Shown piece after piece: positions 1 through 64,000 of a DNA stretch of 64,000 bases. Source of the stretch: Tomocerus qinae (Eukaryota; Arthropoda; Collembola; Entomobryomorpha; Tomoceridae); contig CM034546.1 of NCBI GenBank assembly GCA_020055645.1, positions 62,062,001-62,126,000 on the forward strand, in the 5' to 3' direction. Below the pieces are notes generated by a model. The model was given only the letters and a program-made list of their open reading frames with translations, made no database searches and was not told where the DNA came from. Made by a program: the position numbers and the translations under genes. The number at the start of each line of letters is the position of its first letter. Within the stretch, counting starts at the first letter, position 1.

Positions 1-1779
1 TGAAAACACTCCTTGTATTTGAAGGTATGACTTAAATACATATAATTTTAGTTACTTATAATTTTAATTAAATTAGGTACCAATTTAAATAACTTGAATG
101 TGTTAATTTACTAATGCAAATATGGTTGATGAAAATATTTATTTATAGAGAAGCACATGGAAAATGGTTTCGAAATGAATAGGACTGACGGATATGTAGC
201 TGTAGGACTGACTTTTTCAGCTGCCGTTTACTCCATTTTCATGCCTACGTTTGTTTTATTAATTTACGATCTACCAATATTCCCATACTATTTCTTACCA
301 GAACAATACAAAAGTTGGATCTTTGTAGCTCTTTGCGCATTTATAATTTGGTGGATATTTACCGCCGAGTTATTCTTAGCTTGTGGTTTTACACTGATTG
401 GAATTTTCGCCCACCGTAATGTTAAATCCATAGCAAACGAATTGAAGTAAGCAACGCTAATTTGAAGCTCTGATTAGTATTATTTAGTATTGGCCATTGG
501 CCATTATAGTACTGTTTTTGAATTTCAAAGGTTTAGTGCGTCAATATTTGGTATAATTTCGAAACCTTCTTATCTAATTTTATGGTAATGATATGCCTCA
601 TTCAATTAAGCTTTCTCTACCGGACATACATAAATAAATTGATACATATCGAATATTTAGATTCTATTTTCGAATAAGTTATTCGAATTTTATAGAATTT
701 TGGCGTTAAAAATGATTGTTCTGCTCATATTAATGTTAAACCAGAATATTATCTTTGAAATTTCCATTTATTTCTACACTTGTCCTAAGCTATCTTTACT
801 ATTACTTTTCTTTTAATCCAAGCAGGGAACAAAAAAGGACCTTTTTTGCCTTTTACCTTTTTTGCGTTTTTTATAAAAAAGGTAGGAGTAAGAATGTTTT
901 GAAAAAAGCAGTCCTTTTTTGCCTTTTTACCTTTTTTGATGTAGCAGCGTGCCCTATTTACTTCCACTTTACATGTAAATAAGGTAAAAAAGTAAAAAGG
1001 ACTGCTTTTTTAGAAAAAGTAGTACTTTTTACCTTTTTTGTAAAAAAGAAGTACCTTTTTAGTTCCCTGAATCCAAGACATGTGTACCTGTCTTAGAGGA
1101 ATAATGCACACATCCTAGGTAAATTGAAATATCTGACTTCAGGATAGGCCGTGTACCTTTGCAAACGTCCGGTCTGTACAAATTTTCTGTAACATATACA
1201 TTGAGTAGGTTGGCAAATTTATTGCCTTATCTCAGGTTGTGGTTATATATTAGAAATAATATTTAATTTGTGGTGATTTCTATGTTTAGATTTGGAAGAA
1301 AGGAATATAAGAGCCATGATACCGCTCGAACTCCGAAAGCGTTCGTGATGCTTCATACAACATTTCAAATTCTATTAAAAGTCCTCAGAGATATTCTCCG
1401 AGATGTTCTTCAGCCAATATATTTCCTTAGTAATCGCTTAGCATTAATCCTATTTTGTGTTGTTATAAATAATTACAGGGACATGTCGCCTATTTTAACA
1501 TTTGTACTTGCAGTAAGTCCCATTTTGTTGGTTTTATTTTGGATTTTGACATTCACCATGCTAAGAAATTTTGACGAAGTTCTAAATGGAATATCGAAAA
1601 GCATATCTTTGTTCACATCTAATAGAAATATAGACTGTTTATACATGAAGAAATATCAAAAATCGTGCAAACACGAACAATTTCAAATCGGCGACTGTCT
1701 CAGAGTTAGCAGGAAGAGTGCTCCTAAATTTATAATGAGCCTTGTCAGAGGCATCGGGAAACTTCTCCTCAGTTCCTAA
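1..1779 (+). CDS. Gustatory-receptor-like 7-TM chemoreceptor, 5' part outside window
   Basis: Probably a ligand-gated chemoreceptor of the sensory neuron membrane (family assignment is an inference from fold and paralogues). Three exons are read: 1-24 (end of exon 1, reading KTLLVFEG), 149-446 and 1290-1779, with GT/AG junctions, intron phases 1 and 2, and no stop until TAA at 1777-1779. Exon 2 has two hydrophobic segments around a WWIF core. Exon 3 has two more and a C-terminal block (SCKHEQFQIGD, then SLVRGIGKLLLSS). Exons 2 and 3 have exactly the same lengths (298 and 490 nt) as in the copies at 4213-5662 and 59523-61729. Intron 2 carries a hAT-like MITE. The start codon and most of exon 1 lie upstream of the window. 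Confidence 0.72.
823..1069. mobile_element. hAT-like MITE (247 bp) in chemoreceptor intron 2
   Basis: Ends are CAGGGAAC and GTTCCCTG, flanked on both sides by the 8-bp direct repeat AATCCAAG (815-822 and 1070-1077). The interior is built of inverted runs of CCTTTTTT/AAAAAAGG with no coding capacity. The 8-bp duplication and CAGGG end point to the hAT superfamily. A second copy lies at 5782-5998. Small reading frames over it are shadows. Confidence 0.85.
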
Positions 1780-4212
1780 TTGTGGAGCTATAAATTAGAT
1801 ATGAAGTAAATGTGTGGAGGTGGTACTGCATGAACATGGTAAAACAGAAGGACAATCTGATGAATATATTTTACAAGTTAGCATACCCTATAGCCTGTAC
1901 CAATAATAATGCAAAATTTTGCACGACGGGATTCTGGAATGATTTGGATAGTATATATAATAAAGCCTTAACCCGCGAGCCCTTTCTCTTCAACCTAAAT
2001 TCTAACACCTCGTAAAATGGTACCAATAAACTTGCAGCAATGGCACGTTAATACAATTTTGTATTATGCTGTCATTCCAATGTGCCCCAAATTGTATTGT
2101 TCAACCTGCCGGACAAATGTCTACTGTGTACAATATTATATTTTGGTCAAAGTTTAGTTTGCGTCTTAAATTATCTTAAAACTTTTGTCTCTAATCATAT
2201 TGTAATATTAAATATTATAATAAAAACGATGAAGTATGACGTACGGTTGAATAGTGAAAGGATTAACTTGGGTGCCATTAGAAGCTTAGTATTATAATAT
2301 GATGCCAAAGTAAGATATAAGAAAGATTTAAACATTACCATCGAGAAAATTCGAGAATTTCAAATTTAAGGTTGTAATTTGGTTCTACAATGCTGCAATG
2401 GCAGTATATAATTAAAAACGTTTTGTAAGTTTGTATAACTCATCATAACAGTTTAATTGAGGCCTTTTACGGCTTGCCTTTTACTTGTCTTATATCCAAT
2501 TACACAATTATTTATCCTTTAGGTTAGGTAATAAAATGTCAGTTTTATTAAATTGCTTTCAGTTGAAAGTTTAGAGTACTCATGCAATTATAGAATAACT
2601 TCTACAAATAATTCAGAATTTTAAATTGGTATAAAATTGTATTGTTTACGTATTGGATTTTCGAAATAGTAATTTTCATTAATTGTATGGCGCAACTAAA
2701 ACAAGGAAAAAAAGAATTTGAACATTGCATTATCACAAGTGCGAATTTTTGGTATAAAATAAGGTTTATAATTATGGCACGTTTCGACTTGCTGTAACCC
2801 CTAATATAACATTATTTTGCTGTCGCACAGAAAAATGTTAACACATTTGTCGCTATTTTCGGTACTGTCGATTGAAGATTGGTCTCTCTACTTGGGACAA
2901 CCCCAAATTGTCAACACTTTTTTGTAAACACTTTTATTATACCTAGTTAGGTTAGGTAAGCTGATATTATAAGGTTATAGTGTTGACAAAAAGGTGTTGA
3001 AATTTTTGGGGTGATTCATATGTACTTGAAACAAACACTTAAAAATATCATATCCCTTTAAGACTGAACTATAGGGGTCTTTTTCCACAATAGGGAAACA
3101 CGAATAACTTAATCTAGTTTTCCAATATAGACATAGCTAGTCTTACAATTTAGACTGAGCAATTGAAGACCTGAATATTCTGGATGGTCCCAATTCTCAG
3201 ACATACCTTATTTTATAGTTAAGAAATTCTTAAAAAACATATTACTTTTTTGAAAGATAACTTTAGAATTTTTGGTGAAATAACTACAATATTTTTACAA
3301 CCGAGCCTTATGACCTCCAAAGCACCCTATGTTCCTATAGTATATAGTTCCTTGGACTCTTTTTTTATTGTAAATGAGTTTATTTTCATTTTCAAAAAAA
3401 TTGATTCCTATAGCTATCCAGCTCAAACAAACGTAAAATAAATGGAATTTATACTAAATCAGGATGATGGCGTATAATGCACAAGACGAAAGTTTTCCAA
3501 ATAAAGATAATGTATAAATATTACACATTTCAACGGGCAACCATTAGAAATAATTTTACCAACTGGTAGAAATAATTAACTGGTTTAAAAATTTGGTAAT
3601 GGAAGAGATTAGTCAGCTTAGGCTTGCTTAATTCAATACAACTATCGTTTTTTTATTTATTTCACCAAAAAGTAGACCAAATGTCTAAATTTCAGACTGG
3701 TTTTAATGTGGCAAAAGAATGTAAGGTAGATTTGATTTTCGAATAATGACAGAAATGAAAGGGTAGAATCAGCCGGAGCCGGCCAAACAATTACAAGGTT
3801 ATTTTCATCATGCCTTTTTTATCGATTACTGTAATTTTGTTTCGTGGTAATAATGCCCTCTTGTCGAGTTTAAAGCCTAAAAAGGCTTTTCCGTCATTAC
3901 ATTGGTGCAATATAAGATATCAAATCGTTGCATCACATACCTTATTCTTTACTCCACTTTATAACATAACATTTCTGGCCCAGGCAATACTCGATCGATA
4001 CTTTCCAAGCGTTACTCGGCTTTATTGCCAAAAGGGTCAATAAAAAACAGTTCGTTTACCATATTATTTAGGTTTTTAGCAAAGAAATTCTTTACTGTGG
4101 ATTTGATTGTATACGTCTCTCATCTCTATCTATCTAAAATTAAAATTTGATCCACCAATATATTTTGTGTCGGTCTAAAGATTAGAAAGTTTTGTATAAT
4201 TGGTAACCAATC
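1780..4212. other. Intergenic, AT-rich, no gene recognised
   Basis: Several short open frames occur but none shows codon structure, splice logic or a recognisable protein. The only structured piece is the small foldback at 2901-3011. Confidence 0.6.
2901..3011. repeat. Small foldback element (about 111 bp)
   Basis: Imperfect inverted ends CCCCAAATT-GTCAACACTTTTTTG and AAAAAGGTGTTGAAATTTTTGGGG enclose about 60 bp containing GTTAGGTTAGG. No clear target duplication was found, so the class is undetermined. Confidence 0.5.
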
Positions 4213-5662
4213 ATGAAAAAACTGTACGACATTGTTACAATGAAATATTTGGACTCTAATTTGAAAAGGATAAAATGTCCACCGAATCGAGGAATTTATT
4301 TAAAAATTATTGCTTTCAATTTAAAAATGTGCAACATATTTGGTGCATGTCCAGCAATTTTTGACTGTGAATATTTTTGTGTATCTAAATCTAAATCCAA
4401 ATGGGACCAATGGAGAAACTATTTGACAATTGGTGTTTACACAACGTTAACAGGATTTTTTATTGTTCAATTTGTTCAAATGACATTATCACATGAAACT
4501 ACCAACAGTAACTACGGACTTTGTCTTTTTATGTGGTTATGCATGGTTATCGGATGTGCTTTATTCTATACAATTCTACTGACCTTTGATGACATAGCCA
4601 TCATTACCCATCAAGTGTCAAAAACATTGCTTAAATTTGAAGGTAAAAACTCAATGTTTTAATTTTCAGTTCTTATAGGAAAGCAATACAAAAAATTGTC
4701 AACATAAATAATAAATAAATAAATTACAATCAACATCAATATGTATGCATATGGGTCAATAACAAACTTTTTTAATTTCACAGATGAACACATGGAAAAT
4801 AGATTCGAAATAAAAACCATGGACGTTAATATAGCCCAAGGGCTGACATTTATGACAATTATTTATTCCATTGCCATTCCTATAATTTTTCTAATTATCT
4901 ACGACTTGTCAATATTTCCGTATGCCTTTATACCAGAACAACTTAAAAGTTGGGTATTTGTAGTTTTATACGGATTTATTATGTGGTGGTTAAGTATTGC
5001 GGAATTATCATTAGCGGCTACACTTTCACTGATTTGCATCTTCGCCTACAGTAATGTTGTGTTCTTGACAAATGAATTAAAGTAAGAAAACGGAAATTTT
5101 TAAAATCGAAAACAGGAGTTATATAACATTATTTTATTTTTGTTGATTGTCATAATTGCTATATTTATTTAGGTTTGGAAGAAAGGACTATAAGAGCAAT
5201 AATTCCACTCGAACACCAAAGTCATTCATAATACTCCACAGAGCATTTCAAGTTCAAATTAAATTCTTCAACCAAATCCTGTGAAATACACTGCAGCCGG
5301 TATATTTCTTAATTAATCGATCAACTTTAATCACACTTTTTATTCTGATAGATAATTACGAGGAAATGTCTCTTATTGTAACGTTTGTATTTGCAATATG
5401 CCCCTTATCATTTGCATCCTTTTGGATTTTGATTATAACCATATTTCAAAATTTAGCCAATACTGTAAATGGTATAACGAAAAGTATATCTATGTTCAAA
5501 TCTAATAATAATATAGACTGCATGTACATGAAGAAATATCAACTATCGTGCAAATACGTACAATTTCAAATCGGAGACGGGTTAAAAATCAGTAAGAAAA
5601 GTGCTCCCAATTTTATAATAAGTCTTATAAGAGGCATTGGGAAACTTCTTATCAGTTCCTAA
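4213..5662 (+). pseudogene. Gustatory-receptor-like chemoreceptor with in-frame TGA
   Basis: Paralogue of the genes at 1-1779 and 59523-61729. Exons are 4213-4642, 4784-5081 and 5173-5662, all with GT/AG borders and phases 1 and 2. Exon 1 encodes the N-terminal PPNRG/WDQWRNYL region and two membrane segments; exon 2 two membrane segments; exon 3 the SCK...IGD...FIISLIRGIGKLLISS tail. The only defect seen is a TGA at 5282-5284 in exon 3. The intact paralogues have CGA (Arg) there, so a C-to-T change at a CpG is the simplest cause. It is a very young pseudogene, a segregating null allele or an assembly error. Exon lengths 298 and 490 match its sisters exactly. Confidence 0.75.
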
Positions 5663-5781
5663 CTATACGTTTCGAAAGTAAAAATGTAAGAATTCACTTT
5701 ATAAACTTTTAATGACAGAATAGAAGGATATTATATTCAACACTCGTACTAATTGAACAATTTCATAGCTACACTTTGTAA

Positions 5782-5998
5782 CAGAGAACAAAAAAGGCCT
5801 TTTTTGCCTTTTTTATTAAAAATATTTTAAAAAAGCATTCCTTATTTTTCTTTTACCTTTTTTGATGTAACAGCGTGGTCTATTTACTTCCACTTTACAA
5901 CTTAATAAGGTAATAAAGCAAAAAGGACTGCTTTTTTAAAGAAAAATAAGTACTTTTTACCTTTTTTGTAACAAAAGTAGTATCTATTTTGTTCCCTG
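5782..5998. mobile_element. hAT-like MITE, second copy of the 823-1069 family
   Basis: Ends CAGAGAAC and GTTCCCTG. The interior follows the 823-1069 copy block by block (GATGTAACAGCGTG, TATTTACTTCCACTTTAC, GGACTGCTTTTTT). Flanking 8-mers no longer match, so it looks older than the first copy. Confidence 0.7.
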
Positions 5999-6958
5999 TG
6001 CTTTTTAATGATATAGATAAAACTAAAGCGAAAAGCAACCTGCTTAAACACATTCTGGAAAATATGTATTTAGACAACAACTATTTTAATGGAATATTAA
6101 TGATAATAACGCTCTCATGTGCGGACAAATTTAATACCTAAAAGAATACTATAAACCCATCTTGATTGTAAATTGCTGATAAACGATTAATAAATACACT
6201 ACTACTTAATTGAACAACGGTTAAAAGAAGTGGGTATTAAAAATAAAAACAGAATTATTATTCTCAGAGCTGATAATGGCAGAGCGCAAAACTTCCTTGC
6301 AAAAGATCACTCGTGAAAAAGAAAGTCATTTTAAATAATTTTAATGCTTTATGTAGACTAACTTACTTAAATTTAGACATTTTGTTTACTTAGAATTGCT
6401 TACAGGGATGTCATATATATAGTGTGCATTTTCAAACGAAAATAAAAATATTAAACGTAATATGGAAATAAAATCTTCCAAGATATTATACATTTCTCTA
6501 TATTGTTGCAAAAAAATCAACTTGAAACAGGTTTGCATTCTGTACGTCAAGTAGCATCCAAATAATAACGCAAGCATCAATGTAGAATTTGCACCGTTTG
6601 AATTAGTATAGTTTGACATATTGCAAAGATTTGCATACTTTTTAGGGTTATATTAGTAACAATTATTAGCATAAATTTAATTAAAAATGAATTCTGGACA
6701 CTAATAATGGTTTAGTATTTTAAGTGCAATGAAATTTGTGTCCACCATACTATATAGTATAACATTACAAGTAGTAGAAATTTTGTAAGGTAATAAAATG
6801 ATCGCTTTGTGCAGACATTATTGTAAAGAGTCTATACGCTTTTAGTAAATGTTTTAAAAGAATATTTTATTGACTATACCTTTTCACATGATGGTCTTAA
6901 AGTAAGAGTAAGCTGCTAACATATGAAGCCTTACCTGAGTTTATATTATGCAATATTG

Positions 6959-7234
6959 ATATCGTCTGCTTAATATTACAAGGTAACAAGCCATTTTATC
7001 ATGACTGCTACAAAGTAACAAACCATTTTATCATGGAAGAGACAAAGTAACAAACCATTTTATCATGACCGCGACAAAGTAACAAACCACTGTATCAGGA
7101 GTTAGGTTTGTTACCTTGTCGCAGCCATGATAAAATGGTTTGTTACTTTGTCTCAGCCATGATAAAATGGTTTGTTACTTTGTAGCAGTCATGATAAAAT
7201 GGCTTGTTACCTTGTAATATTAAGCAGACGATAT
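6959..7234. repeat. Long palindrome made of about 32-bp tandem units
   Basis: Arms beginning ATATCGTCTGCTTAATATTA close on themselves at CAGACGATAT. Each arm holds about four units of ACAAAGTAACAAACCATTT followed by TATCATG and a variable hexamer. The two arms are nearly identical over about 130 bp around a short centre near 7090-7105. It could extrude as a cruciform. It looks like a foldback element, but no clear target duplication lies outside the palindrome. Confidence 0.75.
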
Positions 7235-7420
7235 GTATTTATGCCAGAACTTTAGTCATACCTAAATGCATGTTGTTTTAAATTAAAGCTCACAGCCACA
7301 GAATAATAATATTTAGAATAGTAATGTGGGTACCAACTTACATTAGGTTGTCCTTCTACCACGAGTTTCAAGTTAATACTTTGACACATCGGAGGATGAA
7401 ATCTGGCATAATTCTCTAAC

Positions 7421-7494
7421 GTGGCTAAGCCTAACCTAACTAATAAAACCTAACTTAAGTTAAAATAATTTTACCATGTAAATGTATACTCCCA
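7421..7494 (+). repeat. Left copy of an inverted repeat pair bracketing a chemoreceptor
   Basis: GTGGCTAAGCCTAACCTAAC through to TGTATACTCCCA matches, in reverse complement and with about a dozen differences or small gaps, 9710-9770 on the other side of the chemoreceptor at 8009-9291. It is either a dispersed MITE or the end of a larger unit. Confidence 0.55.
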
Positions 7495-8008
7495 TCGGAA
7501 AATGAAAGAGTTAAGTAGAGGTAGAGTCAAAAGTCAAACGAAAGGCAATTCCTCTTACTTTTGACTTTTGCCTCAACAAACATTTCACATTAACTTGTAA
7601 ATGTTATTCTCCTATAATAACATTATAATATTATAGCTACAAAGACCTAGAATACAATTGTAGTATGTGTAAAATGTTTTGCAAACAAATAAATGTCAAA
7701 CTAAGGCGTAGCTTCTAGGTTCTTCAGCAAAAGCATACATGTGAACTGTTTTCCGAGAAATTAGGTATTCGGAACCCAATCAATAATTCAAGGCATAAGA
7801 AAAAGAATAATAGTAGAAGTATTTCCCAGCAAATATATTCTGCCTTGAAGAAAGTCTATGTCGATGTGGCTTCATTTCCTATTCGACGCCAATGGACAGT
7901 AATCTTAATTGAATCGCAGCCTCGACTATACATTTAAAATATGATTTTCATCAAGTTCCTCAATGCAAACAATAAATCTTGGCTGACATTTCTGGGTGAA
8001 CGCTTGAG

Positions 8009-9291
8009 ATGGCTACGTTAGAATTCTTGAAACCAGTGGACTTATTTTTTAAAATATTTGGAGAAAAATTATGGGTGTCTCCATTAGATTGGAACTCAAG
8101 AACAAAAAGACTGAAACCCACGTCAAATAAAATGAAGTTAGCCGTTTATTATTTAATGGTCATAATAATTTTGAGCATTAACCTTTTATTACTAGTTGCT
8201 TTGGCAAGGCAAATATTTTCACCAACGCTCAGTGTAGGACAAATTATTATGCTAAATTTCTTTGCAATAATATTTTGGCTACCGTCCTTTTTCAACTTCG
8301 TTCTCCTCTCAAAATGGAACACAGTAATAATTTTGTTTAATTTCGTCTTTAGTCTTGACGCAGGATTGGCTGGTATGGAAGACTAAATACATAACAATGA
8401 TAATTAATAATAATATTATAATATTGTAAATATTTACTAACACTTGCATTAGTTACATTATTGTATTATTTATTTTTTTTGGTTACAGGAAAATATATAA
8501 AATCAGGATCAATGGAAAAGCACAAAATCATTGGGAATTTAATATACGTAACAGTATTTCAGGCAATAACGACTTCGTTTCTGCAATCTGTTCTGCTAGT
8601 TTCGTCTGAATTAAGTCCTCTCCTAGTGCTGTTACAAGTTTATTTTCCATCCTTGGGCCACCCTATTTTCCTCTTCGTTCTAGTTCCTTCGTTCACTATT
8701 TTATTTGTGAATTTATGGTATCCTGTATTACTAATTGTTTATTTGATTTTATTCTATTCATCTTTTTATGTATTTTGGTTAGAAATGATTACTGCAAAAA
8801 TAACTGAATCGACGAAATATTTAACTACGAAACTGTATTTCAAAAATCATCCACTAAAGTCGCTGCTAATCTTTAAGATGTTAAAGATAATAAATACACA
8901 ATTTAATAATGACTTTATGTATATGCTTACTCCACCGATTTTATTAGTTGCTGGTCTTGTAAATATTGTTTGCAATTACGTTACTGTAAAGATGTACAAA
9001 ATTATCCCAATGCCAGGCTACGCTTTTGCCCCAATATTGTCTGCAATGATAACAATAATTGAAATTTTAGTAATTCCTAAGATAACGTTAATTCATTCCG
9101 GGTCTCTGGCTTTCAACGAAGAATGGCGAAGATTCCCAAACACACTGATACAAAAATATGTGAAGAGCTGCCGACCCTTAAAAATAACTATTGGTCCTTT
9201 TTTTAACATGAAACAATCCACCTGCTTTACATTTTTGGGAATTGTCACTTCATACACTGCTACTTGTATATTATCTGTCAATATATACTAA
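8009..9291 (+). CDS. Gustatory-receptor-like 7-TM chemoreceptor (two exons)
   Basis: Likely a plasma-membrane chemoreceptor. Exon 1 is 8009-8372 and exon 2 8489-9291 (intron of 116 bp, phase 1), giving about 388 residues. The N-terminus has the PLDWNSRTKRL stretch that recurs as PYKWD/N in the genes at 11509 and 29060. Hydrophobic segments are spread over the whole length, and the last lies in FTFLGIVTSYTATCILS near the C-terminus, preceded by SCRPLKI as in the other family members. The phase-2 intron found in all sister genes is absent here. Exon 2 (803 nt) equals the summed lengths of sister exons 2 and 3, so a clean intron loss is likely. The frame is intact. Family assignment rests on topology and shared motifs, not on a database search. 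Confidence 0.75.
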
Positions 9292-9709
9292 TTTTGATAA
9301 AGTACTCTTTCTTATATTGTATGCATGTATTTTAATCATTCACACCATCTTTTAGAAATACAAGACCAATAGTACAAACGTTACAAATGTTACAATTGCA
9401 ATTAACAATGAGTGAAGGTGAAAATAAATTGTATTTTTATTTGTATCGAATAAATTGTAACTGATGAAAAATAAAGACTAGCCCATCTAAAATCTCGAAG
9501 AAGTTGAGACACATCAAAGTAAAATAATGTGGACAATCAAATAATTTGAAACCATCAAAATCAAAAATAATTCCCCTTACTAGAACAGAGAGCTGATTAA
9601 ATTTGACAACGTATGATAGATTGGTTTCTTATTACAAATTTAAATTCTACATTGAGCATTGTATTCTAATAATTACTAAACGTATACTTACAACGAAACT
9701 GGGAGTATA

Positions 9710-9770
9710 TATTTACATGGGTAGGATTATTTTAGTTTAGGTCAGATTTTACTAGGTTAGACTTAGCCAC
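9710..9770 (-). repeat. Right copy of the inverted pair bracketing the 8009-9291 chemoreceptor
   Basis: Reverse complement reads GTGGCTAAGTCTAACCTAG and ends TATATACTCCCA, matching 7421-7494. The two copies face each other across about 2.2 kb that contains only the chemoreceptor gene. Confidence 0.55.
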
Positions 9771-10051
9771 ATTAGGGAAATGAAAGCCAGGAAAATGTTT
9801 ATACCATCACAAAAATCAATATTTCAATCAATATTATAATATAATAAATACTTCATGTTGTGTTCGCATAAGGATATTCATTCCATTATTTATTCAATAC
9901 CCAAGACACAAAGTCATGAATCTTAAGCAAACTGCCACCAAATAATATTTTGGCTTTAAAACTTTAGCTAGTGGTAATACTTTATACAATGCATGGCCAC
10001 AACCACAATAAAATAAAAAGCATTTATATTAGCACTTACATTACCTACTAT

Positions 10052-10590
10052 TGTGACAATAGTCACGAATATGAAAATATTATAGTGTATAGTGTTTATT
10101 ATATAATGTAATAACTGCCATATGTATTTATTATTGCTGGGTCGGGGGGGGAAATGGTGGGGGTGCCATTATGAATATAATGAAGAGTAAAAGATGATTA
10201 GAGAAGAAGTCAGAGTTAAGATTTGTATTATGGAGGTCTACTCCGGATCTCTACTATCTTTATTAGGCAATGACATTGCTTTAAATACTCTTTGTACAGA
10301 ATATGTGAATGGAAAACAAAATGAACATTACACACAGATTCCAAAACAAATAATAAATAGCAGAAATACCAAATGACAGAAACCTTAATGCTGGCAATTA
10401 TAACTGGCACAGGATACTTAATGCTTGCAAATATATTGACACATATTGTGCAACTAGATTACAATGTCATTAGCTAATGTAAAATTACTTACATGTTTAC
10501 TCATATCAATAAATACAGAACTGCAGTATACAATATATTATAATAAACACTATACACTATAATATTTTCATATTCGTCACTATTGTCACA
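10052..10590. mobile_element. Non-autonomous TIR element (about 539 bp)
   Basis: About 55-bp terminal inverted repeats: TGTGACAATAGTCACGAATA at the left and the near-perfect reverse complement ending TATTGTCACA at the right, both continuing into TATAGTGTATAGTGTTTATT. Short direct repeats CTAT (10048-10051 and 10591-10594) flank it. No coding capacity. The superfamily is not clear. Confidence 0.7.
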
Positions 10591-11508
10591 CTATTAATAA
10601 GAACTACGCAGGGACATAAATACTAATAAATAGAAGTTAAGAGGAGATCGGTCAGCAATAATTCAACCACTTAAAACCTACTTGGTAAATATGACAAATA
10701 GTAATGAATAAAGTGAATACATAAACATGAGTCCGATATATACTAAATAATCGTATATTACTTATATAATTGAACTTTGTTGTCTTGTGGCATAATAATT
10801 TATACCTAGGTAATCATTTCGTCTAAGTCCCTAAAGGAAAAATTAAATAACCCTGAAGTAGTATTAAGTAAATTGTACTCGGCTCGGGTATTAAGTAAAT
10901 ACTCGAATACTATGCAATAATAGTAATTCAAGTTATATGATAAACTTTATCCACACAGGTACAATAATAACTGTCGAACGAACAGATAAATTATATAATA
11001 AATAAACTCCTGTAATTTCTGAATTTAAAATAATCATAATAATATGTCGGTACTGAAACTTATTTAATGTTTTCTTTCTCTCAGAAAATAATACTTTAAT
11101 ACTTAAAATTTAAGTTTTGTTGGCTAAGAAAGACATAATTACGATAATCGTACCTATACTGATATATAGAACAAATTCCATGCAGTTCAAAGACAAAAAT
11201 GAAATCTATGTATTTGGATGCCTTTAAATGCTTATTGCAATATTATGTTGAGTTTATTTACTAAGAAACTATTATTATGTTCAGCATAGTTCTTAATTTT
11301 CTATAAATTCAGTACACTATGAATTACATAACCCTTCATTAATGCTTTTACTGAAAATACTGCGGAAACTAGGTTCCTTTCCAATTTTCCTTAAGACATT
11401 TCATTTGTCAGTATACTATCAAGGCAAGTTTCGGAAAGTTATAGAATTTTAATTCCCCTTAAAAAGTTTGTTATAGCTATATGATAATTTAGTTTATGAT
11501 ATTAACAT

Positions 11509-13099
11509 ATGGCGTCTCAAAAGCCATTACAAGTTGTCCGTTGGATTGTCCACGTCGGTCATAAATTCAAATTTCTCCCTTACAAATGGGATACCTCAAA
11601 AGGAAATGTCTCTGCTCTGCCAACTCGTCGTCTAATTCCGTTTTACACAATTTTCATTTTGTCACTTCTGGCACGATTTTCAAGGATCCTGACAATCTAC
11701 ATCTCAATCAAAACTGGACGATTTGAAGAGGTCATAGCAGCCAGCATGCTACAAACGGCAGTCATCACAATTTCAACGATCGGCACTGTCTGCCAATTCA
11801 ACACAATTTTCTTCAAGGATGAAATACAAGTCATGCTCAACCAATTCATTGTCATTCAGAAACGAATGCTACAGAGTAAGTATAATATAATTGTGATTTT
11901 TGTTTTAATATTTTTCTAATTACTTGAAATATGCGCTATATTTTATGTTTCAGGACAGTGGATAACAAAAAGCAAAGCTAATTCTCATGACGGTATCAGC
12001 ATTTTGATGCATCTGATGTTTGTCATGTATTTATTAGCTGCAATTGGTAGTATTCCTGTTACGCTTCTTGAATTGGATCATACTGTACGAATGTCCTTGA
12101 GTTATCAATTGGAATTGGAGTTCAAAGGGACCCAATATATTGAAAGGTTGTTTTTATTGCTGGATATAACGGCCGTTTGGTACAGCGCCGCTTGGTACAG
12201 CACGCTCTCTTTTATCATTGGAACATCTGCCATCTTCTGGACAAAGATTATTTGGTAAGTCTACAATTGAAACATAATTTCTACAAAAATTGAGTATCTA
12301 AATTGAGTAAAATTGAATATCCCAGGGAAAATGTAAAAATCCACACAGAAAAAGAAATAATTAGAAAATTAAACAAGAATTGAACCTAAAAGCACTCATA
12401 ACTCCATTTATTAATAATGTTTTCTAATGCAGGCATTGTGCATATAGGAATTTCAGTAAATGGAAATATGGATAGAAATATTGGATTTCCTTTTTCCCAT
12501 TTTTAACATTTTTAACCAAAAATTCAAAAATCCTATTCTTTCTGGACCCAAAAGTTCCATAAGATTTTTTTCTTTAATATTTTTACTTCCACAGGAATCT
12601 AGCTGAGGAGATTTCGAAGAAAATGAGTCCAGGATCTCCTTCGTGGTGCGATGGATCGAAAAGGGTTATTTCCTTTTACAGGGAGTTGACGCTCTTTTAC
12701 AATGTAGCCAACCTTGCATTGTGTCGTCTGATGATGCCTGGCGTTCTATTCACGATGAGTACAGCTGTCGTTTTAATTGCCTATACTGTCATCGAATTCT
12801 CCGTGGTCCTGTCTCTCCTCCTCATTTTCGTATATGCCATTATTCTAATTTTATTCATCATTGCATTCGGAATGTGGATTGCCGATTCAATCACCGAAAA
12901 TTCATGGGGAATTCTGACGACCCTGCTAACGAGCTGTCCAAATCGGACGAAGATAATGAGCAAAACCATTTTTTCGGATATAAAATCTTGTCGGCCCCTC
13001 GTTTTTCGAATGAATGACTACTTCAATTGCAAAAGAGATACCACACTCATTATTTACAACAATATCGTAGATAATTTGTGTGCCCTACTATTAGGATAA
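11509..13099 (+). CDS. Gustatory-receptor-like 7-TM chemoreceptor (three exons)
   Basis: Exons 11509-11875, 11954-12254 and 12595-13099, with GT/AG borders and phases 1 and 2, predict about 390 residues with an intact frame and TAA at the end. The N-terminal LPYKWDTSKGNV matches the VPYKWNSREKKL of the gene at 29060. Several membrane segments follow (SLLARFSRILTIYISI, MFVMYLLAAIGSIPVTLL, VVLSLLLIFVYAIILILFII), then the SCRPLVFRMNDYFNC tail typical of the family in this window. The first two introns are 78 and 340 bp. Expression in sensory neurons would be expected but nothing in the sequence shows it. Confidence 0.78.
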
Positions 13100-13439
13100 T
13101 GAGAAATGGCATTTAAAATTCGAAACTAATTGTATTTCACTCATAGATTAAGTTCAAAGATATTTGTACCTGGACTTCCCTTGAGCACCCTTAGAGCACA
13201 TGCTAAAATGTATCCAGAATGCCCTTGTGTACCATAATGTATAGATTATCAAAAATTTAAATAAATTCTAAATCATTAATCATTAAAATAGTCCTAACCG
13301 CAGTCGAAAACACGCAATTGTAGTGTCAGCAAAATACAACTGCTAATTAATATTCTTAATACCGAACTAAATAGAAAATCAGGTTCGTATAGAAGTAATT
13401 TGCAAATCACTACATAATAAAGCTGAATGTAGCTGTTGG

Positions 13440-14809
13440 ACTGATTTGTAAAGCGAGCACAGTAATTTTGTGCACATGCTCGGGATACAAATCTGTATCC
13501 CGAGCACACTAGGCCAAATGTGCTCGGGATACAGATTTGTACTCCGAGCACACCAAGCCAATGGTGCTCAGGATACAAATCTGTACCCCGAGCACACCAA
13601 GCCAAGTGTGCTTAGGGTATAGATTTGTATCCTGAGCACACCAACCCAACTTACGGGAAGCCGACAGACTGCGGGCAGTGAAGTCAACCATAAAAATATA
13701 TCCCAAACCATAAAAATATATCTTAAACCATAAAAATATATTCCAAACCATAAAAATGTATCCCAAATCATAATAAATAAATCCCAAATCATAATAAATA
13801 TAGGCTAAACTGCAGTTATCCGGCCAGGTTTTCTATTGAACCCCTGAACCCCGAACCCCTGGACCCCGAACCCCTGAACCCCGAACCCCTGAACCCCGAA
13901 CCCCTGAAACCTGAATCCCGAGCCCCACTATAGTCACGTTATGGACCACCCGTCACTATTTTCGCATTTTCTAACCTAACCTAATAAAAATGAATATAAT
14001 AAATGTTTGGTTGTTTCAATTTTAATAGGTTAGGTCAAAAAAGAAGTAAGTATTTTCAAAACAAGTCACTATTTGCTTCTTTTTTGACCTAACCTAATAA
14101 AATTGAAACAACCAATCATTTATTTTATTCGTTTTTATTAGGTTAGGTTAGAAAAAGGCGAAAATAGTGACGGGTGGCTCATAACGTGACTATAGTGGGG
14201 TTCGGGGTTCAGGGGTTCAATAGAAAACCTAGCCGGATAACTGCAGTTTAGCCATGAAAATATCCCTAACCATAAAAATAAATCCCAAATCATAATAAAT
14301 TTTTCCCAAACCAAATTATTTTTATTATTTAGAAATTATTTTTATGATTTAGGAATTATTTTTGATTTAGAAATATTTTTTTTCGATCCATTTTTAAGTT
14401 TTGTTAGGGATATATTTATTATGATTTGGGATTTATTTATTATGATTTGGGATTTATTTTTATGGTTTGGGATATATTTTTATGGTTTGGGATATATTTT
14501 TATGGTTTAAGATATATTTTTATGGTTTAAGATACATTTTTATGGTTTGGGATATATTTTTATGGTTTAAGATATAGTTTTATGGTTTGGGATATATTTT
14601 TATGGTTGACTTCAATGCCCGCAGTCTGTCGGCTTCCCGTAAGTTGGGTTGGTGTGCTCAGGATACAAATCTGTACCCTAAGCACACTTGGCTTGGTGTG
14701 CTCGGAGTACAAATCTGTATCCCGAGCACATTTGGCCTAGTGTGCTCGGGATACAGATTTATATCCCGAGCATGTGCACAAAATTACTGTGCTCGCTTTA
14801 CAAATCAGT
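13440..14809. mobile_element. Large foldback DNA transposon (1,370 bp) with 9-bp target duplication
   Basis: The element begins ACTGATTTGTAAAGCGAGCA and ends with its reverse complement, and lies between exact 9-bp direct repeats AGCTGTTGG (13431-13439 and 14810-14818). Nested inside each arm are palindromic units TGCTCGGGATACAGATTTGT/ATCCCGAGCACA, a tandem array of about 20-bp CATAAAAATATATCCCAAAC units (reverse complement in the right arm), CGAACCCCTGAACCC units, and an inner hairpin with CTAACCTAACCTAATAAAA. Nothing codes for a transposase; open frames here are fortuitous. The 9-bp duplication with long structured arms is what Mutator-like or FB-type foldback elements show. Confidence 0.88.
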
Positions 14810-15867
14810 AGCTGTTGGTATGTGTCAATGTTCTAGCGATAGACTTTGCGGATTTTTGTTGCAATGCGCAAACCCGTGTATGCAAAACAATAAACAATAA
14901 GTCCACCACGGGTATTAGTATACAGTATTTCGAAAATAACCAATACACATGATTATGCTGAATGCCTACACAATAAAATTTCATCTTGGGTTGCATTTAT
15001 CATTTTAGCATCTTTTTTATACATTTAATTTAAAATTCAAACTATATCGATAGATTTTACATTACATGCGTTCGGGGCCGCAGATATAAAAAAATTTCGG
15101 GGGCGGCACCGAGAAAAAACCATAATTTTCGCGAAATTTTTTTTGGGTTTTTAAGCAAAAATTTCTTTAATTTTCTAGATTTCGGAGAGGGGGTGGCACG
15201 TGCCGTGCCGCATTGTGCGTATAAGGAAAACGTTTTATATCAGGAAAAATTTAGAAAGATATATTTTAATAAGGAACTATTATTTAAATTTATACAATTT
15301 GTACATCACAAGAAAAATCAACAATATCATTTTAATATTTTTAATAGTCCATGACAGGGTCGTACGATTGGTATAACCCTCACTAATGTTATTACACGGG
15401 AAGTATTTAATTTTGGTTGATAGAGCATGAAATCATAAGCGACACTTATAGCATGTTAGCTACTTGCGACCATATGATCATAAGCGACAATTTTCTTATT
15501 ATCCTATAAGATACCCTTTAAACGCTAAATAAACTGTCAAAACCATAAAATTGCAATTGCTTGAGATGTCTTTTAATTTTTCAGGTACAATGGATTACTA
15601 TGAAAATGAATTTCAGATTTAAATATATGTCAAAAGCGTAGTACATCATATGTGCACGTAGCCCTTTAATTACAATTAAGTCTATAATTTAGTCAACTAA
15701 CTACCGATATCAATGTGAGTTATACCAAAAATACGTAGGCTACATACCTACATATTGCAATATTTAAAGTCTTAACTTTCCATACAGTACGGAAGAAATA
15801 AATAAAATACTTGAAAATCCAAATTGTCGTTTATGATAAAATGGCCTTTGTCACTTATGATAAAATG

Positions 15868-16359
15868 GCCCCAATTCATTTTAAAAAGTGGCGTTTATGA
15901 TGATATGGCTCAAAAGTTTCGAACCCTAAAAGAAATGCTTCCCATGTGGCTACACTAACAAGTCATATACCGTTCGAAAGCTCGTTTCAAGGACTATCAA
16001 CTGACATCATAAAATATGACATTTTCAACTCACAACTAAAATGACAAAATTTCTTGTGACCAATGTCTCACGTTGATTAATTTTGAAATTATAACTTACA
16101 AAATGGACTTTGGGGTTAATATTATTTTTTAAGGGCTCCGTTTATATCGTTTACATATAGACTAAGATGTGTAGCCTTGGAAAAAAATTCATAATTTGGT
16201 TCCAGAGGACCCAGGCATATATCACAGTGCCCCAATTCATCATAAATGGTGTCGTTTATGATGATTTGACCCCTCAAGTTTTGAACCCTGAAATAAATAC
16301 TTGCCATGTAGGTACATTGACAAGGCTTATACCATTCGAAAGGTCGTCTCAAGAACTAT
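15868..16359. repeat. Diverged direct repeat, spacing about 361 bp
   Basis: 15868-15997 and 16229-16359 share GCCCCAATTCAT, GTTTATGATGAT, TTGAACCCT or TCGAACCCT, CCATGTGGCTACA or CCATGTAGGTACA, and ATTCGAAAGGTCGT in the same order. Internal ATGATAAAATGG words also recur in the palindrome at 6959-7234. Confidence 0.6.
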
Positions 16360-16723
16360 AAAATTTAAAATCAATATGGTAAACGCTGAACCCATCAGGA
16401 AAATGGTAGTGTCTAGTATATTATAAATTTTATTTCAATTGGGAATTAAAAATGTATAGCAAGAAAATGTAAGCTATTGGTAGCTCGTAGCTGATAATTT
16501 GAGTGCTGAGGAGGGATAAATCAATTTTGCTTCTATCATTCAAAGTTAGGGGTGGGTGTCACAAAGTTTAAAACAGAAATTAATTCTAGCAAGAAACGTA
16601 TTTGTTCGAACAAAAATGCATCTACTTTTTCGGTTTGAAATTTTAAATCCAAAATTTTCATGGAACATGTACACCTTGTTTCATTTATTAGTAGGACACA
16701 TTAGATAGCATAATCTTTTCAGA

Positions 16724-16757
16724 ATACTTAATTCTAACGTAAGTTAGAATTAAGTAT
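16724..16757. repeat. Perfect short hairpin
   Basis: ATACTTAATTCTAAC, four-base loop GTAA, then GTTAGAATTAAGTAT: a 15-bp perfect stem about 900 bp upstream of the FANCI start. No associated gene or element. Confidence 0.6.
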
Positions 16758-17629
16758 ATAAAATTCTAACCAAGAGACAGTAGTGCATCGAACTAAATAA
16801 TACTAACAATTATTATTATTATTAACTAGTATCACTATGTTTATGATGCTGAAATCATTAAGAAGAGACAAAATAAAATGCAGACGATGATGATGATGCT
16901 GTTCAGTCAGTCTCATAGTCTCTTTCTCAACTAGCCCGTTGAATACGGTAACGCGCGAAAAGCATCAGCCGCCAACCTATACTGTTCGGGATTTCTTGTT
17001 TATTCCTGCTTGCTTGTCAGTGTTGTCACTTTTTCACTGTTTGTCAGTCAGTCAGAGCAGTGCTGCGTAAAGTTGACTTCCGTTTTCTTGATGTTGACGT
17101 CAATTAATAAAATGTCAATAGCTACCAACTGTCCACTTGAGCATTGAATCCAAATTTCCTATTTACAGTGTAACTGGGGAACTCCCTAAAAGGTTGAAGG
17201 TGAATCAATCGCTTTTCGTTTTTTGTGTGTTTCATTTTTTGTTTTTGTGAACTATCATATTTTGTAACTATTTACTATAATTCATAATTACTGGAATCGA
17301 TTATGGAAAGAGGATAAGTAAATTTGATTGGATTGGAACAGGTATAGGAAACAGCCACCTCATCATTTACCATCAACCATTCACCATTGGGCCATCAGCA
17401 CCAGCAGCAGGCCATTGACTATCGTTCGTGTAATTGGTAATTACAGTTAATAACAAAAAATAAAAAGTAAACAACTCAACAGTTTTGAGAAATTATTGCA
17501 AATATCCATCTTAAGTTCAAAGTTTGACATTTAGGTAGGAGAACACTCAACTCCAGACGGTACACAATATAACACCTGGTCACTGGTGCAGTAAGGAAAG
17601 GTAGTCTTCGGTCATCAGTCGTTATCGTC

Positions 17630-20600
17630 ATGGACTCGGATTCCGAAATAGACGCCACGGGGAATGCTCCCGAAGCTGGAAGCTGGGTTGCTGTACTTCA
17701 CGATGAAGATTGGGCTAAATTCTCTAAATTTGTGGAAACATCCCAGTCGGTTCGTTTTTTATTCATTTTCTTGCAATTATGATCATTATATAGCTCCTCT
17801 AATCGAAATTATAAAATATTGAATTTAATATTTTTATTGAGTGAAAGTATTTTATTAACAACTTTTTGAATATTTAATTTGAATCTTTGGCTGTTGATTA
17901 TTACGATTATACTTATAATCAAATAGTAAAATAAATTTGTCATTGCCAATTAGGAATTTATGTTTGTCCCTGGACACTAACTAAATGTCAGCTGTTCAAA
18001 GCTTTTATAGTTTTTTTTATTTTTCCAATTTGTGTCCCTGATTATCAGCTGTTCAACATTCATAGATTTTCTTTTATTTTCCTTACAGCCTTGGGAAAAT
18101 TTTGCGTCGTTTCTGCACAAGAAAGGTGATGCAAAACATGACACCCTCGGTATCTTCGCAAAGTTAATTACCCGATCGGTGACTGCGAAGCAAAATAACT
18201 CTGCGCTGGGGGACAAATGCGGGTTCACCGTATGTAAAAAATATTTAAGAATGTTTTAATCTTTAATCTGGTTTTGGTATAAAAATGATAAAAATGTTTG
18301 TGTGAATGTTTATTAGATTTTGGTTGGATGTTTTCGTCTTTGTACTCACACGCATTCTCTTCCGTCTGAAACCACTAATGATATCCTAAGTATGATAATG
18401 ACGGAAATCCGACATTTCTCAACTAACGTTCTGGCTAAATCAATCGAGTATTGTATGAAATACATGGAATCAGAGGGTGGAGACCTTCCAAATCGGTACT
18501 AGTTACTTTTAATGGCTTTAGCTTTATTTGTTTTTGTTTTTGTTTTTCATTTTTTGTTTTCATGTTCATTTTGTTCATGTTCATTTTATTTTTGTTTTCA
18601 TGTTCATTTTGTTCATGTTCATTTTATTTTCATGTTCATTTTGTTCATGTTCATTTTATTTTTATTTTCATGTTCATTTTGTTCATGTTCATTTTATTTT
18701 TATTTTCATGTTCATTTTGTTCATGTTCATTTTATTTTTATTTTCATGTTCATTTTGTTCATGTTCATTTTATTTTTATTTTCATGTTCATTTTATTTTT
18801 ATTTTCATGTTCATTTTGTTCATGTTCATTTTATTTTTATTTTCATGTTCATTTTGTTCATGTTCATTTTATTTTTATTTTCATGTTCATTTTGTTCATA
18901 TTCATTTTATTTTTATTTTCATGTTCATTTTATTCATGTTCATTTTATTTTTATTTTCATGTTCATTTTGTTCATGTTCATTTTATTTTTATTTTCATGT
19001 TCATTTTGTTCATGTTCATTTTATTTTTATTTTCATGTTCATTTTGTTCATGTTCATTTTATTTTTATTTTCATTTTTGTTCATCAATCATTTTTGTTTT
19101 AATAATTTACAGAGGTCGTATAAATTTAAATAAATAGTTTTCCTTTCTTCTTGGTTAAAGCTATGTTTGACTATGCCTATTAGACTTTCTCTGTCGATGT
19201 TTCAGGATATTTAAAAACAAATAAGACACTTGTTTTTCACCTTTTGGAAACTAAAATGATGTACTACCATTTGCGATTATTGGCTATATTGGCAATTTTT
19301 AGTAAATTTTGATGATTTTCACGCCAGTCACGAAATATTTTTGCGTTTTTACGCTTTGAAAGGTTCAAAAGGTAAAAATGAAAAATATTCCGTTTCGTAT
19401 TCATACCGTTTCGTACTAAAAAATTGGTTCCAACTTTTTTCTTTGGGAAAGAGATATTTATAGGCTCGCTATTTATATATACGCTTTTTTTGCGAAAAAT
19501 ATTTACATTATGGTATTTAAAGCATTTTAATAATATATACTCCAACTGGTAACATCTAAAAAATGTTATAATATTTTATTTTAAAAATTTCTATTTAATT
19601 CGTTTATTGTTGATTTAAAAACCATTTTCACATTTTAAACAACTAATAATTCTTTAGCCACTTTTAACAAAATATTTAAATTTCTGACGTTTTCGGAAAT
19701 TAAAGCAATCCCTGATTTGTAACAATTAATATTTTAATAGTTATATGAATATTTGTGACGCAACAGGTGGATGGAATTGTTTGGAAAAATCATTGCTGAG
19801 TTATTTCAGCATTCTGATATCGATTTTCAAGGGGATACTCTTAGCGGATGTGAATATAAAGGTTACGTCATCAATGCTCTGGTTCGTTTAGATTGGGGAA
19901 ATAAAAACGCACCTACAATGATCGCTATTATCAGGTACGACTAATCATTCAGAAATATTCTGATATTTCCAAATTATCTGTGTATTAAATTTTTAACATT
20001 TTCCAGAGAACTGCCTGCGATTAGTGATGCTGAATTAGACAATGTACTTCAAAAAGTGGAGAGTTCTATGGCGTCCATCGATCCCCCAGTACTTCCTCCG
20101 TTGACACACCAACTTTTGTATCTCGCTGGAAATAACAGACCAAAAGTTGTGCTAAATATTTTGAAAGGATATTTTTCAACCATGGATTGTTATTCAATTC
20201 ATTACGGTACGTATGCACTTAAATATAGACCGCTAACTATTAAATATGCCTTGTTTATTGAATTATTAATTAAAAATGTTAATATAAACTAACATAATAA
20301 CGTTTATGGTTACAGAACGACACAATGTTCGAGTTAAAGCACTTGGGACTGTCCTTTACCATTTTATTGAAGGAGCCAAACAGTATGAAATTGTTATAAG
20401 AGAAGTCATAAAGCTACTGAAGGCGTCTTTACATGATCGAGAGTTAATTAAATCTCCGTTTATATTAGCACTTACGTTGAGCCTTTGCACACAATTGCAT
20501 CTTCAAGCTCCGGTAATTTTTTAATAGTAAATTTATCTAATGCGATAAAACTGGTGTATATCATTTATTTCCATGCTATGCTGTATTTGGATATTATAAC

Positions 20601-23600
20601 TATTCATTATATGACGTTGATTCAGGACATTATTTGTAATGTAATTTATTGAACTGTAAACTCAACATTTTATGCATCGTTTTGTTTAGTTTTGAATTGT
20701 ATAAACACTTTTCATAAGCCTAATTATAAATATTATGGCTAATTATTTTAAAGCGATTCTATTGTGTTGCCCTGAAATAACCACACTAATTGTTTTTTGA
20801 AATTTAAGATAGTAGAAGCTTTTCGAAACGTTGTAGTACGTTACTACCAAGAACACGACTGGAATTTCATGTCGGCTTGGTGTATGCACACTCGAGGGTC
20901 GTTAAAAAACGACGTTAAGAAGATGTTCGATTCAGTAGTCAAGTCAAAGTAAGTTAGGTTTAAAGTTTATAAAGATTGCAAATTAATTATATACTGAATC
21001 TCTTCAATTATTTTATCTTTTCAGGTTATTCAGCCTTGAGTGTGTAGTGGAAGGAGTGATGCACGTCGGGATTGGTCTTCTAAACGGAAAGCTAAGCAGA
21101 GAAAATCACTTCTGCGTTTCAAAATGTCGGGAATTGGGATCTTATTTGGTTGCTACTGTTGTAACTGGAGACAAAAAATATTTACCTCTGGCTATGAAGG
21201 AACTGCTTAATAATTCAGATCCATTTAGTGTTGGTACGTCTTAGAAAATTATTCTTAATTCTCGTTTTTAAGGTGTGGCAATTGTAAGATTTATTTCCAA
21301 TTTTTAGAATGCGTGTCTAAATGCTTTGAGGCATCTACGAGACAATTATCTTGTTCACCACTCTCTGCAAAAGTCCATGAACTGATCACTCAATTTCCAT
21401 CGATGCCTCTCCAAACCGCGTCACCTATAATTAAGTCATTACTCCCGGTTTTTCATTTGTCGTCTAGTCTTCTCGACTCACTTCTCATTATGACCCGAAA
21501 AGGAGTTTGGAAGTAAGTGTTATACTTTTGACGTTCATGACGTTCAAATCACTAAAAAATTATCTTAAATTAATTTTACAATTCTGGTAAAATTGTGCTA
21601 AATGAAATTATGTTCAAACAGGTGTATAATATTATATAATTGCAATTAGGGTTGAAAATTATAATTTCTTGTAATTTTAGATCGGTGCAGTCTCGTTTGG
21701 TATCCTGCCAGGCGTTGATATTGATGTTATCATATTCTCCAATCATTAAAGATATTGCTCAAGACAGATTTAGTCAGACGCAGTCGATTTTTGGAAGCAG
21801 TCAAACGGAAGAGAAAATTAAAAGATACACGGGAATTTTCGACAATGATTCTCTGTGCTTCGAAGTGATGACCATCCTTAGACGTTTCTTCACTCTGCAA
21901 ATAGAAGTCAGACAGCAGCTATACTACGGTAAAAGTCTGATCTGTCAGGATATCAAATAATGAAGTCTAATTTTTTAATATAATCAAAGTCAGCTGATTT
22001 ATACATGATAATTGTTTATTAACAGGTCTGCATTCAACAATTCGCTTAAATCCAGAACTCGCTAATTTGATTTGCTTAAATGTTCAAAACCATGTCAAGT
22101 TGTACATGACGGATGATGAAAAAGCTATTGAATTCTCCAAGATTCTACTTCCAGCAAAACCCTCATCATCGGATCCAGTTAGCATTGAGGTAATCTTTAC
22201 ACGAAATGTTATTTGGTCAGTTTATTTATTATAATTTATTATTTTGTTTGTACAGGAAGATTTGGGGCTCTTGATTCAATGCCTTTGCTCTGTAACGTCG
22301 AGGGGTCTGTACGTGTTCAGTGACAATCCGGACGTCATTCCTGAGTCACTTACTCACTGTGAAGAGTTAATTGCTACGTGGATTAATATTGCTAATGAAC
22401 TGAAATTAGATGATATTTATGACGTATTCCCAAGATAATTCTGGTTTAGTAAATAGTAGTAAATATTCTGTCATTACAATTCATTTTTGATCTTTAGATA
22501 TCTGCTCTAATTCTGGATAATGTTGGGGGAGTTAGACCCGTCGAGAGTGTCGTTTTCATAAGAAATGTCTTGATAGTCCAGTTTCTGCAAGTGATGGAAG
22601 CCTTGTTGGAGCACATTTTGCTTTCTAAAGGAACAGATGCAGATCAATCACAATTGTTATTTAAAAAAATAATTGAATTCAAAGTTCCGGTTGATGTAAG
22701 CAGCGAAATATTTTAAAATATTTAACATTTATTAATAAAATTGAAAAATTAAAATTGTTCTGTTTTCTAAATATATTTAGACTTTGATTAATCCCAAAAG
22801 CAAACAAAAAACAACCGCTAAAGGAAAAGGAGCTGGAAAGAACAAAAATAAGCCTAAGGACAACCGAAGTATTGACAAAGATTTGGACACATCAACTAAA
22901 TCTGACGATGGAAAGACTAAGGAAAAGATAAAGCCTCTCTCAAAAGTCCTTTACACACATATCATGGCACTGTCTTCAGTAGACGAGATTTTGGGTCAAA
23001 TGTATCGGTAAGTTATTATTACATTAACTCATTTATTTGTTGCAATTGAAGTATTTGTATATTGTAAATATTCCTTATTTCGTGTTTATTGAAGGACTGG
23101 TAGAGCCCCGTGTGAAAATCGTGCATTAAGCTCCTTGAAGAGAAATGAGCCTTTTGAAAGATTTCTGTTGGAAGTAGTGAAAGAAAAGGTTGACCTTTTG
23201 AAAGAAAAGAAACCTATTAAAGAACGAATCAGCAAAATTGACGAAGTTTACGGGGACATTTCTCGGATATTTATGTAATGAAATCCTAAATATATTAGAT
23301 TACAATTTGCGTAAAAATGTGACTGCATTGTATACTACAATCAGGTTATGAATTGAGTACTGCTGATACAACATTTAGATACAAATTAAAAAAGTATATA
23401 TTACTTAACCAAACATAAAGATGTTTATTCCAAAATATAATATGAATTTAGGATTTTGTGGAAACGCTGCTTGTCTAAAACGGAGAAATTCAATGCCCGG
23501 AAGGACGAGTCAGAGTTTGAGGATAGAGAGAACTTTTTCATTACAGAAATTCAGTTTAAGATAATGTTAATTATCCTTGAGATTATTTGGACCCAGAAGC

Positions 23601-26600
23601 CGAATTTGATGAAGTCACTTCTACTTCCTCTTGGTAAGTGTTTAATGAGTATCGAAGTGAAGAAAATTGATTATTATCCATTAGTGACTATTTTTGAACC
23701 CCACAGGTGATGAGAATGTACAGGAATATAACGAATTGTTGGAGATATTTAACAATCAATGGCAAATGATTTCCGTCCGGTATGGAAGCCATCCAAAGTG
23801 TAAACTCTCAATGGCCTATTTATTGAAAATGCTCAACATCCTTCTTTTGTCTGTACCTGCAACTTCCAACTCACCAGGTTCCTTCGCTCGCAAAGTAAGT
23901 CCTCTTTAACATTTGCATGGAAACATGTTCTAAAGTTTTCTATTTACGTAGGCTTTCAATTGGTGCTTGAAGTTTTATGGAATCAAAAATAAGAAAGTTG
24001 ATGGCCACGATCCTCACTTGTTGGAAAGTTTATTGAATACAATGTGCACCGCCTCTAATAAATCTGATTTATTCAACGAAGAGTTTATTTTAATTGCAAG
24101 GCTAGCTCGTGCCAAACTCGGCGATTCCGTTATGGTAAGAATTTCTAAATGACAAATGATTCAAAGAGATATTGTTGAATTAATTACTCATTAAAATACT
24201 GAATTGTTGTTTAAAATAATGCCCTGGTTAATAACATGAGGTGAAAATATTTCCTTGTACTATATAAATCCTTAAAGATAATATAATCCTTGTATTTAAT
24301 TTTTTGATGCTTCCAATATAATGCGCTCGTTTTTACATTGGTAGAAATAAAAATAGATTGGACAAGAATTTCCAGGAAAAGTAGCTCACCTCCTTTCCCT
24401 GGAATTTTATTCTAATCCCTTGCAATGTAAAATCGAGCGCACTGAACAATGTAAGTAGTACTTACTTAGTAACTATTTACCATATGTGATTGATTGTAGG
24501 ATGAAACTCCTGGAGGTGAAACGAAACCCTCATGGTTGGTACACGAAGATACTGCAGAGTCTATAATTTGCGTCTTTGCTGCTTATATTGAAGATCAGCT
24601 TCATTACGTGAACAACATTATTGTCAGGATGAAAGCACATTGCCTAACTCAGTGTAAGGATCAATCAAAATTAATTAATAATCTTTTCGTATTAAGTATA
24701 GCATGACTAATTGGCATTTCTATAAGTAATTTAATGACTTTGTTTATTTCTACAGTTGACAGAGTTGATTTAGACAGGAAAAGTCGGGAGTGTTGTAAAC
24801 TTCTTCTAAATCTTACTCGAATAGCAAACGAAATAGTTCCATGCGCCTTTCCGGTAGGAAGAAGTTCTGTGGCCATAACTAAACTAATTCCTAAAATCTA
24901 TATCTCTCTTGCTGCAATTGCAGAATATTATTGCACGGATTTTAAAAAGAACAAAGGTCCCTTTGATTATAGAACGTAAGTTCTTATATATCTTTTACAT
25001 GTGTTTTTACTCATCAGTCAAGTGTACTTGTCCCAAGCAGTTTGTATTCACTAAAATCAAAATTGCCAGTTCTTACGAACCGAATCTAATTTATAAGAAC
25101 TTAAGGACCTTAGGTCAGAGTCGTAAAACCTCGCAATTTTGAATTTTGCAAATACAAACGGCGCAGGAGAAATGCACTTTTTCTGTGAATACAAGTTTTT
25201 ATTTGCTAATTCATTGGATGTCATACTTTCAGATTCAGAGACTTGGCAAACTTTGTGGGATCGGATTTTAAAGTCAATGTTGAAGGCTTCATTGTATACA
25301 TTGAGGTAAAACACTAGACAAACCTTTTAGTAAGCATCTTGGTTAAGTTTTAGAAAAGTTTTGTATCTCATGCAAATTACTATTACTTTGTGCTAATTGG
25401 TTTTGTCTTTTTGTAGCAAATCAATCGAGAAAAGGCTGACGAGATTTTCAAAAACTTGAAAACTAAGAAGAAAGGAGTCTATCCTGCTGCGTTGAAGAGA
25501 CAATTTGCAAATGATACCAGAAACATTCCAACCATAGTTTATCAATTGGAAAAATACGAACAGCATTTATTCACCTTGGCCAGCAAAACTAAGGTACCAC
25601 TACTAGCATTATTGTCAGGCACTAGTTAGGTTCTAAAGTAACCACTGAATGTTTGGAAAACATTACATATCATATTTCTCACAGAAATAACAGGGAAGTA
25701 ATTATTTAATTGTTCTCTCAAAATTCTAAAACAATTTAATATTCAATGAAGTTTTTACCAATTTTCGCAATTTGAAGCCTTTTGTGATTTATTTGTGGCG
25801 AATTCAGGCCATTTTTGACTAATATTGGTTGAATTTTTAAAGGATAATATTGCACATAGTTTATTTAAGCTATACAAAAGTGAGTACATAGATAAAAATT
25901 TGCTGGCTACCTACGTAACGTATCTGACTGCTATTTATGTTTACATTGCAGTAATATGACATTACAATTAATATAAGTTCAAAACGTTGAATTTTTAATT
26001 CGCACCTTGTAATTATTTTGAAGATCCTATTTGTTTTGACCTTTTGAGGCATTTATTTTTTTAATTGATATTTTATGCGTTAAGCCATTTAGATTGGAAC
26101 AGCTTACTGTGAATTGTGTTTCAATAATTTTAATTTTCTGTACAGGTTAATATACTAGCTGGCACAAAATTGAGCACAGCGAGAGATTTTCGAATTAAAA
26201 ACATCAAAGAGGCTTTTGCAGAAATTAATCAATCAACAACGACAACACATGATGAGTCTGAAATGGAGACATCTGATGTAGAAGTCCTAGAAGAATCTTC
26301 GCCTACCTTCCGTCCGGTATGCTTTACATTCATTACATCCATATATTATGAATCTCTTAACCATAAATTATAATTTTTCTAATATTTTTATTCAGAATGC
26401 TTCAAATGTCTTGCATTCGAGATCCATGAATAACATTTCCGTCCGTTCTACCAGTAATAAACAAAAGGATGTCTCAGGGTCAAATTCTACAGAGAAACAA
26501 GCCAAGACTAAGAAAACAAGTCGAGAAGTCAAAAGCAATAATACTTCTGCTATTCAAAATAAAAGTGTTTCTAATAAATCTAAATCCGCCCCTAAGCCAA

Positions 26601-26638
26601 GTTCATCTAAAGGTTTGAAAAGAAAAATGAATGACTGA
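17630..26638 (+). CDS. FANCI: Fanconi anaemia complementation group I protein (24 exons)
   Basis: FANCI pairs with FANCD2 as the ID2 clamp on DNA during interstrand crosslink repair in the nucleus. I traced 24 exons with consistent phases: 17630-17749, 18089-18229, 18317-18495, 19767-19934, 20007-20206, 20316-20512, 20809-20948, 21025-21233, 21308-21512, 21681-21928, 22026-22189, 22256-22423, 22498-22695, 22781-23007, 23095-23274, 23452-23633, 23707-23894, 23952-24134, 24500-24653, 24756-24975, 25233-25305, 25417-25593, 26146-26316, 26396-26638. They sum to 4,335 nt, 1,444 residues (human 1,328). Recognisable blocks are PPLTHQLLYL, FPSMPLQTASPIIKSLLPVF, CFEVMTILRRFF, IVYQLEKYEQHLFTLASKTK and KLSTARDFRIKNI, followed by a basic tail KGLKRKMND like the human KKKRKK nuclear signal. 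The human monoubiquitination-site lysine appears replaced (see findings), while an SQ/TQ cluster at residues 551-561 is kept. Confidence 0.95.
18546..19085. repeat. Minisatellite in FANCI intron 3 (about 38-bp unit, about 14 copies)
   Basis: Units of about 38 bp composed of TTCATGTTCATTTTG, TTCATGTTCATTTTA and TTTTTATT, very homogeneous. It is open in all three forward frames because the repeat lacks stops, which creates three overlapping false reading frames rich in F, H, V, C and S. It lies wholly inside the 1,271-bp intron between exons 3 and 4. Confidence 0.95.
24323..24440. repeat. Small foldback/MITE in FANCI intron 18
   Basis: GCGCTCGTTTTTACATTG at the left and CAATGTAAAATCGAGCGC at the right form the terminal inverted repeats of a 118-bp element. 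No clear target duplication. Confidence 0.6.
25040..25159. repeat. Small foldback/MITE in FANCI intron 20
   Basis: GTTTGTATTCACTAAAATCA continuing into AAATTG, and its imperfect reverse complement CAATTTTGAATTTTGCAAAT ending ACAAAC, bound about 120 bp. The class is undetermined. Confidence 0.5.
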
Positions 26639-29059
26639 AAATCAGCGTGTTGTATATCTTATAGTTTTATGTTAAACCAACTATTATTGTAAACGTTAAT
26701 GGAGTTGTATACTTTTCATCTATAATATAATATAATATAAAATAGACAATTTACTTAACAACTTTAATACTATAACATAGTTTCCTGTATTCCCGGAAAA
26801 TATGTATTACCAATAATATTATTAGAGAATTAGTGGATACCGAATACATACCGATGTTTTACCATACTATTGAAATAACTATAATTTTAAAACCACCCAT
26901 TTCCTCCTATTATACTATTAAATAAATTCAAGTGTTGGTATTCTCCTTTCGTTAATAAAAATTCAATTCCCTGCAGGTTTCAAATGATTCTGTTTAACAA
27001 AATTTAATGTCATTTTATTATTATATGTAATCACGTAGAACTGGTATTTTTTATTTCCGTTGTTTTATTATTAGGACATATAAAATGTAAAATAATATTT
27101 ACACAGTAATTGACTTTTACAATAGAAATAAACTATGAAAAAGTAAATATGAAAAAAAGTTGTTTTTGTCCCTAGTCGGGTCATTTATATCGAACAAGCA
27201 CTCATCATAATCGATGTTTTTAAGCTTGAGCAATCTAGCTTTGAAGTTTTGTAATAATGTTCACCGATGGTTTTTAGCTGCAAAATCTTGTTTGAACTAA
27301 ATGAAAATTGTCATTGAAGTTTCTGCATTTTGTAATTTATACACCCAAATAGAAATCGGCAAGTATTTCCATATGTCTGTACAAAATAACATAGTTTAGT
27401 AACCCATACTTAACCTTACAAACGTAATTTCTGAGTACTAAAAATCGATACAAAGGACCCGTAGTAAAGTCACGTTTAAGCATGTTTGTCCAAAAGTCGT
27501 TGTGTAAACAGTTGTTTTTAAAACGACTGTATTTAAATGCTTTTAGTTGATTATACTCTTAAAACTTATTTCTAAGTACATTTGCTTAACTATACGTCAA
27601 ATACAAAACATATTAAATATCTTTCCTAATTGTTACTTTTTTATAGTTCTTGGTAAATGTACATTTTTATATGCTTTACTTTTAGAGCTGATGTTTCACA
27701 ATATTTATTTAGTTTTTGTAGCATGGAACTGAGAGGCAGAGTCACGGCCGATTTGACGAAAAGTAAGTTAGTAATATAGTTAATAGTCCGATGAAGCAAC
27801 ATTTCAAGCATATAATTTTAGACTAATCACTCTTACTCGGTCTAAGTAAATATTCTTAGAAAATTAGCTTCCCTAGCTACTCTGAATATCACTTATGGTA
27901 TACATATTTAATGAATAGATTGGCTCAACTACTAGGGCTTGTAAACCCGGTTCTGGACGGTTCTGAAAACCGGGTTAAAACCCGGGTTTCGGGTACCCGG
28001 TAACCGGGTTTTGGCAGTGACCAACCCGGGTTTTCACTAATTAAACACTAAATTCAGATACTAGGTTTTATGCGTGTTTCAAATATTAAAACTGGAAATA
28101 ATATCAAAAAATATTTTCTCTTACTAAGTAGCGCATCGTCAAATTCAATTTATCATTGTGTGCAACAGAAACGTTTTATATCAGACCTCAACGACTACTT
28201 GAATTTTGTTAGATAGCAAAAATTGTTAAATTATCCATTCAATTAATTTTACACTTACAATTTTTCGGGATTATTTTGGTAACTAATAAAAGCGTACCTT
28301 GATATAGAACTTTGGGCATTCGAAGGCACGCCCGCACTTACATTGTCCAGATTGATTAAAAATCTAATGAGTTATCCATGATAAGTCGCTAGGAAAACAT
28401 ATATTATGTTCCATTACACCCTGTCTTTATATAAACTGACTTAAAATACTGAAATTGATGACTAATGTCAACTAATGTGACGTCTGATGTATTTCATTAA
28501 AGAAAGATTGTGTTTAGTTAAAAAATATCATTCTAAATTGGCGGTGTACATCATAATTACACGTAAAAAATAAGCATGTTCAAAACCCGGTTCCGAACCC
28601 GGTTCCGAGCCTTCAAAACCCGGTTTTACCCGAAACCCGGGTTTTGAATTTCCGTCCGGGTTTACAAGCCCTATCAACTACTCTTCTAGCTTCTAGGAAA
28701 ATAATGTTAATCAACTTTGCATGTACTAATGCCATTTAGCCAACATTTTAAAGTTGTCTGTTGTAGTTTTACCTTTGCACTAGTTTTGTAAATGCTCTAT
28801 ACTAAGTTTGACTTTGGGTAAATACTATACTACTGTAGATTATCTTTCATGTGATGTTTTTTTGATTTGCTGATAAGTAGAAAATATTATTGCCGATTTG
28901 TATGAAGCATTGAAAGGAAATTGTTAATTTCCTTATCTGATGTAAGTAGAAGGTTAGTTTTACTTTGGGAAAGAAATACTTCCTAGATTTTCTGTATGTA
29001 GAAGGTCGCTATCCCGGGAGAAGGCAAATTAACCGATATTTTTACATTTTAAATTTGCA
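26639..29059. other. Intergenic between FANCI and a chemoreceptor
   Basis: Apart from the hAT-like element at 27933-28673 nothing is recognisable. FANCI polyadenylation signals are possible in the AT-rich stretch after 26,640 but no single site stands out. Confidence 0.55.
27933..28673. mobile_element. hAT-like non-autonomous element (741 bp)
   Basis: Terminal inverted repeats TAGGGCTTGTAAACCCGG and CCGGGTTTACAAGCCCTA, flanked by identical 8-bp repeats TCAACTAC (27925-27932 and 28674-28681). Both ends are rich in AACCCGGGTTT palindromes. The middle has no transposase. TIR start TAGGG and an 8-bp duplication are typical of hAT. Confidence 0.9.
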
Positions 29060-30578
29060 ATGCTGAACGAAAAAACACTGCAAATATGTAGCGTACTATT
29101 TGGTTTTTCTTCGCTAATCAAATCAGTTCCGTACAAATGGAATTCGCGTGAGAAGAAACTGCTACTTGTGAAAAATACGAAGGGAATTGCTCTGTGGTAT
29201 TTCAGTTTGATTTCTACATGGTCCAATACTCTGTTCATGATCGGGCGACTGCTCCAAGCTGTACTTTTGGACAGGAAGAGTATTGCGGTGCTCAATGTTC
29301 ACCTTGTAACAATCAGTGTGTTCATTTTCCCGTGTGTGCTCCACATCAACACAATCTGGAAAATACATGAAGTCTTGAACTTCACTAATAAATACATTGA
29401 ATATTTCTTGTCCTTCAAAGGTAATTATTCCTTTAGAGCGGTTTGGGGGCGGGCACTTAAGAAAATTGACTGAACTTACAGTAATTGGGTTTTCAGTTTT
29501 AGAATCTCAAGATTATTAAAATGTCCTTAATGATTTGGATTTCAATTTTCGTTTTCAGAGACATATACTTTGAAAAGAGCTGCAAATAAAAGCAACGGAT
29601 CTGAAAATCTTCTCCGGCTCCTGACAGTTTGTGGAATTGTACACGTGACGTTAGGGACTTTTGTGTATCTGAAGAATCCACGAGATATTCGATTCTTATC
29701 TTCTTTGGTTCCCAACGTGGAAACCAAACGAATGGTGTGGGTGAAAGGGCTTTTAGCCATATTCCAGCTATGGCTGTACCTCAACGCTTGGGGTGTCATC
29801 CTCTTCTACATCACTTCCATCACTGTCTACTTATTCATATCAATATCTCTCACTTATCAACTCAAGTAAGTTTCTTGTATTTGTAAGTCTATGTAGTCAA
29901 TAACTGAAACGATCAGGATTAATAAATCAATGTAGAACAAAAGTCAAATATTTGTTAAAATCCTAGATCATATGCCAAAACGATTAAAGGACATGAAACA
30001 TTCAATAAAATTGTATTTGAGTTAATGATGAATACTTTATTAAACAAATGTGAAATATTTCCAGGTTCAGCAAAAGCAAAGGGGCATTTGATACAAAGGA
30101 TATTCTTCGAAGTCCAGCCCACGCTCTTCGTAACTTCCGATGTCTACAGATAATTAACAACAATTTCAACAGTTGTCTATCCGATTTCCTAACGCCTTTT
30201 CAAACACTGTTGGTGACAGTTCTGAACATCTACATGTCTTTCCAGAGTATCCGATCGTTTAAGCGAATTCCTCTGCGGAACTACATCATGATGCCAATCA
30301 ATGTCTTCATATTATCATGTTTCCAAGTTTCAATTAACGCTCTTAATACTCAGATATACCTCTCGGCAAAGAGAACGATTACATCATGGCTGTTAAATCT
30401 CAAACTGTCTACGCACAATAATTTATTTCAGAAAAGTTCTAATCTAAAAGAATTTAAATCTTTAAGGCCGTGTCGTGTAAGTGTATCATCTTTTTACATT
30501 TTTGATAGGTTGACTGCTTTAAAATGCTGTTCGCGAGTTATATATTGGACAGCTAAGCTTTTGATTGCCAAAAAATAA
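29060..30578 (+). CDS. Gustatory-receptor-like 7-TM chemoreceptor (three exons)
   Basis: Exons 29060-29420, 29559-29865 and 30065-30578, GT/AG borders, phases 1 and 2, about 393 residues, TAA end. The N-terminal SVPYKWNSREKKL motif, several membrane segments (IALWYFSLISTWSNTLFMI, HLVTISVFIFPCVLHI, NAWGVILFYITSITVYLFI) and a SLRPCRVSVSSFYIF tail place it with the genes at 8009 and 11509. An AATAAA at 30608-30613 is a plausible polyadenylation signal. A decayed copy of its exon 2 lies at about 57248-57362. Confidence 0.78.
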
Positions 30579-31085
30579 TGAAACCATGTATAATGGATGT
30601 TAAGTATAATAAATATAATATTATGTAATTATTTGTGTTATAGTATGTTGAGACTGTATTGTATACTTCCAATGGATACACAATTTACTATTTGATTACA
30701 GTGAAATGTTCTATGTAACGAGGGAGTATAAAAATGTAGGAATATTTGTAATTTAGAAATGATCTGATTAGTGGCCAAGCACCTATCCTGGAATTTTACC
30801 AAAGGGGGAGGGGCAAAATATATTGCGAAAATTTTTTGGATTTAAAAAGTGTTTGTGTCTAGACGCACATTTAAATTATACCTATTCAATGTTTATTTTT
30901 TAAGCAGGAAACATTTGGCAATTGAACAAACTTTGAGTAAATATTAAGTCAAGGTGTCAAGGATACTATTTACATTTCAGAGTCAGTTAGTTTTCAACTT
31001 GAAAAAGCCTACAATTTGGTTGACGAAATAAAAGCAAGGCTACACTTTGGATTTTTATAAGCAGTAAATTTATTGGATATGTGAC

Positions 31086-31768
31086 CAAGGTATCGAAAAA
31101 CCCGGGTTTTTTAGGAAAAAACCCTCGACCCCGGGTTTTTTGGGTTTTTTGGGTTTAAGGGTTTTTTATATAACTATAGGTATACATACAAGCCTATACT
31201 ATACCATATATGAAAACTACAGCTGACAACAACAACAACCGTGTCAACTACTATTACTTACGTCAATGAAAAGAAAAATTAAAGCATAAAAGTTTAATTT
31301 GTAATAGTGCAACTAGTGAAATATTGAGCATTATAATATTTTACTGATTATATTGACTTCATGAAATTATTCCTTTGTTGAAGCTTTAATTGCAAAGCAT
31401 TACAGTAATGAATATTATGTAAGTGATAAATTGAAATTATGTGTACAACAATATTATAAACATAATCTTCACAATGCAATTATACATAAAACTAATATTA
31501 TTATAGCCCTCACATTACGATACATTAATTACCCCTAGAAGTGTAGAAGCTATATTTGTTTTCACCTGACTATGCATTTGTTTACATTTTTGAATAGAAA
31601 TTAGTATGCATTGCGTATCTAGATGGAGCTGTAGTGCACATTTTTGTATGTTTTGTAAAAAACCCAAAAAACCCAATAAACCCAGGGTTTTTTAAGTAAA
31701 GTGGGGTGGGTTTTTTGCCAAAAAACCCAAAAAACCCCAACCCATAAAAAACCCGACCCACAACCCTG
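31086..31768. mobile_element. hAT-like non-autonomous element (683 bp)
   Basis: Begins CAAGGTATCGAAAAACCCGG, ends GACCCACAACCCTG, and sits between exact 8-bp repeats TATGTGAC (31078-31085 and 31769-31776). Both ends carry runs of GGGTTTTTT/AAAAAACCC, and the interior is non-coding. A degraded relative of the right end is visible at about 41760-41852. Confidence 0.87.
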
Positions 31769-31916
31769 TATGTGACATGGCATTGATGATTATAGTATGC
31801 CTGGAATTTAAACTTTTAGGCAGATCTTAATAGATAAAGTTTTACGACGAACCTGACCATAAATCATGCGTGGATACGCCCTGTTAGCACCTACTATGTA
31901 ATGCGATGTTAGTAAA

Positions 31917-32483
31917 TGTGGAAATCTCCAGCATAAAAGTATGACATGTAGAATTATGCATCTATATTTTAGAAAGGATGTAAATTAAGACTTGAACTTT
32001 TGTGCTGTTTTTCCTAAAGATTGTACGAATCGTATGATCATTCTTACCTACATTTAAATTAAGGAGTGAACTCTTGTACTATTTTTTCTTGAATGTATGA
32101 CCTAAGGCCCACTTCCAGACACCACAATTGAATAATTGGTCTCTGGAAGCGGACCAGTATTTACAATGTATGAATCTAAGATTATCTCTAATCTGAATGT
32201 GTGTCAGGTAAATGTGTCAACTCACTATTATAAATATGTGTGACTTACCTGTATCTAGAACTCACTCGACTCTGGTCTTTACTTATATACACACCTCTCT
32301 TAACTTTTTTGTAAAATAAAACTTTACAGATCTATACGTTCCTGCTTTACCAGTCTCAATTCCCCCACATTTACTCTAGGCTCATCTTAACTTGAAATTT
32401 TGCCATCATTTAGCTAGAACTTTTTAATTTTATACTTAACTAGTCTACGAACAAATAGTGTTGAGAACACTTAGCTTTTCTCA
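31917..32483 (+). repeat. 5' LTR of the BEL/Pao element
   Basis: 567 bp, TG...CA, preceded by target duplication GTAAA (31912-31916). Apart from an extra 11 bp it reads the same as the 3' LTR. Confidence 0.95.
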
Positions 32484-32485
32484 TT

Positions 32486-32503
32486 TGGCGCCCCTGGTTA
32501 GGA
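32486..32503 (+). other. Primer binding site of the BEL/Pao element
   Basis: TGGCGCCCCTGGTTAGGA begins two bases after the 5' LTR and has the TGG start expected of a sequence complementary to a tRNA 3' end. Which tRNA was not determined. Confidence 0.75.
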
Positions 32504-35500
32504 CTAGTTAAAATTATTTTTAAAAGAGCAAAAAGTTCCAGTTTTTCAAGAAGATGCCTACCCTTGAGGAAGTCGATCACCACCTAATGGTACTCCGAAC
32601 TCAACGAGGTCCTGCTCGTGAACAGTTCAACAAGACCATCGCGAATTTGCAAGAAGAGCTGGACAAGGTGGAACCATCCCCGATGCTAGTTGACGGGCTC
32701 ATGAAGAATCTGGAGCGGAAAGGAGGAACCGTCGCCCGAATTGACGAACAAGTTATGGCCACACTCCTTGACAAACTCCTCATTCCCGAAGCCACCGATA
32801 TAGCACAGGATGTAGAGGAAGAACATTCAGGATCCGAAGCGTTTCAAGACCGCCTGGGCCTGATGAGAGCAAAAGTGGAAATCTTCCAAGCTAAAGACGA
32901 CAGTGAGTTCACTAGCTGCAGCTCCAGCACCAACACCAGCACCAAAAGCCGTGTAAGTAAAGACCGAAGACTGAAACTTCCAAAAATCGAATGGAAGAAG
33001 TTCTCCAGTGATCCAAAGGACTGGCTGGGATTCTAGGGACAGTTTGAAAAGATCGACACCGATGCAGACATGAACGGTGCCGACAAATTTCAATACTTGC
33101 TGCAGGCTGTGGAGAAAAAGTCCAGAGCTGGAGAACTCGTCGCAAGTTTCCCCCCGAGTGCCAACTGCTATCCGAAGGCCATTGAAAGTTTGAAGAGCCG
33201 ATTCGGGAGAGAAGACATACTCGTGGAGGTGTATGTTCGGGACCTGCTACCACTCGTCCTCCAAAGAGCAGCTCATCAACAAAAAATCGTGCTGTCGAGT
33301 CTTTACGACAGATTGGAGACGTCTCTCCCGGCTTTGGAGACTCTAGGACTTGCCTCGGACAAATACGCGGCCATGCTCTACCCGTTGGTCGAGTCCTGCC
33401 TGCCGGAAGACGTCCTCCGAAATTGGGAACGGAGAAGAATTCACGCATATCCACAGACGGAAGAGCCGAGTGTCCCTGCCACCGCCGCCGCAGATGGAAG
33501 TCAGATTGCTGAATCAACAACGTCCCAATCAACGCCCAATCAGCTCTCTCTCTTGATGTCCTACATTCGAAAGGAAGTGGAAGGAGAGGAGAGAACAGCC
33601 ATAGCTAGAAAAGGTTTCACCGTGGAGAAAGAAGAAAAGTCGAAAAAGCACCCCAAAGGAGAGGAAAATTCTCGAGAATCTCGTGATACCCCGACGGCAG
33701 CTGGACTCTTCAGTGGTGAGCCTAACAAATCAAATTCTAAAAAGAAAAAATGTTGTTGTGTCTTCTGCACTAAGTCCCACGACAGTAAGGACTGCTACCA
33801 GGCGTCCAAGATGTCATTGGAGGAAAAGAAGAAGATTTTGGGGGAAAAGAATGCGTGTGAAGACTGTCTGCTGGGAAGCCACCCTGGGAAATGCAAACCA
33901 TTCATCAGATGTACCCTGTGTTCCAAAAGGCATTACACAAACATGTGTCCAGATCTTTCGGAGAAAAAGACGGGGATAACTCAGGGAAAAGAATCCACTC
34001 CAAGCAGCAGCAACACCCTTTCCAACCAGACCTGCACGGAGGACGTGTGCTTGCAGACTCTACTCGTCCGTATCTGTAATGGCTCCGAAGAGAGAACCGT
34101 CAGAGCGCTGATTGACAGCGGCTCGCAGAGATCCTACCTGGACTCCTACGCGGCGGAGAAAATGGGCTACTGCAGCATCGGCGAGGAAAAGATAAAAAAT
34201 TGTCTTTTCGGAGGACTGGTGACCAGTGAGAAGACTCACCGAAAATATCGTGTATGGCTTACCAGCATGGACCGCAGCTACCGCTGCAACTTTGTCACAC
34301 TGGAAACGGAGAAAATTTGCGGCTCCATTCCCCGTGTTTCAAATGGTCCATGGATGAAGGAGCTGAAGGGAAAGGGAGTCAAACTCTCAGACGTTGGAAC
34401 CGACCTGCCCGAAATCCGTCTTTTAATCGGAGATGTCGCCGGCAAATTGTTCACCGGAAAGAAGCAAGATTTGGACAGCGGCCCAGTTGCTTTCGAAACA
34501 TTCCTTGGATGGACTCTTCTAGGCAAGACTGGTCGCAGCCCACAACCCTCAGCAACAACAACCGTCGTCACAACAGCCCATGTGTCCGATGCCACTCTCC
34601 AGGATTTATGGAAGCTCGACGCAATTGGGATAACTGACCCGGCGGAGAAACATTCGAAGGAGGAACTCCAGCAAGCAGCCATGCAATACTTTAAGGAGAC
34701 GGTGACGAGAGAACCTGACGGCCGCTACCAAGTATCATTGCCGTGGATCTCCGATCACAGCCACCTAAGAAGCAACAGACTAATCGCGGAGAAAAGACTA
34801 GAAAACTCTACGAAGAAACTTAAGGCGGAAGGAATGCTACCAGCCTACAACCAAATCTTTGAAGAGTGGCTCTCCGACGATGTCATAGAGAAGGTTCCTT
34901 TTGGAGAAATCTCGAATTTTGGACATTTCCTGCCACATCGAGCAGTGGTGAAACTATCCAGCCAAACTACGCCTGTCCGGCCCGTGTTTGATGCCTCAGC
35001 ACACGAAAAGTTCTCTCCTTCCCTCAATGATTGCTTGGAGAAGGGTCCAAATCTTCTGGAGCTCATCCCTGATGTCTTGACCAGATTTCGGCTTGAACGT
35101 TTTGGATTGGTCTCCGACATTAAACGGGCTTTCCTCCAGATGAGCATACGGAAAGAAGATCGCGAATTCCTCCGGTTCCTGTGGTGGGAGGATCCACTAG
35201 AAAATTGCAGCAGCATCCTGGAGTTTCGGCACAAGCGAGTTCTTTTTGGTGTCTCCGCCAGCCCTTTTTTGTTGGGAGCCACCATCAATCACCACATAGA
35301 TTCGGCACCGGCACAGCTACAAAAAACTGGTCAGCATCTCAAATCGTCGTTTTATGTGGACAATTCTATTGCAAGTTTCGCTACAAACGAGGAGATGCGG
35401 ATTTTCGAGAAGGAATCCACGGCACTCATGGCCTCTGCCAAATTCGATTTAAGAGGGTGGACGTCTAACTCCATAAATAGTGCGGAAGAAGAAACTCTGC

Positions 35501-38162
35501 CAGTCTTAGGACTTTCCTGGAGCTTGAGACGAGATACTTTGGCCTGCCTCCTGACCGAAAATGAAATAAAGCTTGGCGAACCTGTCACCAAGCGAGGGAT
35601 ACTGTCTGCAGCCCACAAAGTCTTTGATCCCATCGGATTTACGTGCCCTGTTACGCTCCTGCCCAAGTTGCTGCTGCAGAAAATCTGGGAGTCGAAAGTT
35701 GGATGGGACGAGGAGGTGCCGGAAGATATCTCCAAAGAATTCAAGAAATGGGCTGACTGTCTTACCCTCCTATCTACAGCAGAAATCCCACGATAGTTAT
35801 TTGGGATGGACTGTCCTCGCCAATCCTGGCAACTACACGTTTTTTTCGACGCAAGTAAAGCCGCCTACAGTACGTGCGTGTTCCTGAGAGGGGAGGCGGC
35901 GGCGGGTGCAACGGCGCAACTAATCTCCGCAAAGACAAGAGTTGCCCCCGTGAAGAAAATTTCCATTCCAAGATTGGAGCTGATGGCCTGTTGCATCGGT
36001 GCCCGTCTAGCAGACTCAATGAAAAGAGCCATCAACTACCCAGACATAAGGATGACATTTTGGTCCGATTCTGCAAACGCCCTTTCCTGGATCCGCAAGA
36101 GCGAACAGTGGGCGATCTTCGTTGCAAATCGGGTAAAGGAGATCAGAGAGCTAAGCGATTTTGAAGACTGGAGACATATCCCCGGCCATCTCAATCCCGC
36201 TGACCTACCTTCAAGAGGCTGCACCACCGTTCAATTACTGGAGTCCAAATGGTAGGAGGGTCCAGAATAGCTGAGACAACCCGAAAAATTCTGGCCCAAC
36301 TCTACATGTACTCCTGACGAAGAAATCGTCAATGCAGAACGGAGAAAGACAGTAGCAGCCCACACTGCAGCTGCAGATGCAGAAAATTTCTCCGAAAATC
36401 TCTCGGTCTACATGTCGGAATTCCCCAGCATCCTCCGTGTAGTAGCATATATCCGACGTTTTGGAGCCAGGAGAAACACTTCAGATGACCGACCTGCGGG
36501 AATCCTAACCGTCAAAGAGCTAGAAGATGCGGAGATGTCCCTAATCTGGTTGGTACAGAAAGAAGCCTTGGCAGAAAATAAAGCCATCTTCAACTTTGTC
36601 CGGCTTTCAAAAGATGACAGAGGAGTCTTGCGGGTGAAAACAAAGCTGTTAAGAAGACAGGACAACTTCGACTTTAAGAGGCCTGCTGTTCTGCCACCCC
36701 GACATCCTATGGTGAGAGCACTCATCAGGGCGAAGCACTTGGAGATGAGCCATGCCGGAGTTCAATTCGTACAATCTGCACTCAGGGAGAAATTCTGGAT
36801 CCTCCGCTCCCGAAAGACTATAAAGGAGGTGATTTTCTCCTGCGTGCGTTGTCGGCGTTTCTCTGCCAAACCACTCGTGTCAGAGCCTACATCTCTTCCT
36901 CCTGATCGGGTCCGCGATGCCTCTACCTTCGAAGTGACCGGAGTTGACCTGACTGGCCCACTCTACCTGAAAGGAGGGAAAAAGGTTTGGATCGTCCTAT
37001 ATACCTGCGCCGTTTACCGGGCTGTCCACTTGGAGCTGGCGGGTTCTCTCTCCACAGAAGCTTTTTTGCAGACCTTCCGCCGCTTCATCGCTAGACGAGG
37101 ACGTCCCGTCACTGTTTACAGTGACAATGGCACCAATTTCGTCGAAGCCGACAATCTTTTTAGAAGTCTTAACTGGGAGGTGGTTGCGGCGACGGCGGTG
37201 ACGCAGAAAATCCAGTGGCGCTTTATTCCAGCTACTGGGGCGTGGCACGGAGGTTGGTGGGAGCGGCTAATTCAGATAGTCAAGAGGGTCCTAAGGCGAG
37301 TTTTGGGGAAGGTGACCCTACACTACGAAGAACTCTATACGATGCTGTGCGACGTGGAGAGTATCATCAACGGGAGACCTCTCACTTACGTCTCGGAAGA
37401 CCCGGAGGATTTAGTCCCGCTTACTCCTGCCATGTTCCTGCAAGACGTTCGGGAAACTGGAGTTGCAGATTTGGATTTGCTGGATGGACATGGACTTAAC
37501 AAGCGCCTCAACTACTGCCAGAAGCTTAGAGATGATCTAAGGAGCAGATTTCGACGGGAATACCTTGGAATGCTGATTCAATCTCCATCAAGCAAGAGAA
37601 AAGTCGACCCAATTGTTCCCGGAAGTATTGTCCTCATCGGCGATGACATACATAAGAGGATTGATTGGATCATGGGGAAGGTCGTTGAAATCTACCCAGG
37701 AGCCGACGGAAACGTAAGAGTTGTGAGACTGAAGGCAGCAAAAGGAGAACTTGTGCGACCCATTCAAAGACTATATCCACTGGAAGTCTCGACAGAGGAG
37801 CGACAAAGTTTGCAGCAGTCTCACCCTACAACTACACCTACAGCTCTACCAAGATCCGACGACCACAATCCTCCAAAGAAGCCTGAGCTGCAGATCGTCA
37901 CCAAAAGTGGACGTCGTTGCAAAATCCCCGATCGTCTCAACTATCAACATAAAAAGTGAAGTTGTCTGCGACGATCAGTGTAAAGTGTGATCAGTTATAT
38001 AGGCATTTTGTATGTAACTTTTTGCTAAAATATTGCTGACACTTTTATATTATTATGATTTTGGTATTATGTTTCATTTATGTTATGAATATTATTATTT
38101 TCAATTATTATGCTGTATCTTTATGGAATTAAGCTATTGTTTAACTTAATTCAGTGGGAGAA

Positions 38163-38718
38163 TGTGGAAATCTCCAGCATAAAAGTATGACATGTAGAAT
38201 TATGCATCTATATTTTAGAAAGGATGTAAATTAAGACTTGAACTTTTGTGCTGTTTTTCCTAAAGATTGTACGAATCGTATGATCATTCTTACCTACATT
38301 TAAATTAAGGAGTGAACTCTTGTACTATTTTTTCTTGAATGTATGACCTAAGGCCCACTTCCAGACACCACAATTGAATAATTGGTCTCTGGAAGCGGAC
38401 CAGTATTTACAATGTATGAATCTAAGATTATCTCTAATCTGAATGTGTGTCAGGTAAATGTGTCAACTCACTATTATAAATATGTGTGACTTACCTGTAT
38501 CTAGAACTCACTCGACTCTGGTCTTTACTTATATACAACTTTTTTGTAAAATAAAACTTTACAGATCTATACGTTCCTGCTTTACCAGTCTCAATTCCCC
38601 CACATTTACTCTAGGCTCATCTTAACTTGAAATTTTGCCATCATTTAGCTAGAACTTTTTAATTTTATACTTAACTAGTCTACGAACAAATAGTGTTGAG
38701 AACACTTAGCTTTTCTCA
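38163..38718 (+). repeat. 3' LTR of the BEL/Pao element
   Basis: 556 bp, TG...CA, followed by target duplication GTAAA (38719-38723). The purine-rich GTGGGAGAA immediately before it is the likely polypurine tract. Confidence 0.95.
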
Positions 38719-38723
38719 GTAAA

Positions 38724-40393
38724 GGTCATCAAATAAAATAACAATAAATAATTTAACTTTGTCTGCTTACTAGGGTATATTTTTATATCTTGATATTTAT
38801 GTTAATTGTGATGCAAAACAAAGAATGTTGCGTTTATTCAAAATATATTGATAGTTGCTGCGTTCATTGCCGAATGTCAATGGACCAATGGGGTTAGGTA
38901 TTTCAGAGCTGTGGTTGATTGATGTCTTTAAAATTTGATTCCAAATCGGTTGCTACGTTTGATGCCAAGTTAAGACGCGATAAGTAGAAACTACCGTTTT
39001 CAGGGTACAAAAATTTTAATGACGACTTGGTATTCAATCCCGACTCGTTTTTTCAATTCCGGAACCCCGGTATTTCCCGGGAAAAACATCCATAAATATT
39101 CATTTTCATTAATTATTTATGTTTATCCAATTCATATATTGAAAAAACATTTCTTGAAGTTACCTATTTGGTATAATATAAAATCATTTTACTACTTATC
39201 CCTTCATAATAAAAATGTTGTAAACTAAATATCTTTAACGATTTAAAGATGAAAATGGGGAAAGAAGTGATTGCAATATCGTCTTTTAAAAGTTTCAATT
39301 GGCTGAAAATCACCAATCACCCTAACCTTTTACGATGAGCATAATCTTCAAGTGTTTATCTTTATGTAGTAAAGATAATTTTATAAAATATACTTTTTAG
39401 TTCACACCAAATTTTTGTTGCTTATTTTGTTAGGATGGAATCTTGGCTTTTTCGTCACTACTTATTAATGAAACGTAGACATTAAAAGCATAATTTAAAT
39501 ATAAAGTAAATATCGTAGGAGCTATATTTCCAACACATTCCAAAAGTAGTTACAGAAGTCCGTAGATTATACTATTAAACCAAATAACCAAACCTACAAA
39601 GGTACATAAGGTACGAATTATATACAAGTTGATTCTTATTCCTTCGTTTCAGAATTAATTTTTCTTCTGATATTCTGGTACGGAGCCAAGGATTCTATAC
39701 AATTTACCACAAACAGTAAATTGCATAAAATTATTATGGGAAAATATTTCAGACATTGTAAAATTGTAATGACTGTAATTGAAATAATAAAACCTAAATA
39801 TATTATAGTACATGATACCATGGCCTGTGACTACAATCCCCTACACTTATGACACAATTACATCGTCTATAATGTATGTGGAATTGGATACAAAACAAGT
39901 TAAAGGCAAGACAGCTAGTAACTAACTGAAATTGCTATGGTGAATCACGAGGTGTTTTACCTATCTGTAGTGAAAAGTTGGTGACACAAAATGGAACGGT
40001 AAATTTTAGGTTCTAGAAATAATCGATACATGATAGAGTTTCTGATATTCCCATTTCCCACTCCATGCCACTTTGGTGGACGTCCAGGAAATGCTTGAAA
40101 ATTGATGGAATTGGGAAATATGGGAAATGAAACCCAAAATTTTGGAATTTTTGCTCTAATTTCAACTATTTCTCATACTTCCCATTTCCCACGTTATTTT
40201 AGTACCCACATTATATTTCCCATTGAGAATTGGAAAACTTAGTGGTAATTTCCAGTCGAAACCTTGATTAACGATTATAGCTACCAGTGAAAGTAGACAT
40301 AAGGATAATGCTGTCCTAATTTATTCGTCATTCGTGAAAGAGCGGCCAAAGCATCTCATAGTAGCTTCAAAATCAAAACGACTGGGAACAAAA
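38724..40393. other. Intergenic; duplicated chemoreceptor upstream block
   Basis: From about 39,355 to 40,440 the sequence is a diverged copy of 57,372-58,908, and part of it matches 61,830-62,115 in reverse. The latter lies directly upstream of the intact chemoreceptor at 59523-61729, so the block is the old 5' flank of that gene type. Shared words include TGGTGAATCACGA, GTTTTACCTATCTGTA and GTCATTCGTGAAA. No separate gene is seen. Confidence 0.6.
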
Positions 40394-41314
40394 ATGAAAA
40401 ATATGTACGAGTCAATTACAATGAAGAACTTGGACTCTAAATTGAAAAGGTGTAAATGCCCATACCAAATCGAGCAATGTATTTAAAGATTATGGCTTTC
40501 AATATTAAAGTCTGCAACATACTTGGGGCTTGTCCAGCAGTTTTGTATTTTTGGCCAACTTCACTCTACCTAATTCTATGCCGAAATGCACCTAGAACTA
40601 CGTTTACTAAGTGGACTTACTAAAATATTATTCAACTGAACACTAATCGTTGATCTCACTGATCATGAGCCACTGACACTAACCTATGCCCTGCTCAATA
40701 ATGTGTAGTTTCACTAACTACAAAAATCAGTTATTTCTAACTATTTGTTAACACACAAAGTTAAAATCAAATTACAAATATTCACACAAAATAAATTGCA
40801 AAATAGAAATGAACTATATTCCACTATTTTCTACGAGCCTCGTGATTACGCTCAACACGCTTCTGCTATCGTTCTCGTACGACCTAATGGGACGGCTTCT
40901 TGTTTGCCACTGTTTTTTCTTTCTTCTCGTCAACCGCCGTTGGCTTCTCTCGCGTTCCCGGCTTGAGATTTAAATTATTTCCCAGGCTAGTCTCAGTCTT
41001 CGATTCCCCCGGACACAAGTTTTTAACAGTGATTTATTTTGTATATCCAAATCTAAGTCAAAATGCGATCAATGGAGGAACTATCTCACAATTGGTACTT
41101 ATACAACGTTAACAGGAATTTTCATTGTTCAGTTTATCCGTATGACGGTATTACATGAAAACAGCTACCAATATGGACTTTGTTTTGGCATTTCGATATG
41201 CATGACTTTGGGAAGTGGGTTATTCTATATACGTAATTTTAATGATCTTTGACGAGATTGGTAACATTCATCAATATCATCAAGAAGCAATGAAAACCTT
41301 GCTTAAATTCGAAG
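40394..41314 (+). pseudogene. Chemoreceptor exon-1 fossil split by a solo LTR
   Basis: Starts ATGAAAAATATGTACGAGTC and ends AAATTCGAAG before a GT donor, matching exon 1 of the gene at 59523-61729 (N-terminal region, WDQWRNYL-like segment, first two membrane spans, KTLLKFEG end). Small length changes break the frame (for example around CCCATACCAAATCGAG), and a 474-bp LTR sits inside. No exon 2 or 3 follows, so this is an isolated exon remnant with its upstream flank. Confidence 0.8.
40544..41017. mobile_element. Solo LTR (474 bp) in the chemoreceptor fossil
   Basis: Starts TGTATTTTTGGCC, ends CCCCCGGACACA, flanked by the exact 5-bp duplication AGTTT (40539-40543 and 41018-41022). The flanking exon matches the intact paralogue right up to both edges, which fixes the borders. 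No internal region remains, so it is an LTR left after recombination. The LTR family is not identified and it is unlike the BEL/Pao LTR in this window. Confidence 0.8.
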
Positions 41315-41965
41315 GTAAAAATTTGGTATGTATGTAAGGTTTGTAATGGTGATTGTGAAGAAATATTTTATATATATCAATGATAATGTAGGTGAAAATT
41401 GAGCTTTAATTATTTATAATAAAACATTTTTAATAATTTTTACAACGATTAACATGTACATAATGCTGATATGTGGCCGGACTATAGTAAGAGTGCGAAA
41501 ATAAGGCTAATAGTAAGGAATAGCGTTACCACTTTCCTGCACTCTTACTAGATCGCTGTGTTCGATTGAAATGAACAGCCCTCATATAGTCATCACGAGA
41601 AGTTTACTGCAAGTAAAATTCTACAAGATAAAATTTGTTTCTATTATACTATATATTTGTTTAAATTTTTCAATCTCTATATATAATCGAATTATAAAAT
41701 TATTTTACTTCTAATGCCCAGATAGATTTGGTACAAATTATCGTACGCTTTGTAGAAATCATACCAAAAATCCAATAAACCCAAAAGTTTCTTACATGAA
41801 AATGTCTCGTTTTTTGCAAAAAATTCACAGCAAATTAGAAACCTGACCCACAACCCTGCTTATTAGTAAAAAAGCTAGTAAATCAATAATATATCAATAT
41901 CTATGTTACTTCTTAGTTAGTCTGAAATTTTCATTGGTAAGTGTCACTAAAAGCGAGATAGTGAT
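41315..41965. other. Intergenic between fossil and PKS
   Basis: No gene. The stretch at about 41760-41852 (CCAATAAACCCAAAAG, ending GACCCACAACCCTG) is a degraded end of the hAT-like family at 31086-31768. Confidence 0.5.
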
Positions 41966-44900
41966 TTATTTATCAGGAATTATTCCAAAATTCTCATATA
42001 AGCCTGATTGAATGGCATACGCAATGTGATTATGAAAAATCTGATGAGGGTGAGGAATTCTGTCGCATATATCAGGAATGAGTTCCTTAACTTTGTCGCT
42101 TATGCGGTTTGTATTTGCTCCACTTTCAACAAAATCACGCACCTTGGGATGATTTTTAGTAATCTCAGAATATACTAATTTACCACCCTGACTATCCTTG
42201 AAAATTTCCAAAAAGTTATTGTTCTCAGCTTCCTTATTTAACCTATCTTCGAATTCATCTTTGCTGACTATTTGTAAATTAAAACCCAATTCTTTGACCA
42301 CCGCGATGTAATCACTGACATAGAATGGAACAGGCTGAACCAAATTATAGACTCCATATATCAATTTATTGTTACAGATAAATTCCACCATTAATTTACT
42401 TGCGATGTCAACTGGAAAAGCAAACCAACATCCTTCGATGTTAGCAATCACACCAAAGCGAAGGGACAGAAGTAAACCATTTGTGGTGGAGTTTGTGTCC
42501 AAAATGAAATGGCCGGTTTCACTGTGTCCCATTAGATTTGAATATCTAATCACAGTGCAAGGAATTCCTCTTTCATTAGCTTGTCTTAATAACTTTTCAC
42601 AAACAAATTTGGAGACCGTATAACCCAATGTCAAACCATCGGCATTGTTATCATCATCTGGGAATTCTTCATATATAAATCCGTCTTCGGTGAATCTATT
42701 TATGGTTGAAAATGACGAAGAGTATAAAAACCGCTTTGTTTTTATATTGGCTGCAAATTTCAAAACATTAATTGTTCCTAGAACATTGACTGAACGAATA
42801 TCGAATTTGTTTCCAATGTTGATTTTATAGCTTTCAATGTGATTTACTTTAGCTGCAAGATGGACCACCATATCGATTTCCGTCGAATATTTGTTATAAT
42901 CTTCTACCGCTATACCCAAATTTTCTTCTGTTACATCACCCAAAAGAATCTCAATGTTGTCCAAAATAAAACTTTCAAACAAATCATATTTTTTCATATT
43001 ATTACTTATTTTCCTACGGGCTTGCTTTACAGACTTTCCTCTAATTAAGCAATATATTTTGAACTGCTTATTCTGTGACAATTCTTTCAACAGGTAAGCC
43101 CCTAGGTGACCTGTGGACCCTGTTAGTAAAATTTTTGTCATATTATCTATTGGCACAGAATATTCTTTTTGCGCACAGATGTCCTGAGGAAGTTTAGAAT
43201 CATTTTTGGCTAATTCAAGCATACATTCAATGTCCAGTACTGTTTCAATAGTTTCACTATATTGGCTTAAATTATCGTTACCGTCTTCTGTCTCTATTGA
43301 TTGCTCGGTTAAGAACTTACTAAGAGAACTAATAGTAGGATGGTCTAACATTGCGGCAACGTTTAAAGTTACTTTTTTCCCTAACATATTTTGTAATTTA
43401 TTTTTCATTTCCACAGCCATTAAAGAATCTAACCCCATTTCCTGGAAACTTTGGAATTCATCAATAGTTTCCGATTCTGGAAGTTTCAACGTCTTTTTAA
43501 TCATTGACGTAAGTTTATTCTTAATGTAATTATTTCTATCTTCTTTAGATAGTAATCTTATTTCATTCCAGAATGTTTCTGACTGAATAGAAGATGATAT
43601 TTCGAAAACTTCCTGTTCATTGTCCAACTCTGATAATAGATTTCCCTTACTAAAGTATTCCCTAAATACATTTAATGCAATTTGGATTACACCAACCTGA
43701 AGCAAATCCGGTCTACTCATTATAAATTTGAGTGAGGCTAAACCTTGGCCTACTGTAAATGGCATAATACCAAACATTCCCTCCTTGCCATAAGCAGTAT
43801 TGGAGGCAGCCCCAACTTCTGCCCATCCGCCCCAATTAATTGTTTGAGCGGGAAGACCAATGGAATGGCGATAGCGGGCAAATGAATCTAAAAACGCATT
43901 GGCTGCAGCATGATTACTTTGTCCCATTGGGCCAAAAACACCTGCCATTGACGAAAATAGGATGAAATGTTCTAGATTTAAATCTTTTGTTAAGTTGTGC
44001 AAATTTAGACAACCTGCTATTTTCGCATTAAAAACAAGTTGGTATTTTTCCCATGTTTGATTCATAAAGATTGCGTCAGATATTACTCCAGCAGCGTGAA
44101 TCACCCCTTTTAATGGAGGAAACTGATTTTCTGAAGAACTTAGAATACTAAATAGGGATTGACATTCTTCAAATTTTCCAACGTCAATTTGATGGGTAAA
44201 AATTTTGCATCCTTTTACTCTCAAGCTATTTAGCACTTGAGATATAATATTATTCGGAAGACTTCGAGCTACTAAAACTAAATATTTACATCCAGAATCT
44301 ACCATCCATTTTGCCACCTCAAGTCCTATGCCCCCTAAACCTCCCGTTATTAGATATGTCGCGTAGTTATTAAACACCACATTTTTTTTAATAATATTAT
44401 TACCAACCTCAATGAAATCTGGCATTGTCACAACTACTTTTCCAATATGCTGTGCTTTCAGGAAATAGTTAAAAGCATCTCGGATATTTACAACGTCAAA
44501 CCTTGTGTGTAGTAATGGCATTTTGTATACTTCATTGTCTTGAAAATAGTTAGTAATTTCCTTTATCAAATACCCAATTGACGTTTCGGATTGCTTTTCC
44601 ATGTCAACAATTGTATACTGCACATCAGGGCGCAATTGAGTAACTTCTTCTGACTTCCAAATATTTACTTTTCCCATTTCTACAAAACGTGCATTTTGGG
44701 CACAATATTGCAAAGTCATTTCCTTAAAACCATGACCTGTTAATGAATTCAGAACTATGTCTACTCCCCTTCCTTGTGTTACTTTTTCTATTTCATCCCC
44801 GAATGTTAAATCTCTGGAATGAAAAACATGTTCAATGCCAAGTGATCGTAAGTAGTTTCTTTTCCGATGAGAACCGGCAGTAACAATAATTTTGGCCCCA

Positions 44901-46846
44901 ATAAATTGGGCAATTTTAATTGCAACTAAACCTACTCCGCCTGACGCTACGTGAATCAAAATAGTTTCCCCTTTTTTTAAATCTGCAACGAGAACCAAAC
45001 AATAGTATGCCGTAAGGAGGACGGAAGGGATTGTTGAAGCTTCGCTAAATGTAATCTCTTTAGGTTTCCGCATGCATAAGTCTTCATGTGTATTTACATG
45101 ACTACCAACAGCACTGCAAACTGCAACGCCGTAAACTTCGTCCCCAATATTATACGTAGTAACTTCAGAGCCAATATTAGAAACTACTCCAGCAAAATCT
45201 GACCCAACCGTCTCTTTTATTGTTAAGTACTGCTCCGGCTTAAGAATATTGAAAATATCCCGAAAATTAAGTGCGACAGCCTTAACAAGGATTTCGATAT
45301 CCTTGGTGCCTAATGGTTCTTTTTGCAATGCGGAAAACCTGATGTCGTTAATGTTTTTTGATTTAGGTATTGCAATTCTATATCGTCCGTGTGGAAAAGT
45401 TAGTGGAGCTAGTGGCTTGGGTAGTACTATAATTCTGGCAATAAACCGTTTCTTACTTCTATAGCAAACTAAATGCTCTTCGTTTTCAAAAATCTCAAAA
45501 AATATTTGTTGGCTTTCAATTTCTGAGTTGAATTCATCCGGATCCAAATCGATTATTTTCCCCTGAAGTTTAGCTACTTCGTTTGCAAAACTTTTGGCCA
45601 TACCCCAGACCACAGCATTGAATGGCAATACTAACTTTTGATTTTGAAAGTAATATACACCTTTGGTGACTAAAACTAATTGTAGATTGTTATGTTCTTC
45701 TTCGGAGAGAAATTTGCAAAGCGTTAAAAAATTTTCATACTTTATGTCCTGATTTTCGTTATTTATTGTTGTAGCCATATAAATGATCCCTTTGATACTG
45801 TATTTTTGTAGAATGGTGAATTTAAAACTTCTCATCGTATGAAAATCATTGACTTTCCAAAAAAATATGTTTAATGTCGCATCTTCCATTTGGTTATTTT
45901 CTCTCTGAACGAAAATAACTTCATCGCAAATATGATTAAACTTTTTCCTGATTTGTACAAAATAATCTCCAATTGCATCAAAAACTATCCAGGCTGATGG
46001 TTTTTCTTTTGAATCATTTATATTTCGTACCAAATTCTGCGCCTTAACAATGCCGTGACTATATTTTATGTCCACAGCTTTGGATACTAAAACTTCAGTG
46101 ATCTCCTCTGTAAGAGATATATTGACTGCAGCATCGAATCCTGTCTCCTGATTTATTTTGCACCACACTTGCGATGACACTAGTGGATGACGAAATCTAA
46201 TGTCATAATCATTGAACTTCCAATATCCATCTAAAGTTCCAAATATGACATCGAGAGCCCTGCACGGCTTCATCATTTCCCCTAATACAAATATTCCTCC
46301 AGTGCATATTAACTTACGAATATTGGCCAAAGATTTTTTTGAATTTTCAGTTGAGTGAATTACGTTCACGGCAACGACCACGTCATAATTTTGAGAACAA
46401 AATCCTTGCGAGGAAGGATCCTTTTCAATATCTAACACTTTGTATTCGATTCCCCCTATTGCTGAAAATTGTTGTTTGGCACTCTCAATGAAATGAGGAG
46501 AAATATCAGTGAAAGTGTATCGATAAGGAATGTTTTCATTTTGCAAGACATTTAATATTTCTTTTGCTGTGGCCCCACTACCTGATCCAATTTCTATAAT
46601 TCTAACAATTGAATCTTCTTTCTTTCCATCTAATTTAAAATGCTGAAGTGCAAGCCCTAGATATCTGCCTACTCGTCGGCTAGTCAGAATATGATCCTCA
46701 CTTTTTGTGTAAATATCTAATGGGTTAAATTCCTCATTACCAAATAGAGCAGATATTGCAGTCATTTTTCCTGTTAAAACATCCCATAGCAATTTGAATG
46801 TGAATTTTTTGAAAATCTCAATGGCAATGGTTTGTCCCAATGGCAA
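41966..46846 (-). pseudogene. PKS segment 3: methyltransferase, ER, KR, ACP, terminal reductase
   Basis: A 1,626-residue open frame. C-methyltransferase about 1-260 (SAM loop IIEIGSGSGA near 85). Structural KR half about 260-460. Enoylreductase about 485-810 (NADPH loop HVASGGVGLVAIKIAQ near 632). Ketoreductase about 830-1060 (TGGLGGIG near 834; HAAGV; FSSMAGVFG). In the ketoreductase the catalytic tyrosine of the usual GQxNYxAAN is histidine (GQSNHAAAN near 978). ACP with GLDSLMAVEM near 1140 carries the phosphopantetheine serine. The C-terminal thioester reductase, about 1235-1620, has TGSTGHLGAYLL and a YxxxK in GYTVSKF, so release as an aldehyde or alcohol would be expected. The frame is intact throughout this segment. 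Confidence 0.93.
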
Positions 46847-46886
46847 CTTATCTAAAAGAGATTTTTGAATGTGTTTGTCTTCACTT

Positions 46887-49373
46887 TCAATTTCCTATGG
46901 TCGGGAAAGTCTTAAGACATTTCCACCCGTCCATAAAACCTGATGCGTTATCAATTTCGATCCCAAAGCCTTCTTCACAAAATATTTCGAAAATTCGCTT
47001 CATAAACATTAAATAGGTGTTTGAAATTAAATGGTATTGTAAAAATTCGTCGATCCAATAAGTGTTGCCGAGTTTAGGAGAAAACCCATTGATCATCATT
47101 ATTTTCATTAAAGCATAGCTAACCTGTTTGTGGAGTACACTGTGGATTTCAAAGTTAATTAATTTGAAATCCTGCTCCATTGATCGAAATAATGGAGGCA
47201 TAATATTTTCCGTCTCTTCTATCTTCCCAATATCTATTCTTGATTGTGAGCATCCTAATCGTTGCCTCCAAATCTCTTGATACATACCTGGTAACATATA
47301 TTTTTGTGCACTGATTACATTAAGAAATGAACTGACCGATGTCCTAATCAAATGAATACCAACCATAACAACCATCAAAACATTTTGGTCACTGTAAAGT
47401 GCAACAGAGCCCGAAGACTTTACCTCAGTCCATTTAGCATGAGCAAAGAAATTATCACAAACTACATGACTAACCATAAACACATGATCTATACTAACTG
47501 GCAAATGTAATTCAACACTGTCATCTCCGATACTTAACCCAAACAGTTGTATCATACTGTCTAAAACAATTGGATGACACATGTAGTCAACCAGATTTCC
47601 TGCCTTTTTAGGGTTAGGAATTAAGGCAATAGCTTCATTGTCCCCCACCCAAACGGTTTGTATACTTTGAAACGCCTCTCCAAAATGTAATCCTATCTGT
47701 GGGGCAAACATGTAAAATTCACTAGATTCTCGTTTTATTGAGCAGCGATTTTTAATATCTGCAATATTTTCTGAAGAATGTTGTGCGTTGGAAAAACATT
47801 TTTCCGAAAAAGTATCCGTAACATCCACTTTCAAGGACGTATTTAGGGGGGGTGCTAGGGTGCTTAAGCACCCCCTAAATATTTTGAAAACACACTAGAT
47901 ATTATCGCGTTTTCACCACTTATGTAATATTCAAGTATTTAATTCCAAATTGGAGGAAACATATTTTCTTTTTCATATGACACAATAACATATATTTTAT
48001 TTTCGAGCCTTTTCGAATATGTTTGAACATTTTCGAATCCTTTTTTCCCTGTATTGAACCTTAGAATCTGAGATTTCTGTATATTATATTGTTACAAAAT
48101 ACAAAATGGAAATGTGCTTAGCAATTGACCACTTCTGAAAAGAGGTTTTTTGTTTAAAACATCTAAAACTAAATCGGCCGAACTGGGTGGGTGATGACAG
48201 ATAAATCACATATTTAGAAGGCTCCCAGCCCCTTAATCTAGATATAAAGTGGATTTTTTTGACAAAGATTAAAAATCATAAATTTTTTCGCGCTTCGCGC
48301 GTATATTTTTCTTTTTTACTAATATAATGATGCAAGGACGTATTGAGGGATGGGCATTACCAAAATCAATAAAAAGAGCCATTTTTTCTCACAATCACAC
48401 AAAAATTTCGCGCTCCGCGCGATTATTTCCTTTTTCAGGCCTATTTTGTCTCCTTTCCGCCAAAAAAAAATCTAAAAATTTTCGCGCTAAACGCATGTAA
48501 ATATCACTAAAATATCTATTGGAATTAGCCCCTTCCGAAACTCAGTTCTGTATACGTGCTTGTAATGACGGTTCTAATTGCTTGATTTATGTAATACTCA
48601 TTTTTAGAAATTAGCACCCCCTAGATCCAATTTCTAGATACGCCCTTGTCCACTTTCTTATGTAAAGTAACAAAAGCACTTGAATGTCGTTTCCAATCCT
48701 TTTCATCATTGTAACCATTCACATTTTGGAAAAGATAAATCTTGATATTGTACATATTGGTCTCATTTTTTACAGGAGAAGCCACTACTTGAATTATGTA
48801 TTTTTTCTCCATTTCTAATTCTAAAGGAGATTCTACGACGAAATCTTTGACTTCTAGCACATCGAGCTTAACATTTTCAAATTTTAACAAGACGTCTTGT
48901 CCAGCAGCCAAAATGATTTCTAAAAATCCTGCAGCTGGCAACACAGTAACATGTGCAACTTGATGGTCTTTTAAATATGGAAGATCACCCAAATCCCACG
49001 TATGTTGATACACGATATCAGCCAGATCTGCCAAAATTATTTTTCGACCAAGAAGAGGATGAATGGTCTTTTTGAAATTATCTCCAGAAATATCGGTCCA
49101 ATACTTTTCTCGCTGAAATGGATATGTTGGCAGAGGCAGTTTTTTCCGATGCCAACATTTATCTAAAGGTGCCCAATTTACATCTACTCCATTTGTATAT
49201 AAAATTCCTAAACTGTTTAGAAATTTTTCCCAGTCGTCCTTATTTCTGCGTAGTGAAGGCAGCCACAAATGACTTCCCGAACAATTTATGTTAGTCATTC
49301 CTAGCGCCAGCAAAATGGGATGTGCCCCAATTTCTACCAAAATATTGTATTTCAGATCTCCAATTGTACACAT
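46887..49373 (-). pseudogene. PKS segment 2: end of AT, dehydratase, split by a transposon
   Basis: The part before the insertion (49373 to about 48649) holds the post-AT linker (LPTYPFQREKYW) and the DH N-terminal hotdog half, with HPLLGR and DHQVAHVTVLPAAGFLE, where a His sits in place of the Gly of the usual HxxxGxxxxP motif. The part after it (about 47831 to 46887) holds the second half with HPIVLDSMIQL, the usual position of the catalytic Asp. The hAT-like element 47832-48648 separates the two halves. DH activity is uncertain even without the insertion. Confidence 0.85.
47832..48648. mobile_element. hAT-like non-autonomous element (817 bp) inside the PKS
   Basis: Ends CAAGGACGTATTTAG and CTAGATACGCCCTTG, flanked by exact 8-bp duplications TCCACTTT (47824-47831 and 48649-48656) made from PKS coding sequence. 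The interior has three TTCGCGC-type palindromes near 48,290, 48,405 and 48,480 and no transposase. Termini resemble those at 55360-55535 and 62621-62775, and a truncated relative lies at about 60810-61191. Confidence 0.92.
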
Positions 49374-49397
49374 TCCTTTTTGGAAATTTACTATTTC

Positions 49398-51785
49398 TCA
49401 TGCATGTCTTACCCAATAATCCCCTTCTAACATTTCATCATCAGAGATAATCAAACCTGTCGTACCGGATATATATCGACATCTTGGGGGTTTGTATACA
49501 ATTTTCTTAGCAAAGTCTCCAAAAGGTTTTTTTATTTTGTCCATTTCTCGAGAATGGAATGCATGCGAAGCTGCCAAAATCTGACATTTTGTATCATTGT
49601 TTTGGCAAAACGTTTCAAAACTTTTGATCGAGTCTTTGTTCCCTGCTACAACCACCTCCTCGTTGGAATTAATAACTGCAATATCCAGCCACTTGTTCGA
49701 ATTGCCATCCAAAAATTCTGATATAAATTGGGAAACTTTTTCTATTGATAAACTAACAGCCATCATTCCACCTGAAGGAAGAGTCTGGATAAGTCTACTT
49801 CTTTCAACTAGTAAATTTAAAGCGTCTTCCATATTCATTATTCCAGCTGCAACGGCAGCCACGTATTCCCCTACACTGTGTCCAAGTACTACATCTGGTA
49901 CAACCCCAACACTTTCCCACAGTTTTAAAAGACTATATTCCACAGCAAATATAGAAAGCTGACTATTAATTGTTTGTTCCAACAAATCAACATCCGATTC
50001 TTCCCATATTGAATTTTGTAAGGATATTCCAATAGTTATCTGAACAATGTCTTCACATTTTCTAAAAGCTCGGCGGAATTCGAAATTTGAACGAATTAAA
50101 GATTTTGCCATTCCAAAATATTGCGATCCTTGACCAGTAAATAAAAATGCAATTTTTGGTTTTGCTATAAGAACTGGGGGGATATACGCATCCCTCTCAA
50201 TTGCTTTCTGAAAGTCATGGACGCTTTTCATTGTGATTGCCAAACGATATTTTAAATGGGCCCTGCCGTTATTACAGGTGTGAGTTAAGTCAGCAATATT
50301 TATTTTTGGATTTTTTTCGAGATATTTAGCGTAAATATTTGCCAAATCTTTGAGAGCATTTTCTGACTTTGCAGATAGAGCAAGAATATGAAAAGATTTT
50401 TCAGATTCGAACAAATCTATATTTATAGGCTTTATCAACTCATTACTAGGAGGCTCTTCTAATATAACATGAACGTTAGTCCCACTGATCCCAAAAGAAC
50501 TTATTCCCGCTATTCGAATTCGATCTGAATTTCTGGACCACTGTTGAGGAACAAGAGGAATAACAGCAGGCACAACATTCAAATCAATGTTAGGGTTAAG
50601 CTTTGTGAAGTTCTTATGAGGAGGAATCATCTCGTGCTCAAGAGCCATAATAACTTTTATCAAACCGGCCAATCCAGCTGCTGATTCAGTATGACCAATG
50701 TTTGTTTTTACCGAACCAATGAACAGCGGTTTATTGCGCTCTCCAGTGTACCCAGCCGAAATGGCTGCAAACTCAATAGGATCTCCAATAGGAGTGCCTG
50801 TCCCATGTGACTCTACATAGTCAACGTCCCCTGGATGGATCCTCGAATTTACCAAAGCATTTTTAATTGCTATTTCTTGACACATTTTACTGGGTGTTCC
50901 AAAACTGGAAGAAGTTCCTTCATTACTCACAGCTGATCCTCTAACGATTCCTAGAATTCTATCACCGTTTTTTAAAGCATCTGGCAGCCTTTTCAAAACA
51001 ATTACCGCCACTCCTTCAGCTCGACCAAAACCATCCGCTGATTCATCAAACGTTTTACAACGACCATCTTTAGCCAGAATTGGAATTTCCTCAAGTGGCA
51101 ATTGTAGTATAATAACGTTGGCCCCCAAAACCATTCCCAAATCTGATTCTCCTTTCCTCAAACTGTCACAAGCCAAATGCAGAGCCACCATTGAAGATGA
51201 ACAGCCGCTTTCTGTAGCCACATTTGGGCCGTTGAGACCCAAAAAGTGGGAAACTCTTGCCGATGTCGCAGAAAAAGCATTTCCAAGGATCACGTGATGG
51301 AAATCTTGGGCAGTTGAAGTTTCCGTTACAAGTCTTTCGTAGTCATGTGTCCAAACTCCAGTAAATACACCCGTATTGCTGCCCTTCAGAGATTGTGGGT
51401 TGATGGCTGCATGTTCAAGAGCTTCCCAAGCAACTTCCATTAAAAGCCTTTGTTGGGGATCCATAAATGCTGCTTCTCTTGGGCTAATACCAAAAAATTT
51501 GGCATCAAATTCATCAATGGCGCATTTCAGAAACCCGGCTTTTGATTCTGTAAATCTTGAATCGTTCAGTTGAAAATCAAAAAGTCGTTCCAATGGAACC
51601 GATCGGATTTCATCTCTTCCATTTTGTATCAACTCCCAAAATTCTGAATTACTGTTTGCTCCGGGAAAACGGCAACTGTATCCAACAACCGCAATTGCAT
51701 TTTTATAATGTTTGTAGTTTTTCTTTGTAACAAAGGATATTTCATTGGTTCCAAATTCTTCAGTCCCAGCTACTTCAGTTTTCAA
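49398..51785 (-). pseudogene. PKS segment 1: ketosynthase and acyltransferase
   Basis: About 795 residues. KS begins at IAVVGYSCRFPG (about residue 31). The active-site cysteine is Cys195 in TESGCSSSMVALHLA (the usual motif is DTACSSS), with His327 in ESHGTGTPIGDP and His365 in KTNIGHTESAAG, so the Cys-His-His triad is complete. After the KS-AT linker, AT has FTGQGSQ (about 549-555), Ser637 in GHSVGEY and HAFH at 741-744. In established PKS practice HAFH suggests malonyl-CoA rather than methylmalonyl-CoA loading. The segment ends in YWVRHA followed by TGA; the same frame continues past it into segment 2. Confidence 0.92.
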
Positions 51786-53531
51786 AAAATTTACTTCACT
51801 AAGTGTTTCGTTTCTCCAAGTTTTCCACGAGAGGTAAGCTTTCTGTATTTGATTATTGCAAATATTATTGGTATTTCACCCGTATAATAAAAGGTATTAA
51901 TCAACTTTTGAATAGAGGTAAACTACCAAGTTATAATATAGATATCTATACTTAGCTTTTAAGGTAATTGGTGTATCTCTAGTACCTAGTAGGTCTACAT
52001 ACTTACTTGAAATATATCAAATGTGCTATCTTCTTGATTTGGTGTAATGGTTTCAAAATCAGACAATATTTTGACGTGCAACAAACCGCTGTAAAACGAA
52101 AACAATGCACCAGAAAATTGGTCGAATTTGATACATTTTGGTTATTTTCTTTACTTTGGTATTTGGCTGTTTTTGATGAATATTTGATCGTTTGTGCATT
52201 ATTGCATCAATGTTATGAACTAACTGTTTTAACCAATTTACTAATAATAAAAATTCAAGTTAGTATTTGGTGGATTATTGGATTTAATAAAATAATAAAG
52301 GTAGCCACTTACGATTTTGTTGCCCCTATGTTCGTGATATTAAAATTGTATTTTTCTTGCAATTCTCCATTTTTAGCGAGCCAAAAGTGGTCGTATAAGA
52401 TATCCGGCACTGAGATTTTAAAAATGTCATGCATATAAATATCATTATCTTGAACAAAGTAAAACCAAAACTCAACAGCAAGATGAAGTTCAATCTCAAT
52501 TCAAACTCTACATCACAAGCATTATGGACGCGCGAATTCAATTCAAGCTAGCTCATCACAGCGTGTGACTCTGGTACAGGGAGCTCGCTCATTTTTGACA
52601 CCACCCTCAAACTTTTCAAACGCCTCAGGGCATATACTATAAACTATCAGTCATATAATTTTCGAATTTTATGTATGCCGGAAGCATGTTGTGCTCAGTG
52701 TACAAAATACCATTTACTACTTACCAGTGGTAAGTGGTTTTTAATGGTATTTAACGTTAAATACCACTACGTAATAAGTAGTGGTAAGTGGTATAAATGG
52801 TAAAAATGGTAAAAAATAGTTTCTTTTAAATTTCGTGTTTGAATTTTGAATAAAATTCGGTGCCAAAGTATGAAATAGCTTAGCAGATGATCATTGTTGT
52901 CACAAATTGATAAGTGTTCGTCAATTAGAGTAGGATTCAACCAATGGGGGCGCTAACAACCCTTGCCGATTGAGAAATTAATTGCAATTAAATTAGCATC
53001 AATTTTAAATGGGCGATACCAAATACAATATTTTTTCTTCATTTGTTTTATAATTTTTGGTGTACAATCAAATAAATATGATTAAATTAATTGCTTAAGG
53101 GGCTAATTGGAAATATTTCATAGAAAATAAAGTTTTAAAACTTATATTTTAGGAAGTCTAGTGTATCTGTACTCAGCTGTCTAATCAATCGCTAAAATTT
53201 ACCATTTTTACCATTAAATGCATTTTTACCATTAAGTGCATTTTTACCACTGTGATGGTAAAAAAGGCTAAAAAGTGGTAAATTTTGTACACTGGTTGTG
53301 CTTTCAATTCAAATGATGCATTGATGCGGTTAATGTTCCGATCTAATGATTGAAATAAATAGCAAAAAAATATGTAATGTAACTATGTTTCAAAAATTAA
53401 TTGAAAAAATTAGGTAAATACTAATAAGTAGAAATTATAAATTACTAATAGCAGTATGCTCTGTGATGTAACAAATATTTTAACGCTATTTTTTATCAGA
53501 GAAGTCGTCCAATAAAATATTCATATTATAT
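51786..53531. other. Intergenic upstream of the PKS
   Basis: A hAT-like element occupies 52696-53294. A 143-codon open frame at 52007-52438 (+) has no recognisable domain and is not called. Any missing first PKS exon would lie in about 51,840-52,690; none could be identified by eye. Confidence 0.5.
52696..53294. mobile_element. hAT-like non-autonomous element (599 bp)
   Basis: Ends CAGTGTACAAAATACCA and GGTAAATTTTGTACACTG, flanked by exact 8-bp duplications GTTGTGCT (52688-52695 and 53295-53302). Subterminal regions are arrays of TGGTAAAAATGG/TTTACCATT words. No coding capacity. Confidence 0.92.
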
Positions 53532-55957
53532 TCAATATGTTTTTCGGAAATTTAATTTCGTTGGGGCCTTAATTGCTCTTAACACAATATTACAACACTT
53601 CATGTCCAGCCGTCGTTTATTAATATTTTGATGGAATACTTTCCCCTTAATGATCTCATAAGGAAAACATACCTGCAGTTTCGGTTGCCTTAATATCACA
53701 AAAGGTTTATACTTACGACAATTGTGTCCTCCAAGTTTCACCAACTTGTCAATAGCTTTAAATTTGCCAAAGTCTGGAGTTATGACCATCATCGATAGAT
53801 CAACTGTTTTTTTCCCGTCTTTCACATTCAAAGTTGACAAAAAGTCCCCTTTTAAACCAAATAACTCGTCACAGTTTTTGATTACCTAATTGAAAAGAAT
53901 AATATTTCACAACCATTTTGAATAATGTGTCCGAACAAATCCACAAATCATATAAAACTATTTTTTCTTATCGCCATAATAAATGCATGCATACCACAAG
54001 CTTTAGTAATACGGTTTGTAGTTATGCCTATTATTATAGTTAATTTTCAAAATTTCGGCTTAAAAAATATCACAAAACAAGAAAAATCTATTTATTGCAA
54101 CTCTGACCGAGTTTTTCAATTTCTATATTTTCAAAACATAAAATTGAAATCCAGTCCAATGTATGTTTTATAATATAATTTAATATAAATTTCAGGTAAA
54201 CATGCTTCGCATATTTCACGATTTCCAGTTTCCATATTCGACCTGAAGCCAAACTCTGTTATTTGGAGATAAAGGTTCAGATTACAAGTATATTTTTACT
54301 GAAAAAATAAAATGTGGAAGCTTTACGTACGAATGTATCGAATTTTGGGACTAGTGATATCCCAATTTAGTTTTAGTACGAGCGTACTAAAGTTAACCGG
54401 GAATATTTATTATTTTAGTACAAATGTACTTAAAAACGAAAGATCTTATTAAGATAAGAAATATTGGTAAACGAAGTATTTACGAAAAAGTTTAAGTAGG
54501 TACGGAATACACTAGTCCCAAAAATCTATACATCTGTGCTTAAATTAAAAGGGAATAGACGTCTGTCTTCCAGGTTTGATACAAATTAGAAATAATAGTA
54601 TACATATAGGTATAGATAATTTTTAAATATACAAAATTTTTTCCACTACGTATACGTTCCTTCCTTCTTTTTGAATTTAAAATTTTTAAACTTTAAAATT
54701 TTAAAAATCGTGAAGCTACTCTTAATTTTAATTAAATCTGAATATTATTCTCAATAATATGTATTTTGTCATTACAGATTCGTTACGCGTACAGAATCAT
54801 CTAGAAAATTTTGCCCACTGAAAAGCGGAAATTACATTTGATTTATTAATTTGTCACATAAGTCTACGTACGTACCATTTTAGTTGAATTCAGCACTACA
54901 CATTTTTCATAGACAGGAACATTCCAAGCATGAGTGATAAGGCTTTCCAGTTTTTGTATCTTGGTTGTACAAGAACTTAATGTGATTACGATTACATCGT
55001 CATAGTATGAGGTCAAGATTTTCCTAATAAATAGCAGAAAGTTAGTCAAGTAAATTTTGATGTCTTACTTAACTTAAATATTTATACATAACTAGGAACT
55101 TATACACGTCTAACGTTATTAGATTTTTCCAATTCCCACTTCATTCATTTTGAGCTAATCAAAAGTAGTATAAGTGAGAATTTGACGGAAATAAAAATGC
55201 TATATACACCTTTGACGAAAAATTAGATTTTCAATACATATTTCTTGAATTTGTTACAATAATAACAAAATGTTAGTAAATAATTTTAGCTATGTTGATA
55301 AATAAATTTAGTTATGTTAGTTTGCTAAATATTAGATGTTTTCTATTTACTGTTGTATCCAAGCACGTATCCAGTAGGGGGCGGGGGGGGGGCGGCGCCC
55401 CCTCTAAATCTGAGAAAAAGAGAAGATTTTTCTCAACAAAGGTCAAAAAATGCAAAAAAATTTCGCGAATAGGTCTCTTTTTCACATTCATTTTGGTTGC
55501 GCCCCCCTTTGATCAAATTTCTGGATACATGCCTGGTTGTATTGTAGAATATTAAAAATATCTTCTGGTTTAGTTTACGATTAAATCATGTCCATTTCTG
55601 ACATGTTGTTTTACAGATTTTTTTCAAATTATATAAATACTCACCCAAGACAGTCTGAAACATCCTCTGAAATTAATATTACCGTATTAGCAATAGTGAC
55701 AACTCTATTGAGTGATTTCGCCAATACAATTGCCTGTAAAGCCATTTCATCGTCTAGGGCAGTAGTAATCCAAGCAAACTTATTTTTCGCTTAAATAACA
55801 AAATATCCCAATCAATTATTTCATTTAAAATCAATAGATACTATAATATAATAACATCAAGTAAAAAATATTATAGTTGTTGATAAGTTTCATTTCATTC
55901 AATTGTTAATAAAATGAAAAGTATGCTAGTAAAATAAAAGATTCACTTACCCGACAT
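53532..55957 (-). CDS. Glycogenin-like GT8 family protein lacking the DxD motif
   Basis: Four exons on the minus strand, 55957-55951, 55789-55645, 55023-54876 and 53885-53532, with GT/AG borders and phases 1, 2, 0, giving 654 nt, 217 residues and TGA. The protein follows the glycogenin fold: AWITTALDDEMALQAIVLAKSL at the start, YYDDVIVI, then KLESLITHAWNVPVYEKCVV and NCDELF, then DLSMMVITPDFGKFKAIDKL. At the place where glycogenins have DAD (the Mn/UDP-glucose site in CVFLDADTLV) this protein reads NST, and the GGDQG segment is missing. It is therefore probably a non-catalytic relative. It is shorter than the usual catalytic domain (about 260). Introns 2 and 3 carry transposon copies. The intact frame across four exons argues for a real gene. 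Confidence 0.7.
54343..54524. repeat. MITE-like inverted repeat in an intron of the GT8-like gene
   Basis: TTTTGGGACTAGTG and CACTAGTCCCAAAA bound about 182 bp with internal TAGTACGAGCGTACTAA palindromes. No target duplication recognised, so the superfamily is open. Confidence 0.6.
55360..55535. mobile_element. hAT-like MITE (176 bp) in an intron of the GT8-like gene
   Basis: Ends CAAGCACGTATCCAG and CTGGATACATGCCTG. Flanking 8-mers GTTGTATC (55352-55359) and GTTGTATT (55536-55543) match at seven of eight positions. It contains GGGGGGCGGCGCCCCC and a TTTCGCG word like the PKS-inserted element. Confidence 0.8.
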
Positions 55958-56942
55958 TTCTACGTTGTCTCGTGTAGAAATCTATGTTAATAATACACTG
56001 GTTATTACTTTTGAATGAAGCAAATTCAAATAAGCACTAAAAATGTTTTGCCATTCTGGAATGACTTTTATACATATTATGAAAATCAGGAACCAGAGAT
56101 TGTAGGTAAGATTAGCGGAAAATTTTGATTTTATGTAATATACCGTCCTGTTTACATCATTACTATGTTTATCATCATTTTAATACTCAATATGATAAAG
56201 TGAACATAACTTTATACTTCCAAATAAGGATTAAAAGATTAAATAAAACAAATTTCAACCTGTAATTGGAATAACCCTCTGCTAATAATAAGTCTGAATA
56301 ATACTCCAACATGAACCAAACCCCTCATGCATGGATAAACTAGAAAACTGTCCTTGAATATACCTAGACTAGACAAACTAACTAGATTCCTTTATGTGAA
56401 TTTATCATCAAATAGGTTTTAAGCCTTGGGTATGGTAACTGATTTAATGGTTAGAATAATTTCATTTGACTTTAGACCTGTCGCTTAATTTATACTTTGT
56501 GTTTGAAAATCAGACTTATTCAAGGTAATCAATAATCTAGAAAACATGGTACAGAAATAAAACTCTTGTAAAAAATGGTTGTTCCGGACTAATCCTTAGA
56601 TGAGTAAAAAGATACACAAAAATCTTACAATGAACATTTATTTAAGTTTCTCGTCTAAGCAAGTTTGCACAATAATTCTTCTTCTTTGCCAGGCAGTTTA
56701 CAATAACAAGTGCGCATTCATATAATAGGTACTTGTACTAATTTCATGCATTACAATACTATTTTATTCTAACTTCTTTTACGCCCTTATATTATAATCA
56801 CCATCTAAATTAGGCTTCATCATTAACAATTTTTCGGATAATTGTCTCTCCTATATGTCTGTTGCTGGAGAACAGTATATTATCATGTTTGGATATGTCT
56901 GATGCATTTTGACAATAAAGCTATGATTTGATTTGATTATAA

Positions 56943-57034
56943 TTTGTTTTGTGTACGGGTTAGCCTAAATCCTTTTTTTGTTTTGTGTACGGATTAGCCT
57001 AAATCCATTTTTGTTTTGTGTAGGAAACAGCCTA
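56943..57034. repeat. Short tandem repeat with a partial inverted end
   Basis: About 2.5 copies of a 33-40 bp unit TTGTTTTGTGTACGG(G/A)TTAG + CCTAAATCC. A reverse-complement echo (TAAGCTATTCCATACACAAA) follows about 30 bp later, so this may be one end of a small foldback. Confidence 0.5.
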
Positions 57035-57247
57035 AACTCCATGTATACGTATATAGCGATTAAGCTATTCCATACACAAAACCAAAAAATGCCACAAGCC
57101 AGTCAAGCCACTGAGATAGATTTTCATTTGGGAGACGTCTATCAAAACTAAATATTTATAAACAGTATCAACCACCCACCCATAACACTCCCTCAAGATG
57201 TATGCCCCATAAACCTCTAGTTATTAGATAATATGTGGCATGTGGCA

Positions 57248-57362
57248 TGGCTTTTGTGTATCTGAACAATCCATGAGATTTTGGATTCTTATCTTCTTTG
57301 GTTCCCAAGGGTGAAATATGGCTTTTAGCCATATTCTAGCTATGGCTGTACCTCAACGTTCA
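57248..57362 (+). pseudogene. Fossil of chemoreceptor exon 2 (29060-30578 type)
   Basis: CTTTTGTGTATCTGAACAAT through GCTATGGCTGTACCTCAACG matches exon 2 of the gene at 29060-30578 closely, with an internal deletion of about 20 bp. Neighbouring exons are absent. Confidence 0.75.
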
Positions 57363-57371
57363 TAAAATTTT

Positions 57372-58908
57372 CAGGTGTTTATCTATATGTAAAGATAGTT
57401 TTGAAATTTGTTGGGATGAAATCTTTCGTTACTGATTAATGAAACGTAGATGACAGGAAGCAAATACTAAAAACATAATTTAAATAATAAAGTAAATATC
57501 GTAGCTACAACTCAATCGCATTTTTAAAGTAGTTAAAGAAGATAATAAGACCATATATATTGTATTATTAAACCGAATAACCAAACTTACATAAATAGAT
57601 AAGCTAAGAGTTATAACCAAATTGATTTTCATTCCTTTGTTTAAGAGTTAATTATTGTCTTGATATTAAGGTAAGTATGATTCTATACAATTTACTACAA
57701 AAAATAAATTGCATAAAATTATTATGGGAAAATAACAAAGGATTTGTAATGACTGCTATTGAGATAATCACCTAAACATTATGTATGATACCATATCCTG
57801 TGACAACAGTCCATTAAATTTATGCCCCAATAGCGCCGGCTTGTTGTCTATTTGTGCAATTGGATAAGAAAACATGTAAAATGCTAGGCACCTAGTAACT
57901 AACGGAAATTGCAGTGGTGAATCACGAAATGTTTTACATATCCGTACTGAAACGTTGGTGACAGAAAATGGAACAGTAAATTTTTGGTTCCAGAAATAAT
58001 TGATTGCGGACAGAGTTTCAAAAATTCTTATTTCTCACGAAACTTTGTTGGACGTCCAGGAAATACGGGAAATTGTGGGAATTGGAAAATATGGGAAATG
58101 AAGCGGAAAATTGGCTCTAATTCCCACTACTTCCCACACTGGTTCCACACTTACAGTGGGAAACTTTCCGTTAGTGGTATTTCCCAGTCGAAACCTTGAT
58201 TAAGAATTATCTACCTTGGAAGGTTGGAAGTAGAAATAAGGTTGGTGATGTCCTAATTTTATGCGTCATTCGTGAAAAAGCTGCCAACACTACCTTAAGT
58301 TTCAGTTGAATATATTTTTTGCATATGTATATACTATTGTAACTAAACATCAAATGCAAAATGATGGTCAAGAGCTCGAAACTTGGTACCATGTATTTTG
58401 TAATTGTAATATTTATTAAGCCCTGAGGGAACAGTACTTAAGTAAACACATTGACAACATAACTAATGATGACTTCTATACTCTTTTAGAGTTTGATGAG
58501 TATAATGCTAACAAACTAAATAATATTTACTATTTTGTCGCAGTTGCACTTCGGTTGAGGGCGATAAATGAGGTGATAAATGAGTGATTAAAATTGCCAA
58601 ACAACTTATAATTATAATCACTAATAATTACAAGAAACCTGATAAATAATATTTTGTTAACTAAGGGAAATTACTATTTAAATTCAATTAAGTAAGTAGA
58701 TAGTTAGTGAGCATAAAAATACTAATACAATGTCTAAAATTACTTTGTGTAATAGGTCTATGATCTCAGAAACACAATAAAGTCCATACAATTATACAAA
58801 AACAATACAATACTATTATAACTAATCTCATCGATCGATGGGGTACAAAAATGAAATATCTGTAGGAATCAATTACAATCAAAACTTAGGACTCTAAATT
58901 GAAAAGTT
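57372..58908 (+). pseudogene. Duplicated chemoreceptor 5' flank ending in an exon-1 scrap
   Basis: Parallel to 39,355-40,440 over about 1 kb (for example TATAAAGTAAATATCGTAG versus TAATAAAGTAAATATCGTAG, and GTGGTGAATCACGAAATG). The end, 58850-58908, matches the first about 55 bp of chemoreceptor exon 1 (CAATTACAAT...GGACTCTAAATTGAAAAG) and then stops. Decayed and non-functional. Confidence 0.65.
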
Positions 58909-59522
58909 GATACGATATTGAAACGTTATGACGTTGTTAGTGTTAGGATAGCATACTTGTACCTTTTGGTGATATATGCATGAAATAATTTATTTAGATG
59001 TGTTTTTCAAGCAGTCAGAGCAGAGACTGGGACAATGATAAGCCACTATCGAGTCAGAAATGTCTAAAAAGATAAAAAAAACGATAAACTGGAAAAAAAT
59101 TTTATGCGTCAGTCGTTGGTCATTTTATTTATAGGGCTTCGTAAAAGAACTCATAATGTTATGCTGTGTCATGTTATCTGTAAAAAATAATGCTAACAGA
59201 CTGCAGGAAATGCCAACCACACAGGTCACAACAAATCATTCCAATGAATAAAACCTTATGATAACAAATTAATTTTCATTTTGTAGGCTGAAATTTGACA
59301 ATAACAAATTAACTTGCATTCTGTCGGCTTATAGACAAATATAGGATAGCTAATTAATTAATTTAAATGTTTAGGACAATTTATTGCATGCATATGTATA
59401 TACGAAACCGAAGTTTCGGTTGCAATTAGCTGCACCAATATATCAATATAACAAAATGTCTAGATTGTAGACAATTCAGTCTTTATTTTATGACATATTT
59501 CTTCTTATTTCATGACCTATAA

Positions 59523-61729
59523 TTACGAACTGATAAGAAGTTTTCCAATGCCTCTAATAAGGCTTATTATAAAATTGGGAACACTCCTCTTGCTGATTTT
59601 TAAATTGTCCCCGATTTGAATTTGTGCGTATTTGCACGATACTTGGTATTTCTTCATGTAAATGTTGTCTATGTTATTATCGGATTGGAACATAGATATA
59701 CTTTTTGTTATTCCATTTACAGTATTAGCAAAATTTTGATATATAGTTAAAAACAAAATCCAAAACCCTGCGGTCGCTATAGCACATATTGTCATTAAAG
59801 ATATTACAATAGGTGACATGTCCCTGTAGTTATCTATCAAAGTGTAAAATATGATTAAAACAGATCGATTAATCACGAAATACGCCAACTGGAGAACATA
59901 TCGACAGATATTGTTGAAATCTTTTAACAGGACTTGACATGTGATGTGAAGCTTCACAAATATTTGTGGGGATCTGGCAGAGTCATTGCTCACGTAGTCC
60001 TTCCTTCCAAATCTATGAAATGACAACCTCATGTTTAAAATATACTAAATAAATTGATACACAGTATACTTTGACTACAGCTATAAAAAGTACTATTTTC
60101 CTTACTTTAATTCATTTGCCACAAATACAGTATTACGGTGGGAAAAGAGACCAACCAATGCAAGACCACATGCCAAACATAATTCCGCGGCAAATATCCA
60201 CCAAACAACGAATCCGTAGAGAACTACAAAAATCCAACTTTTGTACTGTGTCGGTAGTAATGCGTAGGGGAACATTGGGAGATCGTACATAACTAAGAAG
60301 AACAAAGCAATCCAAAAAGAGTAAATGGTTGCCAAAACTGTCAGTACTTGGATTACATTGATGTCCAGCATTTTCATTTCGAAACTATTTTCCATGTGTT
60401 CATCTATGGAAATTAAAAAAACAGATAGTTACAGTAATAATGCAATGTGAAATAAACAATTGAATTAGCACAATATGTATTGTATTGTATAAATAAGAAC
60501 AATATCTAATCAAATATTGTGAATGTCATGAGGTAAGCTATTGGAATTGGAACATTGTATTAAGTCATACAACGATAACAAAAATGTACCAATATTTCTT
60601 GGAAAACCTGAGCTTAGGTAGATTTACCTTAAATGTCATAATACTGATAATTAATAATATTCAGGATAAATATCGAATTTCTTTAACATTTGGAAAATTT
60701 AAAATATTGTATCTATCGTTAGGTTTGGTTTGCCCAGCACTGCTCAATTATGTGGGCATTTACACCTTTGCTTCAATTCAGAGCCCTCTTTGTAATTGAT
60801 TTTGAAGGCTGACAAAAAATCCCCTTTACTTAATTTAAGGGGGTCACCTTTTCTAAATACGGGATTTACATGTCATAACCCACTCAGTTCGGCAGATTTT
60901 AGTTTTAGGCGTTTTAAACAGAAAAAGCTCAGATTCAAAAATGCTGAAGCTGAAAAGGGTTAGAATATACTCGAAAATAAGATACGCAATGTAATAATAA
61001 TATGTCAAATTGATGTTACCATGAAAATGAAATTATGTTTCTCCCAATTTGGAATTAAATATAGGTGTGTTTGGTAAAAACATGATAATGAAAATATAAA
61101 TATTTGTAAATAATGTAAATAATAATGTTTATATAGTGTAAATATTTTGAAAAAATATTTAGAGGGTGCCTACTAAATACGTCCGTCCTTGTACGTGCTC
61201 TACTCTAGTGTTAAAGATTTGTAGAACAATGGTAAAATAGTAACAATATAATGCCTGTACAAATATATAAAACACATTCCAAATTTTTACCTTCGAATTT
61301 CAGCAGAGTTTTCATTGATTCTTGATGAATGTTGACCATATCATCAAAGACCATTAAAACCAAATAGAATAACCCACTTCCCATAATCATGCATATCAAA
61401 ATGCCAAGACAAAGTCCATATTGGTAGCTGGTTTCATGTGATAGTGTCATACGGATAAACTGAACTATGAAAAATCCAGTAAACATGGTATAAATACCAA
61501 CTGTCAGATAGTTCCTCCATTGATCCCATTTTGACTTAGATTTGGATATACAAAATAAATCACTGTTAAAGACTGCTGGACAAGCTCCAAGTATGTTGCA
61601 CATTTTAAAATTGAAAGCCATAATCTTTAAACACACTGCTCGATTGGGTGGGCATTTACACCTTTTCAATTTAGAGTCCAAAGTTTTCATTGTAATTGAT
61701 TCGTACAGATTTTTCATTTTTGTTTCCAT
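59523..61729 (-). CDS. Gustatory-receptor-like 7-TM chemoreceptor (three exons, intact)
   Basis: Exons 61729-61291, 60403-60106 and 60012-59523, phases 1 and 2, 1,227 nt, 408 residues, TAA end. The complete reference copy of the subfamily also seen at 1-1779 and 4213-5662; exon 2 (298 nt) and exon 3 (490 nt) have identical lengths in all three. Exon 1 encodes CPPNRAVCLKIMAFNFKMCN, WDQWRNYL and two membrane spans; exon 2 two spans around VVWWIFAAELCLACG; exon 3 two spans and the SLIRGIGKLLISS tail. The ATG at 61717 (MKNLYES) aligns better with paralogues than 61729, so the start is uncertain by four codons. Intron 1 (60404-61290) contains an exon-1 scrap and a truncated hAT-like element. Confidence 0.78.
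60739..60805 (-). pseudogene. Exon-1 scrap inside intron 1 of the same chemoreceptor
   Basis: ACTGCTCAATTATGTGGGCATTT and the following bases match 61637-61700 (the 5' part of exon 1) in the same orientation. A partial local duplication. Confidence 0.6.
60810..61191 (-). mobile_element. Truncated hAT-like element related to the PKS insert
   Basis: In reverse complement it begins CAAGGACGGACGTATTTAG and runs parallel to the PKS insert: AATTCCAAATTGG, then CTAAAATCTGCCGAACTGAGTGGGTTATGACAT against CTAAATCGGCCGAACTGGGTGGGTGATGACAG (given in parts as compared words). The other end is missing. Confidence 0.65.
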
Positions 61730-62180
61730 TCCGTTTTCAATTTTTAAGCTACAATGAGATATCAGTTATAATAGTACATACACACAAAAAAATAATTTGT
61801 TTAGCTCAAATTTATGGAGCTTTTAAAGCTAACTGTAATGTTGGCAGCTTTGTTACGAATGCGAATAAAATTAGAACATGACAAATGTTGTGTCTATGTA
61901 GACGTAAATGCTGCCTAAGTTGTTGCTCCATAAGCTATGTTTTAGCAAAATTATAGAACCTAAAATCTACGGTGTCATCAACTTTACAATACAGATAGGT
62001 AAAACATTTCATGATTCACCGTAGCAATTTCCGATAGTTACTACTTACTGCATGACTTGCCTTTTACTAATTTTGTATCCTATCACACAAATAAAGTGGC
62101 AGTAAATAGGGCATAAAGGTATTATATATTGGGTTGTTTTCACAAGCTGTCGTGTCATACACAATATATTTAGGTATAGG
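61730..62180. other. Upstream flank of the minus-strand chemoreceptor
   Basis: 61,830-62,115 matches, in reverse, the flank copies at 39.9-40.35 kb and 57.85-58.3 kb (GTTTTACCTATCTGTATTG, ATTGCTACGGTGAATCATG, CGTAACAAAGCTGCCAAC). Because it lies just upstream of an intact gene it is the likely promoter region; no specific site is recognised. Confidence 0.5.
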
Positions 62181-62855
62181 CAGGGCCGCCCCGAGGGTCT
62201 TTGTCACCCCGGGCAAAACAAAAAATGCCGCCTTTGAGATACATTTTAAAGTCCATTTTATTAATGTAATTATTAATGTAAAAATATCTCAAATAATGAT
62301 TTGGTAATTAATTATAACCGGTAAAATCAATAAGTATATTTAAGCCCTTGAATTATAAATGCAATGGTACTGACAAGTCCGTATGGAGTTATGTCATACT
62401 TTTGCCCCCTAAGACCTAAGACCGTCACTTCATTTGGATTTGCGGTTATTATCAAAATTGTGGACAAGGAAGGCAAGGATGAATGGATTGGAATAATATG
62501 ATGTCAATCTTATTATTTGAAACTAGTAGCCCCCAGCATGAATGACTCCATTTCGATAAATATTTTTATTATATAGTGATTCGTCCATCTTCCAAATAGC
62601 GTAAATGTAATGGATACTTACAGGTACGTATCCAGAAAATTGGTCAAGGGGGGCGCAACCAAAAATAATGTCAAAAAGAAGACATTCGCGCGAAAAAATT
62701 TTGCAATTTTTGGCCTTTTTTGGAAAAAAACTCTCTTGTTCTCAGATTTAGATCTGAGATTCTTCTACGTGCTTGGATACTTATTATTTTGCCGCCCCCA
62801 AACATTTGCCGCCCTGGGCGGCTGCCCTGCTTGCCCATGCCTCGGGGCGGCCCTG
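62181..62855. mobile_element. hAT-like element (675 bp including a nested MITE)
   Basis: Ends CAGGGCCGCCCCGAGG and CCTCGGGGCGGCCCTG, perfect 16-bp TIRs, flanked by exact 8-bp duplications GGTATAGG (62173-62180 and 62856-62863). It carries the second element at 62621-62775; without it and its duplication the host element is about 512 bp. Non-coding. Confidence 0.94.
62621..62775. mobile_element. hAT-like MITE (155 bp) nested in 62181-62855
   Basis: Ends CAGGTACGTATCCAG and CTACGTGCTTG, with exact 8-bp duplications GATACTTA (62613-62620 and 62776-62783). It shares ACGTATCCAG and GGGGGGCGCAACC with the copy at 55360-55535 (there in the opposite orientation). Confidence 0.88.
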
Positions 62856-62863
62856 GGTATAGG

Positions 62864-64000
62864 CCATTATTTCAATTGCGGTCCTTTCAATTTCTTTATT
62901 ATTTATTAATTATTTATTTAATTAGAAGATTTTTTCAATTTACTATTTGCACTAAATTGTAGCAATCCTTTTCCTTCATTGAGAAATAAGCCCCTATAGT
63001 AGCTTATAGTTGCACAGTAGTTGGATGGAACAGAAGGTGTACATCATTAAAGTGGGCGAAAATCCCCTTTGGCTTTTTATATTCTTATCAAGACGTTATG
63101 TAATTTCTTCTTTCACTTCTAATGACATTTTTAAAAATCGGAAGTGTTGTTGAAAAATATAGGTAGTTTATGCACCTGAACAGCTGCCAGTTGAATTTTT
63201 ACATGCCAGTTTTTGTTCTGTCTCCGAATCCGAATTAGAGCTTTATGTTAGTTGAGAAACCTTTGAACTGAACACCACCTTATTTTACATGAGTTGGAGA
63301 CAAATAAGAGGTGATAGATATTGAAAACTGTTTCGTTTAATTATCCCATTTTTTCATATGCGGGAAAATTTAAAAATTTGGCTATTTACATGTAAAATAA
63401 TGACAATTATCAAGTCGCAAAGGCTTTTTAACTAATTGCTTAATTGAAAAAAATAAAGAGACAAAAAATGCTTTTAATATTGTCATCTAAAAATTGAAGT
63501 ATTTTTTTGACGATAGTCCACTTCCTTCCCATTTTGGAAGGCTGTATAATAAAATGGGAAGGAAGTGAGCATAAAATAATGGGATCCTTAATTCTTATTT
63601 ATCTGGCTGTGCACCACTAATGTTCAAGCAGCCCAAGGGTAATAAACAAAGCTGCTTAAGGAAAATCTCGACCAGCGATAAGGAGCCGAGTCATAACGAG
63701 CAGATCTCTTAACCTTTCAAATTCTATTGTGTCCATATGGACACGGCGCCTTTGACCTAATTTCATGGGGCAAACTGAATTCCATTTATGTTTGGCACCA
63801 AGTACAAACTAGAAGGTATATATTTGAAGGTGTTTTGGTAAACAAAATTTGAGTATGATCTAGTTTTGAAAAAAATGCTTTTGACTCAAATGATTAGGAC
63901 CAAAATGGATTTTGCAAAAATGGTGCTGCAATAAAATACACAAATATTTTTCAAACTTTCTCTTTATTAGTCATAGAAAATTTTAAGGCCAAATAGGACA
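62864..64000. other. Intergenic to window end
   Basis: No gene or complete element recognised. One strong hairpin at 63519-63567. Otherwise AT-rich sequence. Confidence 0.55.
63519..63567. repeat. Perfect 17-bp hairpin
   Basis: CACTTCCTTCCCATTTT, 15-base loop, AAAATGGGAAGGAAGTG. No following T-run and no known ncRNA shape, so probably a tiny foldback remnant rather than a regulatory hairpin. Confidence 0.7.

Follow-up and report, generated by a model that had tools for sequence, protein, structure and literature searches.

Foreign type I PKSs are already on record from a springtail: in PMC5490193 and PMC10764717, such enzymes of Folsomia candida (OXA62418.1 in the latter source) are reported as acquisitions that show linkage to genes native to the animal. 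PMC10764717 also mentions arthropod AFPK sequences carrying R domains. Two cyanobacterial PKSs, from Nostoc sp. C052 (WP_179070241.1) and Gloeocapsa sp. PCC 7428 (WP_015191277.1), have the domain order KS-AT-DH-cMT-ER-KR-ACP. The same order up to the ACP is that of fungal HR-PKSs, such as LovB, which is not known to carry an R domain of the kind considered here. MxaA has an R domain at the terminus of a myxobacterial assembly line.

The locus described here lies on contig CM034546.1 of the springtail Tomocerus qinae, in a window of 64,000 nt (the whole stretch of DNA analysed, to which all positions refer). It is probably an old acquisition by horizontal transfer: a bacterial-type cis-AT iterative PKS that releases its product reductively, became adapted to the host and was lately inactivated in the haplotype sequenced. 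The Folsomia enzymes are likewise type I and reported as acquired, a likeness in description.

Domain organisation

Pfam matches above their cut-offs give the order KS-AT-DH-cMT-ER-KR-ACP-R on the minus strand between 51.84 and 41.97 kb. This is the domain string that an earlier note had read from the sequence, although the span holds four separate ORFs and no single intact gene. Most catalytic motifs are present in the pieces. The KS (50454..51701; PF00109/PF02801, with 256 bits for ketoacyl-synt N and 130 for ketoacyl-synt C) has its Cys in GCSSSM (51206-51189) and its His residues in ESHGTGT and TNIGH. It is followed by the N-terminal part of the AT (49407..50147; PF00698, Acyl_transf_1, 150 bits) with the motifs GHSVGE and HAFHS, the latter presumably of the malonyl type. 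The DH comes in two halves, the first at 48741..49061 (PF21089, PKS_DH_N, 70 bits; DHQVAHVTVLP) and the second at 47337..47762 (PF14765, PS-DH, 64 bits; HPIVLDSMIQ). The C-methyltransferase core (46073..46606; PF08242, Methyltransf_12, 61 bits) contains IIEIGSGSG and matches CurJ over residues 81-258, and the ER (44420..45379; PF08240/PF00107, with ADH_N at 33 and ADH_zinc_N at 64 bits) contains ASGGVG and matches the CurK ER. In the KR (43817..44362; PF08659, 220 bits) a His (NHAAAN) occupies the usual Tyr position. The ACP (43310..43516; PF00550, PP-binding, 44 bits) carries GLDSL.

The string ends in a thioester-reductase-like domain (41966..43135; PF07993), whose 3' limit is the stop codon. 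This R domain scores 172 bits with NAD_binding_4 against a Pfam cut-off of 20.1, and falls below the curated cut-off of TIGR01746 (206.0 versus 213.35 bits). It contains TGSTGHLG and YTVSK, in agreement with the thioester reductase motifs TGxTGxxG and YxxxK. Thioesterase is absent from the Pfam matches of the four PKS pieces, the C-terminus being NAD_binding_4. The Nostoc and Gloeocapsa PKSs have KSs 47-48% identical to that of Tomocerus, and the Nostoc enzyme shares the His at the KR Tyr position. Unlike the Tomocerus PKS, both cyanobacterial genes adjoin further PKS genes, the Nostoc protein begins with an AMP-binding domain and an ACP, and no terminal reductase appears among the best 25 of 38 (Nostoc) and 29 (Gloeocapsa) Pfam matches.

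Affinities of the KS and other domains

Searched against PDB, the KS returned CurL at 435 bits, DEBS at 377, LovB at 310 and Dictyostelium Pks16 at 300; the 590 bits for 7zma are the sum of two KS domains (280 and 307). Of 150 matches, the best 60 include neither FAS nor EcPKS1/2 (the 60th scored 249 bits), and human FAS ranks last in similarity among 43 KS rows (33.3%). By these PDB scores and identities the KS is closer to bacterial cis-AT KSs than to FAS, which upholds, as a matter of similarity, the earlier view that the enzyme differs both from animal FAS and from ordinary animal FAS-like PKSs, here AFPKs of the EcPKS kind. The reverse query with the human FAS KS gave EcPKS1 at 442, EcPKS2 at 406 and CurL at 281 bits (the 483 bits for 7zma again sum two domains). 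With KS-AT as query, CurL scored 614, LovB 368 and FAS 283 bits, EcPKS1/2 not being among the matches shown. For ER-KR-ACP the bacterial chains were best (MAS 303 bits, FAS 203, EcPKS1 159). The cMT-to-R piece matched CurJ at 140 bits and LovB at 137, the LovB figure summing two stretches of which the cMT was the better, and the best PDB match of the R domain is that of MxaA (4u7w, 144 bits).

No close donor was found among the best 40 of 1,293 plasmid records or the matches listed from 398 genomes. In the former, KS-AT identities were 38-42.5%, with cyanobacteria first; in the latter, they were at most 41% for KS-AT and at most 47% for KS alone. The 398 sampled genomes represent the phylum of one of four Pelagibacteraceae AT matches (28-31%), the only yield of a scan of genome contigs whose automatic patterns were probably window-specific. 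The R domain, searched by tblastn against plasmids, was only 23-32% identical in the best 30 of 172 rows, an uninformative outcome. Given that no close donor emerged, an older eukaryotic lineage is possible. NCBIfam model NF045894 ('PKS_plus_SDR') was tried as a specific family and rejected: the KS-AT scores 819 bits, but all seven of seven bacterial KS-ATs score 992-1104, so the model is generic. Its cut-off was passed by none of 150 sampled genomes.

A KS tree was computed without LovB, Pks16, EcPKS or fungal rows; also left out were tblastn pieces that span fewer than 380 query residues and locus L034, which duplicates a place in L006. The tree is a bush in which the PKS KS, on an end branch of 1.21, belongs to no starred set. 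The AU test rejected neither a pair of the PKS with human FAS (p-AU 0.222) nor one with CurL (0.39). The tree alone is therefore not decisive, and the KS phylogeny proposed earlier as a check yielded no supported placement.

Acquisition from a fungus (HR-PKS) would fit the KS-to-ACP domain order and the score of LovB beside that of CurJ for the cMT-to-R piece. That order, however, is also cyanobacterial, ER-KR-ACP finds its best matches in bacterial chains, and LovB falls well below CurL for both KS and KS-AT, which makes this origin markedly improbable. It is very improbable that an animal FAS-derived AFPK gained cMT and R domains here, even though the PKS+FAS pair survives the AU test and R-bearing arthropod AFPK sequences are mentioned in PMC10764717. 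The latter weaken the argument of the earlier note that release through a reductase speaks against an animal FAS-like PKS. Reductive release is common to these AFPKs and the Tomocerus PKS; the AFPK KS is FAS-like, whereas the Tomocerus KS is not by score, with human FAS in last place among the KS rows, FAS and EcPKS1/2 beyond the best 60 PDB sequences, and human FAS itself ranking EcPKS1 and EcPKS2 above CurL.

Lesions and genomic setting

Six-frame reading reveals three lesions that break the PKS frame: a TGA, an 817-bp insert and a frame change. The TGA (49398..49400, minus strand) ends the KS-AT frame inside the AT (context YWVRHA-stop-EIVNF), and the NF045894 match continues past it (profile 2-776, then 791-880). 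The DH is split by the insert (47832..48648), a probably non-autonomous, hAT-like element with terminal repeats (ends CAAGGRCGTATYTAG), flanked by exact copies of an 8-bp target-site duplication, TCCACTTT, on the left (47824..47831) and right (48649..48656). This duplication and the short terminal inverted repeats, presumably hallmarks of hAT elements, mark the insert as a putative hAT-type MITE; the ORF list has no ORF of at least 150 aa within it. The insert plus one target-site copy measures 825 nt, a multiple of three, and the reading frame entering it soon meets a stop. A related copy of its transposon family (60796..61191, minus strand; blastn in two pieces, E 6e-19 and 3e-10, with alignment and end sequence) lies 9 kb past the PKS 5' end and 12 kb from the insert.

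The frame change falls within 46887..46897 (minus strand), between the DH and the cMT core, where two frames meet, each closed by a stop. One candidate intron was considered by eye as its cause (TCAG/GTTTTA ... CTTTTAG/AT) and rejected: the reading would be open, but its removal would delete a GW..L..P stretch known from other cMTs. Sequencing error might account for the TGA and likewise for the frame change. Lesions aside, the PKS sequence is open over 3,014 codons. Since the copy is disrupted three times, the haplotype as sequenced is not expected to make any product, the reduced, methylated one once foreseen for it included. The KS keeps 29 of the 32 columns invariant across 39 bacterial rows (two changes of L to M, one of N to S). 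That fraction (0.906) is a little under the minimum of the bacterial leave-one-out values (0.914), and human FAS keeps 31, so that the KS may have decayed or diverged somewhat.

Upstream of the KS its frame has no ATG, and the open stretch starts at 51875. A possible phase-0 intron of 164 nt (51843..52006, minus strand; GTAAGT...TACAG) may be read at the 5' end, and none was recognised within the main 9.9 kb. Past the stop, no A run longer than 6 occurs in 665 nt. FANCI pieces lie in separate plus-strand stretches, the nearest end about 16 kb from the PKS, with a BEL/Pao element between this split gene and the PKS, so that the location among intron-containing animal genes stands in outline. 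Repeated, seemingly multi-exon genes also lie on both sides; the receptor-like stretches searched matched no Pfam family at its cut-off, a profile built from six such stretches found no match among PDB chains, and 'gustatory receptor' is a guess. Rfam returned nothing at gathering scores. Another PKS copy has left a decayed relic, the start of its KR, at 57096..57230 (minus strand), 5 kb past the PKS 5' end. The relic matches at 72% across 123 nt in blastn (E 6e-10) and, interrupted by two stops, at 44% across 45 aa in tblastn (E 0.011). PKS codon usage correlates at 0.92-0.93 with FANCI and the receptor-like stretches versus 0.46 with the BEL/Pao ORFs.

These observations bear on three further explanations. 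A working gene, whose TGA and frame change would be artefacts of assembly or sequencing and whose insert would be heterozygous or spliced out as an intron, would suit the open codons, the retention of most catalytic motifs and the 825-nt length; it is unlikely in view of three separate lesions, of an insert bounded like a transposon whose entering frame soon stops, and of a profile match that spans the TGA. Were the locus a processed retrocopy whose intron-bearing parent, an animal PKS gene, lies elsewhere in the genome, the lack of a recognised intron in the main part and the disruption would follow, and the nearby relic indicates that the family has more copies, yet the copy extends from KS to R, may retain a 5' intron and is followed by no long A run; we regard this as decidedly unlikely. 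The long intronless coding stretch and bacterial-type similarity might suggest a chimeric contig or contaminating DNA from a bacterium or fungus, but this is extremely unlikely because a relative of the insert and the KR relic lie in the flank and the PKS resembles nearby genes in codon usage; the BEL/Pao element and split FANCI gene share the window as well.

Proposed history and product

We infer a horizontal origin for the PKS, which would have resided in the animal long enough to adopt the codon usage of its host and possibly to gain a 5' intron. In the intact enzyme, its own AT would load malonyl units, the chain would be extended iteratively on one ACP, alpha-carbons would be methylated from SAM, KR, DH and ER would reduce the beta-carbon to a varying degree, and NADPH-dependent thioester reduction would free the chain as an aldehyde or alcohol. 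Iteration is suggested by the presence of one module only, and the product class is a proposal; any role as a pheromone, in the cuticle or in defence is speculative. The PKS may then have been inactivated recently in the sequenced haplotype, a timing in favour of which the 29 invariant KS columns are counted.

No general picture is changed, since foreign type I PKSs of a springtail and R-ended PKSs of arthropods are already published. Tentatively, the host lineage might have a small family of PKSs, methylating, reductase-ended and of bacterial type, among chemoreceptor-like genes, with working copies elsewhere whose products, methyl-branched aldehydes or alcohols, would serve in defence or chemical communication; this locus would then be a loss by transposon insertion, perhaps an intact/interrupted polymorphism. 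The locus documents the birth and death of an apparently acquired biosynthetic gene in an animal, in which a nearly complete bacterial-type megasynthase took on host-like codon usage and was then disrupted, and it extends the range of PKSs seen in animals by an architecture that combines cMT and reductase.

Domain architecture and predicted chemistry

Four minus-strand ORFs between 51785 and 41966 of the window jointly encode one type I PKS module, for which Pfam searches of the ORFs combined return the order KS-AT-DH-cMT-ER-KR-ACP-R. The domain string proposed in the earlier note, terminal reductase included, is thus borne out by both Pfam order and motifs. Sequences that mark active domains occur in the KS (GCSSSM, ESHGTGT, and TNIGH), AT (GHSVGE and HAFHS, the latter a mark of malonyl-CoA use), DH (DHQVAHVTVLP and HPIVLDSMIQ), cMT (IIEIGSGSG), ER (ASGGVG), KR (TGGLGGIG), ACP (GLDSL) and R (TGSTGHLG and YTVSK) domains. 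Two positions depart from the usual motifs: His replaces the Gly common in the DH motif (HxxxGxxxxP), and His also stands in place of the usual KR Tyr (NHAAAN). A pattern search of the loci compared gives six distinct KR motifs, five with Tyr at this position and the sixth with His; because this last belongs to a PKS from Nostoc sp. C052 (WP_179070241.1), the KR His is a natural variant and need not signal decay. The PKSs of Nostoc sp. C052 and Gloeocapsa sp. PCC 7428 share the order KS-AT-DH-cMT-ER-KR-ACP, with R absent among the best 25 Pfam families of each (25 of 38 and 25 of 29, respectively).

With only one module and one ACP, the enzyme may well act iteratively, like the fungal HR-PKSs and MAS-like enzymes. 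The AT would load malonyl, the cMT would methylate the alpha position with SAM, the KR, DH, and ER would reduce the beta position, and R would off-load the chain reductively. As predicted from sequence, the product would be a methyl-branched aldehyde or alcohol.

The KS frame has no ATG at its start. A candidate 5' intron of 164 nt would run from a strong donor, GTAAGTAT, at 52006 to an acceptor that precedes 51842, each in phase 0, although this is only a suggestion because GTAAGT occurs 29 times on the same strand in the 64 kb; the would-be first exon yielded no start codon.

Lesions and proposed timing of loss

Every domain named in the earlier note is present, but the sequenced haplotype is disrupted in three places. 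A TGA (49400-49398) closes the KS-AT frame, which resumes in the same frame behind it; profile NF045894 matches on both sides of the stop, as far as profile position 776 ahead of it and again from 791 behind it. An 817-bp insert (47832-48648) interrupts the DH. Its ends match each other (CAAGGACGTATTTAG and CAAGGGCGTATCTAG), and an 8-bp sequence, TCCACTTT, is duplicated exactly on its two flanks, together a hallmark of DNA transposons; judging by the features of that superfamily, the insert is presumably hAT-like. A further frame change falls within 46897-46887. With these lesions the copy as sequenced cannot perform the predicted chemistry, unless they are errors or another haplotype lacks them.

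Outside the lesions, 3,014 codons, counted as four pieces, are stop-free. Of the 32 KS columns that do not vary across 39 bacterial rows, the window KS keeps 29; in the other three it has M for L twice and S for N once. This share, 0.906, is slightly below the lowest bacterial leave-one-out value (0.914); human FAS keeps 31 of the 32. We take this to mean that the gene stayed under constraint until late and that its loss is recent.

Relationship to bacterial and animal synthases

The window KS scores highest in phmmer with bacterial cis-AT chains (CurL, 435 bits; DEBS, 377), followed by fungal LovB (310) and Dictyostelium Pks16 (300); the 590 bits of 7zma are the sum of two KS domains that score 280 and 307. 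Neither FAS nor the animal FAS-like PKSs EcPKS1 and EcPKS2 are among the best 60 of 150 matches, the lowest of these 60 scoring 249 bits. With KS and AT together as the query, CurL scores 614 bits, Pks16 377, LovB 368, and FAS 283. The KS of human FAS, used as the query, finds EcPKS1 (442 bits), EcPKS2 (406), and CurL (281), with 7zma at 483 over two domains. Among the 43 other rows of a 44-row alignment, identity to the window KS is 48.9% for a Calothrix KS and falls to its lowest, 33.3%, for human FAS; 38 of the rows lie nearer to FAS than the window KS does. The cMT-to-R piece agrees: ER-KR-ACP matches MAS best (303 bits; FAS, 203; EcPKS1, 159), and R matches MxaA best (144 bits).

In the KS tree built from this alignment, whose bootstrap had not settled, the window KS has a terminal branch of 1.21 and sits within an unresolved bush whose members are mostly bacterial cis-AT KSs. 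Constraining it to join FAS costs 14.5 log units and is not rejected (p-AU 0.222); joining it to CurL costs 7.2 and is likewise not rejected (p 0.39). The earlier note had held that the PKS was neither animal FAS nor an ordinary animal FAS-like PKS: the similarity scores and the low identity to human FAS uphold this, whereas the tree neither places the window KS inside FAS with resolution nor rejects that pairing. A bacterial-type relationship is thus clear from similarity, and what the tree adds is weak.

In the same tree, a bacterial KS from Nonomuraea gerenzanensis (L007, 3738-4982) groups with human FAS (96/83); it is also the closest KS row to human FAS (43% identity) and may be relevant to the origin of animal FAS.

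A search for a close donor gave none, either in plasmid records (at most 42.5% over KS-AT among the best 40 of 1,293) or in 398 sampled genomes (no more than 41% for KS-AT and 47% for KS by itself, among the matches listed).

Genomic setting and springtail context

The PKS lies in animal-like DNA. At 19.9-25.6 kb, FANCI solenoid or helical domains score above Pfam cut-offs in three of the four stretches examined on the plus strand. A BEL/Pao element, of a type not known outside animals, lies at 33.1-38.0 kb (33070-37959, plus strand) between repeats 98% alike (31915-32483 and 38161-38718); its GC content is 0.45-0.50, against a background near 0.32, and it looks young. On either side the PKS is flanked by several groups of repeats resembling multi-exon genes for membrane proteins (133-5659, 8000-9288, 11506-13096, 29033-30575, 40268-41249, and 59526-61765), some of them 69-89% alike in DNA. 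We suspect arthropod-type gustatory receptors, although Pfam and PDB searches returned no match backing that identity. The position between intron-containing animal genes described in the earlier note holds in outline, with FANCI in separate stretches and with repeats that look multi-exon, the latter lacking a Pfam or PDB match. A T-rich tandem array of 38-bp and related units occupies 18531-19074, and the several ORFs overlapping it are probably spurious.

Third-position GC in the PKS is 0.29-0.33; the FANCI and receptor-like stretches have 0.36 and the BEL/Pao ORFs 0.54. With exon limits that are stop-to-stop guesses, PKS codon choice correlates at 0.92 with FANCI, 0.93 with the receptor-like stretches, and 0.46 with BEL/Pao; FANCI and the receptor-like stretches correlate at 0.84.

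Two features of the flanking DNA link the PKS to this chromosome. One, at about 60.8-61.2 kb, is a relative of the insert's transposon family, which lies 9 kb past the 5' end of the PKS and 12 kb away from the insert. The other, 5 kb past the 5' end (57096-57230), is the decayed KR relic of a second PKS copy, matching at 72% over 123 nt (E 6e-10) and, in protein, at 44% over 45 residues that include two stops (E 0.011). A direct repeat of 0.9 kb, its copies 72% alike, occurs near the PKS 3' side (39426-40349) and adjoining the relic (57407-58287).

PMC5490193 reports that the Folsomia candida genome has 36 biosynthetic clusters, of which 30 are type I PKS, and that most biosynthetic cluster genes also scored as foreign; PMC10764717 names OXA62418.1 of this species and mentions R domains in arthropod AFPK sequences. 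NRPS or NRPS-PKS genes are likewise noted in bdelloid rotifers, nematodes, and springtails in PMC11258130 and PMC10531068. The titles and abstracts listed by the searches contained no description of this architecture as an animal pseudogene, and we do not claim that there is none. The T. qinae PKS is real and nearly complete. It is a reducing PKS of bacterial type that ends in a reductase, resides in an animal genome, is disrupted in the sequenced haplotype, and adds a member to an already known kind of gene.
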